Source: Citrobacter sp. FP75
GTDB taxonomy: Bacteria; Pseudomonadota; Gammaproteobacteria; Enterobacterales; Enterobacteriaceae
DNA length: 64,000 nucleotides
Assembly (NCBI RefSeq): GCF_018342065.1
Contig: NZ_JAFDOE010000002.1
Location: 186,001 to 250,000 of the forward strand
Reading direction: 5' to 3'
The notes beneath the pieces are model-generated. The model did no database searches. It had not been told where the DNA came from and worked only from the letters and a program-made list of their open reading frames with translations. The first letter of the stretch is position 1; each line of letters opens with the position of its first letter. Both the position numbers and the translations under genes were made by a program. Positions 1 through 64,000 of this stretch are shown here, piece after piece.

Positions 1-2644
<2,644 letters not shown>

Positions 2645-2718
2645 CTAAGCCAAATAAAATACAATTTTTATTGTTATAGCCTTGGCGAATATTTTTTATT
2701 GTTGTTCTTTTATATGAA

Positions 2719-7868
<5,150 letters not shown>

Positions 7869-7963
7869 TTAACTGGATCACGAAAATAATCCGGGCAGGG
7901 AAGAATAAGGCAGGGCAATGCGCGCCCGGCTTCAGCAGAAACCGGGCGTGAAACAAGGGGATT

Positions 7964-8995
<1,032 letters not shown>

Positions 8996-9096
8996 CTATT
9001 CACCTGTTTTCAGTAAAAAAAGTGCGCTTAATTGACGTGTCAGGGGTAAAACCCCGCTTTTAGAGTGTGATGTGTACAGCATTTTACGGCTTTTGA

Positions 9097-9489
<393 letters not shown>

Positions 9490-9497
9490 ATTGCGCT

Positions 9498-9560
9498 GAT
9501 GCCGGATGGCGGCTACGCCTTATCCGGCCTACGTTTGCTCACGCAGGCCGGACAGGCATC
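9498..9560. repeat. REP/BIME repetitive extragenic palindrome
   Basis: The sequence between the convergent ends of ygjH and patA contains the REP core GATGCCGGATGGCGGCTACG followed by CCTTATCCGGCCTACG, then an inverted partial copy (GCAGGCCGGACAGGCATC). This is the standard enteric BIME arrangement and can act as a transcription barrier and mRNA stabiliser for both genes. Confidence 0.9.
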
Positions 9561-9562
9561 TG

Positions 9563-10996
<1,434 letters not shown>

Positions 10997-11267
10997 TTAC
11001 GCCATCCCGGCGCGCTTAACGAAAATCGGGATAAACACCAGGGGGGATTTCAATTGTGCAACATTTTATGTCAAAAGTTAACATTTGGCGGCATTTTGCC
11101 CAGGTCTGTCGTCTGAAAACAGTCCAGATCTACGACTTTTTGCTCCAAAAATAGGCAGAAGTTGCACTGTGACGGTGCGCTGAGTATAGCCCGGTTGAAT
11201 AGTTACAATACGAAAGTATTTTAAATCAATGAATTAGAAAACGTACAGATTTTGAGGTTTAATCGCA

Positions 11268-11289
11268 AATTGCGATCTAAATCAAATTT
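11268..11289. promoter_or_regulatory. CRP-like site upstream of aer
   Basis: The 22 bp from 11268 match 18 of 22 positions of the CRP consensus AAATGTGATCTAGATCACATTT. The site ends only 6 bp before the -35 of the sigma-28 promoter, so it may serve a second upstream promoter or patA. Binding is inferred from sequence similarity only. Confidence 0.4.
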
Positions 11290-11295
11290 AACAAC

Positions 11296-11322
11296 TAAAG
11301 ATAAAAAAATTATCGCCGAAAT
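11296..11322 (+). promoter_or_regulatory. Sigma-28 (FliA) class III flagellar promoter of aer
   Basis: TAAAGATA, an 11-bp spacer, then GCCGAAAT. This fits the FliA consensus (TAAAGTTT-N11-GCCGATAA) with exact spacing, about 50 bp upstream of the aer start. E. coli aer is a known FliA-dependent gene. Confidence 0.85.
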
Positions 11323-11372
11323 AACATGTGCCGAAAGAGTTAACAACCAGATAACCTGCACAGGACGCAACC

Positions 11373-12893
11373 ATGTCTTCTGATCCCTACGTTAGCCAGC
11401 AAAATACCCCGCTGAATGATGATATCACCCTCATGTCGACCACCGATTTACAAAGCTACATCACCCACGCGAATGACACTTTCGTTCAGGTTAGCGGCTA
11501 TCAACTGAGCGAGCTGCTCGGTAAGCCGCATAACCTGGTGCGTCACCCGGACATGCCAAAGGCGGCGTTTGCCGATATGTGGTACACCCTGCAACAGGGC
11601 GAACCGTGGAGCGGCATTGTAAAAAATCGCTGTAAAAACGGCGATCACTACTGGGTGAGGGCTAACGCGGTACCGATGGTGCGGGAAGGGCGGATGACCG
11701 GGTATATGTCGATTCGTACCCGGGCGACGCAGGAGGAGATTGCGGCGGTCGAGCCTTTGTATCAGGCGTTAAATGAGGGTCGTTGCAACAAACGCATCTA
11801 CAAAGGGTTAGTGGTGCGTAAAGGCTGGCTGGGAAAACTCCCGGCGCTGCCGGTTCGCTGGCGGGTGCGCAGCGTGATGGCTGCGATGTTTGCCGTGCTG
11901 GCCGTTACGTTACATCTGATGGGGGCGCAATGGCCGCAGCTGTTGAGCGGTGCGCTGGTGATGCTGGCTGGAACGGCGATTTTCGAATGGCAAATTGTGC
12001 GCCCGATAGAAAACGTCGCCCGCCAGGCGCTGAAAGTGGCGACCGGCGAGCGCAACAGCGTGTCGCACCTTAATCGCAGCGATGAGCTGGGTCTGATGCT
12101 GCGATCGGTGGGGCAGTTGGGATTAATGTGCCGCTGGCTTATTCATGACGTTTCAAGCCAGGTTTCCTGCGTGCGTAACGACAGCGAAACGCTGGCAAAA
12201 GGCAGTGATGATTTAAACAAGCATACGCAGCAGACGGTTGAGAACGTGCAGGAAACGGTGACGACGATGAACCAGATGGCGGCGTCGGTAAAGCAAAACT
12301 CGGCGACGGCGTCTGCTGCTGATAAGCTCTCGATTGCCGCCAGCAGTGCGGCAACGCAGGGCGGCGAGGCGATGGAGACGGTGATCAAAACCATGGACGA
12401 TATTGCCAACAGCACCCAGCGTATCGGCACCATCACCACGCTGATTAACGATATTGCTTTCCAGACCAATATTCTGGCATTGAATGCGGCGGTTGAAGCG
12501 GCGCGAGCGGGCGAACAGGGGAAAGGGTTTGCCGTTGTGGCGGGGGAGGTACGCCATCTTGCCAGCCGCAGCGCCAGTGCAGCCAATGACATTCGCAAAC
12601 TGATTGATGCCAGCGCCGATAAGGTGCAATCCGGCTCCAGCCAGGTTCACGCCGCAGGGCGCACGATGGACGACATTGTGGCGCAGGTGCAGAACGTCAC
12701 CCAGTTAATTGCCCAAATCAGCCATTCGACGCTGGAGCAGGCGGACGGGCTGACCAGTCTGACCCGTGCGGTGAATGAGCTGAGCAACATTACGCAGAAA
12801 AACGCTGAACTGGTTGAAGAGAGCGCCCAGATTTCAGCGATGGTGAAACATCGCGCCGGGCGTCTGGAAGATGCGGTGACGGTGCTGCATTAA
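11373..12893 (+). CDS. aer: Aer, aerotaxis receptor
   Basis: A 506-residue aerotaxis transducer, the same length as E. coli Aer. An N-terminal PAS domain (about residues 20-120, FAD-binding in the family) senses redox state. A hydrophobic anchor at about residues 168-205 is followed by a HAMP segment and a methyl-accepting-type signalling hairpin with the conserved tip [20 protein letters not shown]. There is no periplasmic domain and no C-terminal NWETF-type pentapeptide, as expected for Aer. The FliA promoter upstream places it in the flagellar regulon. Confidence 0.95.
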
Positions 12894-12904
12894 GCGTCGG
12901 TTAT

Positions 12905-12928
12905 CAGGCGGAACAACGGTTCCGCCTG
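12905..12928. terminator. Bidirectional terminator between aer and yqjI
   Basis: A 10-bp perfect stem (CAGGCGGAAC/GTTCCGCCTG) with a 4-nt loop lies between the convergent ends of aer and yqjI. There is no long T-run on either side. Confidence 0.7.
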
Positions 12929-12937
12929 CTGAGCAGA

Positions 12938-13555
12938 TTAATCCAGTTGAGCGATATCCAGCGCTGCGCGATCGATAATACCGATGATTTTTTTGATCTG
13001 TGCATCGCTGATGTCACCGTGATTGACCCGCAGATCCAGCACCGCTTTGAAGTTTTCCAGCGCGCGTTTCATCTGCGGATTTTTACGTAACTCAAAGCCC
13101 ACACAGCGGGCTTTTACACGTTCATGGATAAGCTCCAGATGTTCGCGGTTTTCCTCGAGCCACTGCTGGCCCTGCGCCGTGATCGTAATCTGTTTACGCC
13201 CGCCTTCCTCTTCGCTGATGACGATTAACTGCTGATCCTGTAAGAAATCCAGCGTCGGATAAATCACCCCCGGACTTGGCGTGTAGTTACCCTGAGTTAA
13301 CGTTTCAATGGCTTTAATCAGCTCATAGCCGTGGCTGGCGTCGCGGGTCAAAATATCCAGAATCACCAGACGTAATTCGCCGTGACCGAAAAATCGCTGA
13401 CGACGGCCGCCGCCGCCCCGACCATGTCGATGCCCGCAGCCGTGCTCGTGGTGATGCTCCTTGTTGCAGCCTTCGTGGTGATGTCCTTCCCCGTTGCAGC
13501 AGCCTTCGTGTTGGCGCTCTGTATTCTTACAGCAACCGTCATGTTGGTTTTGCAT
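12938..13555 (-). CDS. yqjI: YqjI, nickel/iron-responsive PadR-type repressor
   Basis: A 205-residue regulator. The first 50 residues are extremely rich in His and Cys (CCNGEGHHHEGCNKEHHHEH), the metal-binding part. They are followed by a PadR-type winged helix (from about residue 60, LVILDILTRDASHGYELIKA). In E. coli YqjI represses itself and the divergent yqjH, and nickel relieves repression. Two matching palindromes in the shared intergenic region fit this (listed separately). Confidence 0.92.
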   Translation of the reverse strand: MQNQHDGCCKNTERQHEGCCNGEGHHHEGCNKEHHHEHGCGHRHGRGGGGRRQRFFGHGELRLVILDILTRDASHGYELIKAIETLTQGNYTPSPGVIYPTLDFLQDQQLIVISEEEGGRKQITITAQGQQWLEENREHLELIHERVKARCVGFELRKNPQMKRALENFKAVLDLRVNHGDISDAQIKKIIGIIDRAALDIAQLD

Positions 13556-13574
13556 AGTTGTCTCCTGAGGTTGT

Positions 13575-13588
13575 TTAGATATATCTAA
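13575..13588. promoter_or_regulatory. YqjI operator near yqjI
   Basis: A perfect 14-bp palindrome TTAGATATATCTAA lies 20 bp upstream of the yqjI start. A near-identical copy lies in front of yqjH, as expected for a repressor controlling both divergent genes. Confidence 0.65.
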
Positions 13589-13725
13589 TTTATATCTAAT
13601 TATTATGCTTTTGCAAGTCTACGATTTTTAAAGTTTTTAATTCATTGATTTTAATGTTTATTTTAATGGTTTGAATGAAAGGACGCGCACGGTCTGACTG
13701 TATCAAAAAAATGCTTGCAATCTTT

Positions 13726-13744
13726 GCTATTAGCAATCATTATC
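13726..13744. promoter_or_regulatory. Fur box upstream of yqjH
   Basis: The 19 bp match 14 of 19 positions of the Fur consensus GATAATGATAATCATTATC, with a perfect right half (AATCATTATC). The position about 50 bp before the yqjH start fits iron repression, which is known for E. coli yqjH. Confidence 0.65.
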
Positions 13745-13758
13745 ATTTAAAAATTGAT

Positions 13759-13772
13759 TTAGATATATCGTA
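13759..13772. promoter_or_regulatory. YqjI operator near yqjH
   Basis: TTAGATATATCGTA matches the perfect palindrome near yqjI at 12 of 14 positions. It lies 22 bp upstream of the yqjH start, where a repressor would block transcription. Confidence 0.6.
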
Positions 13773-13794
13773 TTATTCTCACGAAGGCGAAAAA

Positions 13795-14577
13795 ATGACA
13801 AAAAACACCTCACGCTACCCGCAGCGCGTTCGTAATGAACTGCGTTTCCGTGAACTTACCGTCCTGCGCGTTGAGCGTATCAGTGCGGGTTTTCAGCGTA
13901 TCGTGCTGGGTGGGGAGGCGCTGGACGGCTTCACTTCACACGGCTTTGATGACCATACCAAAGTTTTCTTTCCTGAGCCGGGCAGTCATTTTGTACCGCC
14001 GGTTGTCACCGATGAGGGCATCGTCTGGGCTGATGGTGTTCGCCCGTTATCGCGCGATTACACGCCGTTGTATGACGACGCGCGCCATGAGCTGGCGCTG
14101 GATTTCTACATTCACGACGGTGGCGTGGCGAGCACGTGGGCGATGCATGCCCGCGAGGGCGACAAGCTGACGATTGGCGGACCGCGCGGTTCTTTGGTGG
14201 TGCCGGAGGACTATGCGTATCAGGTTTACGTGTGTGATGAATCAGGCATGCCTGCGCTGCGCCGACGTCTGGAGTCGCTCAGCCGTTTAACGGTACGCCC
14301 AAACGTCACGGCGCTGGTGAGCGTGCAGGATGCAGCGTATCAGGACTATCTTGCCCATCTCGACGGATTTACAATTCAGTGGTTTATCGGCCATGACGCG
14401 CAGGCGGTGGACGCGCAATTATCACGGCTGACCGTGCCCGCAGACGATTATTTCATCTGGATAACCGGTGAAGGAAAGGTGGTAAAAAACCTGAGCACTC
14501 GTTTTGAAACCGAGGCGTTTGACCCTCAACGGGTGCGTGCGGCAGCCTACTGGCATCAGCGTAAAGCGGCAGATTAA
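13795..14577 (+). CDS. yqjH: YqjH, NADPH-dependent ferric-siderophore reductase
   Basis: A 260-residue siderophore-interacting (ViuB/SIP) flavoprotein that reduces ferric chelates in the cytoplasm. The N-terminal FAD domain has the motif RDYTPLYD, equivalent to the family's R-x-Y-T/S flavin site, and DFYIHDGGVASTWA. The C-terminal part is the NAD(P)H domain, including WITGEGKVVKNL. The start MTKNTSRYPQRVRN is chosen because it aligns with E. coli YqjH; the frame remains open 40 codons upstream through the operator region. The stop overlaps the convergent AraC-type gene by 4 bp. This is the last E. coli-syntenic gene before the large insertion. Confidence 0.92.
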   Translation: MTKNTSRYPQRVRNELRFRELTVLRVERISAGFQRIVLGGEALDGFTSHGFDDHTKVFFPEPGSHFVPPVVTDEGIVWADGVRPLSRDYTPLYDDARHELALDFYIHDGGVASTWAMHAREGDKLTIGGPRGSLVVPEDYAYQVYVCDESGMPALRRRLESLSRLTVRPNVTALVSVQDAAYQDYLAHLDGFTIQWFIGHDAQAVDAQLSRLTVPADDYFIWITGEGKVVKNLSTRFETEAFDPQRVRAAAYWHQRKAAD

Positions 14578-15428
14578 TAATTTGACGGCGGAACGCCAAA
14601 CGCCTGGCGAAACGCGTAGCTAAACGCCGCGGTGCTCGAATACCCCACATCGAGCGCCACGGCGGTGACGCTTTTATTTTTCTTCAGCATTAACACTGAT
14701 TCCAGAATCCGCATCTTTTGCTTCCAGACGCTGAACGGTAATCCGGTTTCTTTTTTGAAATGGCGCGAAAAGGTCCGGGCGGACATACCAAGATGATTTG
14801 CCCAGTACTCTACCGAGTGCTCCAGCGCAGGAGATTCCTGTATTGTCCGACACACTTTGGTTAATTCAGGATCCTGCGGCCAGGGTAATACAAAGGCGAC
14901 TTCCGGTAATTGCAAAATAATATCGATCAGTACGCTCACCAGCTTCCCTTCTTTTGACTGGCTGTCGTAATGGCCTGAAATTAAGTTGGTTGCGTAATGA
15001 ATAAACTCTCTGGCGAAATCACTGATCGCCACCACTTTGCACTCGTCGATGCTCTGCTCCAGAAAACTGGGTTTAATATCCAGGTTCTCTAAATACACAT
15101 CATCCAGCGCCCACACCGCATGCTCAATATTGTTTGGGATCCAGATACCGTAATGCGCGGGGATTATCCAGCACTTACCGGCGACATCAATGCGCATGCT
15201 GCCCTTACGGGCGAAATGAAACTGGGTAAAAGCATGTGAGTGCTGCGGAACGTGGTTATTAGCTTCAAGGACATAAGAGCGAAAGTAAACGTCCTGCGGC
15301 AGGTCCGCCATTGAATCATCGGGGAAGGAATTCCACTGCTTTTGCCTGAGGGTGTCCATAAAAAATACCTGATGCTCCCGGTGATGTGGCCTCTGCTCGA
15401 TAGATCTTGTCCGCAGATCATAATACAT
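14574..15428 (-). CDS. AraC-family transcriptional regulator
   Basis: A 284-residue regulator with an N-terminal cupin-like sensing domain (about residues 40-140) and a C-terminal double helix-turn-helix. The C-terminal part contains WANHLGMSARTFSRHFKKET and the second AraC signature VTAVALDVGYSSTAAFSYAF. It diverges from the cyclopropane synthase gene across only 60 bp, so it probably controls that gene. The stop overlaps yqjH by 4 bp in convergent orientation. The inducer is unknown and I do not assign a name. A later methionine (MDTLRQKQWNSF) could also be the start. Confidence 0.85.
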   Translation of the reverse strand: MYYDLRTRSIEQRPHHREHQVFFMDTLRQKQWNSFPDDSMADLPQDVYFRSYVLEANNHVPQHSHAFTQFHFARKGSMRIDVAGKCWIIPAHYGIWIPNNIEHAVWALDDVYLENLDIKPSFLEQSIDECKVVAISDFAREFIHYATNLISGHYDSQSKEGKLVSVLIDIILQLPEVAFVLPWPQDPELTKVCRTIQESPALEHSVEYWANHLGMSARTFSRHFKKETGLPFSVWKQKMRILESVLMLKKNKSVTAVALDVGYSSTAAFSYAFRQAFGVPPSNY

Positions 15429-15488
15429 ACACTCTGTTTTCCATAATAATCTTGCGTAAGAATTATTAGTCCACTTTTGGTAAATACC

Positions 15489-16643
15489 ATGAACTCGCTT
15501 TGTTCAGATGCTGTCATCGTCAATGAAACAAATGATAACTGGACCCGAATGGGGAAAGACCTGCTTTCGCAGGCTGATATCCAGATTAATGGTTCGCGCG
15601 CCTGGGATATTCAACTTCACCATGCCGGTTTCTTTAAACGGGTACTGCAACAAGGCTCGTTAGGGCTTGGCGAAAGCTATATGGAAGGCTGGTGGGACTG
15701 CGAGCGGCTCGATATTCTGTTCTGCAAAATCCTTAAAGCAAAACTCGACCAAAAAATGCCGGGCAATCTGAAAGATATTTTACGCATTGCCAGCGCGCGT
15801 CTGTTTAATCTGCAATCACGCAGCCGTGCCTGGATAGTCGGCAAAGAACACTACGATATTGGTAACGATCTTTTTGCCCTGATGCTTGATCCCCACATGC
15901 AATATTCCTGTGGCTACTGGAAAGACGCGGCGACATTAGAAGATGCGCAAAACGCCAAATTAAAAATGATTTGCGAGAAGCTGCAATTGCAGCCGGGCAT
16001 GCGTTTGCTGGATATCGGCTGCGGTTGGGGCGGGTTGGCAGAATATGCGGCGCGCCATTATGGTGTGGCGGTCGAAGGGGTCACCATCTCGAAAGAACAG
16101 CAGAAAATGGCGCAGCAGCGCTGTGAAGGGCTGGATGTAAATATTCTGCTGCAGGATTATCGCGATCTTGATAAACACTACGATCGTATCGTCTCCGTGG
16201 GGATGTTTGAACACGTCGGGCCGAAAAACTACGACACCTATTTCAGTATTGCCGATCGCTGTTTAAAACCCGACGGGTTGTTCCTGCTGCACACTATTGG
16301 CAGCAATAAAAAAGGGATGAGCGTGGATCCGTGGATCAATAAATATATTTTCCCGAACGGCTGCTTACCGGCGATTTCCCACATTGCCGAGGCCAGCGAA
16401 TCACGGTTTGTGATGGAGGACTGGCATAACTTCGGCAGCGATTACGATAAAACGCTGATGGCCTGGCACGAGCGCTTTAATCAGGCATGGCCGGAGCTGT
16501 CTTCGCGTTATTCCGCGACCTTCAGAAGGATGTTTAATTACTATTTATGCGCCTGCGCCGGGGCTTTCCGTGCCCGGGATATCGAGCTTTGGCAGGTGCT
16601 GTTTAGCCGCGGCGTAGAGGGCGGGATTCGCGTGTATCGCTGA
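15489..16643 (+). CDS. Cyclopropane-fatty-acyl-phospholipid synthase (Cfa paralogue)
   Basis: A 384-residue SAM-dependent methyltransferase that closely resembles E. coli Cfa (382 residues) along its whole length. It would add a methylene group to cis double bonds of membrane phospholipid acyl chains. The SAM-binding motif LLDIGCGWGGLAEYAARHYG and the conserved stretches SVGMFEHVGPKNYDTYF and LLHTIGSNKK are present. The ATG at 15489 is chosen by alignment with Cfa; the ribosome-binding site (TTGG) is weak. It is probably a second copy, since the housekeeping cfa of enterics lies elsewhere. The divergent AraC-type gene is its likely regulator. Confidence 0.9.
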   Translation: MNSLCSDAVIVNETNDNWTRMGKDLLSQADIQINGSRAWDIQLHHAGFFKRVLQQGSLGLGESYMEGWWDCERLDILFCKILKAKLDQKMPGNLKDILRIASARLFNLQSRSRAWIVGKEHYDIGNDLFALMLDPHMQYSCGYWKDAATLEDAQNAKLKMICEKLQLQPGMRLLDIGCGWGGLAEYAARHYGVAVEGVTISKEQQKMAQQRCEGLDVNILLQDYRDLDKHYDRIVSVGMFEHVGPKNYDTYFSIADRCLKPDGLFLLHTIGSNKKGMSVDPWINKYIFPNGCLPAISHIAEASESRFVMEDWHNFGSDYDKTLMAWHERFNQAWPELSSRYSATFRRMFNYYLCACAGAFRARDIELWQVLFSRGVEGGIRVYR

Positions 16644-16728
16644 TATAGGAATGATATTTTTCCTTTAGCGTATTGTTCCGTTCACCTTATGTTCTTTATT
16701 TCTCTACAGCACTGATATCCGTGAACGT

Positions 16729-16757
16729 GTTAAGGGTACTATCGCCGTACCCTTAAC
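16729..16757. terminator. 11-bp perfect inverted repeat after the cfa-like gene
   Basis: GTTAAGGGTAC/GTACCCTTAAC with a 7-nt loop lies 85 bp after the cfa-like stop. It can fold as a strong hairpin but lacks a T-run, so termination is likely but not certain. Confidence 0.55.
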
Positions 16758-17013
16758 AATCCCGGCTCCCGGCTCCCGGCGGGAAAATTGCCACTTCGTG
16801 GTTCCCTCCGTTTATTCCTCCAGGCTTCCGGGCCGGGCGCGAGGAAACGTCCCTGTAAACATCTGCGTTTTTTGTTTAAACAGCAAAACAGATTTAACTG
16901 GAAGTCAGAGCTGTACAGCGATGACCACGTTCACGGGGGATATGGTTTCAGGGAAGCAATGCAGCTAAAGTGAACGGAATAATTCGCTTTAGCTAACATA
17001 TACACTCTAAAAA
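16758..17013. other. Non-coding region between cfa-like gene and dhaK
   Basis: This stretch holds a short tandem repeat of CCCGGCT units at 16761-16780. It also holds a second inverted repeat at 16963-16994 (AGCTAAAGTGAA paired with TTCGCTTTAGCT, one mismatch), which probably terminates dhaK transcripts. No convincing gene is seen. Confidence 0.5.
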
Positions 17014-18672
17014 TTACTCCACTTTCTCCTCCGCCAATGCTTTAAACACCATCGCTACGGCATGTGCGCCGGGGTCCATATTTCCGAGCAGGCTTTCGCT
17101 GCTCAGATACGATGCGCGCCCCGCATTGGCTTTGCTCGACAGGCAGGTTCGTTCTGCCCCTGCCAGCGCCGCGTCATATGCGGCTTGCAGATTTTGCGGC
17201 TGTGTGAGCAGCGACGTTAGCGCCGGTTGCAGTGCATCAATCATCGTGCGATCGCCTTCGTCTGCGCCACCGTAGAACTTCATCTGCGCCAGACCCGTAT
17301 TCAGCGCCTCGGCAACATTAGCTCCTTGTTCCAGTTTCTGCCCTGCGGCGGTAAAGAAAATAGACATCAGCACGCCGCTGGAGCCGCCCATCACCACGGT
17401 CAGACGTTCGCCAATCAGCGCGAACAACGTGGCCAGGTTATCCAGCGGAAGCTGCTGGCGATGCAGCAGGTCGGCAATTTCACGCGCGCCGGCGGCAAAG
17501 GTCGACCCGGTATCGCCATCGCCCACTTTGGCGTCCAGCGCATTGAGATGCGTCTCCAGACCGGAAAGGGTTGCGGTGACAAGCTCCACAATCCCGGCAA
17601 CCTGTTCGTTAGCCGAAGGCTGAAATTCCACGCGTGCGCTGCGCTGGGATGACGGTACGGTGGTGATGTCACGCGGCGGTACGGGCGTTGACCAGTTGCT
17701 GGTTTCCACTTCGGTCAACAACGCTTTCTCAATGCTCTCTTCCAGCACCATGGCCGTTAGCGAGAAGCCTTTCATATCCAGCGCGGTCACCAGCGAGGCC
17801 GGGCCAATCAGCCAGTCGATACGTGGATACAGCGCGCTGTTAGCCAGTTCGCGGGTGATGATGGCCATTTCGGCAACGGAAACGCCGCCAAGATTGTTAA
17901 TCATCACCGCCAGACGACCGGTTTCCGGCAGGGCGGCCAGCAGTTTATCCACCATCAGATTAACCACTTTCGCGCTGTTTTGGGTGTCGATAACCGAAGC
18001 GCCTGGCTCGCCGTGAATGCCCATCCCCAGCTCTGCATGACCCGGATGATGACGCGGTGCGGCGTCGGTTTCCTGCGGTAAATGGCAGCTGGAAAGGGCG
18101 ACGCCCAGGCTGAAGGTGTTGTTGGCTGCGTACTGCGCTTCACGCAGCACGGTGGCGAGGTTGTAACCACGTTCGGCGAAATAGCCTGCAACTTTATGCA
18201 CCAAAATGGTTCCTGCGATTCCGCGTGGGTGCTTATTATCCGGTAGCGAAATGTCGTCGCCGACGATCAGCATTTCGACGTTGTAGCCGAGCCGACGCGC
18301 TTTCTCGGCGGCAAGGCCAAAATTCAGGCGATCGCCGGTGTAGTTCTTCACGATCAGCAGACAGCCAGCCTCACCGGTTACCGCCTGTATTGCAGTCAGT
18401 ACCGCATCCACGCTCGGGGAGGCAAACACGTCGCCGCAGACGGCGGCGGTTAACATGCCTTTTCCGATAAACCCAACGTGCGCGGGTTCGTGACCTGAGC
18501 CGCCGCCGGAGATCACCGCGACGTTCTCTTTATTGAGGTCGCGACGCACCACGATACGGATGGCCGGATCGCTCTCCAGGCGCGCCAGGTTATTCCACGG
18601 ACTGGCGAAGATCGTACCGTCGATGACGTCATTAACGAGATGGGTGCGCTGGTTAAAAAAGAATTGAGACAT
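17014..18672 (-). CDS. dhaK: DhaK, ATP-dependent dihydroxyacetone kinase
   Basis: A 552-residue single-chain kinase that phosphorylates dihydroxyacetone to dihydroxyacetone phosphate with ATP, unlike the PTS-type DhaKLM. The N-terminal K domain has SGGGSGHEPAHVG and the substrate-binding histidine region ELGMGIHGEPGAS. The C-terminal L domain carries the Mg-ATP site VGDGDTGSTFA. The start MSQFFFNQRTHLVND has GGAG upstream and gives the length of the C. freundii enzyme; the frame is open 40 codons further. It diverges from dhaD across 561 bp with two pairs of putative DhaR sites. Confidence 0.95.
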   Translation of the reverse strand: MSQFFFNQRTHLVNDVIDGTIFASPWNNLARLESDPAIRIVVRRDLNKENVAVISGGGSGHEPAHVGFIGKGMLTAAVCGDVFASPSVDAVLTAIQAVTGEAGCLLIVKNYTGDRLNFGLAAEKARRLGYNVEMLIVGDDISLPDNKHPRGIAGTILVHKVAGYFAERGYNLATVLREAQYAANNTFSLGVALSSCHLPQETDAAPRHHPGHAELGMGIHGEPGASVIDTQNSAKVVNLMVDKLLAALPETGRLAVMINNLGGVSVAEMAIITRELANSALYPRIDWLIGPASLVTALDMKGFSLTAMVLEESIEKALLTEVETSNWSTPVPPRDITTVPSSQRSARVEFQPSANEQVAGIVELVTATLSGLETHLNALDAKVGDGDTGSTFAAGAREIADLLHRQQLPLDNLATLFALIGERLTVVMGGSSGVLMSIFFTAAGQKLEQGANVAEALNTGLAQMKFYGGADEGDRTMIDALQPALTSLLTQPQNLQAAYDAALAGAERTCLSSKANAGRASYLSSESLLGNMDPGAHAVAMVFKALAEEKVE

Positions 18673-18785
18673 AACGGCTCCGGGAGGTTGAGTGTTAAAC
18701 AAACCCCCGAATGCATGGTTGCGGTCACGGAGGCGATGGAGAGATTCTGGCCGAGTCAGCGCGGAAAAAAACTCGGGCAAAATGG

Positions 18786-18831
18786 GTTTCAATACGGAAC
18801 GTAAATATTAGTTTTTGTTCCTAAATGAAAC
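18786..18831. promoter_or_regulatory. Paired putative DhaR operators upstream of dhaK
   Basis: Two motif copies occur: GTTTC-AATAC-GGAAC at 18786-18800 and GTTCC-TAAAT-GAAAC at 18817-18831, starting 31 bp apart. The nearer copy is 114 bp from the dhaK start. The same pair geometry recurs at dhaD and dhaB, which supports a shared regulator, most simply DhaR. Confidence 0.6.
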
Positions 18832-19038
18832 GTAATTGCGGATGAAAATGACGTAATGCGAACCCGCGCGGCTTTTTTCTCCGACTGTCAGGGCCGGTAA
18901 CACCGGGCGGACCGTTTTTTTTGCGGGTCATTTCTGCTTTGTACGGCGAAAAGACGAAAGCGGATTTCTATGTCCGCCAGAAATAAGCGGTAAAGGAACG
19001 GATCGGGATCGCAAACCTTATCATTTTTAGGGTTAATC

Positions 19039-19085
19039 GTTCCGATATGGAACGTATGCTGTTTTTATTTGTTTCATATCAGAAC
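19039..19085. promoter_or_regulatory. Paired putative DhaR operators upstream of dhaD
   Basis: GTTCC-GATAT-GGAAC at 19039-19053 and GTTTC-ATATC-AGAAC at 19071-19085 (one mismatch), starting 32 bp apart. The nearer copy ends 149 bp before the dhaD start. Confidence 0.6.
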
Positions 19086-19233
19086 AAAAAGACGAATGAT
19101 TTTTTTGTGTACGCCTCGCCCTACAGTGATTGCATCGCTCGGGTACTCCCGTTTTCGCCGTCAGTGTCAGGCTAAACAGGTTAACGCCAGGGCTCATCAT
19201 GTAAAAACATGTACTTATTTGAGGATGAAAGGA

Positions 19234-20331
19234 ATGCTAAAAGTTATTCAATCTCCAGCCAAATATCTCCAGGGCCCTGATGCATCTACCTTATTTGGTC
19301 AATACGCGAAAAACCTGGCGGACAGCTTTTTTGTCATTGCGGATGACTTCGTGATGAAGCTGGCGGGAGAGAAAGTGCTCAATGGCCTGCATAGCCACGG
19401 CATTAGCTGTCACGCGGAACGCTTTAACGGTGAATGCAGCCACGTAGAAATTAATCGTCTGATTGCCATTCTGAAACAACACGGCTGCCGTGGTGTGGTT
19501 GGGGTCGGCGGCGGGAAAACGCTGGATACCGCTAAAGCGATTGGCTATTACCAGAAGCTGCCGGTGGTGGTGATCCCGACTATCGCCTCGACCGATGCGC
19601 CTACCAGCGCGCTGTCGGTCATTTACACCGAAGCCGGTGAGTTTGAAGAGTATCTGATCTACCCGAAAAACCCGGATATGGTGGTGATGGATACCGCGAT
19701 CATCGCCAAAGCACCGGTACGTCTATTGGTTGCCGGGATGGGCGATGCGCTTTCTACCTGGTTTGAAGCGAAGGCTTGTTATGACGCCCGCGCGACCAGT
19801 ATGGCGGGTGGACAGTCCACGGTGGCGGCGCTGAGCCTGGCACGCCTGTGCTATGATACCCTGCTGGCGGAAGGCGAAAAGGCGCGCTGCGCGGCGCAGG
19901 CAGGCGTAGTGACCGACGCGCTGGAACGTATTGTCGAAGCGAACACCTATCTTAGCGGCATCGGTTTTGAAAGCAGCGGCCTCGCGGGGGCGCATGCTAT
20001 TCATAACGGTTTCACGATTCTGGAAGAGTGCCACCATTTGTACCATGGCGAAAAAGTCGCGTTTGGTACGCTGGCACAGCTGGTGCTGCAGAACAGCCCG
20101 ATGGAAGAGATCGAAACCGTGCTCGCGTTCTGTCAGAAAGTCGGCCTGCCGGTAACCCTGGCACAAATGGGCGTGAAGGATGGCATCGACGACAAGATTC
20201 AGGCCGTTGCCAAAGCGACCTGTGCGGAAGGTGAAACCATTCACAATATGCCGTTCCCGGTGACGCCAGAGAGTGTACATGCCGCAATTTTGACGGCAGA
20301 CCTGCTGGGACAGCAGTGGCTGGCGCGTTAA
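19234..20331 (+). CDS. dhaD: DhaD, NAD-linked glycerol dehydrogenase
   Basis: A 365-residue iron-containing-alcohol-dehydrogenase-family glycerol dehydrogenase that oxidises glycerol to dihydroxyacetone with NAD+. The NAD-binding motif VGVGGGKTLDTAKA and metal-ligand regions (DALSTWFEA, AHAIHNG, HGEKVAFG) are visible. The start MLKVIQSPAKYLQGP follows GAGGATGAAAGGA and gives the C. freundii length; an open 55-codon extension upstream is disregarded. With dhaK it forms the oxidative branch of glycerol fermentation. Confidence 0.95.
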   Translation: MLKVIQSPAKYLQGPDASTLFGQYAKNLADSFFVIADDFVMKLAGEKVLNGLHSHGISCHAERFNGECSHVEINRLIAILKQHGCRGVVGVGGGKTLDTAKAIGYYQKLPVVVIPTIASTDAPTSALSVIYTEAGEFEEYLIYPKNPDMVVMDTAIIAKAPVRLLVAGMGDALSTWFEAKACYDARATSMAGGQSTVAALSLARLCYDTLLAEGEKARCAAQAGVVTDALERIVEANTYLSGIGFESSGLAGAHAIHNGFTILEECHHLYHGEKVAFGTLAQLVLQNSPMEEIETVLAFCQKVGLPVTLAQMGVKDGIDDKIQAVAKATCAEGETIHNMPFPVTPESVHAAILTADLLGQQWLAR

Positions 20332-20422
20332 TCAGTCGTCGGTAAGTTTTTATCCGGCATCTTCTCCCCCTCTGACAGTCTCTGCCGGAGGGGTTGTCTA
20401 TGGTAAAACAGCGGAAATGGAT

Positions 20423-22348
20423 ATGACGGCGCACACGCATAGCATCGGGAAGGAAGTCTCTTCGGTCATCGCTCAGTCATGGCATCGTTGCAGTAAGTTT
20501 ATGCAGCGGGAAACCTGGCAGGCGCCGCATCAGGCGCAGGGGCTGACGTTTGCATCGATTTGTCGTCGTAAGACGGCGTTGCTGACAATTGCTCAGGCCG
20601 CGCTGGAAGATGCCTGGGAGTTTATGGACGGACGTCCCTGCGCGCTGCTTATCCTCGATGAGTCCGCTTGTATTCTTAGTCGTTGCGGCGATCCGCAGAC
20701 TGTGGAACAGCTGGCAGAATTGGGTTTTCTTGACGGCAGCTACTGCGCGGAAAGCATTATTGGCAGCTGCGCGCTGTCGCTGGCGACCATGCCAGGGCAG
20801 CCGACAAAAACCTCGGGCGATCAGCATTTTAAACAAGCGCTGCATCCGTGGTCGTTCTGTTCAACGCCGGTGTTCGATAACCACGGGCGACTGTTTGGAT
20901 CTATTTCACTGTGCTGCCTGGTAGAACATGAGTCGGTTTCTGATTTATCCCTGACGCTGGCGATTGCCAGAGAAGTCGGTAATTCCTTGCTGACCGACAC
21001 CCTGTTGGCTGAATCTAACCGTCATCTGAATCAGATGTACGGGCTGCTGGAGAGCATGGATGATGGCGTGATGGCGTGGAACGAACAGGGCGTGCTGCAG
21101 TTCCTCAATGCGCGCGCCGCCATGTTATTGCATCTGGATGTGCAGGCCAGTCAGGGGAAAAATATTCATGACCTGGTGAATCTGCCGATGCTGCTGCGCC
21201 GGGCGATCAAACATGCTCGCGGACTCAATCACGTCGAAGTTACCTTTGAGAGCCAGCACCAGTTTGTTGATGCCGTGATCACCCTAAAGCCCATTGTGGA
21301 AGAGCAGGGCAACAGCTTTATTCTGCTGCTGCACCCGGTCGAACAAATGCGCCAGCTGATGACCAGTCAACTGGGCAAGGTCAGCCACACTTTTGAGCAG
21401 ATGTCAGCGGAAGATCCGGAGACCCGGCGTTTGATCCATTTTGGTCGTCAGGCGGCGAGGGGAAGTTTTCCGATCCTGCTGTGCGGCGAAGAGGGCGTCG
21501 GTAAAGAGCTGCTCAGCCAGGCGATCCACAATGAAAGCGAACGCGCCAGCGGTCCGTATATCGCCGTTAACTGCCAGCTGTATGCCAACAGCGTGCTGGG
21601 GCAGGATTTTATGGGCAGCGCGCCAACGGATGATGAAAATGGCCGACTGAGCCGCCTTGAACTGGCGAACGGCGGCACGCTGTTTCTGGAAAAAATTGAG
21701 TATTTAGCGCCGGAGCTGCAATCCGCGCTGTTACAGGTGATCAAGCAGGGCGTGTTAACCCGCCTTGATGCCCGTCGGCTGATCCCAGTGGATGTGAAAG
21801 TGATCGCCACCACTACGGTCGATCTTGCCAACCTGGTGGAACAAAACCGCTTTAGCCGCCAGCTGTATTACGCGCTGCATTCGTTTGAAATCGTCATTCC
21901 GCCGCTGCGCGCGCGGCGCAACAGCATTCCTGCGCTGATTTATACCCGCCTGAACAACCTGAAAAAACGCTTTTCATCCAGCCTGAAGGTCGACGATGAC
22001 GCACTGGCGCAGCTGGTGGCCTACTCGTGGCCGGGCAATGATTTCGAACTGAACAGCATTATCGAGAACATCGCCATCAGCAGCGATAACGGTCATATAC
22101 GGCTGAGCAACCTGCCGGATTATCTGTTTGCCGAACGGCCGGGTATGGATACGACATCTTCGCTGCTGCCTGCCAGCCTGACCTTTACCGCCATCGAAAA
22201 AGAGGCGATTATCCACGCCGCTCGCGTGACCAGCGGGCGCGTGCAGGAGATGTCGCAGCTGCTGAATATTGGGCGCACCACGCTGTGGCGCAAGATGAAG
22301 CAGTACGACATCGATGCCAGCCAGTTTAAGCGCAAACATCAGGAGTAG
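20423..22348 (+). CDS. dhaR: DhaR, transcriptional activator of the dha regulon
   Basis: A 641-residue regulator with GAF and PAS sensing domains (to about residue 310), an AAA+ domain and a C-terminal Fis-type helix-turn-helix (SQLLNIGRTTLWRKMK). The AAA+ part is degenerate. Walker A is GEEGVGKE, the Walker B position reads GGTLFLEKIEYL in place of the usual DE pair, and no GAFTGA loop is visible. This fits activation of sigma-70 promoters, as reported for E. coli DhaR. The ATG at 20423 is favoured because GCGGA lies 7 nt upstream. The 3' end overlaps the convergent orfW by 23 bp. Confidence 0.93.
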   Translation: MTAHTHSIGKEVSSVIAQSWHRCSKFMQRETWQAPHQAQGLTFASICRRKTALLTIAQAALEDAWEFMDGRPCALLILDESACILSRCGDPQTVEQLAELGFLDGSYCAESIIGSCALSLATMPGQPTKTSGDQHFKQALHPWSFCSTPVFDNHGRLFGSISLCCLVEHESVSDLSLTLAIAREVGNSLLTDTLLAESNRHLNQMYGLLESMDDGVMAWNEQGVLQFLNARAAMLLHLDVQASQGKNIHDLVNLPMLLRRAIKHARGLNHVEVTFESQHQFVDAVITLKPIVEEQGNSFILLLHPVEQMRQLMTSQLGKVSHTFEQMSAEDPETRRLIHFGRQAARGSFPILLCGEEGVGKELLSQAIHNESERASGPYIAVNCQLYANSVLGQDFMGSAPTDDENGRLSRLELANGGTLFLEKIEYLAPELQSALLQVIKQGVLTRLDARRLIPVDVKVIATTTVDLANLVEQNRFSRQLYYALHSFEIVIPPLRARRNSIPALIYTRLNNLKKRFSSSLKVDDDALAQLVAYSWPGNDFELNSIIENIAISSDNGHIRLSNLPDYLFAERPGMDTTSSLLPASLTFTAIEKEAIIHAARVTSGRVQEMSQLLNIGRTTLWRKMKQYDIDASQFKRKHQE

Positions 22349-22856
22349 TTTCTTCTATTCTGGCCATCGAGAACAGCGCGTCGGACAAACGATTGATATA
22401 ACGCTTGAGTTCATCACGCAGCGTCAGCGTTCTGTCCATCGCTGTGAGAATACGCTCCAGCCGCCGCGCCAGGGTTCGCGCCACGTGTAGCTGCGCCGAT
22501 GCCAGATTTTTCCCCGGAATAACAAACGCTTTCAGCGGACCGCTGTACGCCATATTGCGATCAATAAGCTGCTCCAGCGCCTGAGTATCCTCTTCACCAA
22601 TACGCTGTTGTAAGCGAGCGAGTCCTTTCTCATCGCTGGCGAGTTCCGCACCCAGTACAAACAGCATCTTCTGGATGGCATGCAGATCCTCGCGTAATTC
22701 TGCCTGGCGTGTGCTGGCATAACAGACGCCAAGCTGGGAAATCAGTTCATCCACCGTGCCGTAGGCGTTCACGCGGATGTCGTCTTTGTCGATACGGCTG
22801 CCGCCAAACAGCGCGGTAGTGCCTTTATCACCGGTGCGGGTGTAGATGCGGTACAT
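22326..22856 (-). CDS. OrfW/PduO-type ATP:cob(I)alamin adenosyltransferase
   Basis: A 176-residue PduO-family adenosyltransferase that makes adenosylcobalamin, the cofactor of the glycerol dehydratase encoded nearby. Family motifs are the N-terminal YTRTGDKGTTALFGGSR, YGTVDELISQLG and the C-terminal RTLARRLERI...LKRYINRLSD. It begins directly after the dhaG stop (TAA immediately followed by ATG), so translation is coupled. Known as OrfW in the C. freundii dha regulon. Confidence 0.9.
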   Translation of the reverse strand: MYRIYTRTGDKGTTALFGGSRIDKDDIRVNAYGTVDELISQLGVCYASTRQAELREDLHAIQKMLFVLGAELASDEKGLARLQQRIGEEDTQALEQLIDRNMAYSGPLKAFVIPGKNLASAQLHVARTLARRLERILTAMDRTLTLRDELKRYINRLSDALFSMARIEETTPDVCA

Positions 22857-23210
22857 TTATGTTATCTCGCTGAAGGGAAGCACTTTGACCAGTTGGCCTG
22901 CGTTGGCGCCAAGCGCGCGGATCTGCACGATCCCGGCGGCGATATGCCCGCAGATCAGCGCCCGATCCTCGGGCAACTGGGCATGCGTTAAGGCAATATC
23001 GCCCGTTTCGCTGAGGCCGAGACCAACGCGCAGCGTTGAGCTTTTTGCCGCTTGTTTGCTGAGCGCCAGCGCGCTGTCGCTGCCGTTGTAGCACGTGGCC
23101 CGGCAAGGGACGCCCTGCTCTTCCAGTCCCCAGCATAGCTCATCAAGCATGCGGGTATCCTGCCAGCGTGAGTGATAAAACAGATGCACGCCCGGTGATG
23201 AAAGTGACAT
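22857..23210 (-). CDS. dhaG: DhaG (OrfX), small subunit of glycerol dehydratase reactivase
   Basis: A 117-residue protein matching the small reactivase subunit (GdrB/DdrB family). With DhaF it exchanges damaged cobalamin from inactivated glycerol dehydratase. The start MSLSSPGVHLFYHSRWQD is preceded by AGGGGGC and gives the family's usual length; a 28-codon upstream extension overlapping dhaT is rejected. It lies 16 bp after dhaT and abuts orfW. Confidence 0.9.
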   Translation of the reverse strand: MSLSSPGVHLFYHSRWQDTRMLDELCWGLEEQGVPCRATCYNGSDSALALSKQAAKSSTLRVGLGLSETGDIALTHAQLPEDRALICGHIAAGIVQIRALGANAGQLVKVLPFSEIT

Positions 23211-23226
23211 TGCGCCCCCTGTGTTA

Positions 23227-24390
23227 TCAGAATGCCTGACGGAAGATCTCGGCAATTTCTTTCTCGTTACCTTTACGCGGGTTCGAGAATGCATTGCCGT
23301 CTTTCAGCGCCATTTCTGCCATATAAGGGAAATCGGCTTCTTTGACGCCCAAATCGCGCAGATGCTGCGGAATACCGATATCGGCAGAGAGGCGAGCAAT
23401 GGCGTGAATCGCCAGTTCGGCAGCATCCATAGTGGAGAGTCCGTCTGTGTTCTCACCCATAAACTCCGCGATGTCGGCAAATTTTTCCGGGTTAGCGATC
23501 AGGTTATAACGCGCCACGTGTGGTAGCAGTACGGCATTCGCCACGCCGTGTGGCATGTCGTACAGGCCACCAAGCTGGTGCGCCATGGCGTGAACGTAGC
23601 CGAGGTTGGCGTTATTAAAGGCCATGCCTGCCAGCAGCGAAGCGTAAGCCATGTTCTCACGGGCTTTCAGGTTGCTGCCCAGCGCGACGGCCTGGCGTAA
23701 GTTACGGGCGATCAGGCGGATAGCCTGGATTGCGGCGGCGTCAGTGACCGGGTTGGCATCTTTGGAAATATAGGCCTCCACGGCGTGGGTCAGGGCATCC
23801 ATCCCGGTGGCAGCGGTCAGCGGAGCAGGTTTACCCAGCATCAACAATGGATCGTTAATCGATACCGACGGCAGGTTGCGCCAGCTGACAATTACAAACT
23901 TCACTTTGGTTTTGGTGTTGGTCAGCACGCAGTGGCGGGTGACTTCGCTGGCGGTGCCGGCGGTGGTGTTGACCGCAACAATCGGCGGCAGCGGGTTGGT
24001 CAGGGTTTCAATCCCGGCATAGCTGTAGAGATCGCCTTCGTGAGTGGCTGCGATACCAATGCCTTTACCGCAGTCATGCGGGCTGCCGCCGCCGACGGTA
24101 ACGATAATATCGCACTGCTCTTTACGAAAGACTTCCAGGCCGTCGCGCACGTTGGTGTCTTTGGGGTTTGGTTCTACGCCGTCAAACACCACCACGTCAA
24201 TACCGGCTTCACGCAGGTGGGCGAGGGTTTTATCTACCGCGCCGTCTTTAATTGCCCGCAGGCCTTTATCAGTCACCAGCAGCGCTTTTTTACCGCCCAA
24301 CAGTTTGCAGCGCTCGCCAACCACGGAAATAGCATTGGGGCCAAAAAAGTTAACATTTGGTACCAGATAATCAAACATTCGATAACTCAT
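23227..24390 (-). CDS. dhaT: DhaT, 1,3-propanediol dehydrogenase
   Basis: A 387-residue iron-dependent (type III) alcohol dehydrogenase that reduces 3-hydroxypropionaldehyde to 1,3-propanediol with NADH, regenerating NAD+ in glycerol fermentation. Typical motifs are VTVGGGSPHDCGKGIG, the family signature around GMDALTHAVEAYIS and the metal-ligand stretch MAHQLGGLYDMPHG. AGAAGG precedes the ATG. It follows orfY by 22 bp and precedes dhaG. Confidence 0.96.
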   Translation of the reverse strand: MSYRMFDYLVPNVNFFGPNAISVVGERCKLLGGKKALLVTDKGLRAIKDGAVDKTLAHLREAGIDVVVFDGVEPNPKDTNVRDGLEVFRKEQCDIIVTVGGGSPHDCGKGIGIAATHEGDLYSYAGIETLTNPLPPIVAVNTTAGTASEVTRHCVLTNTKTKVKFVIVSWRNLPSVSINDPLLMLGKPAPLTAATGMDALTHAVEAYISKDANPVTDAAAIQAIRLIARNLRQAVALGSNLKARENMAYASLLAGMAFNNANLGYVHAMAHQLGGLYDMPHGVANAVLLPHVARYNLIANPEKFADIAEFMGENTDGLSTMDAAELAIHAIARLSADIGIPQHLRDLGVKEADFPYMAEMALKDGNAFSNPRKGNEKEIAEIFRQAF

Positions 24391-24412
24391 ATTATACCTT
24401 CTTAAGTTTGTT

Positions 24413-24841
24413 TTATAATTCAGAGAAGCAATTCAGTGCGCTTTCAGCTAATAACTTGTCCTGTTCAACGGTACCGCCGCTCACGCCGACGGCACCGATT
24501 ATTTTTCCATTTAATATAACCGGAAGACCACCGCCGAAAATAATAATGCGTTGCTGATTGGTTAGCTGCAACCCATATAGCGAAGCGCCAGGCTGTACCG
24601 CATCGGTAATTTCATGAGTGCCCTGTCGCAGGCAGCAGGCGGTATACGCTTTATTAAGAGAAATATCGCAGCTGGTGACAAACGCGTCGTCCATGCGCTG
24701 TATCAGCAATGTGTTTCCACCGTGATCCACCACGGAAAAGACTACCGGAACGTTGATTTCAAGGGCTTTAGCCTCGACGGCGGTTGCCATTTTCTTTGCG
24801 GCTGCCAGCGTAATGGTGGCAATGGGTTGGCTCTTATTCAC
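24413..24841 (-). CDS. OrfY, GlcG/HbpS-family protein of the dha regulon
   Basis: A 142-residue GlcG/HbpS-type (DUF336) single-domain protein, known as OrfY in the C. freundii dha regulon. The stretch GGGLPVILNGKIIGAVGVSGGTVEQD is the family hallmark. The start is a GTG at 24841 with AGGAGA 6 nt upstream; the TTG further upstream lacks a ribosome-binding site. It is the first gene of the orfY-dhaT-dhaG-orfW operon, divergent from dhaB. Its role is not established; related proteins bind haem or small cofactors. Confidence 0.85.
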   Translation of the reverse strand: MNKSQPIATITLAAAKKMATAVEAKALEINVPVVFSVVDHGGNTLLIQRMDDAFVTSCDISLNKAYTACCLRQGTHEITDAVQPGASLYGLQLTNQQRIIIFGGGLPVILNGKIIGAVGVSGGTVEQDKLLAESALNCFSEL

Positions 24842-25234
24842 TGTATCTCCTGTCAAATTTGTAGGGCTGAGGTCACGAAAAATATCGCGTGACAGCTATT
24901 TTTTATCATTGGCTTTTCTTTATTCTCGCGCGGCACATTATTAAGTCAATACTCTTAAAAATTCTAAAGCAGTAAGTTAGTAACCTTCCTTTGGCGTTTA
25001 TTGATAATGATCATTTAACCTCGTCACAGTTCACTGGAGATATTCTCTATGTGCGTTTCAATATGAAACGATGCGTTTTAATTACGTGCCAAACTGGAAC
25101 GTAATTAATTTTATTTTTTTATTGGCCTGCTCATTTAGAGTTCGACTATTGCTGATGAAAGGCGAATACCGGGTGTTGTGTCCCCGGTAATACGGCCCGG
25201 CGTCCCTATTATTTACTTTTTGAGTCAATGCGCT
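24842..25234. other. orfY-dhaB divergent control region
   Basis: This 393-bp AT-rich non-coding region separates the reductive-branch operon from dhaBCEF. It contains one pair of putative DhaR sites located nearer to dhaB. I found no second pair next to orfY. Confidence 0.6.
25055..25100. promoter_or_regulatory. Paired putative DhaR operators upstream of dhaB
   Basis: GTTTC-AATAT-GAAAC (25055-25069, perfect palindrome) and GTGCC-AAACT-GGAAC (25086-25100, one mismatch) start 31 bp apart. The second lies inside a longer inverted repeat, ATTACGT to ACGTAAT (25081-25105). The pair ends 134 bp before the dhaB start, matching the arrangement at dhaK and dhaD. Confidence 0.6.
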
Positions 25235-26902
25235 ATGAGAAGATCAAAACGATTTGAAGTCCTTGCGAAGCGACCTGTCAATCAGGATGGGTTGATTGGC
25301 GAATGGCCGGAAGAGGGGCTGATCGCCATGGAAAGTCCCTACGATCCAGCGTCGTCGGTGAAGGTGGAAAATGGCCGTATTATCGAACTGGATGGTAAAG
25401 ACCGCGCACAGTTCGACATGATCGACCGTTTTATCGCTGACTACGCGATTAACGTGGCGAAAACCGAACGGGCAATGCAGCTCGACGCGCTGGAGATCGC
25501 CAGAATGCTGGTGGATATCCACGTCAGTCGGGAAGATATTATTGCCATAACCACAGCCATCACCCCGGCGAAAGCGGTGGAGGTGATGGCGAAAATGAAC
25601 GTGGTGGAAATGATGATGGCGCTGCAAAAAATGCGGGCCAGACGCACGCCCTCTAACCAGTGCCACGTCACCAACCTGAAAGATAACCCGGTGCAAATTG
25701 CCGCCGACGCCGCCGAAGCGGGGATCCGCGGTTTTTCTGAACAAGAAACTACCGTAGGTATCGCCCGTTATGCGCCGTTTAACGCGCTGGCGCTGCTGGT
25801 CGGATCCCAGTGCGGTCGCCCCGGCGTGCTCACCCAATGTTCCGTTGAAGAAGCCACCGAACTGGAACTGGGGATGCGCGGCTTAACCAGCTACGCCGAA
25901 ACGGTATCGGTATACGGCACGGAGTCGGTGTTTACCGACGGTGATGATACGCCGTGGTCCAAAGCGTTTCTCGCTTCGGCCTATGCTTCTCGTGGCCTGA
26001 AGATGCGCTACACCTCCGGCACCGGTTCGGAGGCGCTGATGGGCTATTCCGAAAGTAAATCGATGCTGTACCTGGAGTCGCGCTGCATTTTTATTACCAA
26101 GGGCGCGGGCGTTCAGGGGTTACAAAACGGCGCGGTTAGCTGCATCGGCATGACCGGTGCAGTGCCGTCGGGGATCCGCGCGGTGCTGGCGGAAAATCTG
26201 ATTGCCTCGATGCTTGACCTCGAAGTGGCCTCAGCGAATGACCAGACCTTTTCACACTCCGATATTCGTCGTACCGCCCGCACCCTGATGCAGATGCTGC
26301 CCGGTACCGACTTTATCTTTTCCGGCTATAGCGCGGTACCTAACTACGACAACATGTTTGCCGGGTCGAACTTCGATGCTGAGGACTTCGATGATTACAA
26401 CATTCTACAACGTGACCTGATGGTTGACGGCGGTCTGCGTCCGGTAACGGAAGAGGAAACCATCGCCATTCGCAATAAGGCCGCGCGCGCCATTCAGGCA
26501 GTGTTCCGCGAGCTGGGCCTGCCGCTGATTAGCGATGAGGAAGTTGAGGCCGCCACCTATGCCCACGGCAGCAAAGATATGCCCGCGCGCAATGTGGTGG
26601 AGGATCTGGCCGCCGTGGAAGAGATGATGAAGCGCAATATTACCGGGCTGGATATTGTTGCCGCGCTGAATTCCAGCGGTTTTGAAGATATTGCCAGCAA
26701 TATTCTCAACATGCTGAAGCAGCGTGTGACCGGTGATTATCTGCAAACGTCGGCCATTCTGGATCGCCAGTTCGAGGTGGTCAGCGCCGTTAACGACATC
26801 AATGATTATCAGGGACCCGGCACCGGCTATCGCATTTCTGCCGAACGCTGGGCGGAAATTAAAAATATCGCGGGCGTGGTTCAGCCCAGCGCCATTGAAT
26901 AA
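25235..26902 (+). CDS. dhaB: DhaB, glycerol dehydratase large subunit
   Basis: A 555-residue large (alpha) subunit of coenzyme B12-dependent glycerol dehydratase, which converts glycerol to 3-hydroxypropionaldehyde. It carries the TIM-barrel active site of diol/glycerol dehydratases, with highly conserved stretches such as [31 protein letters not shown] and [11 protein letters not shown]. The start [18 protein letters not shown] equals that of the C. freundii enzyme; the ribosome-binding site is weak, and an in-frame 19-codon extension exists. First gene of dhaBCEF. Confidence 0.96.
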
Positions 26903-26913
26903 GGCGGTACACG

Positions 26914-27498
26914 GTGGAATGTACAACTGAACGTAAGCCGGTTTTCACCTTGCAGGTGAGCGAGGGCGAGGTGGCAAAAGCGGACGACCGCGCGGATGAA
27001 GTGGTGATTGGCGTCGGGCCAGCTTTTGATAAATATCAGCATAAGACCCTGATTGATATGCCGCACAAAGCGATCCTGAAAGAACTGGTGGCCGGGATTG
27101 AAGAAGAGGGGCTGCATGCGCGGGTGGTCAGAATTCTGCGCACATCGGATGTCTCTTTTATGGCGTGGGATGCGGCGAACCTCAGCGGCTCCGGCATTGG
27201 TATTGGTATTCAGTCGAAAGGAACCACGGTGATTCATCAGCGCGATTTGCTGCCGCTGAGCAACCTGGAGCTTTTTTCTCAGGCCCCGCTGCTGACGCTG
27301 GAAACCTATCGCCAGATAGGTAAAAACGCCGCGCGTTATGCGCGCAAAGAGTCGCCCTCGCCGGTGCCGGTGGTCAATGACCAGATGGTGCGCCCGAAAT
27401 TTATGGCCAAGGCCGCGCTGTTTCATATCAAAGAAACCAAACATGTGGTGCAGGATGCTGCGCCTGTCACCCTGCACATTGCACTCGTAAGGGAATGA
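26914..27498 (+). CDS. dhaC: DhaC, glycerol dehydratase medium subunit
   Basis: A 194-residue medium (beta) subunit of the B12-dependent glycerol dehydratase, contributing to the cobalamin-binding face ([38 protein letters not shown]). It starts with GTG (GTGGAATGTACA) 11 bp after dhaB, behind AAGGCGG, and its length equals that of C. freundii DhaC. Its stop overlaps an ATG of the dhaE frame. Confidence 0.94.
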
Positions 27499-27500
27499 AC

Positions 27501-27929
27501 ATGAACGACAACATCATGACCGCGCAGGATTATCCGTTAGCGACCCGCTGCCCGGAGAAAATCCTTACTCCCACCGGGAAGCCGTTAACCGACATTACCC
27601 TTGAGAATGTGTTGGCGGGACGCGTGGGGCCGCAGGATGTGCGTATTTCTCAGCAAACGCTGGAGTATCAGGCGCAGATTGCCGAGCAGATGCAGCGTCA
27701 TGCCGTAGCGCGTAATTTCCGCCGCGCGGCGGAGCTTATCGCTATCCCGGATACCCGCATTCTGGAGATCTACAACGCGCTGCGTCCGTTTCGCTCATCG
27801 TTCGCGGAGTTACTGGCCATTGCTGATGAACTGGAACACACCTGGCATGCCACGGTGAACGCCGGGTTTGTCCGCGAGTCGGCAGAAGTGTACCAGCAGA
27901 GAAACAAGCTGCGTAAAGGCAGCCAGTGA
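27501..27929 (+). CDS. dhaE: DhaE, glycerol dehydratase small subunit
   Basis: A 142-residue small (gamma) subunit of glycerol dehydratase. The ATG at 27501 is preferred over one at 27495 because AGGGA lies 6 nt upstream and the protein then has the known C. freundii length. It begins 2 bp after the dhaC stop. The sequence DYPLATRCPEKILTPTGKPL is typical of the family's N-terminus. Confidence 0.93.
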   Translation: MNDNIMTAQDYPLATRCPEKILTPTGKPLTDITLENVLAGRVGPQDVRISQQTLEYQAQIAEQMQRHAVARNFRRAAELIAIPDTRILEIYNALRPFRSSFAELLAIADELEHTWHATVNAGFVRESAEVYQQRNKLRKGSQ

Positions 27930-27939
27930 CGGAGGCGGT

Positions 27940-29754
27940 ATGCCGTTAATTGCAGGGATTGATATCGGCAACGCCACCACGGAAGTGGCGCTGGCGCAGG
28001 ATGGCCGGTTTGTCGCCAGCGGGATTGTCGCTACCACGGGCATGAAGGGCACGCGGGATAACATTGCCGGGGTGATATCCTCCTTACAGCAAGCGCTGGA
28101 AAAAACATCGTGGTCGCTGCAGGATGTGGCGAAAATCTGCATCAACGAGGCCGCGCCGGTGATTGGTGATGTGGCGATGGAAACCATCACCGAAACCATC
28201 ATTACAGAATCGACAATGATTGGTCATAACCCGCAAACGCCCGGCGGCGTTGGTGTGGGGATGGGGACTACGATCGCCGTGGAAAAACTGGCGTTGTTGA
28301 GCAACGATCGGTTTGCGCAGGGCTGGATCCCGCTGGTGGGCGCGGAGATGGATTTTCTCGAGGCGGTTTGGCTTATCAATGAGGCGCTGGATCGCGGCGT
28401 CAACGTGGTGGCGGCGATCCTGAAAAAAGACGATGGCGTACTGGTCAATAATCGCCTGCGCAGAACGATGCCGGTGATCGATGAAGTCACGCTGCTGGAG
28501 AAGGTTCCGCAAGGCGTGCAGGCGGCGGTGGAAGTCGCAGCAACGGGGCAGGTGGTACGGGTGCTGTCGAATCCTTACGGTATCGCCACTTTCTTTGCCC
28601 TGACGCCGGAGGAAACGCAAACTATCGTCCCCATCGCCAGAGCGCTGATCGGCAACCGCTCCGCCGTGGTGCTGAAGACTCCGAAGGGCGATGTGCGCTC
28701 AAGGGTGATCCCGGCGGGCAAGATCTTTATCAGCGGCGAAAAGCGCGGCGGGGAAGCTGACGTAGCGCAAGGGGCGCAGGCGATTATGCAGGCGATGAAC
28801 GCCTGTGCACCGGTCCGCGATATTCGCGGTGAGGCCGGTACTCACGCGGGCGGCATGCTGGAGCGCGTGCGTAAGGTGATGGCCTCGCTGAGTGGGCACG
28901 ATATGAATTCGGTGCATATTCAGGATCTGCTGGCGGTCGATACGTTTATTCCCCGCAAAGTCCAGGGCGGGATCGCCGGGGAATATTCGATGGAAAATGC
29001 CGTTGGCATCGCGGCGATGGTGAAATCCGATCGGCTACAGATGCAGGCGATCGCCAGTGAACTGAGCGAGCGTCTGAATACGTCTGTTGAAGTGGGCGGT
29101 GTGGAAGCCAACATGGCCGTAGCCGGGGCGTTGACGACGCCCGGCTGTGCAGCGCCCCTGGCGATCCTCGACTTAGGGGCAGGATCCACCGATGCCGCGA
29201 TTATCAATAGCGATGGTACAGTCAGGGCGGTACATCTGGCTGGCGCAGGGAACATGGTCAGTCTGCTTATCAAAACGGAGTTGGGCTTAAGCGATCCTTT
29301 TCTGGCGGAGGAGATAAAAAAATACCCGCTGGCGAAAGTGGAGAGCCTGTTCAGCATTCGCCACGAGAACGGTGCGGTGGAATTCTTTCGTGAACCGCTC
29401 AGCCCATCAGTGTTTGCCAAAGTGGTGTATCTGAAAGCGGGCGAGCTGATCCCGGTAGACAACCAGACCTCGCTGGAAAAAATTCGCCTGGTGCGTCGAC
29501 AGGCAAAAGAGAAGGTCTTTGTAACCAACTGCCTGCGCGCGTTGCGTCAGGTCTCACTCGGTGGGTCTATTCGCGATATCTCTTTTGTGGTGCTGGTGGG
29601 CGGTTCATCGCTGGATTTTGAAATCCCGCAGATGATCACCGACGCGTTGGCGCATTACGGCGTTGTTGCCGGTCAGGGCAATATTCGCGGAACAGAAGGG
29701 CCGCGTAATGCGGTGGCGACCGGGCTGGTTTTAGCCGGGGAGACGGAAAAATAG
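27940..29754 (+). CDS. dhaF: DhaF (OrfZ), large subunit of glycerol dehydratase reactivase
   Basis: A 604-residue ATP-dependent reactivating factor (DdrA/GdrA family) with an actin-like ATPase fold. The N-terminal phosphate motif IAGIDIGNATTEVALA and the second motif LAILDLGAGSTDAAIINSDG are clear. With DhaG it releases inactive cobalamin from glycerol dehydratase. GGAGGCGGT precedes the ATG, 10 bp after dhaE. It is the last gene of dhaBCEF; a weak hairpin (CCGCA/TGCGG, 29774-29793) follows. Confidence 0.95.
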   Translation: MPLIAGIDIGNATTEVALAQDGRFVASGIVATTGMKGTRDNIAGVISSLQQALEKTSWSLQDVAKICINEAAPVIGDVAMETITETIITESTMIGHNPQTPGGVGVGMGTTIAVEKLALLSNDRFAQGWIPLVGAEMDFLEAVWLINEALDRGVNVVAAILKKDDGVLVNNRLRRTMPVIDEVTLLEKVPQGVQAAVEVAATGQVVRVLSNPYGIATFFALTPEETQTIVPIARALIGNRSAVVLKTPKGDVRSRVIPAGKIFISGEKRGGEADVAQGAQAIMQAMNACAPVRDIRGEAGTHAGGMLERVRKVMASLSGHDMNSVHIQDLLAVDTFIPRKVQGGIAGEYSMENAVGIAAMVKSDRLQMQAIASELSERLNTSVEVGGVEANMAVAGALTTPGCAAPLAILDLGAGSTDAAIINSDGTVRAVHLAGAGNMVSLLIKTELGLSDPFLAEEIKKYPLAKVESLFSIRHENGAVEFFREPLSPSVFAKVVYLKAGELIPVDNQTSLEKIRLVRRQAKEKVFVTNCLRALRQVSLGGSIRDISFVVLVGGSSLDFEIPQMITDALAHYGVVAGQGNIRGTEGPRNAVATGLVLAGETEK

Positions 29755-29888
29755 CGCAGAAAACCACCACCGCAAGCGTTTGGCTGCGGCATAAATCAAA
29801 TAAAGGTAACGTTCTCTTTGATATCCCGGCTGACTTGGGTACATAGTATAAAGGTGTTTATTACGCGGTTAATTTTAAGGATAAGAGC

Positions 29889-30188
29889 ATGCCAACAGCA
29901 ATTGAGAAAGCATTGGATTTTATTGGTGGTATGAACACATCGGCGTCAGTACCCCATTCCATGGATGAAAGTACGGCCAAGGGAATTTTAAAATATTTGC
30001 ATGACTTAGGTGTGCCAGTGAGCGCAGCAGATGTGACGGCACGAGGTGAGCAGGAGGGATGGAATCCCGAGTTCACGAAAAAAGTCGCCGGATGGGCAGA
30101 GAAAGTTGCTTCCGGTAACCGTATCCTTATCAAGAACCCAGAGTATTTTTCAACCTATATGCAGGAGCAGCTCAAAGAACTCGTGTGA
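29889..30188 (+). CDS. Small YoaC-like (DUF1889) protein
   Basis: A 99-residue soluble protein beginning MPTAIEKALDFIGGMNTSAS and ending YFSTYMQEQLKELV, without signal peptide or membrane segment. From memory it resembles E. coli YoaC (DUF1889, about 99 residues, function unknown). It lies 134 bp after dhaF on the same strand, with TAAGGAT before the ATG and a possible promoter of its own. Whether it belongs to glycerol fermentation is unknown. An inverted repeat follows it. Confidence 0.7.
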   Translation: MPTAIEKALDFIGGMNTSASVPHSMDESTAKGILKYLHDLGVPVSAADVTARGEQEGWNPEFTKKVAGWAEKVASGNRILIKNPEYFSTYMQEQLKELV

Positions 30189-30213
30189 GCTGACTATCGA
30201 ATAAAACGCTAAC

Positions 30214-30243
30214 GGACGTTTCCATCTGTGGATGGCGACGTCC
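30214..30243. terminator. Inverted repeat after the YoaC-like gene
   Basis: GGACGT..CCATC and GATGG..ACGTCC form an interrupted stem between the convergent YoaC-like gene and the fimbrial minor subunit. No T-run is present, so it is only a possible terminator. Confidence 0.4.
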
Positions 30244-30355
30244 ACATGGAGCGGCAGCGATGTAGGTTGGCGTATCACGTGATATTTCCCACCTGACAAG
30301 TTCTTCCCGGTAACCATAACCTATTTCGATCTACACTTCGTATATATCGGTACTC

Positions 30356-30874
30356 TTACAAGTATTCTGCTATCAGCGTGCCGGAGGTGCTAAAAGGGGC
30401 TTCCGCCAACGTCACGGTGGGATCCTTTATCAGTTTCGCCTCCAGTTTGGGCTGTGCCAGTGGGTTGGAGAGAATGATACGTTGATTGAGCGGCATAGGC
30501 GCGCCATCTTTGAGGATCTTAACGGCTAACCCGGTGACGTTAGTATCCATGGCATATTGATCAAATCCGCTTGGCGTTGCTTTGAACATCATGTACACGG
30601 TGCTGGCGGAGTTAGCGCCTGCGCAATTTAATATGTAGTTAATGGGCAGAACGAATTGTCCGGTATCGATTTTAATAATGGCGACATTATTGAAATGGAC
30701 GTCAACAGGTTGATTATTACTGATGTTGCAAGGGGTTAGTGCCAGCAGCTTGCCACTGAAACTGAACTGAACGCTGTCACCTTTTTGTGCCGCTATTGAA
30801 ATAGTCGGTATAAGAATAAAAATCAGCGTAGCGATGAGACGCCGCACAGAATAAAAAAAGGCCATCTTATTCAT
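30356..30874 (-). CDS. Fimbrial minor subunit
   Basis: A 172-residue secreted protein with a signal peptide (hydrophobic core LIATLIFILIPTISIAA). It has the spacing of a chaperone-usher pilin: a Cys pair (LTPCNISN and LNCAGA) and a C-terminal alternating hydrophobic strand (GTLIAEYL). It is the last gene of the minus-strand fimbrial locus, 2 bp after the preceding subunit. The precise role (tip fibrillum adaptor or similar) cannot be told. An alternative start MAFFYS lies three codons in. Confidence 0.75.
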   Translation of the reverse strand: MNKMAFFYSVRRLIATLIFILIPTISIAAQKGDSVQFSFSGKLLALTPCNISNNQPVDVHFNNVAIIKIDTGQFVLPINYILNCAGANSASTVYMMFKATPSGFDQYAMDTNVTGLAVKILKDGAPMPLNQRIILSNPLAQPKLEAKLIKDPTVTLAEAPFSTSGTLIAEYL

Positions 30875-30876
30875 TC

Positions 30877-31443
30877 CTAATTAAATGCCATGGTTAACGT
30901 AGCCAGCGAACTGATGGTGCTGCCGTTGACAAAGTCAGTACCGTCGGTCATTTGCACCAGTTCAGCTTCCAGCGTCGGCTGCTTACGCAGGTCAACGCCA
31001 AACCAGGTATTCACATCCTGCGCGACACCATCCACCAGCAGTTTTATCGCCAGAGAGGTGCTTTGTTTGCTGGTGGCATCAATGATTACCGGTAGCAGAG
31101 TATTCCCCTGCCAGGAAACGCTGGTTCCGTTGGTCGAACTTAAATTCAGCTGCGGGTTACCGGCTGAATCACCGAGACAGGTTAATTTCCCCACCAGCGG
31201 TTTTTTGAGCGATGTTGAGACCAGGGTGTTATTCCCGGTCAGGCTGGAATACAGCAAATCGTTATATTCAACCAGCAGCGTTCCGCCCTGGTCAAAGGTA
31301 CATTGCCCGGTCACTGTCACTATGCCGGAGATATTGACTTTCATTTTGAATTGATCGCCTGGCTTTCGTAAGCCGGCATAAGTGACGCCTGTCAGCAATA
31401 AGCACAACAGTGTACATAGCCATTTTGAAATAGTATTGTTCAT
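30877..31443 (-). CDS. Fimbrial minor subunit
   Basis: A 188-residue pilin-like protein with a signal peptide (ISKWLCTLLCLLLTGVTYAG), a Cys pair (TGQCTFDQGG, GKLTCLGDS) and a C-terminal donor-type strand (ISSLATLTMAFN). It lies between the adhesin (29 bp upstream) and the last subunit (2 bp downstream), suggesting that the three are cotranscribed. Likely a tip adaptor of a Pap-like fimbria. Confidence 0.75.
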   Translation of the reverse strand: MNNTISKWLCTLLCLLLTGVTYAGLRKPGDQFKMKVNISGIVTVTGQCTFDQGGTLLVEYNDLLYSSLTGNNTLVSTSLKKPLVGKLTCLGDSAGNPQLNLSSTNGTSVSWQGNTLLPVIIDATSKQSTSLAIKLLVDGVAQDVNTWFGVDLRKQPTLEAELVQMTDGTDFVNGSTISSLATLTMAFN

Positions 31444-31472
31444 TTTGAACTATCTCTCACAAACTCTATATA

Positions 31473-32462
31473 TTATTGCTCAGTCATCACGACGACCAAA
31501 TTGGAACCGGTAAATGGACCTGCGGCGATATTTCCAACATTGATACTTGGATCACGTATCGCTTCAAAATCAAGATCCAGCTGGTTATATCCAACGGTAT
31601 AGGCGAGCTGAAATTTGTCGGTTGGGCTAACTACTTTTCCTTGATAAATTACGGCAACGCCGAGTCCCGGCGTTGACGTGCCGACGGTGTCCACACCGTT
31701 TATTGACAGCGGCGTGTATTGAAATTCCATTGTCAGGTTAACGCCAGCATTTGCTGTGCAGAGTACTTGCACCTGTTTAGTCGTCGGAGTGGTTGTTAAC
31801 GGCTGGGTAGCTATCATGCCGCGTTCAAGAGAGCCAAGGTCGACATCCAGATCTGAACCGTCATAATTCATATAGCAGGTGGCGGGTTTTGAAGGCATCA
31901 CGGTAGCGTCACTGCAGAACATATTGTCGGTTGGGTCTCTCCAGTCATGATTTTGTGGATCGACAATAGTGACGCATATAGAAAATGAGGTGCCGGGATC
32001 GAAATATTGACCGGAACCACCAAAATCTGGGACCGTGGAATTTCCTATTGATAGAGGGTTACTCGAATCAAAAAACGCTGTCTTAGAGGAAATAATGGCA
32101 CCGGAAGATTTTGCCATTGTGCATCTGGCGGCACTCTGCATTGGACAGACAAATGTTCGTGTACGAAAATCACCTGTATAAGGGGGGTATGCGCCGTACA
32201 TTAAGCCCGTAATATAGTTTGTCAGAGGTGCAACAGCTTCAAATTTTGCACCTGTGCCATATAACATGATACCATTTTTACTACCAGTATAACTGACTAT
32301 ACAGGTATTATTTGAAAGTTGCACATCTTGGCCTCCAGTACCACATGATGTTGGCATCGGCACTTGGCCAATCCCCACTGAAAAAACAAGCGGAGGAAAC
32401 ATAAAAAGTGAGAAACTAAGGGCGATAAAAAAAAGATTAACCCTTACCAGAAAATTTTTCAT
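31473..32462 (-). CDS. Fimbrial tip adhesin (two-domain)
   Basis: A 329-residue exported protein, about twice the length of a pilin. A signal peptide (FFIALSFSLFMFPPLVFS) is followed by a Cys-rich N-terminal domain of about 180 residues with unrecognised fold (SCGTGG, TCIVSY, FVCPMQ, RCTMA). A C-terminal pilin-like domain follows (from about residue 200, ATCYMNYDGSDLDVDLGSLE, ending VVVMTEQ). This lectin-plus-pilin layout is typical of tip adhesins. The receptor cannot be guessed. It is read from its own promoter region, separated from the LuxR-type gene by a terminator. Confidence 0.75.
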   Translation of the reverse strand: MKNFLVRVNLFFIALSFSLFMFPPLVFSVGIGQVPMPTSCGTGGQDVQLSNNTCIVSYTGSKNGIMLYGTGAKFEAVAPLTNYITGLMYGAYPPYTGDFRTRTFVCPMQSAARCTMAKSSGAIISSKTAFFDSSNPLSIGNSTVPDFGGSGQYFDPGTSFSICVTIVDPQNHDWRDPTDNMFCSDATVMPSKPATCYMNYDGSDLDVDLGSLERGMIATQPLTTTPTTKQVQVLCTANAGVNLTMEFQYTPLSINGVDTVGTSTPGLGVAVIYQGKVVSPTDKFQLAYTVGYNQLDLDFEAIRDPSINVGNIAAGPFTGSNLVVVMTEQ

Positions 32463-32538
32463 TTATCCAATCTCATAAACTTATGATATTGGCAACAAGG
32501 CTACAGGTTTTCTACTCCCTATGTTGACTGTTTTTATC

Positions 32539-32568
32539 ATTTTAATGCCTTTTTAGGATTCTTGACAA
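32539..32568 (-). promoter_or_regulatory. Sigma-70-like promoter for the adhesin unit
   Basis: On the minus strand TTGTCA, an 18-bp spacer and TAAAAT lie 77 bp upstream of the adhesin start and just after the terminator that ends the LuxR-type gene. Confidence 0.45.
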
Positions 32569-32591
32569 ATAACTTGTTTTTTTGAGGTTAA

Positions 32592-32625
32592 AAAGAGATG
32601 GATAATTTATCTTATTCATCTCTTT
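32592..32625 (-). terminator. Terminator after the LuxR-type gene
   Basis: Read on the minus strand, AAAGAGATGAATAA pairs with TTATCCATCTCTTT (one mismatch) and the stem runs into a T-tract. It lies 43 bp after the regulator's stop and should separate the glycan cassette from the adhesin genes. Confidence 0.7.
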
Positions 32626-32667
32626 GATTATTTAAAAGGGGGTTTCTTTCCCCTAAAATAAATATTT

Positions 32668-33441
32668 TTACTGTGCCATTTTATTGTCCATACCAATGCC
32701 TAATAATACGTCCGTCACCGCAAGGGTCGCTTCGGGAGATGCTGCGTTAATCGTCGCCAGCGCAATCAGTTCATCCATTATTTGATACAGCGAATGCATA
32801 TCCGCGCTGTGCGAGATGCCTAATCTGCGTAGGGCCTGATAATGGTGCGAACGTACCGTCTGTGGTTGCATGTGCAGCTGGGTAGCAATTTCTTTAAAAC
32901 TATAACCTTTAGCAAGCAACTGAATAATATTACGCTGGCGAAAGGTTAGAATTTCCAGATGGTGTTCACGCTCAGGGTCAATTCTGTGATTCTGTGAAGC
33001 TTGCTGCTTATCCCCGGTAATCTCGCTAAAAATTTGTCTCAGTAAGCAGCGAAGATGGGGAATGGGCATTCGTGGGTCCCATAACTGCACCTGCGGGTAA
33101 TCCATGGAAAACCATTGATAAACACCTCGTAACCGGTCAGACAGGATAATCTGTGGGATATGCGGCCAACGTGAAGCGATCAGCAAGATACTGCGCAGTG
33201 TTCCGGTGAGAGCGGTGCCATCGTGAAGCTGATAAATGACCGCCCCTGTCTGTGATGAACATGTTTGCGTCACGCTGAGGGGCGTGCTTACGACGAGGGG
33301 AGAAATCCCAATGCTATCTTCTTCTTGTAGCAGTGTTAATAATCCCTGCTTGCCATAAGGATCTGGGGCCAGAATTATTACGTCTTTTTTCTGTTTAGCA
33401 AAAGATGAGTCAAAAGCCATTGTTTGAATATTATTCGGCAT
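32668..33441 (-). CDS. LuxR-type DNA-binding regulator of the fimbria-glycan locus
   Basis: A 257-residue protein with a C-terminal LuxR/FixJ helix-turn-helix (LTFRQRNIIQLLAKGYSFKE, then IATQLHMQPQTVRSHHYQAL). The N-terminal 150 residues do not show the conserved phosphorylation pattern of a response regulator with confidence. AAGGA precedes the ATG. It is the last gene of the glycan cassette, so it may autoregulate the locus or control the adhesin unit just downstream. Target sites are unknown. Confidence 0.82.
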   Translation of the reverse strand: MPNNIQTMAFDSSFAKQKKDVIILAPDPYGKQGLLTLLQEEDSIGISPLVVSTPLSVTQTCSSQTGAVIYQLHDGTALTGTLRSILLIASRWPHIPQIILSDRLRGVYQWFSMDYPQVQLWDPRMPIPHLRCLLRQIFSEITGDKQQASQNHRIDPEREHHLEILTFRQRNIIQLLAKGYSFKEIATQLHMQPQTVRSHHYQALRRLGISHSADMHSLYQIMDELIALATINAASPEATLAVTDVLLGIGMDNKMAQ

Positions 33442-33775
33442 AATTCCTTGCCTCCTGAAAAACTATATAAATAAAGAGCATGAATGCAGTAACCATAAGT
33501 TGATGCCAGCCGATAAACTGGATCAACAGGAGGTGGGAATTCCGATAATTAGTATTTTTTGTTCCCCGTAGTGTAAATATACGTACCTGCATTCGTAGTT
33601 GTGCCATTTCGGTGGAAAAAAACATGATGGCAACATCAGTGTTTGCATTGAACAATAATTCTGTAACCAAGAACCTCCTTTTATTATAAGAGAAATGTAA
33701 GCAGGGCCAGATAAACGGTACGGAAATTGCTCCCGCGTGATGCAGATATCCGGTGTTCCCTGTTGTCAGTTTCAT
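33431..33775 (-). CDS. Possible small protein of unknown function
   Basis: A 114-codon frame fills the otherwise empty gap between the 156-residue unknown protein (6 bp upstream) and the LuxR-type gene (11-bp overlap). The product would be basic with one hydrophobic segment near the C-terminus (LMVTAFMLFIYIVF). There is no ribosome-binding site before the ATG, and rare AGG codons occur in tandem. It may be the regulator's leader region rather than a gene. Confidence 0.3.
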   Translation of the reverse strand: MKLTTGNTGYLHHAGAISVPFIWPCLHFSYNKRRFLVTELLFNANTDVAIMFFSTEMAQLRMQVRIFTLRGTKNTNYRNSHLLLIQFIGWHQLMVTAFMLFIYIVFQEARNYAE

Positions 33776-33781
33776 GGTGTT

Positions 33782-34252
33782 TTACTGACTGGCCCCTGCA
33801 AGCGGTAATGGATTTCCCCAGGTCAAATCCAACTCTTCGGCCCAACCATTCAATAAAGCCTGATTCCAGGCATCGTGGAGGGTTAACGGCCCATTTTGCG
33901 GGTTATGTGAACGAATAGCTTCTTCAGTGCAGTAAATAAATTGTGAAATCGTGGGGAAATAAAGCATCCCGAGGTCGGGTGAGGACAGACTGGCCCAGAT
34001 TTGATGTGACGAAAAAAAAGGCAAACTGATTTCCTGGCTACCATTCCACAGTAATATTGCCGTTTCCGTAGGAAAATTAGCGCAGGCAAACAACCCTTTA
34101 CAGAGTGGAGAAAGCTCCCCTGGAGGAAGATGAATAACCTTTTCAAGTGGGGTTGCGGCTGTATCTTCTGCGGGTTTGCACCAGACATTGGTCCAACCGC
34201 TATATTGGCGTAGGGGAGGCGACGGCATCACCGCTAACAGAACAGGCTTCAT
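33782..34252 (-). CDS. Unknown protein of the glycan cassette (156 aa)
   Basis: I do not recognise this 156-residue protein (start MKPVLLAVMPSPPLRQYSGW, end LTWGNPLPLAGASQ). It has no signal peptide or clear membrane segment, and is rich in Pro, Trp and Cys. Its ATG overlaps the stop of the HAD phosphatase gene in an ATGA arrangement, so it is translationally coupled and very probably expressed. Coupling suggests a role in the same saccharide pathway, perhaps as a transferase or accessory factor; this is inference. Confidence 0.7.
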   Translation of the reverse strand: MKPVLLAVMPSPPLRQYSGWTNVWCKPAEDTAATPLEKVIHLPPGELSPLCKGLFACANFPTETAILLWNGSQEISLPFFSSHQIWASLSSPDLGMLYFPTISQFIYCTEEAIRSHNPQNGPLTLHDAWNQALLNGWAEELDLTWGNPLPLAGASQ

Positions 34253-34884
34253 GACGGGGTCTCGCACTGAATAATAAATTGCTGGATGCGTTCCCAGCAC
34301 ACTTCGGAAGGATCGGCGACTTGTAAAACATGCGCGCCGGCAGCGTGTGCTGCAGCAATACCGTGCGGATTGTCTTCAACAATGATGCATTCAGCGGGAG
34401 TTAATTCCAGTTTACTGATGGCTTTAAGATAAATCTCGGGATCGGGTTTTCCGCGCAAAACATCCTCGTTTGAAAGAAAGAAATCGAGGTAACGTAATAA
34501 TTGCGCTCGGTCAAGCATCGTTTCTACACTTTGACGAATTGAATTGGATGCAACAGCCAGGTGATAACCTTTGTTTTTCAACATTGCCAACGCATATTGG
34601 TGCTGAAATGTTGGCCAGCAGTGCTGATAAATATGCTGCATGGTGTATCTCTGCTTCATTTCATTAATAAAACTATGTAATGAAGCCGGGAGTCCGTATC
34701 GCTCCCGAAGAATATTAAGTTTATCACGAGTTGGTAAACCATCGAATTCTAACAGGTGTGAATCGCGGTCTATCTTTAAGCCAAATAATTCAAGTATTTG
34801 ATTTAAAGCATGGTAATGCCACTCTCTGGCATCAATTAATACGCCATCCATGTCGAAAATAATTCCACGAATGCGAGTGGTCAT
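34249..34884 (-). CDS. HAD-superfamily phosphatase/phosphomutase
   Basis: A 211-residue HAD hydrolase of the beta-phosphoglucomutase/phosphoglycolate phosphatase type. Motif I is FDMDGVLID at residues 10-18. A helical cap follows, then motif II (ASNS) and motif III with GKPDPEIYLKA, and motif IV VEDNPHGIAAAHAAGA. In a glycan cluster such an enzyme usually dephosphorylates or isomerises a sugar or polyol phosphate precursor. It overlaps the gene before and the gene after by 4 bp each. Confidence 0.85.
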   Translation of the reverse strand: MTTRIRGIIFDMDGVLIDAREWHYHALNQILELFGLKIDRDSHLLEFDGLPTRDKLNILRERYGLPASLHSFINEMKQRYTMQHIYQHCWPTFQHQYALAMLKNKGYHLAVASNSIRQSVETMLDRAQLLRYLDFFLSNEDVLRGKPDPEIYLKAISKLELTPAECIIVEDNPHGIAAAHAAGAHVLQVADPSEVCWERIQQFIIQCETPS

Positions 34885-35507
34885 GACATCATCTCGTGAA
34901 TTTTGTGCGGGTAATCAGTACAAAGCATAACATTCCCGCTTGTTATTCCTGGTAAGGCTAATAGTTTTTTCCAGATGCTGTTAGGGCTTCTGCCATGAAG
35001 CTCGGGAGAAACTACGCAGATTTTTTTATTCTCTGCTAACCAGCGTGAAAAAGCGTTTTCATCAATGGATAAATCATGGAAGCCATCGACCCAGAGCACA
35101 GGAGAGACATTGCTCAACACGCCTTCCGGTTCATACTCACTCAGCCTTGCGGCGACGGGCATGCCGTTAAGAATGTAGGAAAACATATCGGGGACTGACA
35201 TATCAAAACAGAAATAATTCGTAATTCGCCGCTCAATGAGTAAATGCTTAAGCAGTAGCGCAATGCCGTCGGATTTGATGTTCAGAGCCAGCGTGGAAGT
35301 GGCCCCAAGCTCGATGTAATCATCTAAAAAATCAGTAACAGGCAGCGCGCCAGCCATGGGCATATCGTGACTGATGACCAGTTCACCGTTTAAATCCCGG
35401 ATGTCAGTTTCGATTCCTAATCCTGATATTAATGCCTTGCGTAGCGCTTCCCGGGAATTTTGAGCATCATGGGATTGCCAGATCCCACGGTGTGCAATAA
35501 TTTCCAT
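34881..35507 (-). CDS. Glycerophosphodiester phosphodiesterase-like protein
   Basis: A 208-residue protein with the GDPD signature at its N-terminus: AHRGIW (residues 5-10), GIETDIRDLNG and VISHDMP. These give the family's His, Glu-x-Asp and His-Asp catalytic residues. It has no signal peptide, so it should act in the cytoplasm. Family members split glycerophosphodiesters or related substrates. It is shorter than typical GlpQ/UgpQ (about 250). Its position next to the HAD gene hints at a glycerol-phosphate or phosphodiester step in glycan precursor synthesis. Confidence 0.75.
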   Translation of the reverse strand: MEIIAHRGIWQSHDAQNSREALRKALISGLGIETDIRDLNGELVISHDMPMAGALPVTDFLDDYIELGATSTLALNIKSDGIALLLKHLLIERRITNYFCFDMSVPDMFSYILNGMPVAARLSEYEPEGVLSNVSPVLWVDGFHDLSIDENAFSRWLAENKKICVVSPELHGRSPNSIWKKLLALPGITSGNVMLCTDYPHKIHEMMS

Positions 35508-35509
35508 TT

Positions 35510-36232
35510 TTATTCCTCTGTTAAAAGGTTGTAATGTTCAATAGCCTGGTGTATTTCGCCATCAAAATGGACATGACCCTGAGTCAGTACGAGCCCACGA
35601 TCGCAGGTGGCTAATAATTGCTGGCAATCATGGCTGACCAGCACCAGCGTGCCGCCCCGCTGTTTGAAATCCGCTATTTTCGCCAGACATTTCGCCTGAA
35701 ACGTCTGATCGCCAACGACCAGCGCTTCGTCAATCACTAAAATATCGCTGGGTAAATGGATACCTAATGAAAAGGCCAGACGTAAAAACATGCCTGATGA
35801 ATAGGTCCGCACGGGTTTATCGAGATGCGCTTCCAGCTCTGAGAAAGTGACAATCTCCTCCAGGTGTTGGCGCATCTGGCGTGAGGACATCCCGAGGATT
35901 GCACTTGCCAGAGAGATATTCTCCCAACCGCTAAGGTCATGATGAAAACCCGCGCCGACTTCCAATAAAGAGGACATTGACCCGTTCACGCGAATTTTTC
36001 CCGACGTGGGCCTCGTGACTCTGGTTAACAGTTTTAATAGCGTAGATTTACCTGCGCCATTGTGTCCGATGACCCCTAAAGCCTCGCCTGCGGGCAATGA
36101 AAAGGAGACATCATTGAGCGAGATAAACGGCTGTGCCCGTGGAGGACGACGAAAACGCAGGGCGGTTCTCAGGGTGTTGCCGGAGAGGTTTTGTCCGGGA
36201 TAGCTTTTGGTTACGTGCTCAAAGGTAATCAT
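35510..36232 (-). CDS. Wzt-type polysaccharide ABC transporter ATPase
   Basis: A 240-residue ATPase with Walker A GHNGAGKST, a signature motif read as RTYSSGMFLRLAFS and Walker B DILVIDEALVVGD. This matches the Wzt/KpsT/RfbE group that powers export of lipid-linked or lipid-anchored glycans across the inner membrane. It lacks the C-terminal carbohydrate-binding extension of long Wzt proteins, so it should not read a modified chain end. Its ATG overlaps the permease stop by 4 bp. Confidence 0.9.
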   Translation of the reverse strand: MITFEHVTKSYPGQNLSGNTLRTALRFRRPPRAQPFISLNDVSFSLPAGEALGVIGHNGAGKSTLLKLLTRVTRPTSGKIRVNGSMSSLLEVGAGFHHDLSGWENISLASAILGMSSRQMRQHLEEIVTFSELEAHLDKPVRTYSSGMFLRLAFSLGIHLPSDILVIDEALVVGDQTFQAKCLAKIADFKQRGGTLVLVSHDCQQLLATCDRGLVLTQGHVHFDGEIHQAIEHYNLLTEE

Positions 36233-37047
36233 TGTTGGTCAGCCACCGCTGATTCAAAGCGAACAAAACAGACATACCCTGCCGCTGCGATGATAAGGCT
36301 GATTCCGGCAGAGCTAAAAAGCGCCAGCGCTGAGGGCGCAGTTCCACCCAGCAGCAGATAACGAAATGCGCCGACGATGCCATAGAGAGGGTTGCATGCC
36401 ATAAGCCATTTCCAGCGTTCAGGCAGTAATCCCGGCGTCCAGACGACAGGCGTCGCGTAGAACCATCCCTGAACAATCAGTGGCGTCAGATGGCGAAAGT
36501 CGCGAAAACGTACCCTTGCCAGTGCGATGATGCAGCCTGTCCCCCAGGCGACGAGTGCCGCAAAAAGGCCGCAGACCAGTAGCAGCGGCAGGTGAGCCAG
36601 CGGGAAATAAACCCCTCCGAGAGGAAGCAGCAAACACAGGCAAATAAGGGCCAGCAGGAAGTCCATTAAGCTGGTGGCAAGACTCGCCAGCGTTAAACTG
36701 ATACGCGGAAAATAGATTTTTTTGATCAAATGCAAGTTGTTGAGCAGCGTTTCACCCACCGTATTCAGCGTGCTGGAAAATAGCATCCATATCACCAGTC
36801 CACTCAGTAACACCCATGTATAAGGCACTGTGTAGTCGGGTGGGGTAAGTCGGGCAATAAGACCAAATACGGTGTAATACATTCCCAGTTGTATTAATGG
36901 GTTGAAGACCGCCCACAGCCATCCCAGCCACGTCTGGCGGTAGCGAATAGTCAAATCGCGCTGCACAAGGCTTGCGATCAGATATCGGGTTTGCCACAGT
37001 TCCCTCAATGTTGATGTGCTGTGCGGCAAAGAAATAAAACCACGCAT
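36229..37047 (-). CDS. Wzm-type polysaccharide ABC transporter permease
   Basis: A 272-residue ABC-2 permease with about six transmembrane segments. The N-terminal amphipathic segment LVQRDLTIRYRQTWLGWLWAV is typical of Wzm/KpsM/RfbD. With the adjacent ATPase it forms an inner-membrane exporter for a lipid-linked glycan. Lying in the same cluster as a PglL-type transferase, it is the natural candidate flippase for the donor saccharide. It starts 10 bp after the WavE-like gene. Confidence 0.9.
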   Translation of the reverse strand: MRGFISLPHSTSTLRELWQTRYLIASLVQRDLTIRYRQTWLGWLWAVFNPLIQLGMYYTVFGLIARLTPPDYTVPYTWVLLSGLVIWMLFSSTLNTVGETLLNNLHLIKKIYFPRISLTLASLATSLMDFLLALICLCLLLPLGGVYFPLAHLPLLLVCGLFAALVAWGTGCIIALARVRFRDFRHLTPLIVQGWFYATPVVWTPGLLPERWKWLMACNPLYGIVGAFRYLLLGGTAPSALALFSSAGISLIIAAAGYVCFVRFESAVADQQ

Positions 37048-37057
37048 TTCTGGTTCC

Positions 37058-38071
37058 TTAACGACGATATGAAAACAGATTAATCACCAGATTGCGGATA
37101 GAGGGGCGGCGCAACAGCCTGTGTCGCAGGCAATAACCTGTTTTCCATAGCATGGTAAAGACCTTATCCAGGTATCCGATTACGCCTGGGTTTTTGGGCT
37201 GGCCCTGATAGCGCCAGTACAATTGAAACCAGCGTCGTTGGGTATACACGCTAAATAAACCGCGGAGAGGATACCGCTGCCAGTATTTTGGCCAGCGTAG
37301 CCCAAGCTGGCGAAACGAATACGGCAGGAAATTGGCCAAATAATATTGTTCAGATAGCGCCACCAGTTCTGCGGAACGATGCGTGTTGCCTGCGAAAGCG
37401 CATTGCCCATGCTGCTGAATAATGGCGTTTACCCAAAAATATTGTTCTGCGACGAAGCGCCAGGCACACCATATTCCAGGGATGGCACAAGGTGAAAAGA
37501 GATCTTCTGTCGCGGGAGGCGCCGCAAAATAGGCGCGGACGTCCTCGGTTCTTCCCGCTAATAAGATATCGCCAGGATGAAACAGGTAAGGCAAACTGCC
37601 GCGCGCGTCGCGGGCAAAGAAATTCGCGTTAATCACCCGCGATCGAAAAACCGTGAAGCGTTCATCACGGTTCAGGGCATCACTGTGCTGGACGTGGCGC
37701 TTCAACATTCCAATCAGGCGACGGGAGTAGAGCCAGGTGTCGGTACGTAATTTTATGGCGTAAGGTCTGCTGGCCTTCGCCAGACCCTGTGAGGCAGATA
37801 CTCTGAGGCGATTTACATTGATCAGATGCTCATAGCCCTCATGCTGTACGCGCAAAGGACCGGGATCGTCACTCAGAACCAATTGCCCCTGAATTTCCGC
37901 CAGGTGTTCCTGAAGTTGGCGATCGCTCTCGGGGGAGTCGTACCAGGTAGAGACAATCAATTCTGCTTTTGGAAACAGGGTGCGTGTACGTTTTATACAT
38001 TTCCAGGCATCAGCTGAAATAATACCGGACTCCCTGGTGGGGCCCTGGAATATAATACTTAATGAATCCAT
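37058..38071 (-). CDS. WavE-family glycosyltransferase
   Basis: A 337-residue protein that fits the WavE lipopolysaccharide-synthesis family. The N-terminus carries the family's IIFQGPTRESG motif, and KLRTDTWLYSRR gives a DxD-like acidic site (R-T-D). The C-terminal 100 residues are basic and aromatic-rich, as in membrane-associated transferases. It is the only obvious glycosyltransferase in the cassette, so the saccharide may be short or may borrow a precursor from another pathway. Donor and acceptor are unknown. Confidence 0.78.
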   Translation of the reverse strand: MDSLSIIFQGPTRESGIISADAWKCIKRTRTLFPKAELIVSTWYDSPESDRQLQEHLAEIQGQLVLSDDPGPLRVQHEGYEHLINVNRLRVSASQGLAKASRPYAIKLRTDTWLYSRRLIGMLKRHVQHSDALNRDERFTVFRSRVINANFFARDARGSLPYLFHPGDILLAGRTEDVRAYFAAPPATEDLFSPCAIPGIWCAWRFVAEQYFWVNAIIQQHGQCAFAGNTHRSAELVALSEQYYLANFLPYSFRQLGLRWPKYWQRYPLRGLFSVYTQRRWFQLYWRYQGQPKNPGVIGYLDKVFTMLWKTGYCLRHRLLRRPSIRNLVINLFSYRR

Positions 38072-38131
38072 CTTAAACCTTACCTTGTCGCCATCATGTA
38101 ATGGAAACTTGCGATGTTGTTGGATAACTGT

Positions 38132-38269
38132 TTATTTAATGCGCTTTATTATTGTGTCTGCGCTATTTGATGGATCGGCATAAACAATCTTTTCCTCATA
38201 GGGCGAGCAGGATGGATTCTTAAATAGTGGGTGGAGTACGCTGTGATGTTTGCGGGCAACGATGTTCAT
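38132..38269 (-). CDS. Small 45-residue protein overlapping the nucleotidyltransferase stop
   Basis: A 45-codon frame (start MNIVARKHHSVLHPLF, end ADTIIKRIK) whose ATG overlaps the nucleotidyltransferase stop as ATGA. It fills most of the 194-bp gap before the WavE-like gene. The same kind of overlap links other genes of this cassette, which supports translation. I do not recognise it; it could also be the remnant of a longer gene. Confidence 0.45.
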   Translation of the reverse strand: MNIVARKHHSVLHPLFKNPSCSPYEEKIVYADPSNSADTIIKRIK

Positions 38270-39036
38270 GCCGCGGCCTCAGCTTTCGTCAAGGCAAGGT
38301 TTAAATAAGGAGAATCCAGAAACGCAGAGAGATCCGCTGGGGTTCCCAAACCGTGCATTTCGATTCCGGGACGGCCAATATTATAAACACCGATACGCTT
38401 CAGACCAGACTGATACATTTCAGTATAAACGGGCGCAACATAAAATTCACCGCAACTGCGGTCATCCTGAGCAATCATTTTATTTGCCAGACGGCAAAAG
38501 TCACTGCCGCGACGATAATTATAAATACCTACTGTGGCTTCATTCGAAACGACTTCTTTCTCAATGACTTTACGCACCCATCCTTGTTCGTCAAATAACG
38601 CGTAGGACCATTTTTCATCAGACGCTTCCATAGTCATCATCATTCCATCTAATTGAGAGCTGTCCATGGCGCTTAAATACGCGTCGATATCAATGTTTAT
38701 CCATTGATCGGCATTGGCAATCATAAGAGGAGTGTCGTTATCTATCCAGCGGGAGGCGGCTAGGACAGAGCAGGCTGCACCAGATGTGACACCAGGCAAA
38801 CCGATTATTTTGCAGTCAGGCGATAATTCATACAGTCGGGAAGCAACATCATACTTCTCAAGATGAGCTTGCTGGCAAACAAAAATAAATCGATGAGGAC
38901 AGGATGGGCGGAGATTATTAACGACTAACTCGATCATGGGAATACCTGAGATCGAAATTAAAGGTTTAGGTGTTGTAAATCCGGCCTGTACAAATCGGTT
39001 GCCATTGCCTGCCATTGGGATAACGATGTTTAGCAT
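38266..39036 (-). CDS. Sugar-phosphate nucleotidyltransferase
   Basis: A 256-residue NTP-transferase-family enzyme. The N-terminal signature is PMAGNGNRFVQAGFTTPKPL, matching the G-x-G-x-R-F...P-K-P nucleotide-binding loop, and LMIANADQWINID is the metal-binding acidic region. It should activate a sugar (or polyol) phosphate to a nucleotide sugar for the WavE-like transferase. The sugar and base cannot be predicted. It begins 4 bp after the cupin gene. Confidence 0.85.
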   Translation of the reverse strand: MLNIVIPMAGNGNRFVQAGFTTPKPLISISGIPMIELVVNNLRPSCPHRFIFVCQQAHLEKYDVASRLYELSPDCKIIGLPGVTSGAACSVLAASRWIDNDTPLMIANADQWINIDIDAYLSAMDSSQLDGMMMTMEASDEKWSYALFDEQGWVRKVIEKEVVSNEATVGIYNYRRGSDFCRLANKMIAQDDRSCGEFYVAPVYTEMYQSGLKRIGVYNIGRPGIEMHGLGTPADLSAFLDSPYLNLALTKAEAAA

Positions 39037-39040
39037 AAAA

Positions 39041-39418
39041 TTATACCACTTGAGGAGTGTCAGAATATTTATCCCCTTGAACGGCAGGGGTTTTTACGAC
39101 GACCGTAATACAGTTTTCCACTGCTTCGAATCGAGATGAAATACACGGTTCCAGCGTAATAATGTCACCAGAAGTTAACACTTCTCCGGCCATAATGGCT
39201 TTGCCACTGAGAAGTAATGTGACTTCAGTTGCCAGTTTATGGTGGTGTAGTTCGCCAATATACCCTGCGGGAAATTGTTGCACGGCAACTTCAACGTCCG
39301 CTGTTTTATATGCGGCTGGATTAAAATTACCGACAAACCATCCGCGGGTCATCTCGCCGAGTCTATTTATTGTTATACCTGTTGTCTTATTGTTATTATT
39401 GTTGGGCATGAGTTTCAC
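39041..39418 (-). CDS. Small cupin protein
   Basis: A 125-residue single cupin domain with a metal-binding pattern: GELHHHKLATEVTLLLSGKA (His-x-His and Glu) and a second-motif region around EPCISSRF. Such proteins serve as sugar epimerases, isomerases or sensors. The N-terminus has a run of five asparagines encoded by a short AAT/AAC repeat, so a start at the later methionine (MPNNNNN) is also possible. The 5' end overlaps the oligosaccharyltransferase gene by 23 bp. Confidence 0.75.
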   Translation of the reverse strand: MKLMPNNNNNKTTGITINRLGEMTRGWFVGNFNPAAYKTADVEVAVQQFPAGYIGELHHHKLATEVTLLLSGKAIMAGEVLTSGDIITLEPCISSRFEAVENCITVVVKTPAVQGDKYSDTPQVV

Positions 39419-41186
39419 CGGGCAAAGAGCTAATGTTAAGTAGTGAGCAAGAAAAACGCGGATCGCGCGGAAAACTTAAACATCCACGGGTTTTCCAGTA
39501 TTTAATTTTTACTGTATTACGTTCAATTTTGTTGATTTGAATCATAGTGGCGATAAGGTTGGCATCGTTATGACGGGTAAGCCATTCTCCGGCCTGTGAT
39601 TGAAATAAGGTTAGCCAACTGTAATCGTGCGTGCGGTTAAATTGCATAAGATCGTTGACTGCGTAGTCAAATAACAATCTGTCAGCTTGCGCCGTTGTAT
39701 TAACAATGCGCTCAAGGGGGGCAGGATCCTCGAGGTTAAATTCTTCAGCGCTGCGTAGATAAAATGCAGAATGCATCCCACTGAGGGTATACAGCACGCC
39801 CAGCCCACCGGCAAAAAACAAGGCAGGGTAGAGCGCTCTGGCACAGGGCAGCGCATGTCGCGAAAAAGGCTGACGATAACGGGAGGGAAATGCAAGCCAT
39901 AACAGGATGAGCAAGGTGATGCTATGGACCGCGCTGAGATACAGTGGATACTCGCTCATGACATGCGCCATGAGCGGTGCGATAAGCGAAGCTCGCATCA
40001 TCCGCTGGCGGTTTAACGGCGTGAATTTTACCGGGCAAAACGGGGTTAACCCTACAGCAAACCACAACAGTAGCCCCGTCAGAGCAACAATGCCGCCCTC
40101 GGCCCACACATACAGAATTTCGTTATGTGGGTGCGTGACCGTGACGGTGAAGGGGTTGGGCTGCTGATGCTCAAAAAGCGTTTGCGGAAATATCCGCTCA
40201 AATGAACCTAAACCTGAACCCAGCAACGGTGAGGTCTGGATCATTTCTGCAGAGCCTTTCAGCATGGTGATACGGTCTGTATTTGAGTGCTGTTTATTCC
40301 ATTTCAGTCGGGCTTCAGTGTCTTGCGGGCGTTCATCGTACTGTGCGGCGATGGCACCGGGCGCGGTTTGTAGTGTTTCCGATCGCAATGACAGTCCGGC
40401 ATGACCCAGCATAACTCCTAACAGAATCGAGCCAATAACGCACAGACGAATACGCAGCCTGACCGGGGTGAGGATCAGCAGCATGACCACTCCCACGCCA
40501 GCCCCCAGAAACGCACTGCGCGATTCTGTCATCGTCAGCCCGGCGCTAAGCACCAGGGAAACCAGCAGGAAATTCAGCGTCTGCTTGCTTGTCATAGTGA
40601 GTTGGATGGCAGCGAGCAAGGTGGTTGCTAAAAATGATCCCAGCAAGTTTACTTGCCAAAATGTGCCGACCGGACGGCCCTGGTAGAGGGTGAAATCATA
40701 ATGAAGCCAGCTACCTGCACTATCTGGTAGCACAATTTGCAGTGTGGCAATCACCGTTTGCAGGAGTCCGGCGATACATAACACAAGGTAGAATCGTTGC
40801 CGCCACATGGCAGAGGCGGGAAGCTGGAGCAGGAGAAAGAAAAATCCTGCAAGCGACCATAGGCCAGCCAAACGAGGTATCGCATTGCTCACAAAATCTG
40901 CATCAGTCCATAAGATGGGCAAGCTCATCAGGATGGTGCCTACGAGCAGGAAGCGACCTGTCCTTCCTGCTCTGAGTTTTCGACGTATGAGTACGAATGT
41001 CAGCGCCAGCGCCAGTAACGAGCACCACAGCCAGGCCAGCAGGTTCAATGTACTGTTCAGACCCTCACCGGGTAATGTTGACCATGGCCAGGTAAGAATA
41101 GGGATATACAGTAATGCGCAGGCGCACGTGCCCCACAATACTAGCGGAGACGTCGTTTTGGCAGGCTGCGGAGAGACCTTCATCAT
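39396..41186 (-). CDS. PglL-type protein O-oligosaccharyltransferase (Wzy_C family)
   Basis: A 596-residue polytopic membrane protein with about 12 hydrophobic segments. It shows the marks of the WaaL/PglL ligase superfamily: GRPVGTFWQVNLLGSFLA (residues 170-187), TESRSAF (220-226), and a large periplasmic loop with THPHNEILYVWAEGG (351-365) containing the presumed catalytic His. AHVMSEYPLYLSAVHS (407-422) resembles the Wzy_C_2 motif typical of PglL protein glycosylases rather than O-antigen ligases. A C-terminal soluble tail of about 120 residues follows. It should move a glycan from undecaprenyl diphosphate to Ser/Thr of an exported protein. It overlaps the preceding 86-residue gene by 4 bp. 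An O-antigen ligase or polymerase role is the alternative. Confidence 0.8.
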   Translation of the reverse strand: MMKVSPQPAKTTSPLVLWGTCACALLYIPILTWPWSTLPGEGLNSTLNLLAWLWCSLLALALTFVLIRRKLRAGRTGRFLLVGTILMSLPILWTDADFVSNAIPRLAGLWSLAGFFFLLLQLPASAMWRQRFYLVLCIAGLLQTVIATLQIVLPDSAGSWLHYDFTLYQGRPVGTFWQVNLLGSFLATTLLAAIQLTMTSKQTLNFLLVSLVLSAGLTMTESRSAFLGAGVGVVMLLILTPVRLRIRLCVIGSILLGVMLGHAGLSLRSETLQTAPGAIAAQYDERPQDTEARLKWNKQHSNTDRITMLKGSAEMIQTSPLLGSGLGSFERIFPQTLFEHQQPNPFTVTVTHPHNEILYVWAEGGIVALTGLLLWFAVGLTPFCPVKFTPLNRQRMMRASLIAPLMAHVMSEYPLYLSAVHSITLLILLWLAFPSRYRQPFSRHALPCARALYPALFFAGGLGVLYTLSGMHSAFYLRSAEEFNLEDPAPLERIVNTTAQADRLLFDYAVNDLMQFNRTHDYSWLTLFQSQAGEWLTRHNDANLIATMIQINKIERNTVKIKYWKTRGCLSFPRDPRFSCSLLNISSLPGETHAQQ

Positions 41187-41443
41187 AGGGAATATTTCCG
41201 GTTATAGATGTCCAGGCGGCCGGTAGCAGCAACGTCATGCAGGTACAGCGCGATATCATCTAACAACTCAGCAGTTTCTGGCTCACGCTGGCGGAGAATA
41301 GTGGCCTGGTTTGCGGCTCTGAGTTCCAGTTGCAGAAGACCCCCGCCATAATTAATAACGGCATTCTCCAGAAGCTGGAGCCGGCGTATTTCATTACTTG
41401 CGCAGATGTTTTTTAACTCTCGTTTATTTTTATTAAAAAGCAT
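41183..41443 (-). CDS. Unknown 86-residue protein before the oligosaccharyltransferase
   Basis: A small soluble protein (start MLFNKNKRELKNICASNEIR, end LDIYNRKYSL), mostly helical in composition, with no signal peptide. I do not recognise it. Its stop overlaps the oligosaccharyltransferase start (ATGATG context), showing translational coupling, and it is 34 bp after the last chaperone-proximal pilin gene. It marks the junction from fimbrial to glycan genes. It may be an accessory factor of the membrane enzyme; this is inference. Confidence 0.65.
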   Translation of the reverse strand: MLFNKNKRELKNICASNEIRRLQLLENAVINYGGGLLQLELRAANQATILRQREPETAELLDDIALYLHDVAATGRLDIYNRKYSL

Positions 41444-41477
41444 AATGATGGAGGAATTTAAAGTGAGTGTGTTGGAT

Positions 41478-42014
41478 TTATGGGTAAATCAATTCAAATG
41501 TTGTTGTCGCGATAAACGGGCCAGTGACAATGGTTTGATTTTTAATAGCATCGGGTTCACCTATGACGTAACCCTGGAATGTCAGCGTGGTGACACCACT
41601 GGTTAGTGGTTGCGCAGATGTTTGCTTATCTAAGAGAACCGGCGTGCCGTCAGTTAATTCAATACCGACAGCGATGCCGTGAATATCACCGTCATCGGGC
41701 GCTAATAACCCAGGCATAACACTCTGGTTTCCTGTGAATTTAACCATCACATCCTGACCAATAGCTAAATCGCAATCAATAAGTACGATCTTAAACTCCC
41801 GGCTAAGGGTGCGGGTATTGCGGTAAAAGTATTTGCTGACTAAATCACCAAAATCTAGTGGAACGTTAGTACTATTCGGATCCAGTGAACAAGGTAAATT
41901 AACCAGTGTGCCATCAATGGTGACATTATCCACGGCCTGAGCGGGATACCCTATTACCAATAAAGAGGTAAAAAATAGTGAGCTAAAACACTTTAATAAT
42001 GTCATTTCTTTCAC
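41478..42014 (-). CDS. Fimbrial minor subunit
   Basis: A 178-residue pilin-like protein with a signal peptide (SSLFFTSLLVIGYPAQA), a Cys pair (NLPCSLDP and IDCDLA) and a C-terminal strand (IATTTFELIYP). It resembles PapK/PapE-type tip subunits in size and layout. It begins 6 bp after the preceding pilin gene and is followed by the glycan cassette. Confidence 0.8.
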   Translation of the reverse strand: MKEMTLLKCFSSLFFTSLLVIGYPAQAVDNVTIDGTLVNLPCSLDPNSTNVPLDFGDLVSKYFYRNTRTLSREFKIVLIDCDLAIGQDVMVKFTGNQSVMPGLLAPDDGDIHGIAVGIELTDGTPVLLDKQTSAQPLTSGVTTLTFQGYVIGEPDAIKNQTIVTGPFIATTTFELIYP

Positions 42015-42020
42015 CGATTT

Positions 42021-42626
42021 TTAGTCATAGTTTAAGGCGAAATTCACTGTCGCATGATAAAAGCCAGGCGTGAGTGGCCTGTTGGTTCTTTCCGGAACCA
42101 CATAATAGGTAATATCATTATCACCGGGCGTTAAAAATTGTGGCTCGCTACGGTCGCCAAGACGAATATCACGATACTGGCTATCAACAATTCTCAGTCC
42201 GATGCCGGAGACGCCATTTACATCCACAAGCTGTGGGTTTTCTGCATTTGCTACGGCAAAAAATGATGCCGTCAATATTGGCTGAATTGATGAATAGAGC
42301 TGCTTGCTGGTGCGTCGATCTCGTGAAGCACTTTGCACTCTGATGCAATCGCGCAGCGTCAGCTTCATGGCAATAGGTTTGCCACGATCGCCGACGTGAA
42401 GCAGAGATTGCGTTGAAGTACTTCCCAACTCAATTGTTTGCCGTGTTGATGCCATATCCAGATTACATGGGCCTTCTGGCAGGCTGCCGTGCACGTGAAT
42501 GGTGCCGTTCTCACCTTCAACATCCCAGTTATCTGGCTGCGCGTGTATCTCGAACGCAGCCAGCATCAACAGAGATGGCAGCAGGAAAAGGACAGAGGCA
42601 TTTTTTACTTGTCGATATGTTGTCAT
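42021..42626 (-). CDS. Fimbrial minor subunit
   Basis: A 201-residue pilin-like protein if translation begins at MTTYRQVKNASVLFLLP, which gives a proper signal peptide and has AGAGA upstream. A GTG codon at 42659, overlapping the chaperone stop, is an alternative start and would couple translation. The Cys pair (GPCNLDM, LRDCIRV) and C-terminal strand (ATVNFALNYD) are typical. It is probably a PapJ/MrpE-like or tip subunit. Confidence 0.78.
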   Translation of the reverse strand: MTTYRQVKNASVLFLLPSLLMLAAFEIHAQPDNWDVEGENGTIHVHGSLPEGPCNLDMASTRQTIELGSTSTQSLLHVGDRGKPIAMKLTLRDCIRVQSASRDRRTSKQLYSSIQPILTASFFAVANAENPQLVDVNGVSGIGLRIVDSQYRDIRLGDRSEPQFLTPGDNDITYYVVPERTNRPLTPGFYHATVNFALNYD

Positions 42627-42655
42627 TATTGTCTCTGGCAACTGCCGTATCTCCA

Positions 42656-43408
42656 TCACACTTTGGTTTCTTTCACGCTACAGGTATCTCCTGCGCAACC
42701 AAAAATTAAGCGCGGACGACCACCGTAATCATTCAGATAGGTTAATACCGGCGCATTGCCAATCTCACCTGGACCCACTTTAAGAGAGGCGCTGCTTTTA
42801 GGCGCAATCATTAAGGGTTCAAAATCCTTTGATGGGTTACCTTTTAAGGAAGATGCGGCCGCAGAAATCGTGATGTAATACGGCGTTGGATTGTTAGCAA
42901 TATACTCATTCCCTTTTTTATTCAAGGTTAGCAATTCTTGCCACGGTTTACCGTAAGGATCGACCACCAATGATTGCGGGCGATAAAACAACTTTATCTT
43001 CGTCTGCAAAGCTATTTGCAGCGTATTTGGCTTATCACTTTTGGGCGGGATTTCACGCACGTTGAAATAATATACGCTTTCTTTGTCCTGAGATAAAAGA
43101 TTGATCCCATTTGTGGCCTGGATTTTTATCTGGCTCTTTGCACCCGGTTCAATACGTTGTACAGGAGGAACGGCGGTCATGGGAGTGGTGATTTTATTTC
43201 CCTGTGCGTCTTCAATCCACGTCTGTGCTAAATAAGGCAATTCTTTATTTTGGTTAGTGACGGATAAGCTGACTGAGTTTTTGTCTCCATTCATGATAAC
43301 GCGTGTACGATCGACGCCTAATGCAGCAGAAGCATTCTGTGCAAACAGCACCGAACTCGTGATAAACAGCAACACGCCGGGTTTTATCGCATTACGTAAT
43401 AGACGCAT
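42656..43408 (-). CDS. Periplasmic fimbrial chaperone (PapD-like)
   Basis: A 250-residue PapD-family chaperone with a signal peptide (PGVLLFITSSVLFAQNASA). The G1-strand and signature region ESVYYFNVREIPP and the conserved TKIKLFYRP are present, including the Lys that anchors subunit C-termini. It completes pilin folding by donor-strand complementation and hands subunits to the usher encoded just upstream (95 bp away). Confidence 0.93.
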   Translation of the reverse strand: MRLLRNAIKPGVLLFITSSVLFAQNASAALGVDRTRVIMNGDKNSVSLSVTNQNKELPYLAQTWIEDAQGNKITTPMTAVPPVQRIEPGAKSQIKIQATNGINLLSQDKESVYYFNVREIPPKSDKPNTLQIALQTKIKLFYRPQSLVVDPYGKPWQELLTLNKKGNEYIANNPTPYYITISAAASSLKGNPSKDFEPLMIAPKSSASLKVGPGEIGNAPVLTYLNDYGGRPRLIFGCAGDTCSVKETKV

Positions 43409-43503
43409 GTTAATACTCTCAATGATAGATAATGACTAATGAATGATTGTTCTGCTGTTCTTTATTTGCATAAAAACAGCATGGGTAAATTTTTTTATAT
43501 GGC

Positions 43504-46050
43504 TTATTCACATGGCAGCAGTAACGTTGATTCGTCCATATTGCCTGGTAATACCGTCGGCAAAGTAATGGTGCACTGTTTTTCACCGTCCCAGTTGACG
43601 CTCATTTTTATACCGGGTTCTATACCAGATAACCAAACGCTGCCTTCTTCGCTCACCAGACCTGTTTGCACACTATCTTCATTGAGCACGGTTGAACCAA
43701 AAGGTGGCGCTGAACCATCAGCCATTTTGATCACCGCCATCGCTTTTTGCCCGGCAAGAATGCCGAATTTCCGGTAGCCAATCGCGCCTTCGGTTAGTGT
43801 GCCCTCGACCACTGAACGTGTCGCTTCGACATTGTTACCGAGATTATCCAGATCGATGGAGATGTCACTTCGGTAGTAACTACTCACATCGCTGACAACG
43901 GCTTTACCAAACATATTGGAGCTTGAAATTCCGCTATAGCCTCTGACAGGAACATCTGCTACGCCACCGGTATCAACCAGCATTCGCGTACCGCCCGTCG
44001 AATTGACCCGGTGTACTGCTGCGCCCTTTGTCGTGGCGGTCATGCCGCCGCGCATAGAGAAGCCGAGGGCGCTATATTGACTACCCTGCACGTTGGCTGT
44101 GGCGGTCAGTTCTGTGTTGTCACCCTGATGGGTTAAATACGCCCCAGCAGATTCGCCACCGGTGCTATTCATGCCTGCCGTCAATCGGTACGTATTATTT
44201 TCATTGATGCTATTGTAATAACCTACCGTATGGCTCTGGTTTTTCTTGTTAATTTGCGTGTCGTAGCTTAAGGAACCTCCCCCCCAAGGGAGTGAAAATC
44301 CCAGGTAAAAACCGTCCTCGTTTTTGCCGTCGTATTTCGTCCGGTAAGCTGTCGCGGTGACGCTCACGTTGCGAAGTTCACCCAAATCAAAGTTATGTGC
44401 AATGTTCAGAGTATAGGTATCGTTTGTGGGGCGATTCCAATAGGTCTGGTGGTTATAAGTCAAATACGCGGTTGTACGCAGAGCCTCGAATTGTTGGTTG
44501 AATGTCAGCGTGTATAACTCTTTGCCGCTGCCAATACCTGAGCCGTCTTTATTGTATTGTTGCGCGTCGAGGTACTGCGACATCGTCATAAAATCGCGTT
44601 CAGAGAATCGATACCCAGCGAACGTGACCTGGCTGTTGGTTTCGTCAAAGCGTTTTGAATAGCTCAGGCGATAAGACCCGCCTTTTTTGGTCGTCTCGTC
44701 TGACAGCACCGCCCTGGATTGCGTAACATCTACTGACACAGCCCCCAGAGCCAGAAGATCTCGGCCTACACCTGCTGCAATCGCAGTGTAATCGCCGGAA
44801 CTTAGCGCGCCGCTATACAGCGACCAACCGTTGTCGATCCCCCAGGAAAACTCACCCGTGACAAAGGTTTCGTGGCGAGCATGGTGGTCGTAATCTGAAG
44901 GTTGACCTGCGGCTAATTTAAAACGAACCATGCCTGGGCGCGTCAGATAAGGGATGTTGGCTGTATCAAGCTGGAATGTTTGAACTGAGCCATCCTGCTC
45001 CTGTACTTTTACATCCAGCTTACCGCTGACGGCATTGTTTAAGTCCTGAATTCGAAAAGGACCGGCGGCAACCGTGGTTTCGTACAGGACTCTTCCCTGT
45101 TGGCTGATGGTGACTTTGGCGTTTGTTTTGGCAATACCTGTGACTTCCGGTGCATAACCGCGCAGATTAGGCGGCAACATATTGTCGTCGGAAACCAGGC
45201 TACCACCGACATAGCGGAAACTATCAAACATTCCGGTATCCAGATAGTTCTCACCCAGCGTTAATCGGGAACGCAACGCATTGATAGAACGATAGATATA
45301 ATATCGGTTCCAGTCCCAGTTTTTTTGCTGTTCGGATTCCCCACCCGCCAGACGCTGATATTGCGCCTGCCAGTCGGCACGTAACCGCCATGCCCCCAGA
45401 TTCATCCCCGCCACCCCAGTACCTGAAACAGACTTTGAATCTGCTCCTTTCTCGGCGTTTTGCTTCACGACCTGGCTATTAAGGTTATAGTCGAACATTA
45501 CTCCAGGAATGCCGTCATCCCAGCGAGAGGGGGGATCCCAGTTTTCCGCGGTATATTCTAAATAGGCCTGCGGCAGATTAATGTATAATGTGCTGGCACT
45601 GAGGTCGCCGCGTATTACCATCCCTTTCAGGTCTGCTTCATTCAGACACTGCCCGTTATTCCACCAGGTAAGTGATTTTTCGATGTCCTCTTTTAACCCT
45701 AGCTGGGAGACAATTTCTGGAGTTAAGCAGGCGACGCTCTCTTTAGGGTCATTATCAGGGGCTAAAAAAACAACCTTTTTATCCTGCAGGGTGCTTTTGT
45801 TAATCTTTATCGCCAGTGAATACTCGCCTGGCATAATGTAACCCGCCCGAGAGAACTGCTCTAAGTTAATATTCTTACGGTCTTCAACATCCATAATGTC
45901 GGTGTTAAATTCAATGGGCGTCTCTTTCGCATTGACGGCATGAGGTAAACTTCCCATGCCGAGAGCAAACAATATTCCCAAGGCGACAGGGCGTAAACGA
46001 CACCCTGATGTAATCTTGTGACCAAGAATCTGGTTATTGAGCTGCAACAT
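43504..46050 (-). CDS. Fimbrial outer-membrane usher (PapC-like)
   Basis: An 848-residue usher. After the signal peptide comes the N-terminal chaperone-binding domain (IEFNTDIMDVEDRKNINLEQ). The 24-strand barrel follows, with the family signature FRIQDLNNAVSGKLDVKV. The plug domain and C-terminal domains come next (CTITLPTVLPGNMDESTLLLPCE at the end, split here by Cys residues as in PapC). It secretes and assembles the pilins of this locus. GGGGGAAAGG precedes the ATG. Confidence 0.94.
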   Translation of the reverse strand: MLQLNNQILGHKITSGCRLRPVALGILFALGMGSLPHAVNAKETPIEFNTDIMDVEDRKNINLEQFSRAGYIMPGEYSLAIKINKSTLQDKKVVFLAPDNDPKESVACLTPEIVSQLGLKEDIEKSLTWWNNGQCLNEADLKGMVIRGDLSASTLYINLPQAYLEYTAENWDPPSRWDDGIPGVMFDYNLNSQVVKQNAEKGADSKSVSGTGVAGMNLGAWRLRADWQAQYQRLAGGESEQQKNWDWNRYYIYRSINALRSRLTLGENYLDTGMFDSFRYVGGSLVSDDNMLPPNLRGYAPEVTGIAKTNAKVTISQQGRVLYETTVAAGPFRIQDLNNAVSGKLDVKVQEQDGSVQTFQLDTANIPYLTRPGMVRFKLAAGQPSDYDHHARHETFVTGEFSWGIDNGWSLYSGALSSGDYTAIAAGVGRDLLALGAVSVDVTQSRAVLSDETTKKGGSYRLSYSKRFDETNSQVTFAGYRFSERDFMTMSQYLDAQQYNKDGSGIGSGKELYTLTFNQQFEALRTTAYLTYNHQTYWNRPTNDTYTLNIAHNFDLGELRNVSVTATAYRTKYDGKNEDGFYLGFSLPWGGGSLSYDTQINKKNQSHTVGYYNSINENNTYRLTAGMNSTGGESAGAYLTHQGDNTELTATANVQGSQYSALGFSMRGGMTATTKGAAVHRVNSTGGTRMLVDTGGVADVPVRGYSGISSSNMFGKAVVSDVSSYYRSDISIDLDNLGNNVEATRSVVEGTLTEGAIGYRKFGILAGQKAMAVIKMADGSAPPFGSTVLNEDSVQTGLVSEEGSVWLSGIEPGIKMSVNWDGEKQCTITLPTVLPGNMDESTLLLPCE

Positions 46051-46070
46051 CCTTTCCCCCGGTCAATCAC

Positions 46071-46598
46071 TCAGAAATAATCAATCTTGAATCTAATAAA
46101 CGCATCATATTCACCGGCTTCAAGACGGGATTTATCGCCTACTAAACGAAGTTTGTAGCCAAGCAGCATGCTTCCGGCTTTTAATGACTGTGGTTGCATG
46201 GCTTGTCCAGGGATAGCGACAATGCCTTCTTTATCAGATATTTTTAGCCCGATCCCTTTCGCGCCGCCGTTGACACTGAACAGCCCATCCCCAGTGGTGG
46301 GGCCATCAAACGTAATACGAAACGAGCTCCAGTCTGGGCGGGGCTGGAGGTCGGGTGTTAACGAACAGTTCGAGAGCTTTATATTGAAAGGGATAGCAAA
46401 ACTTTCACTATCACGGATCATTGTGCCAATGGAGATGGCTTCTATTTCAATCAGCTGGCGCTGGCTGCCTACGTCAATAGCACAGGCGGCATCCATAATA
46501 CTTCCTTGCATATTAAGTCTACCTCGCCCTTGATCGTCAGCAGATACGGCCCGATAACTCATGAGCAGCAGCATTAATATGCAAAGATAATCTTTCAT
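46071..46598 (-). CDS. Fimbrial subunit, PapH-like position
   Basis: A 175-residue pilin-like protein with a signal peptide (YLCILMLLLMSYRAVSA), a Cys pair (DAACAIDV, LSNCSLT) and a C-terminal strand (YDAFIRFKIDYF). It sits between the major pilin and the usher, as papH does in the pap operon, where the product anchors the finished pilus. The assignment rests on position and subunit type. Confidence 0.8.
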   Translation of the reverse strand: MKDYLCILMLLLMSYRAVSADDQGRGRLNMQGSIMDAACAIDVGSQRQLIEIEAISIGTMIRDSESFAIPFNIKLSNCSLTPDLQPRPDWSSFRITFDGPTTGDGLFSVNGGAKGIGLKISDKEGIVAIPGQAMQPQSLKAGSMLLGYKLRLVGDKSRLEAGEYDAFIRFKIDYF

Positions 46599-46657
46599 TG
46601 ATTGCTCCGTTTAAGGTAAATATAAAGCGCCCTCCTTTAGAAGAGCGCTTTTATTAT

Positions 46658-47203
46658 TTACTTATAATCCATTACGAAGTTTGCAACGGACTGGAATGCA
46701 CCGACCACGATATTACTGTTCGTTGAACCCTGTACGAATGCTTTAAACTCCAGCAGGTTGTCGCCAACCGCCAGTTTCATTTCTTTAGATGGGGTATTCG
46801 GTATTACTGCATTACCACCGATATCCATGATACCGATAGCCGCGCCGCTACCGACACCGGTAATCGCCATGGCTTTATCCAGGCCATCAGTCGCAGAACC
46901 CGCGATACCGTTGAAAGAGACAGTAGCCGCACCATTGTTCAGGTTTGCTGGATCACAGTCATGCAGTTGGATGCTGAAATCAACAGGCGTAGATTTGCCG
47001 CCAGCTTCAAGCTGATGTTTTGCAATGGCACCCATTTGAATTGTCTGATAGATACTTTTGGCATCAATTGAACACGCTGCTTCAATGATGGTGCCTTCAA
47101 AGGTAATTTTACCCTGACCCTGGCTAGTTGCTGCATTTGCAGCGCCTGCAGCCATTGCTGATGCCATAGCTACCGCCAATGCGATCTTCTTAAGATTCAT
47201 CAT
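46658..47203 (-). CDS. Fimbrial major subunit
   Basis: A 181-residue major pilin: signal peptide (IALAVAMASAMAAGAANA), small mature domain rich in Ala, Gly and Ser, Cys pair (EAACSIDAK, HDCDPANL) and the canonical C-terminal strand (QSVANFVMDYK). It is the first gene of the minus-strand fimbrial operon, preceded by an AT-rich region. If the PglL-like enzyme glycosylates pilins, this abundant Ser/Thr-containing subunit is the first candidate. Translation could begin at either of two adjacent ATG codons. Confidence 0.88.
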   Translation of the reverse strand: MMNLKKIALAVAMASAMAAGAANAATSQGQGKITFEGTIIEAACSIDAKSIYQTIQMGAIAKHQLEAGGKSTPVDFSIQLHDCDPANLNNGAATVSFNGIAGSATDGLDKAMAITGVGSGAAIGIMDIGGNAVIPNTPSKEMKLAVGDNLLEFKAFVQGSTNSNIVVGAFQSVANFVMDYK

Positions 47204-47713
47204 TATTTGTTTTCCGTTATTGCTGATTTAGATTAATAAGGACCCAGAGCGAATCACATTTATGCGCCGTTTAAGAAATGCCCTACCTGATAGAGTAAAA
47301 TATTCCTGGAGCAAAATAAGAAAAGTTCCTAGTCCGAGGAGATTCTCATCCTAAAGGTTAGGAGGTGTCAAACCAGGTAATTAGTGAAGATTATTTCTGA
47401 AGTCGTGATTTTTTATTTTTGTTTTTGTTTACAAAAAAACAACGCTTTCTTTCCATTTTTATATCTCTGCTCATGAAAACATTGGTTTATTTATCTATTC
47501 GATATTATTGAGATATTGGTAAAAATGTTGCGATGATGTTTTTTGATTAAGATAATGTGCAATTATTTTTTTGTTTTCCGTTGTGTGTTTTTAGTTGAAA
47601 AAGAGTATTCATAATGCGCTTTTAGGATTTTAAACAAGAAAATAAGCGGTGAGTTTTATAATATAAAAAGTTAGCGTGGTAATGGTATTTTTTGTGATTA
47701 TTGTATCTATATG
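47204..47713. other. AT-rich upstream region of the fimbria-glycan operon
   Basis: A strongly AT-rich, non-coding 510-bp stretch with long T and A tracts. It must contain the promoter of the major pilin operon. Such composition favours H-NS binding, but no specific sites can be named. Confidence 0.5.
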
Positions 47714-48010
47714 TTAGCAAGGTAAACTAATGGCTGCTAATCTTACCGAGACTGCTTTGCAGTCAGGCGTTCGCGTTGCCTCAAACATGACCAGGAACAG
47801 AAATGTCGTGTTCAGGTCTGAAATTGGCCCGGAGAAGACCAAATGAATGTAGTTTCTGAAACCACTGAGCGTCGTTGATATTAGTACTGCGACCGGGAAT
47901 ATTTTTTCGTCTCTGGCATTAACGAGGAGCACATTAAAACCCGCTGCATCAAGGATCTCAAAAGCAGGAAACCAGTAAACGCCGGCAGCATGAAACGCCG
48001 TAGTCATGCG
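47714..48010 (-). pseudogene. IS110-family transposase remnant
   Basis: Read on the minus strand, AAGVYWFPAFEILDAAGFNV and LLVNARDEK match the IS110/IS1111 transposase segment STGVYW...LFE.L...GF.V.LVNAR. The downstream part GLLRANFRPEHDIS, also typical, lies in a different frame, so the gene is frameshifted. The 5' and 3' parts are missing. It is a decayed insertion sequence between two divergent fimbrial operons. Confidence 0.75.
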
Positions 48011-48180
48011 GTACTGGCTGACATCGAAATATCTGCCGCAAGCACAATGTTGTTGGGCGGTGCTTTGGCCGTCTGAAAGAATGCCGCCGCATCACAACAC
48101 GTTATGACAAAACGGCGAGAAGTTATCTGGGATGGTGAAACTGGGCTGCATCCGGCTCTTTTATCAACGGTTATGCAATT

Positions 48181-48338
48181 AAGGGACACTGCCTTGTGTT
48201 ATACATATACCAGAGTCAGTGCTGTCGGGCTTAACTGCCAACGAAGTCCCATTATTCATCAAGTTCGCAGATGAAGGCCACATCAGCATGATGTGACTGA
48301 CGAAGACGTTATTCGCTTCAGCGAGGGTGTATTAGAGT
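48181..48338 (-). pseudogene. IS1-family InsB remnant
   Basis: The minus strand encodes HADVAFICELDE-stop-WDFVGS-stop-ARQH-stop-LWYMYNT. This matches the IS1-type InsB pattern (E.DEQW.FV.SK..Q.WL.YA) but is broken by three stop codons. It follows the InsA remnant in the normal order. Confidence 0.7.
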
Positions 48339-48515
48339 TCAGATAACGCTGTTAATGCCAATTTTCAGCACGCTTGCCGTATCCAGAATGCCAGCGTCGT
48401 TGAAAGCCATTTCGGTAATGTACTCTTTCACATCGGTTTTATTGGCTTCATAAGTATAAGTGAACAGAAATACCCGATGACATTCACGGTACTGAAACGG
48501 TCGCGACATTTAGGG
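48339..48515 (-). pseudogene. IS1-family InsA remnant
   Basis: On the minus strand QYRECHRVFLFTYTYEANKT and TASVLKIGINSVI correspond to the zinc-finger/helix-turn-helix part of IS1 InsA (RYRC..C..TFQL.YTY.A and ..TARVL.IG.NTV). The start of the gene is missing and the C-terminus is truncated by an early stop. Confidence 0.75.
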
Positions 48516-48713
48516 TTCTACCCATGCCGGTAAACCAGAGTAGACTGACAGCGGAGGCAATAAACGGTGATAATGGCCACAGATGCACCTTAAAAATCCT
48601 TATTATTCATGACGTCTCAACTAATTGTAAATACCACCAGGTTTCGTTACACGATCATATTTAATTCTGCCAGATTACGTTTTATTAAATTTCACTTAAT
48701 CATATTAATGGCC

Positions 48714-48750
48714 CCACTAAATACATGCACTCGGTGAATGTATTTAGTGG
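48714..48750. terminator. Strong inverted repeat before the second fimbrial operon
   Basis: CCACTAAATACAT/ATGTATTTAGTGG forms a perfect 13-bp stem with an 11-nt loop, followed by TAAGTTATTTTTT. It looks like a rho-independent terminator that would insulate the fimbrial promoter from the IS debris. The remaining 260 bp up to the pilin start is AT-rich and non-coding and must contain the operon's promoter. Confidence 0.6.
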
Positions 48751-49012
48751 TAAGTTATTTTTTAACTCGCAATTGATATCGAATATTCAAGGCGTTACGT
48801 GGGAGTTGCGCCGTGAGTCAGTTCCAGACTATTAGTTATATAATTATCGTATGAATCGTATCGTCAAGCCACTGAGGGAAAATGAACATTTGCGTATCTT
48901 ACAAAATAAATATTAGTGTGTAATAATTACCTCGTATTAGTGATCATTAATATTATTATCGTATTTCTGTGGAAAAACTATTTAATTTTAAATTTGGTAT
49001 AAGGATGTAATT

Positions 49013-49618
49013 TTGAAACAAATCAATAAGATTGTTCTTGCCGCATGTTTATCTGCTGTAACCGCTTCAACTATGGCTGCAGAAGCAGGGAAGGTCGCAT
49101 TTCATGGTCAACTGACGGATGGAACATGTGAAGTCTCCGTCGTGGATACGGGCAATAACAATGGCAGCGGCTCTAAAGCTTATGATCGTGATGGCATGGT
49201 TTTTTTGCCAACAACTAAAAAAGCCGTAGTTGCGGCGTTGAATGCTTCTGCTCCGGGCGCAGGCGCTGAGAAGTTCCAGATTAAAATGGACTGCTCGAAA
49301 GCAACGGGCACCGTAGGAACGAATGCCAAACTGGCTCTGTTCTCGCCAATTCAGGATATCGACGGCTCATTAAAGAACAATTATCAGGGCAATGCCGTAG
49401 GTGCCAAAAACGTGAATATCGCTATTCACAATGCCGACACCACTGATGATCAGGTTATTGTGGGCACTGATATTATTACTCAACCGTTCGATACTACCAC
49501 GAAAGTGGCTACATTCACTCTGCAGGCGTCATATGTGCTAGCGCAAGGTAAGGCAGCAACTGATGCCGAAGCGGGCCTGATTGACTCTTTGACTCAGTAC
49601 ACTATTGATTATCAATAA
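49013..49618 (+). CDS. Fimbrial major subunit of the second operon
   Basis: A 201-residue pilin. The start is a TTG (encoding MKQINKIVLAACLSAVTAST) with AAGGATG at ribosome-binding distance; no ATG fits. The signal peptide is cleaved near TMAAEAG. The Cys pair (TDGTCEVSV, KMDCSKAT) and C-terminal strand (SLTQYTIDYQ) are typical. First gene of a plus-strand operon pilin-chaperone-usher-pilin-pilin-adhesin. Confidence 0.88.
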   Translation: MKQINKIVLAACLSAVTASTMAAEAGKVAFHGQLTDGTCEVSVVDTGNNNGSGSKAYDRDGMVFLPTTKKAVVAALNASAPGAGAEKFQIKMDCSKATGTVGTNAKLALFSPIQDIDGSLKNNYQGNAVGAKNVNIAIHNADTTDDQVIVGTDIITQPFDTTTKVATFTLQASYVLAQGKAATDAEAGLIDSLTQYTIDYQ

Positions 49619-49711
49619 TATTGCGTCTGGCCGTATTGTTTAACTGAACGCTACGGACAATAGACCAGATGTTTATTGTCCGTAACTATTTTATTCGTTA
49701 TGAAAGAAATC

Positions 49712-50455
49712 ATGAAATTAAATAAATGGGCATCTATTATTTCGCTCTCCCTGGCAATGCTCTGCTTTAATGCCAGCGCTGATGTCGTGCTTTCAACGAC
49801 GCGAATAATCTATAAGGAAGGCAGCAAAACCGTTAACGTCCGCATGGAAAATCAGGGCAGCAGGCCTTTGTTGATTCAAACGTGGATGGATCGCGGAAAT
49901 AAAGATAGCGACCCTGGCACTATCACTGCGCCCTTTGTCATAACGCCGCCGATCTCACGTATTGATCCTAAACGTGGTCAAACGGTCTCGTTTCTTTACA
50001 GTGGGAGCGAGCCGCTAGCCAAGGACAGAGAAAGCGTCTTTTGGTTTAATGTTCTGGAGATCCCGCCTAAAGTGACGGAGAGTGCGAGAAAGGACGCCAG
50101 CGTCCTGCAAATGGCATTCAGAACGCGTATTAAGCTCTTTTATCGTCCGGAAAGCATTGGTGGTGATTTAGCCGCAGCCAAGGCTATTGAAGTGGTAAAA
50201 TGGTCTACTGGCATTGAAAACGGTAAAGTTATTATCAAAGGGAAAAATGACAGTCCTTTTCATGTTTCCTATGTTTCTGCAAAGATTATCTCAGGCCATA
50301 AAATTATCGATCTGGAAAGCAGCATGATTGCGCCTTTTTCACAAGGGTCGTTTGCGGTCAAAAACAATCAAAGTATCCCGGCAGGGTCGACAATAGAATA
50401 TAACGCAATCAATGATTTTGGTGGAATAGTAAAAGGCAAATCTCCGATATTATAA
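49712..50455 (+). CDS. Periplasmic fimbrial chaperone of the second operon
   Basis: A 248-residue PapD-family chaperone. The signal peptide is MKLNKWASIISLSLAMLCFN followed by ASA. The family signature ESVFWFNVLEIPPK and the TRIKLFYRPE stretch are present. An ATG four codons upstream (49700) is an alternative start; neither has a strong ribosome-binding site. It delivers the subunits of this operon to the usher immediately downstream. Confidence 0.92.
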   Translation: MKLNKWASIISLSLAMLCFNASADVVLSTTRIIYKEGSKTVNVRMENQGSRPLLIQTWMDRGNKDSDPGTITAPFVITPPISRIDPKRGQTVSFLYSGSEPLAKDRESVFWFNVLEIPPKVTESARKDASVLQMAFRTRIKLFYRPESIGGDLAAAKAIEVVKWSTGIENGKVIIKGKNDSPFHVSYVSAKIISGHKIIDLESSMIAPFSQGSFAVKNNQSIPAGSTIEYNAINDFGGIVKGKSPIL

Positions 50456-50483
50456 TAAATTAATTAGATTAAATGGACATTCT

Positions 50484-53132
50484 ATGATCAAAGGGAATCG
50501 TTCACCTGCTTTTGTTTTTAAAAAAAGTTTATTGGTGAGTCTTATATCTTTAATTTGCCAATCTCCGGTTATGGCAAATAATACCTCTGAAAATATCTCT
50601 CCGCCGGTCAGTGAAACCATTGAGTTTGAAAATGGTTTTTTGATGGGTAGCCAGGCTCACAGCCTGGACCTGGGGCGTTTCTCGGAAAGTAACCCAACCT
50701 ATGCGGGAACATACCTCGCGCGGATTTGGATAAATAACCAACCAGCAGGGCAGTTTGATATCGATTTTGTCGATGTGGGTAAAAAAAGTGCGCAAGCCTG
50801 TTTAACCGAGAAGTCACTGAAGCGACTGCGGATTCGTTTACCGGAACAGTCGAGCGAAACGGAAGGCATTTTGAAGCGGCGTGATGATGAGACCGGTGAT
50901 TGTCTGGATCTCGTGAAATTAATACCGCAGTCGGTTGTGCATTTCGATAGCAGCGATCGCCGACTGGATCTGACTATCCCGCAGGTGTGGTTACTCCCCA
51001 CTTATCGCAACTATACCGATCCCTCTCTTTGGGAGAGTGGGATCAATGCGGCAATGATGTCGTATAACGCCAATATTTGGCAGAGCGAAAATAACAATCA
51101 AAACTCAACCAGCTATTATGCTGCGTTGAATCTGGGGGCAAACCTCGGTGCCTGGCATGTTCGCGCCAATGGTAACTATAGCGCGACAGATGAAACCAGC
51201 GGCGAATTTGATTTTCAGAACCGATATATACAACGGGATTTGCTGGGTATTCGGTCACAGCTGGTGCTGGGAGAAACCAACACCACGGGGGAGACATTCG
51301 ATTCTGCCAAAATTAAAGGGATTCGCCTGTACAGTGATTCAAGAATGCTGCCGCCTATCCTGAGTAGCTTTGCCCCTGTGATTCGTGGCGTGGCTTACAG
51401 CAATGCCAAAGTCACCCTTACACAGGGGGGATATAAAATACATGAAACAACCGTTCCCCCGGGGCCGTTTTCTATTGATGACTTCACTCCCTCTGGGTAT
51501 GGCAATGACATTGTGGTCCTGATTGAAGAAGCGGACGGGTCGAAGCGGACGTTTAGCGTTCCCTACAACAGCGTGACCCAGATGTTACGTCCGGGCGTGG
51601 GCCGTTGGGATATTAGTGCAGGGAAAGTGGATAATGATTCCCTGCATGATGAACCGAATATTTTCCAGAGTTCGCTGTACTACGGGTTGAATAACTACTT
51701 TACGGGTTATGGTGGGGTTCAAATTACCGATGAAAATTACTTTGCGGGTATGCTCGGCCTGGGAATGAATACGCCAATCGGCGCGCTATCTTTTGATATT
51801 ACCCACTCGCAGGCGGACATTAAGGGACACGAAACCTACATCGGGCAGAGTTATCGTCTTTCATGGTCCACAATGCTAACTGAGACGGATACGGCGATTT
51901 CGATGGCGGCCTATCGCTACTCGACAAAAAACTATCTGGGGCTCAGCGATGCGATGGAGTTAATTGATGATGCGCATTACCTTAATTTAAATGAGGGTGA
52001 TGACCAAACGATCGATAATTACCAGAGAACCAAAAATCGATTCAATATTAACGTCAACCAACCGCTGGCAATGGCGCAAAAATCGTTGGGTTCCTTATAC
52101 GTTAATGCTTCCTGGTCTGATTACTGGAATGATGAGACGCCGACGAAAGATTATGCTATTGGCTACAGCAATAGCTATAACCTGATCAGCTATAACGTGA
52201 ACGTCATGCGTAGTTATGATTCATGGGGTGAAAAAGACGATAGCATCAGCCTGAGCGTCAATATTCCTTTTAGTGTGTTCAGTAACAATAGCAGCGAGAC
52301 GTCGCAATCAGGCTTCCGTTCCGTAAACGCGACTATGGGCAGTAATTTTAACGATCAGCATCAACTGATGATGAGCTCAAGCGGTAACACCGAATCCGGT
52401 GAGGTCAGTTACGGTATTAACACCAGTCAGAACATGGACAGCGACAGTAAAGATATTACGACGGCGGGTGGTTATATGGCTTGGGAGTCGCCGATTGGCA
52501 CATTGGGCGGTTCCGCATCTTTCAGTAACGATCATGCACGGCAATACTCTTTTAATACTGACGGCGGCTTCATATTACATAGTGAAGGTCTGACATTCAG
52601 CAACAATAGCTTTAGTGATACCGATACGCTGGCGTTAGTCAAAGCGCCCGGCGCGAAAGGTGCGCGTCTCAGTGCGGGTAATAACCAAATTGACCGCTGG
52701 GGCTACGGGGTGGCGACGTCGCTTTCTCCGTATCATGAAAACGATATTGCGATTAATACCTGGTCGCTGGAAAACGATGTTGAATTAAAAAGTACCAGCG
52801 GGGTGGTGATTCCTCGCCAGGGCTCCGTGATGTTATTGAGCTTTGAAACGGACGAAGGGCGATCGGCAATCATTAACCTGGTGCGTGAGGATAAATTCCC
52901 CGTGCCGTTCAGCGCGGAGGTTTTTGATGAGCAAAATAACCCGATCGGCAATGTTGGACAGGGAGGACAGGCTTTTGTCCGTGGCATTAAAGACAAAGGG
53001 CGGTTGGTTATTCGCTGGGGCGAAGGGCGCAATGAACAGTGTCTGGCAAATTATAAAATCCCTGATGCACCTTTGATGCTTAACAAATCGATCGTGTTGA
53101 ATCACGTCGTTTGTCAGATGGGGAGGGATTAG
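50484..53132 (+). CDS. Fimbrial outer-membrane usher of the second operon
   Basis: An 882-residue usher with a signal peptide, an N-terminal chaperone-binding domain (IEFENGFLMGSQAHSLDLGR), the barrel signature region PGPFSIDDFTPSGYGNDIVV, and C-terminal domains ending VLNHVVCQMGRD. It is only distantly similar to the usher at 43.5-46 kb, so the two operons are not recent duplicates. It begins 28 bp after the chaperone. Confidence 0.94.
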   Translation: MIKGNRSPAFVFKKSLLVSLISLICQSPVMANNTSENISPPVSETIEFENGFLMGSQAHSLDLGRFSESNPTYAGTYLARIWINNQPAGQFDIDFVDVGKKSAQACLTEKSLKRLRIRLPEQSSETEGILKRRDDETGDCLDLVKLIPQSVVHFDSSDRRLDLTIPQVWLLPTYRNYTDPSLWESGINAAMMSYNANIWQSENNNQNSTSYYAALNLGANLGAWHVRANGNYSATDETSGEFDFQNRYIQRDLLGIRSQLVLGETNTTGETFDSAKIKGIRLYSDSRMLPPILSSFAPVIRGVAYSNAKVTLTQGGYKIHETTVPPGPFSIDDFTPSGYGNDIVVLIEEADGSKRTFSVPYNSVTQMLRPGVGRWDISAGKVDNDSLHDEPNIFQSSLYYGLNNYFTGYGGVQITDENYFAGMLGLGMNTPIGALSFDITHSQADIKGHETYIGQSYRLSWSTMLTETDTAISMAAYRYSTKNYLGLSDAMELIDDAHYLNLNEGDDQTIDNYQRTKNRFNINVNQPLAMAQKSLGSLYVNASWSDYWNDETPTKDYAIGYSNSYNLISYNVNVMRSYDSWGEKDDSISLSVNIPFSVFSNNSSETSQSGFRSVNATMGSNFNDQHQLMMSSSGNTESGEVSYGINTSQNMDSDSKDITTAGGYMAWESPIGTLGGSASFSNDHARQYSFNTDGGFILHSEGLTFSNNSFSDTDTLALVKAPGAKGARLSAGNNQIDRWGYGVATSLSPYHENDIAINTWSLENDVELKSTSGVVIPRQGSVMLLSFETDEGRSAIINLVREDKFPVPFSAEVFDEQNNPIGNVGQGGQAFVRGIKDKGRLVIRWGEGRNEQCLANYKIPDAPLMLNKSIVLNHVVCQMGRD

Positions 53133-53135
53133 TCC

Positions 53136-53744
53136 GTGAAATACAGAGTATATGCATTGCCTCTTCTGTCTGGCACTTTACTTTTTAGCGCTTCCACTCT
53201 TGCGGGTAAGGGTGAGATAACTTCAGGCGTGGACAGCATTGATATCTATTATACCGCTACTGTTTATACGCCTACCTGTCAGATGACACTCGACGGCCCT
53301 CAGATTATTGATAACGGTTCTGACAATTATACGTTGACGATCGGAGATAGCGCCGGAAAAGTGACCCTTGAGCAGGTGAGAAACGGTCAGGCAACCAGTA
53401 ATTTCAGATTAATGGCTGTGGATGACGCTAATCGGTTGTGTAGCAGAGGCGTGGAAAATATCAGTATGACCATCTCGGGTTCAACGTCAACAGATGGAAC
53501 GTTATTGCTGAATAACAGCGGCGGTTCAACTAAGGCTGGAAATATTGGCGTTGGTTTTTATCTGCGGGATGATTCGGCGAAAAAGAAAATTCGCCTGAAC
53601 ACGGAAGATGTTTATACATCGACTCTTGCCGAATTGGGATATCAGGGCGTATGGCTTACTGCCATATTGCAGGAGATCGCGTTTGGACAGGGAACACAGG
53701 GTGAATTTTCAGCGCTAGCCACCTTCACTTTTTCATTTGAATAG
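53136..53744 (+). CDS. Fimbrial minor subunit of the second operon
   Basis: A 202-residue pilin-like protein starting with GTG, behind a strong GGGAGGG and 3 bp after the usher. It has a signal peptide (VYALPLLSGTLLFSASTLAG), a Cys pair (YTPTCQMT, NRLCSRG) and a C-terminal strand (ALATFTFSFE). Confidence 0.82.
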   Translation: MKYRVYALPLLSGTLLFSASTLAGKGEITSGVDSIDIYYTATVYTPTCQMTLDGPQIIDNGSDNYTLTIGDSAGKVTLEQVRNGQATSNFRLMAVDDANRLCSRGVENISMTISGSTSTDGTLLLNNSGGSTKAGNIGVGFYLRDDSAKKKIRLNTEDVYTSTLAELGYQGVWLTAILQEIAFGQGTQGEFSALATFTFSFE

Positions 53745-53750
53745 TCAGGG

Positions 53751-54365
53751 ATGATGACGATGTCAGGATATCAACGAAAGAGATTTCTTAATGCCGCAGT
53801 CATATTGATTAGCGGTCTGATGTATATGAGTCAGGCAAGAGCGGATATCAAACTGGATATTGTCAGCACTATCACTGGAGGAACCTGCAAAGTTGGTATT
53901 AGTGATGGCGCAGTCATTGTTCTGGATACGGTGTCCCCTGCATCTCTTGATGGTGTTGGTCCAGAAGACGATGCAGCAGGCGGTAAAATGTTTTCGCTTA
54001 CCGTTGAAGCGTGTGACGTTAATGCTGTGAGTTCCGGGAGCGGGTATTTGAATATCCGATTCTCTCCGGCGGGGGGAGCCTGGGCTGGAGATACGTTTCA
54101 GGTTCTTCCTAATGAGATCCCGGTTGCGCAAAATGGGGCGGGAAATGTAGGGTTTGCCCTTTTTTCCATCAAAGATCCGGCAAATATTTTTAATGTACAG
54201 ATGGCGAATAATGGTGGCACTGCGGCTCGTTACCCTATTAACAAAACGGATTTAATCGGTAGCCGTTATCCTTTTTATGTTCGCTATCAAAAAATGAATA
54301 ATGCAATGCCTGGAACAGGCGGTATGTTGTTTAGCCAGGCAGTCGTCGAGGTTTTCTATGAGTAA
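53751..54365 (+). CDS. Fimbrial minor subunit of the second operon
   Basis: A 204-residue exported subunit with a signal peptide (FLNAAVILISGLMYMSQARA), a Cys pair (GGTCKVGI, VEACDVN) and a C-terminal strand (SQAVVEVFYE). Three ATG codons (53751, 53754, 53760) are possible starts, with TCAGGG just before the first. The stop codon lies inside the start of the adhesin gene (8-bp overlap). Confidence 0.8.
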   Translation: MMTMSGYQRKRFLNAAVILISGLMYMSQARADIKLDIVSTITGGTCKVGISDGAVIVLDTVSPASLDGVGPEDDAAGGKMFSLTVEACDVNAVSSGSGYLNIRFSPAGGAWAGDTFQVLPNEIPVAQNGAGNVGFALFSIKDPANIFNVQMANNGGTAARYPINKTDLIGSRYPFYVRYQKMNNAMPGTGGMLFSQAVVEVFYE

Positions 54366-55629
54366 ATTTTCGCTGTTCTGGCAAAGGTTATTTTTCTTAC
54401 TGTTGGTATTTTTATCCATTTCTGCCAAGGCTGAGCATAATACCTTTATTCAGCGTGGGAGTGGGGATATTGATAACCATGAGGGGACCGGATTTCTAAC
54501 CTTTCAAATATTTCGCTCATCTCCTAATGCAGATTATCTGGTTATTTTACCTCACGGTCAGGGAAGTAGCCCTACAAATGTGCCGGAACTGGCACAGGTG
54601 AATTTGAGTAATATCGTGACTAATATCTCCGTCACCTGTTCAAATGGCAGCGGCGTGGATTATGTTAAACTCCAAATGGCTGATGTTTCGTCGATGCTGA
54701 GGTTTGACAAGAAATCGCCTTACACCGGGGTAGCAGGTGAACCTCTGCTTAGCACCACTGTTCCCGGGCTGTTTGTGAGTATTGGCATGAGCGAGCCTTC
54801 CGTTGCGGGTGATACCAACTATTTTAGTGATTCGAGCACCATGCATTATTTCCCGTTCAGTGGAGGCAATGATCCCCGTCTGTGGACGTTTCGGGAAAAT
54901 CAGATGGGGTGCAAATTAATGAATCAAAGAATGGGCGATTTCAACCTAAAAGTGACGGCACGTTTTTACGTCAACAGCGATTTTAATCCCGGCCCTAATC
55001 AGCACTTTGACGGCGGAGAATATACCGCCCTTCTGTACAGTGATGATGGCAACGGAAGCGCAAGAGCAAAGTTATTATTTAATATCGCTGGTTTTCGGGT
55101 GGGCTCCCCCACCTGCGCGTTATCCTCTGTGACCTCGACAGAGTCTGCCGCCCTGACGGCCAACGACAGCACCGGCACAAATTATACGTTAGCGTTGGGT
55201 TCCTGGGCTCCCTCAGCAATCAAAAATGGATATACGCGAAAGGTGCCGTTTAAGATACGGCTAACAGGTTGTCTGGCTGTGAATCGTCTGGGCGTTGAGG
55301 TTTCGGGAGTCACCTCGCCAGATGGCAAATTGTTCGCTAATACCACAGAGACGACCCGTGGCGGTGCAGGGAATGTTGCGGTTAAATTGCGGAGCATCCG
55401 GTCCTCTACTGAATCGGATCTGTATCCTGGACGTCGGATTGAATATGTGGATAGCTTCGCCCCAGGGGCTGGAGTTATTAATATCAACACAGGGGAAATG
55501 ATTATCGGTGACAGTGCCGGGGAGTTTAATATGGACTTCAGCGCTCAGTTGGTTCAGGTCGATGTCGCTCAACCCATTGAACCAGGCACGGTAACCGGGA
55601 GAACGACGTTTTTGTTTAACTATCCCTGA
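54358..55629 (+). CDS. Fimbrial tip adhesin of the second operon
   Basis: A 423-residue exported protein, start MSKFSLFWQRLFFLLLVFLS (signal peptide ending SAKA). It overlaps the preceding gene as ATGAGTAA. An N-terminal domain of about 240 residues of unrecognised fold is followed by a pilin-like domain (SPTCALSSVTS to TTFLFNYP), the two-domain design of tip adhesins. Last gene of the operon. Confidence 0.8.
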   Translation: MSKFSLFWQRLFFLLLVFLSISAKAEHNTFIQRGSGDIDNHEGTGFLTFQIFRSSPNADYLVILPHGQGSSPTNVPELAQVNLSNIVTNISVTCSNGSGVDYVKLQMADVSSMLRFDKKSPYTGVAGEPLLSTTVPGLFVSIGMSEPSVAGDTNYFSDSSTMHYFPFSGGNDPRLWTFRENQMGCKLMNQRMGDFNLKVTARFYVNSDFNPGPNQHFDGGEYTALLYSDDGNGSARAKLLFNIAGFRVGSPTCALSSVTSTESAALTANDSTGTNYTLALGSWAPSAIKNGYTRKVPFKIRLTGCLAVNRLGVEVSGVTSPDGKLFANTTETTRGGAGNVAVKLRSIRSSTESDLYPGRRIEYVDSFAPGAGVININTGEMIIGDSAGEFNMDFSAQLVQVDVAQPIEPGTVTGRTTFLFNYP

Positions 55630-55652
55630 TGGTTTACTGTATTAACAGAGTC

Positions 55653-55680
55653 GGCAGTATCGGATTTCTCCGGTACTGCC
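55653..55680. terminator. Terminator between adhesin and LysR-type gene
   Basis: GGCAGTATCGGA pairs with TCCGGTACTGCC (one mismatch) around TTTC, followed by TTGTTTGTTGT on the plus strand. It separates the convergent fimbrial operon and regulator gene. Confidence 0.75.
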
Positions 55681-55695
55681 TTGTTTGTTGTCACA

Positions 55696-56643
55696 CTAGA
55701 TATTTTTTTCATTTTTCTGCTCGAATCTCGCGATGATCTCATTATAGATACACTTTATAGCTTTATTATTTAATGTACTTCTTCTGACCGTCATATGGAG
55801 TTGAGCTTTAGGTGCTTCATGCTGTGCGGATAACTTTTTGAGTGAGAAGGTTTCACCAAATTTATGATAAAACCATACGGGAACCAGTGAGACTAAATCG
55901 GACTGTTCGAGTATCGCTGCCATGGTAAAGATTGATGGCGTTTTAAGCCTGACGATGCGTTCGCCCATTGTAGCACGAATCGTGTTTTGCCCCTCCTTTA
56001 CCAGAGGGCTGTTGCTATTGTAGACGGCGAAATGTTCAGTCCTGAACATTTCTGGTGTTAATTGATCGGCGATCCGTGGATGATTTTTACTGCATACCCA
56101 GTAAAACGGCTCTTCAGAGATGACGGTATTAATCACGTTTGCTTCGTGAATGGGGCTTAAATCGAAAATAAAATCAACCTGATAATCAGAGAGCTCATCC
56201 GTTATGTTAAGTTCGTTTTGATCCGCCGAGCTATTAATAATAATAAAGTCGAGATTATGCTCCCTGATTATCTGCGTGATCATCGGCATGACACGGATTG
56301 AACTGTAGGGGGAGCAGCAAATATTTATTTTTGAACGGTTTGTAGCTCCCGACAGCTCCTGAAGATCGTTAAGCATGCTGACATAACGAGTGCCAATAAT
56401 TTCATGAATGTTTTTAGCCATTGCTGTTTTCAGTAATCCGTTCTTCCCTTTAATGAAGAGTGGATCAGAAAAATGATTCCTCAATTTTGTCAGCGACTGG
56501 CTTATTGCAGATGGTGTTCGATTAAGTATTTTGGCTACTACAGTCGCGTTTTCATAGGCGTAGAGTAATTCAAAAACCTCAATCAGACTAAAGTCGAAAC
56601 TCGCCAGTTTTTTTAAATGTTCTTTATATTCATCATTTTTCAT
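55696..56643 (-). CDS. LysR-type transcriptional regulator
   Basis: A 315-residue LysR-family protein. The N-terminal winged helix reads FELLYAYENATVVAKILNRT followed by PSAISQSLTKLRNHFSDPLF. The effector-binding domain follows from about residue 105 (INICCSPYSSIRVMPMITQI). It is convergent with the second fimbrial operon and may regulate it, though no divergently transcribed partner gene is present, as would be usual for this family. The ligand is unknown. Confidence 0.85.
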   Translation of the reverse strand: MKNDEYKEHLKKLASFDFSLIEVFELLYAYENATVVAKILNRTPSAISQSLTKLRNHFSDPLFIKGKNGLLKTAMAKNIHEIIGTRYVSMLNDLQELSGATNRSKINICCSPYSSIRVMPMITQIIREHNLDFIIINSSADQNELNITDELSDYQVDFIFDLSPIHEANVINTVISEEPFYWVCSKNHPRIADQLTPEMFRTEHFAVYNSNSPLVKEGQNTIRATMGERIVRLKTPSIFTMAAILEQSDLVSLVPVWFYHKFGETFSLKKLSAQHEAPKAQLHMTVRRSTLNNKAIKCIYNEIIARFEQKNEKNI

Positions 56644-57019
56644 TTTGTTTAGTTAATAGAATGTGTAATAATGGATCATTATAACACTAGCGTTGTAAGT
56701 TTGCGAGAAGAAACCATGCAAAACAAACTGTATGGTCAGGTATTAAAACAATTCTGCAAAGATGTTAACATTATATTACCCAATCCATCCGGAATAACAC
56801 GGATTTTCTGGCTGCAATCGGGATAAAGTTACGTATCTCATTGAAAAAATGGGATACGCTATATTTTTTTATGGTTTTATATTCACAGATTAGCGGGGCA
56901 ATAGTGCCTTCAAATTCAGTGTTCGCATAATATTCAGATATGTATGGCTGTTTTTATTTTTCCCCCGCCAGTAACGTCATTGCACTAAGATACCGTTACA
57001 GGGGGATCTGATCCTGGCC
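56644..57019. other. Non-coding AT-rich region upstream of the LysR-type gene
   Basis: I see no gene here. The LysR-type gene's promoter must be near 56650-56720. The rest is AT-rich spacer up to the IS3 fragment. Confidence 0.4.
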
Positions 57020-57365
57020 ACGTAATGTGGACACAGCCTTAAGCTCGGTTCTGGTTTTCAAACTGTTCCGGGCTGAAACCGCCACAGGCACTGTGACAAT
57101 GCCACCGATTGTCATCGCACTCGATATAACTACACACCGTCGTCCGCATTATTTTCCGGCTGATAAAGCGTTCACCGTGGATACATTACACTTTCAGTGA
57201 GTGAAAGAGGCTTTCCGCACGGCATTATCGTAACAGTAACCTTTTGCACTCATGCTACCGTGCAGGTTATGCCGCTTCAGTAGCGCCTGATAATCCGCTG
57301 AGCAGTACTGCCCGCCACTCATGTTATGTGGAAAGTCTTTTCATTGTCGCATAAGGGCACTAAAA
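57020..57365 (-). pseudogene. IS3-family OrfB (integrase) remnant
   Basis: The minus strand encodes [20 protein letters not shown] and [13 protein letters not shown], the conserved IS3-family catalytic region (GxQY...H...SMS..G.CYDNA). After a frameshift it continues with [18 protein letters not shown] and [12 protein letters not shown], the usual C-terminus. In-frame stops and the missing N-terminal half show it is dead. The sequence ends near CCACGTAATGTGGACA, possibly the element's terminal repeat. It lies just downstream of the ileX tRNA. Confidence 0.8.
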
Positions 57366-57433
57366 ACGGTTTGCTTAACATGGAGCTTTGATCGCTGTGA
57401 ATCACTATGTCTATCTTTCTGGAATATCCCCAG

Positions 57434-57466
57434 AAAAAAAGGACCTGCGATTGCTCGCAAGTCCTT
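57434..57466 (-). terminator. Terminator of the ileX tRNA
   Basis: On the minus strand AAGGACTTGCGA pairs with TCGCAGGTCCTT (one mismatch) around a short loop and runs into seven T residues. It lies right after the tRNA 3' end. Confidence 0.85.
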
Positions 57467-57472
57467 GATGTT

Positions 57473-57548
57473 TGGTGGCCCCTGCTGGACTTGAACCAGC
57501 GACCAAGCGATTATGAGTCGCCTGCTCTAACCACTGAGCTAAGGGGCC
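57473..57548 (-). tRNA. ileX: tRNA-Ile (anticodon CAT, lysidine-modified in the cell)
   Basis: A 76-nt tRNA including an encoded CCA. The acceptor stem is GGCCCCT/AGGGGCC, the D-arm region is GCTCAGTGGTTAGAGC, the anticodon loop is CTCATAA with anticodon CAT, and the T-arm contains GGTTCAAGTCC. The sequence matches E. coli ileX, the AUA-reading isoleucine tRNA whose C34 is changed to lysidine. A TATAAT box at 57559-57564 (minus strand), followed by a GC-rich discriminator, forms the promoter. As in E. coli it neighbours mug, but yqjH is displaced by about 43 kb. Confidence 0.95.
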
Positions 57549-57672
57549 GTGGCGGTGGATTATAAAGTAACTCCGCGTTGCAATCCAGCCATAAGCGTAC
57601 GGATGCTGTTTTTATAAACAATGTGTTTTCAGTTCGTTATACTTGTTCCCTGATGTATTGTTCGGAGTAATT

Positions 57673-58179
57673 ATGGTTAAGGACATATTGGCGCCGGAGC
57701 TGCGGGTGGTTTTTTGCGGCATCAATCCGGGGCTCTCGTCGGCGGGTACGGGGTTTCCCTTTGCGCACCCTGCCAACCGTTTCTGGAAGGTCATCCATCA
57801 GGCGGGATTTACCGATCGCCAGCTAAAACCGGAAGAGGCGCAACACCTGCTGGACTTCCGCTGTGGCGTGACTAAATTCGTCGACAGACCGACGGTACAA
57901 GCCAATGAAGTAAAGCTACAGGAGATGCGTAGCGGTGGCCGTAAGCTCGTTGAGAAGATAGAAGAGTATCAGCCTGCAGCGCTCGCAATCCTCGGGAAAC
58001 AGGCGTTTGAGCAAGGACTCGGCCAGCGTGGAGCGCAGTGGGGGAAGCAGGCGCTCACCATTGGCGCAACGCAAATTTGGGTGCTGCCGAATCCCAGTGG
58101 ATTAAGCCGCATTACGCTGGATAGGCTGGTGGAGGCGTACCGGGAAGTGAATGACGCACTGGTCATGCGCGGGATGTAA
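57673..58179 (+). CDS. mug: Mug, G:T/U mismatch-specific DNA glycosylase
   Basis: A 168-residue uracil/3,N4-ethenocytosine DNA glycosylase. The catalytic motif [20 protein letters not shown], with Asn in the active site, and the C-terminal motif [10 protein letters not shown] are intact. The start [14 protein letters not shown] with CGGAG upstream gives the E. coli length. It is convergent with rpoD. Confidence 0.95.
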
Positions 58180-58206
58180 ATAAAAACGCCACCTTGCGGT
58201 GGCGTT
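58180..58206 (-). terminator. Terminator after rpoD
   Basis: AACGCCACC/GGTGGCGTT forms a perfect 9-bp stem between mug and rpoD. On the minus strand it is followed by a T-tract, so it ends the rpsU-dnaG-rpoD operon. Confidence 0.85.
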
Positions 58207-58225
58207 GAGGCTTTATACGGCGAGA

Positions 58226-60070
58226 TTAATCGTCGAGGAAGCTACGCAGGACTTCAGAACGGCTTGGGTGACGCAGTTTACGCAGCGCCTTCGCTTCAAT
58301 CTGACGGATACGTTCGCGGGTAACGTCGAACTGTTTACCCACTTCTTCCAGCGTGTGGTCGGTGTTCATGTCGATACCGAAACGCATACGCAGAACTTTT
58401 GCTTCACGTGCTGTCAGGCCAGCCAGAACGTCGTGCGTTGCGGCACGCAGGCTCTCGGTGGTGGCAGAGTCCAGCGGCAGCTCGAGGGTAGTATCCTCGA
58501 TGAAATCACCCAGATGCGAATCTTCATCGTCGCCGATCGGCGTTTCCATGGAGATAGGCTCTTTGGCGATCTTCAGCACTTTACGGATCTTGTCTTCCGG
58601 CATCAGCATGCGTTCAGCCAGTTCTTCCGGCGTCGGCTCACGGCCCATCTCTTGCAGCATCTGGCGGGAGATACGGTTGAGCTTGTTAATGGTCTCAATC
58701 ATATGCACCGGAATACGGATGGTGCGCGCCTGATCTGCGATCGAACGGGTGATCGCCTGACGGATCCACCAGGTTGCATAGGTGGAGAACTTGTAACCGC
58801 GACGGTATTCAAACTTATCAACCGCTTTCATCAGACCGATGTTGCCTTCCTGAATCAGATCGAGGAACTGCAGACCACGGTTGGTGTATTTCTTAGCGAT
58901 AGAGATAACCAGACGCAAGTTCGCTTCAACCATCTCTTTTTTCGCACGGCGGGCTTTCGCTTCACCGATAGACATACGACGGTTGATGTCTTTAACTTGC
59001 TCGATGGTCAAGCCTGTTTCTTCTTCAATCTGGCGCAGTTTCTGCAGGCCGCGATGGACGTCATCCGCCACGTCGTGCAGTTTTTCAGACCACGGTTTGT
59101 TCATCGCGATTGCCGCGTTGAACCAGGTTTCGCTCGTTTCGTTGCCGGTGAACAGGGTAATGAAGTTTTTCTTCGGCATTTTGCACTGCTCAACGCAGAG
59201 CTTCATGATCAGACGTTCCTGAGTACGTACGCGGTCCATCATGACGCGCATGCTGTTTACCAGGTAGTCGAACTGCTTCGGTACCAGGCGGAACTGTTTG
59301 AACACTTCAGACAGCTTCTGAATTTCTTCCTGCGCGGCAGCATGGCTGCGGCCTTTCGCTTTGATGGTATCGCGGGTCGTTTCGTACTGGGTACGTAGCT
59401 CACCGAATTTCTCACGCGCCAGCTCAGGATCGATGCTGTTGTCGTCATCGCTGCTGTCGTCGTCTTCTTCTTCATCTTCGTCTTCGTCGTCATCCATCTC
59501 TTCCTGAGAGAGTTCAGAACCGACGTGTGTCGCCGTTGGCGCCATGTCTTCTTCCGCATTCGGATCGACAAAGCCGGTGATCAGATCGGAAAGACGCGCT
59601 TCTTCAGCTTCTACGCGATCGTACTGCTCAAGCAGATAGGTGATGGCTTCCGGGTATTCGGCAACGGAGCATTGAACCTGGTTGATCCCATCTTCAATAC
59701 GTTTGGCGATGTCAATTTCGCCTTCACGGGTTAACAGTTCAACGGTACCCATTTCACGCATATACATGCGTACCGGGTCAGTTGTACGACCGATTTCGGA
59801 CTCAACGCTGGACAGAACCTGGGCAGCCGCTTCTTCCGCGTCTTCATCGGTGCTGTTGGTGTTTTCAGCAAGCAGCAGATCGTCGGCATCCGGTGCTTCT
59901 TCCATCACCTGAATACCCATGTCATTGATCATTTGGATGATGTCTTCGATTTGATCTGAATCGACGATATCTTCCGGCAGATGGTCATTGACCTCGGCAT
60001 AGGTCAGATAGCCTTGCTCCTTACCACGTTGGACAAGAAGCTTCAGCTGTGACTGCGGGTTTTGCTCCAT
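58226..60070 (-). CDS. rpoD: RNA polymerase sigma-70 factor RpoD
   Basis: A 614-residue primary sigma factor, one residue longer than E. coli RpoD. Region 1.1 begins at [20 protein letters not shown]. The non-conserved region contains an acidic run of Asp/Glu/Ser (about residues 187-212). Regions 2.1-2.4 include [20 protein letters not shown] and [20 protein letters not shown]. Region 4.2 has the [20 protein letters not shown] helix-turn-helix. The start at 60070 is fixed by homology; a 24-codon open extension is not used. Third gene of the macromolecular synthesis operon. Confidence 0.98.
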
Positions 60071-60212
60071 AAGACGGTATCCACACTTAATTCGTTTGAT
60101 TGGTGTTGGGCGGTAAAACCGCCAACGGCAAAACGAGGGCATACTTATATTTTGCCGCTGCCTCTCCGTGCGGCTGTCGGGGGCTTCCCGAACGATATTC
60201 GGCAGTTAAGCC

Positions 60213-60337
60213 GTTAAATACTTCATCCTTCACGTTGTCTCTGCGTTAGCTGCGTTCTCTCTTCCTGGTCATGTACTTATGTACACTTCCAGGCGTTCGT
60301 TCACTTGCTGTCTTGATACAACGCGAATGATTTTGTC
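60213..60337. repeat. ERIC (IRU) element between dnaG and rpoD
   Basis: The about 125 bp between dnaG and rpoD match the ERIC pattern: an outer arm (TACTTCATCCTTCACGTTGT), CTCTGCGTTAGCTGCGTTC, a central inverted repeat CCTGG..GTACTTATGTAC..CCAGG, then CACTTGCTGTCTTGATACAA and CGCGAATGATTTTG. Once transcribed it can fold into a long hairpin in the dnaG-rpoD message. Confidence 0.75.
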
Positions 60338-60354
60338 TTTGTTTTGTCTTTCTC

Positions 60355-62100
60355 TTATTTCTTCGCCAGTTCCTGGTTTAGTGTCCAGAGTTCCCGGCGT
60401 TCATCGCTGCTTAAACCGTGTGTGCGCTCACGAGCTATCAACTCTTCCTGGCGCAGTTCAAGCATCGAATCAAACATATGGTTGAGTGAGTCGGTGAAGG
60501 TTTTTTCTGCGATATCTTTATCTGCTATATCGTCCCACATCGACAGTTTTTCAAGGGTTGCAGCATCATTTGTGCCGCGATAGTGTTCTAACAGTTGTCC
60601 GGTGGTCAGACCTGGCTGAGCCAGACAAGTGTTGACCAGTTCCCTGAATAAGCCAAGTCCGGGCAGCTTATTTTGATCCAGAGCACTCAACGGCGGCACC
60701 AGTGGGGCTAGACCCGGGTTCTGCACCAGTAACCCTATAAGTATACGCATGGTCGTACGTTTTAGCTGTGGAACAGGGCGGGAAGCCCCATTTTCTGCCA
60801 GTTTTGGCATTAAACGTTCAAGCTGGCTGTCATCCAGAATGCCGAGCTTGTTTCCCAACTCCTGTCGCAGATAAATGCGCAACGTTTCGCCTGGGACCTG
60901 AGTGATCAGCGGCAATGCCAGCGTACTGAGCTGTGCGCGTCCGTCTGGGGTACTCAAATCAACCTGTGGCAGCAGGCTGTTAAACAGAAACGCGGAGAGC
61001 GGTAGGGCCTGCTCCATCCGGGTTTCAAAAGCGTCTTTCCCTTCTTTACGCACCAGCGTATCGGGATCTTCGCCGTCAGGTAAAAACATAAAGCGTAGCT
61101 GGCGTCCGTCCGTCATATACGGCAGTGCGGTTTCCAGCGCGCGCCATGCGGCATCGCGTCCGGCCCGGTCACCGTCGTAACAACAAATCACGTGGTTTGT
61201 CGCGCGGAACAACAGCTGGATGTGATCGGCAGTGGTTGACGTCCCGAGGGAGGCCACGGCGTAGTTAATGCCGTATTGCGCCAACGCCACTACATCCATA
61301 TAGCCTTCGACCACTAACAGGCGCTGTGGATCGGCGTTATCCTGCTGGGCTTCATAAAGGCCATACAACTGGCGACCTTTATGGAAAATATCGGTTTCCG
61401 GGGAGTTCAGGTACTTCGGCAGGGCATCGCCCAGCACGCGTCCACCAAAACCAATGACCCGACCGCGCTTGTCGCGGATGGGGAACATGACTCGCTCGCG
61501 GAAGCGATCGTAACTGCGTCCCTGATCGTTGGTGACCAACATACCCGCGTCGATCAGTGCCTGACGGTTCTCAGGATTGCCACCAAACCGTTTCAGGACG
61601 TTGTCCCAACCGGGGGGAGCAAAACCAATAGCAAAACGGGTGATAACGTCGCTACTTAATCCTCGCTTTTCCAGGTACTGGCGCGCAGGGGTAGCGGCGG
61701 GCTGCATCAGAGACTGTTGATAAAAAGTGTTCAGGCCATCCATCAATTGATAGAGACTTTGCCGTTGATGGCGCTCTATCTGACTTGGACCGTTGCCTGC
61801 TTCATACGGCACTTCAAGGTTGTGCATTGCGGCCAGTTCTTCGACGGTTTCCACAAACTCGAGCTTGTCGTAGTTCATGAGAAAGTCGACGGCATTGCCA
61901 TGCGCGCCACACCCAAAGCAGTGATAAAACTGTTTTTCACCGTTTACGGTGAAAGAGGGGGTTTTTTCGTTATGGAACGGACAGCACGCGTGATAATTCT
62001 TGCCCTGCTTTTTCAGCTTAACCCGCGCGTCGATGAGATCGACGATGTCGGTTCTTGCAAGCAGATCGTTGATAAATACGCGTGGGATTCTTCCGGCCAT
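60355..62100 (-). CDS. dnaG: DnaG, DNA primase
   Basis: A 581-residue primase with the N-terminal CHC2 zinc finger (CCPFHNEKTPSF and HCFGCGAHGNAVDF), the TOPRIM catalytic core (VVEGYMDVVAL and CCYDGDRAGRDAAW) and the C-terminal DnaB-binding helical domain. It makes RNA primers at the replication fork. It is the middle gene of rpsU-dnaG-rpoD, with a partial terminator upstream that keeps its level low. Confidence 0.98.
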   Translation of the reverse strand: MAGRIPRVFINDLLARTDIVDLIDARVKLKKQGKNYHACCPFHNEKTPSFTVNGEKQFYHCFGCGAHGNAVDFLMNYDKLEFVETVEELAAMHNLEVPYEAGNGPSQIERHQRQSLYQLMDGLNTFYQQSLMQPAATPARQYLEKRGLSSDVITRFAIGFAPPGWDNVLKRFGGNPENRQALIDAGMLVTNDQGRSYDRFRERVMFPIRDKRGRVIGFGGRVLGDALPKYLNSPETDIFHKGRQLYGLYEAQQDNADPQRLLVVEGYMDVVALAQYGINYAVASLGTSTTADHIQLLFRATNHVICCYDGDRAGRDAAWRALETALPYMTDGRQLRFMFLPDGEDPDTLVRKEGKDAFETRMEQALPLSAFLFNSLLPQVDLSTPDGRAQLSTLALPLITQVPGETLRIYLRQELGNKLGILDDSQLERLMPKLAENGASRPVPQLKRTTMRILIGLLVQNPGLAPLVPPLSALDQNKLPGLGLFRELVNTCLAQPGLTTGQLLEHYRGTNDAATLEKLSMWDDIADKDIAEKTFTDSLNHMFDSMLELRQEELIARERTHGLSSDERRELWTLNQELAKK

Positions 62101-62188
62101 ATGCCCCGTTATTTCTAACGACTTATAAACGAAAACAAGCCGCGCATTCCTTCCGGAAGCACGGCCTTACAACTACAACTCAGTCTGA

Positions 62189-62210
62189 ATTGAGAGCTTT
62201 GGCTCTCAAT
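62189..62210 (-). terminator. Partial terminator between rpsU and dnaG
   Basis: ATTGAGAGC/GCTCTCAAT forms a perfect 9-bp stem, followed by only a very short T-run. It sits just after rpsU, in the place of the known E. coli T1 terminator that reduces readthrough into dnaG. Confidence 0.8.
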
Positions 62211-62213
62211 AGA

Positions 62214-62468
<255 letters not shown>

Positions 62469-62664
62469 CTACGCCAGCTTATTTCAAAATGGTGCGGAAT
62501 TTTACTGCAATTGCTGCTGCTTTGTAAAGCACCGACGCGTTTTTGAAAGGGACTTTTATAAGGAAGGGGAGTATACACGAGGCTTCTTCCTTGGGCGAAC
62601 AAAGTTTTACATCAACCCGCATTCGACCTACACTGCGCGGTATTAGAGCGAGGTAAAACAAGTT

Positions 62665-63678
62665 ATGCGTGTACTGGGTATTGAAACATCCTGCGATGAA
62701 ACCGGCATCGCCATTTACGACGATGAAAAAGGTCTTTTAGCCAACCAATTGTATAGTCAGGTGAAATTACACGCTGACTACGGTGGAGTTGTGCCTGAAC
62801 TGGCTTCGCGCGATCACGTGCGTAAAACCGTTCCGCTGATCCAGGCGGCACTGATTGAAGCTGGATTAACGGCAAAAGATATTGATGCGGTGGCCTATAC
62901 CGCAGGTCCGGGTCTGGTTGGGGCGCTGCTGGTGGGAGCAACAGTGGGTCGCTCTCTGGCATTCGCTTGGGATGTTCCGGCCATTCCTGTACACCATATG
63001 GAAGGCCATTTGCTGGCACCGATGCTGGAAGATAATCCACCGGAATACCCGTTTGTGGCGCTGCTGGTCTCCGGCGGGCATACGCAGCTGATTAGCGTCA
63101 CCGGTATTGGCCAGTATGAACTGCTGGGCGAATCGATTGATGATGCCGCCGGTGAAGCGTTCGATAAAACGGCCAAACTGCTGGGGCTGGATTATCCAGG
63201 GGGGCCGATGTTGTCTAAGCTGGCGTCTCAGGGGGTAGAAAAGCGTTTTGTCTTCCCACGCCCGATGACCGATCGTCCTGGGCTGGATTTTAGCTTCTCT
63301 GGTCTGAAAACGTTTGCCGCGAATACCATTCGTAATAACGAAAACGACGATCAGACCCGTGCGGATATCGCTCGTGCGTTTGAAGATGCGGTGGTTGATA
63401 CGCTGATGATCAAGTGCAAACGCGCGCTGGATCAAACCGGTTTTAAGCGTCTGGTGATGGCGGGGGGCGTAAGCGCCAACCGTACCCTGCGGGCGAAGCT
63501 GGCGGAGATGATGCAAAAACGCCGTGGCGAAGTGTTCTATGCGCGCCCGGAATTTTGTACCGACAACGGGGCGATGATCGCCTATGCCGGAATGGTACGT
63601 TTTAAAGCCGGTGCTACGGCAGATCTTGGCGTTACCGTGCGTCCGCGCTGGCCGCTGGCGGAGCTACCTGCGGCGTGA
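62665..63678 (+). CDS. tsaD: TsaD, tRNA N6-threonylcarbamoyladenosine transferase subunit
   Basis: A 337-residue ASKHA-fold protein (YgjD/Kae1/OSGEP family) that, with TsaB and TsaE, adds the threonylcarbamoyl group to A37 of ANN-decoding tRNAs. The metal-binding HHMEGHL motif, the N-terminal [17 protein letters not shown] and the C-terminal [13 protein letters not shown] are intact. It diverges from rpsU, as in E. coli, and is an essential gene. Confidence 0.97.
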
Positions 63679-63715
63679 TGGAAAAAGGGGCGACGATAAG
63701 CCGCCCCGGCAGGGT

Positions 63716-64000
63716 TTACAGTAAAACCAGAGGCATCCACACCAGACCGGTAACTACCAGCAGGACGAGGAATATCAGGCCGAAGATTGCGCCCAGTCGC
63801 CAGTAATCGACCGTCGGCAAGTAGCCGCTGCCGTAGTAGATCGGACTCGGTCCGGTAGCGTATGGGGTGAGAATACTGCCCAGACCAATGGCTGCGCCGA
63901 CCATCAGACAGAATACCGGTAGCGGGATCTCCGGCATTGCCAGCGCGGCGGCAATCATCATCGGTGCCAGTGCAGAGGTATAGGCTGTGGCGCTGGCAAA
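63716..64000 (-). CDS. ttdT: TtdT, L-tartrate/succinate antiporter (5' part outside window)
   Basis: Only the C-terminal 94 residues are in the window. They hold two to three membrane segments and the DASS-family signature LTPYATGPSPIYYGSGYLP, and they match the end of E. coli TtdT almost residue for residue. The protein exchanges L-tartrate for succinate across the inner membrane during anaerobic tartrate use. It is convergent with tsaD, as in E. coli; a GGGGCG/CGCCCC hairpin lies between them. Confidence 0.9.
   Translation of the reverse strand, partial: FASATAYTSALAPMMIAAALAMPEIPLPVFCLMVGAAIGLGSILTPYATGPSPIYYGSGYLPTVDYWRLGAIFGLIFLVLLVVTGLVWMPLVLL

What the first reader, a model, noticed from the sequence alone, without database searches (positions are those of the whole stretch)
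32668..47203. Fimbrial operon with an embedded protein-glycosylation cassette
A Pap-like chaperone-usher operon (major pilin, PapH-like subunit, usher, chaperone, two minor pilins) continues on the same strand, 34 bp after the last pilin, into a glycan cassette. The cassette runs: unknown 86 aa, PglL-type transferase, cupin, nucleotidyltransferase, 45-aa ORF, WavE-type transferase, Wzm, Wzt, phosphodiesterase, HAD, unknown 156 aa, then a LuxR-type regulator. The adhesin and two more pilins follow. Stop/start overlaps of 4-23 bp run through the cassette. I am not aware of a described enteric chaperone-usher fimbria that carries its own O-glycosylation pathway. The proposed function is pilin or adhesin O-glycosylation.
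Basis: partly seen in the sequence, partly recalled or inferred. Interest (0 to 1): 0.88.

Follow-up and report, generated by a model that had tools for sequence, protein, structure and literature searches.

The report
Fimbrial operon carrying its own glycosylation genes
A gut-type bacterium carries, inside the genes for one of its hair-like attachment fibres, an enzyme of the kind that links sugars to proteins plus a pathway to make and move the sugar, and relatives show that this pairing recurs; it suggests that such fibres are sugar-coated, which has not been tested.

The parts
46658..47203 (-). major pilin (pilA), 181 aa
   Evidence: PF00419 3.6e-14, over cut-off
46071..46598 (-). PapH-like subunit, 175 aa
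   Evidence: PF00419 2.9e-5, just under cut-off; position between pilin and usher
43504..46050 (-). outer-membrane usher, 848 aa
   Evidence: PF00577; up to 65% identical to a Buttiauxella usher
42656..43408 (-). periplasmic chaperone, 250 aa
   Evidence: 54% identical to the ORF at an annotated fimbrial chaperone in L050; no Pfam scan was run on it
42021..42659 (-). minor pilin pilD, 212 aa
   Evidence: PF00419 4.3e-11
41478..42014 (-). minor pilin pilE, 178 aa
   Evidence: PF00419 1.1e-11; homologue just before the ligase in many relatives
41183..41443 (-). u86, unknown; overlaps the ligase by 4 bp
   Evidence: no Pfam match; homologues just before the ligase in Buttiauxella L065 and Pantoea L070
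39396..41186 (-). PglL-like membrane ligase, 596 aa
39041..39418 (-). cupin-like protein, 125 aa
   Evidence: 50.5% identical to an annotated cupin-domain protein; no Pfam match
38266..39036 (-). sugar-phosphate nucleotidyltransferase (ntp), 256 aa
   Evidence: PF00483 1.5e-9; PDB 4evw 7e-17
38132..38269 (-). 45-aa ORF, probable remnant of the 569-577 aa gene found here in relatives
   Evidence: same start position and some N-terminal likeness; weak, based on about 40 residues
37058..38071 (-). WavE-type glycosyltransferase, 337 aa
   Evidence: PF07507 3.4e-33
36229..37047 (-). Wzm-type permease, 272 aa
   Evidence: PF01061 1.1e-15; galactan-export permease model, below its cut-off
35510..36232 (-). 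Wzt-type ATPase, 240 aa, no extra C-terminal domain
   Evidence: PF00005 7.2e-20; Walker A motif
34881..35507 (-). GDPD-fold phosphodiesterase, 208 aa
   Evidence: model pLDDT 84 matches 3qvq, E 6.6e-8, TM 0.73; HRG and E-T-D motifs
34249..34884 (-). HAD phosphatase/mutase, 211 aa
   Evidence: PF13419 7.7e-38; PDB 3kbb 2e-23
33782..34252 (-). unknown, 156 aa
   Evidence: homologues of 138-188 aa, 30-36% identical, last in the four related cassettes
32668..33441 (-). LuxR-type regulator, 257 aa
   Evidence: GerE 7.8e-11
31473..32462 (-). probable tip adhesin, 329 aa
   Evidence: PF00419 8e-4 in its C-terminal half, under cut-off; homologues beside u86 and ligase in L065 and L070
30877..31443 (-). 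minor pilin pilF, 188 aa
   Evidence: no Pfam match; pilin-like homologues at fimbrial loci
30356..30874 (-). minor pilin pilG, 172 aa
   Evidence: PF00419 2.2e-8

Best explanation
The locus encodes a chaperone-usher fimbria with a dedicated O-glycosylation system. The nucleotidyltransferase, HAD, cupin-like and GDPD-fold enzymes make or tailor an activated sugar (inferred). WavE, with a housekeeping initiating transferase such as WecA (recalled, not tested), builds a lipid-linked glycan on the cytoplasmic face (inferred). Wzm/Wzt moves it to the periplasmic face (inferred from families). The PglL-like ligase transfers it to a fimbrial subunit, most likely while the chaperone holds it, before the usher exports it (inferred). 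Shown here: gene content and order, recurrence, ligase fold and conserved residues, a separate WaaL-like gene in the genome, and an exchanged cassette in Pantoea. Not shown: activity, acceptor, glycan, expression. In this strain the glycan may be simpler than in relatives, because one gene of the cassette is a remnant.
Against: No modified protein is known. PF15864 is not met by the window ligase. A gene kept in the other four cassettes is reduced to a remnant. Usher-ligase correlation is only 0.50. Only 12 of 33 near usher loci carry the ligase. No clear acceptor stretch was found. How an usher would pass glycosylated subunits is unknown. The glycan module also occurs without fimbria. The 31-of-36 sample came from a profile partly built from fimbria-linked ligases.
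Confidence: 0.6

Rival explanations
1. The cassette makes a free or LPS-linked surface polysaccharide merely co-regulated with the fimbria; the ligase joins it to lipid A-core or polymerises it.
For: The same gene module, with an ABC transporter, stands without fimbria or recognised ligase in a P. aeruginosa plasmid stretch. The closest solved fold is WaaL. The window ligase lacks PF15864.
Against: The genome has a separate WaaL-like gene, which lacks most PglL-type residues and the C-terminal part. Many fimbrial operons carry the ligase with no cassette. PF15864 is met by 29 of 32 aligned relatives.
Confidence: 0.2
2. The ligase is a general periplasmic protein glycosylation enzyme that happens to live in fimbrial operons; its targets are mostly not fimbrial.
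For: PglL of Neisseria has many targets (PMC3643930, passages). Related ligases stand outside fimbrial loci in Vibrio-type bacteria.
Against: The fimbria-linked ligases are diverse yet keep to fimbrial loci; one Lelliottia operon has two.
Confidence: 0.12
3. In this strain the cassette is decaying and makes no complete glycan, whatever it does in relatives (not exclusive with the main explanation).
For: The 569-577 aa gene is reduced to a 45-aa ORF and the 155-176 aa gene is absent.
Against: The other cassette genes are open and, u156 apart (30-36%), 43-72% identical to the four relatives; the conserved ligase residues are kept.
Confidence: 0.2

Closest known systems
PglL-type O-oligosaccharyltransferases beside type IV pilin genes (survey PMC3643930; passages read)
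   Same: Wzy_C ligase, PglL-type residues, gene next to the presumed pilin target
   Different: There 21 of 31 ligases lie beside type IV pilin genes and 'fimbri' and 'usher' do not occur in the text; here chaperone-usher operons, with a glycan cassette in some, and the window protein lacks PF15864
WaaL O-antigen ligase (7tpg)
   Same: Fold of residues 12-438, catalytic R and H positions
   Different: Extra C-terminal domain, PglL-type residues, fimbrial location; the genome has a separate WaaL-like gene
CFA/I pilin CfaB of enterotoxigenic E. coli, reported O-glycosylated at T74 and T78 (PMC5000012; passages read)
   Same: A glycosylated enteric chaperone-usher pilin
   Different: The passages that I read name no ligase or glycan cassette in the fimbrial operon
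EmaA adhesin of Aggregatibacter, modified through WaaL and the O-polysaccharide pathway (review PMC10892112; passages read)
   Same: A surface adhesin modified through a Wzy_C-type ligase and an ABC-type O-polysaccharide pathway
   Different: A trimeric autotransporter using the LPS ligase; no dedicated operon
Galactan-I-type O-antigen clusters (recalled)
   Same: Wzm, Wzt, Glf and DUF4422-GT8 gene types, as in the Pantoea fimbrial cassette
   Different: There they make O-antigen; here they follow a PglL-like ligase in a fimbrial operon

Membership tests
PglL-type protein O-oligosaccharyltransferase | Wzy_C and Wzy_C_2 domains | tested here: met
   81 and 38 bits, over cut-offs 31.7 and 28.5
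PglL-type protein O-oligosaccharyltransferase | PF15864 (PglL_A) motif | tested here: not met
   No match at E up to 1 in the window protein; 29 of 32 aligned members match. Hence 'PglL-like'
PglL-type protein O-oligosaccharyltransferase | residues conserved in PglL but not in WaaL (Q178, N180, G316, G318, H400, E404, P406 of NmPglL, PMC3643930) | tested here: met
   Window Q178, N180, G323, G325, H408, E412, P414 by spacing; the own WaaL-like protein lacks most of them. NmPglL itself was not aligned
PglL-type protein O-oligosaccharyltransferase | transfer of a lipid-linked glycan to Ser/Thr of a protein | not testable with these tools
   needs mass spectrometry
WaaL O-antigen ligase | WaaL fold | tested here: met
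WaaL O-antigen ligase | the genome's LPS-core ligase, in the core-LPS gene cluster | tested here: not met
   Window gene lies in a fimbrial operon; a second Wzy_C gene (427 aa) lies between heptosyltransferase-like and glycosyltransferase-like ORFs, labels by reading
Chaperone-usher fimbria (Pap/MR-P-like) | usher, chaperone, several pilins on one strand | tested here: met
   PF00577, PF00419 in four subunits over cut-off, chaperone by identity to an annotated one
Chaperone-usher fimbria (Pap/MR-P-like) | assembly of fimbriae on the cell | not testable with these tools
   needs microscopy
ABC-transporter-dependent glycan export | Wzm-type permease and Wzt-type ATPase beside a glycosyltransferase | tested here: met
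   PF01061, PF00005 and PF07507 over cut-offs; transport itself not testable

The most novel reading that the evidence does not exclude
Enterobacterales use dedicated ligases to make glycan-bearing chaperone-usher fimbriae, and some operons carry a whole exchangeable ABC-dependent glycan pathway (WavE-type or galactan-I-like), so that the fimbria displays its own polysaccharide; subunits would be glycosylated in the periplasm before the usher exports them.
Probability: 0.4. Interest if true: 0.88.

Novelty: new variant of a known kind. Interest (0 to 1): 0.78.

Why it matters
PglL-type protein O-glycosylation is known for type IV pili and general periplasmic proteins. Here such a ligase appears as a recurrent accessory of chaperone-usher fimbriae, common attachment fibres of enteric bacteria, with an exchangeable glycan pathway in some. 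If true, it changes how these fibres are seen by hosts and phages, asks how an usher passes glycosylated subunits, and offers natural ligases paired with ABC-dependent glycans.

Tried and rejected
Acceptor search: Ser/Thr/Ala/Pro-rich stretches in the seven window subunits and in the major pilins of related loci gave no clear acceptor.

PDB by sequence: no hit for the ligase at E up to 1; Foldseek alone gave no match at E up to 0.001; the WaaL match comes from the second aligner.

Simple-insertion test: in 149 family genomes no usher outside the own locus was over 60% identical, so no close fimbria without the cassette was at hand. Buttiauxella, found by another route, has 65%.

Promoter-like sites: 38 against 33.2 (sd 6.3) in shuffles; terminator-like sites: 27 against 19.7 (sd 4.0). 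No operon claim rests on them.

Rejected: that the ligase is this genome's LPS ligase; that the association is chance.

Limits and dropped rows: one search kept the best 80 of 408 relatives, with a profile partly built from fimbria-linked ligases. Of 122 other-family genomes with a match, six were fetched. Plasmid hit H12 was not opened, so 12 of 13 were. The tree left out L013, L145, L155 and ligases under 480 aa, and took 27 of the 44 Vibrio-type named loci (plus L148, L152 and six unnamed controls and others); it is a 'quick' tree without bootstrap, with six long end branches named. The Mantel test left out L013, L145, L155, L152 and L086, then ushers over about 80% alike, keeping 39 of 49. 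The 6% chance figure uses one genome's usher density.
Full report
OBSERVATION. The locus is as described, with corrections. On the minus strand the genes run, 5' to 3': major pilin, PapH-like subunit, usher, chaperone, pilD, pilE, u86, ligase, cupin-like, nucleotidyltransferase (ntp), 45-aa ORF, WavE, Wzm, Wzt, phosphodiesterase, HAD, 156-aa protein, LuxR, adhesin, pilF, pilG. Pfam supports most labels. The cupin-like protein and phosphodiesterase have no Pfam match in the window. The first is 50.5% identical to an annotated cupin protein. The second, by a model of pLDDT 84, folds like glycerophosphodiester phosphodiesterases (3qvq, E 6.6e-8). A 114-aa ORF between the 156-aa gene and luxR has no Pfam match and may not be a gene.

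SETTING. The genome shares its genus with G003 and G009; contigs of these have the lengths of Citrobacter sp. MGH106 and Citrobacter youngae ATCC 29220 contigs, so the host is Citrobacter-like (inference). In one E. coli record the order is rpoD, mug, tRNA-Ile, nfeF, nfeR, aer, ygjG, ygjH, ebgR. The window has homologues of the genes tested in the same order (73-96% identity), but the tRNA (57473) and nfeF (13675-14577) are about 43 kb apart. Between them lie genes that I read as glycerol-dehydratase type (recalled) and two chaperone-usher operons. By comparison with that record the locus lies in a tRNA-side insertion.

RECURRENCE OF THE WHOLE ARRANGEMENT. Four other loci have fimbrial genes, a ligase 43-46% identical to the window's, and then cupin, ntp, a 569-577 aa gene, a 155-176 aa gene, wavE, wzm, wzt, pde, had and the u156 homologue on one strand: Citrobacter sp. 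MGH106 (L013 = L063), Lelliottia sp. V86_10 (L064), Buttiauxella sp. B2 (L065) and a Scandinavium goeteborgense plasmid between IS3 genes (L050). Cassette enzymes are 44-72% identical to the window's, u156 30-36%. In these relatives the adhesin-type gene stands before the ligase; in the window the adhesin follows the cassette. A P. agglomerans plasmid has the fimbria and a ligase of this clade without the cassette; an IS6 gene follows. P. agglomerans HJS002 has adhesin, u86 and ligase, then another cassette: GT4, Wzm, Wzt, UDP-galactopyranose mutase, GT2 and a DUF4422-GT8 protein, the gene types of galactan I (recalled).

RECURRENCE OF THE LIGASE. The window ligase found 13 of 72,556 plasmid records. 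Of 12 opened, nine have it inside or directly beside a chaperone-usher operon, two have fimbrial genes about 4-6 kb away, one has none in the fetched stretch. A profile search of 84,980 species genomes gave 408 relatives, best 80 kept. Of the 36 from Enterobacterales in the narrow sense (35) and Pseudomonas fontis (1), 31 have an usher in the fetched stretch, at most 6.8 kb from the ligase, 27 on the same strand; of the five without, two (L076, L088) have a pilin at a contig start, L084 is cut close to the ligase, L086 and L127 show none. Of the other 44 (Vibrio, Psychromonas, Colwellia, Photobacterium, Aeromonas, Oceanisphaera) none has one. The profile was partly built from fimbria-linked ligases, so this sample is biased. 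The order-wide search with the window protein alone matched 15 genomes of the same family; leaving out the own genome and the Scandinavium one, 14 loci of the other 13 were fetched: 10 have an usher and one more has pilins at the edge. Six of the 122 matching genomes of other families were fetched: none has one. The own genome's 13 ushers in 5.09 Mb give about 6% by chance. From the usher side, 30 of the 33 nearest usher matches were fetched and 9 carry a ligase, two of these in pieces, some stretches being cut by contig ends; the three not fetched (own, Scandinavium G230, G280) are known to carry one, so 12 of 33. The ligase is an optional accessory.

HISTORY. In a quick tree of 90 ligases the cassette-type ones (with the P. 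agglomerans plasmid one) form a clade (SH-aLRT 99), with the Pantoea galactan-cassette ligase as sister (96). The 30 ligases of Vibrio-type bacteria form another (100). The label 'fimbria' needs five changes against 27.9 in shuffles; six long end branches make deep order unsure. Over 39 non-redundant loci, usher-chaperone distances correlate at r 0.95 and usher-ligase at r 0.50; none of 2,000 permutations reached either. So ligase and usher histories agree in part only. A P. aeruginosa plasmid stretch of 18.8 kb has the glycan module (wzt 44%, ntp 51%, pde 42%, HAD 58%, cupin 50.5%, the large gene 34% to Buttiauxella's, WavE 27%; wzm broken by IS genes) without fimbria or recognised ligase.

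A REDUCED GENE. Between ntp and wavE the four related cassettes hold a 569-577 aa gene (no Pfam match for the Citrobacter one; transferase-like only by my reading) and a 155-176 aa gene. The window has 195 bp there, with a 45-aa ORF that starts in the same place and faintly resembles the first residues of the large gene. The window's glycan is therefore likely simpler, or its cassette is decaying.

MECHANISM. Shown: genes, order, recurrence, fold, residues. Inferred: an activated sugar from ntp, HAD, cupin-like and GDPD-fold enzymes; transfer by WavE onto a lipid carrier charged by a housekeeping enzyme; flipping by Wzm/Wzt; transfer by the ligase to a fimbrial subunit. The acceptor is unknown; no clear acceptor stretch was found.

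LITERATURE. Ten searches of an open-access PMC library listed no paper that, by title or abstract start, describes a ligase in a chaperone-usher operon; subscription papers are mostly missing. Passages of five papers were searched; the other listed papers, such as PMC12735469, were seen as listings only. The 2013 ligase survey does not contain 'fimbri' or 'usher', nor does a 2025 review of bacterial O-glycoproteomics (PMC12645811). PMC7611010 has 'fimbrial' once, in a reference. PMC5000012 reports O-glycosylated CfaB pilin in enterotoxigenic E. coli, so a glycosylated enteric fimbria is not unheard of; a dedicated ligase in the operon is what appears new.

VERDICT. A real, recurrent and testable arrangement; new variant of a known kind; function inferred, confidence 0.6.

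Noticed in passing
window 49013-55629, + strand: A second chaperone-usher operon (pilin, chaperone, usher, further subunits) diverges from the first, about 1.8 kb away; no ligase in it.
   Followed up: no
window 14577-57473: About 43 kb lie between tRNA and nfeF, which are neighbours in an E. coli record: a tRNA-side insertion with glycerol-dehydratase-type genes (recalled) and two fimbrial operons.
   Followed up: partly
L064:8198-11674: Lelliottia has two ligases in a row in one fimbrial operon, of different clades; the second precedes the glycan cassette.
   Followed up: partly
L016:8972-9691: In a C. youngae-type fimbrial operon the ligase is followed by an EAL-domain protein (PF00563 3.9e-20); LuxR-type genes follow or precede it in Serratia plasmids and Hafnia.
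   Followed up: no
window 48714-48750: A 17-nt inverted repeat (94%, 3-nt loop) between the two fimbrial operons.
   Followed up: no
   Followed up: no
Synechococcus phages, e.g. KU686205.1:150336-151043: Homologues of the cassette nucleotidyltransferase (about 44% identity) occur in 19 phage records, 18 of them named Synechococcus phages.
   Followed up: no
L056:3694-17446: A P. aeruginosa plasmid carries a free-standing version of the glycan module, its wzm broken by IS genes.
   Followed up: partly
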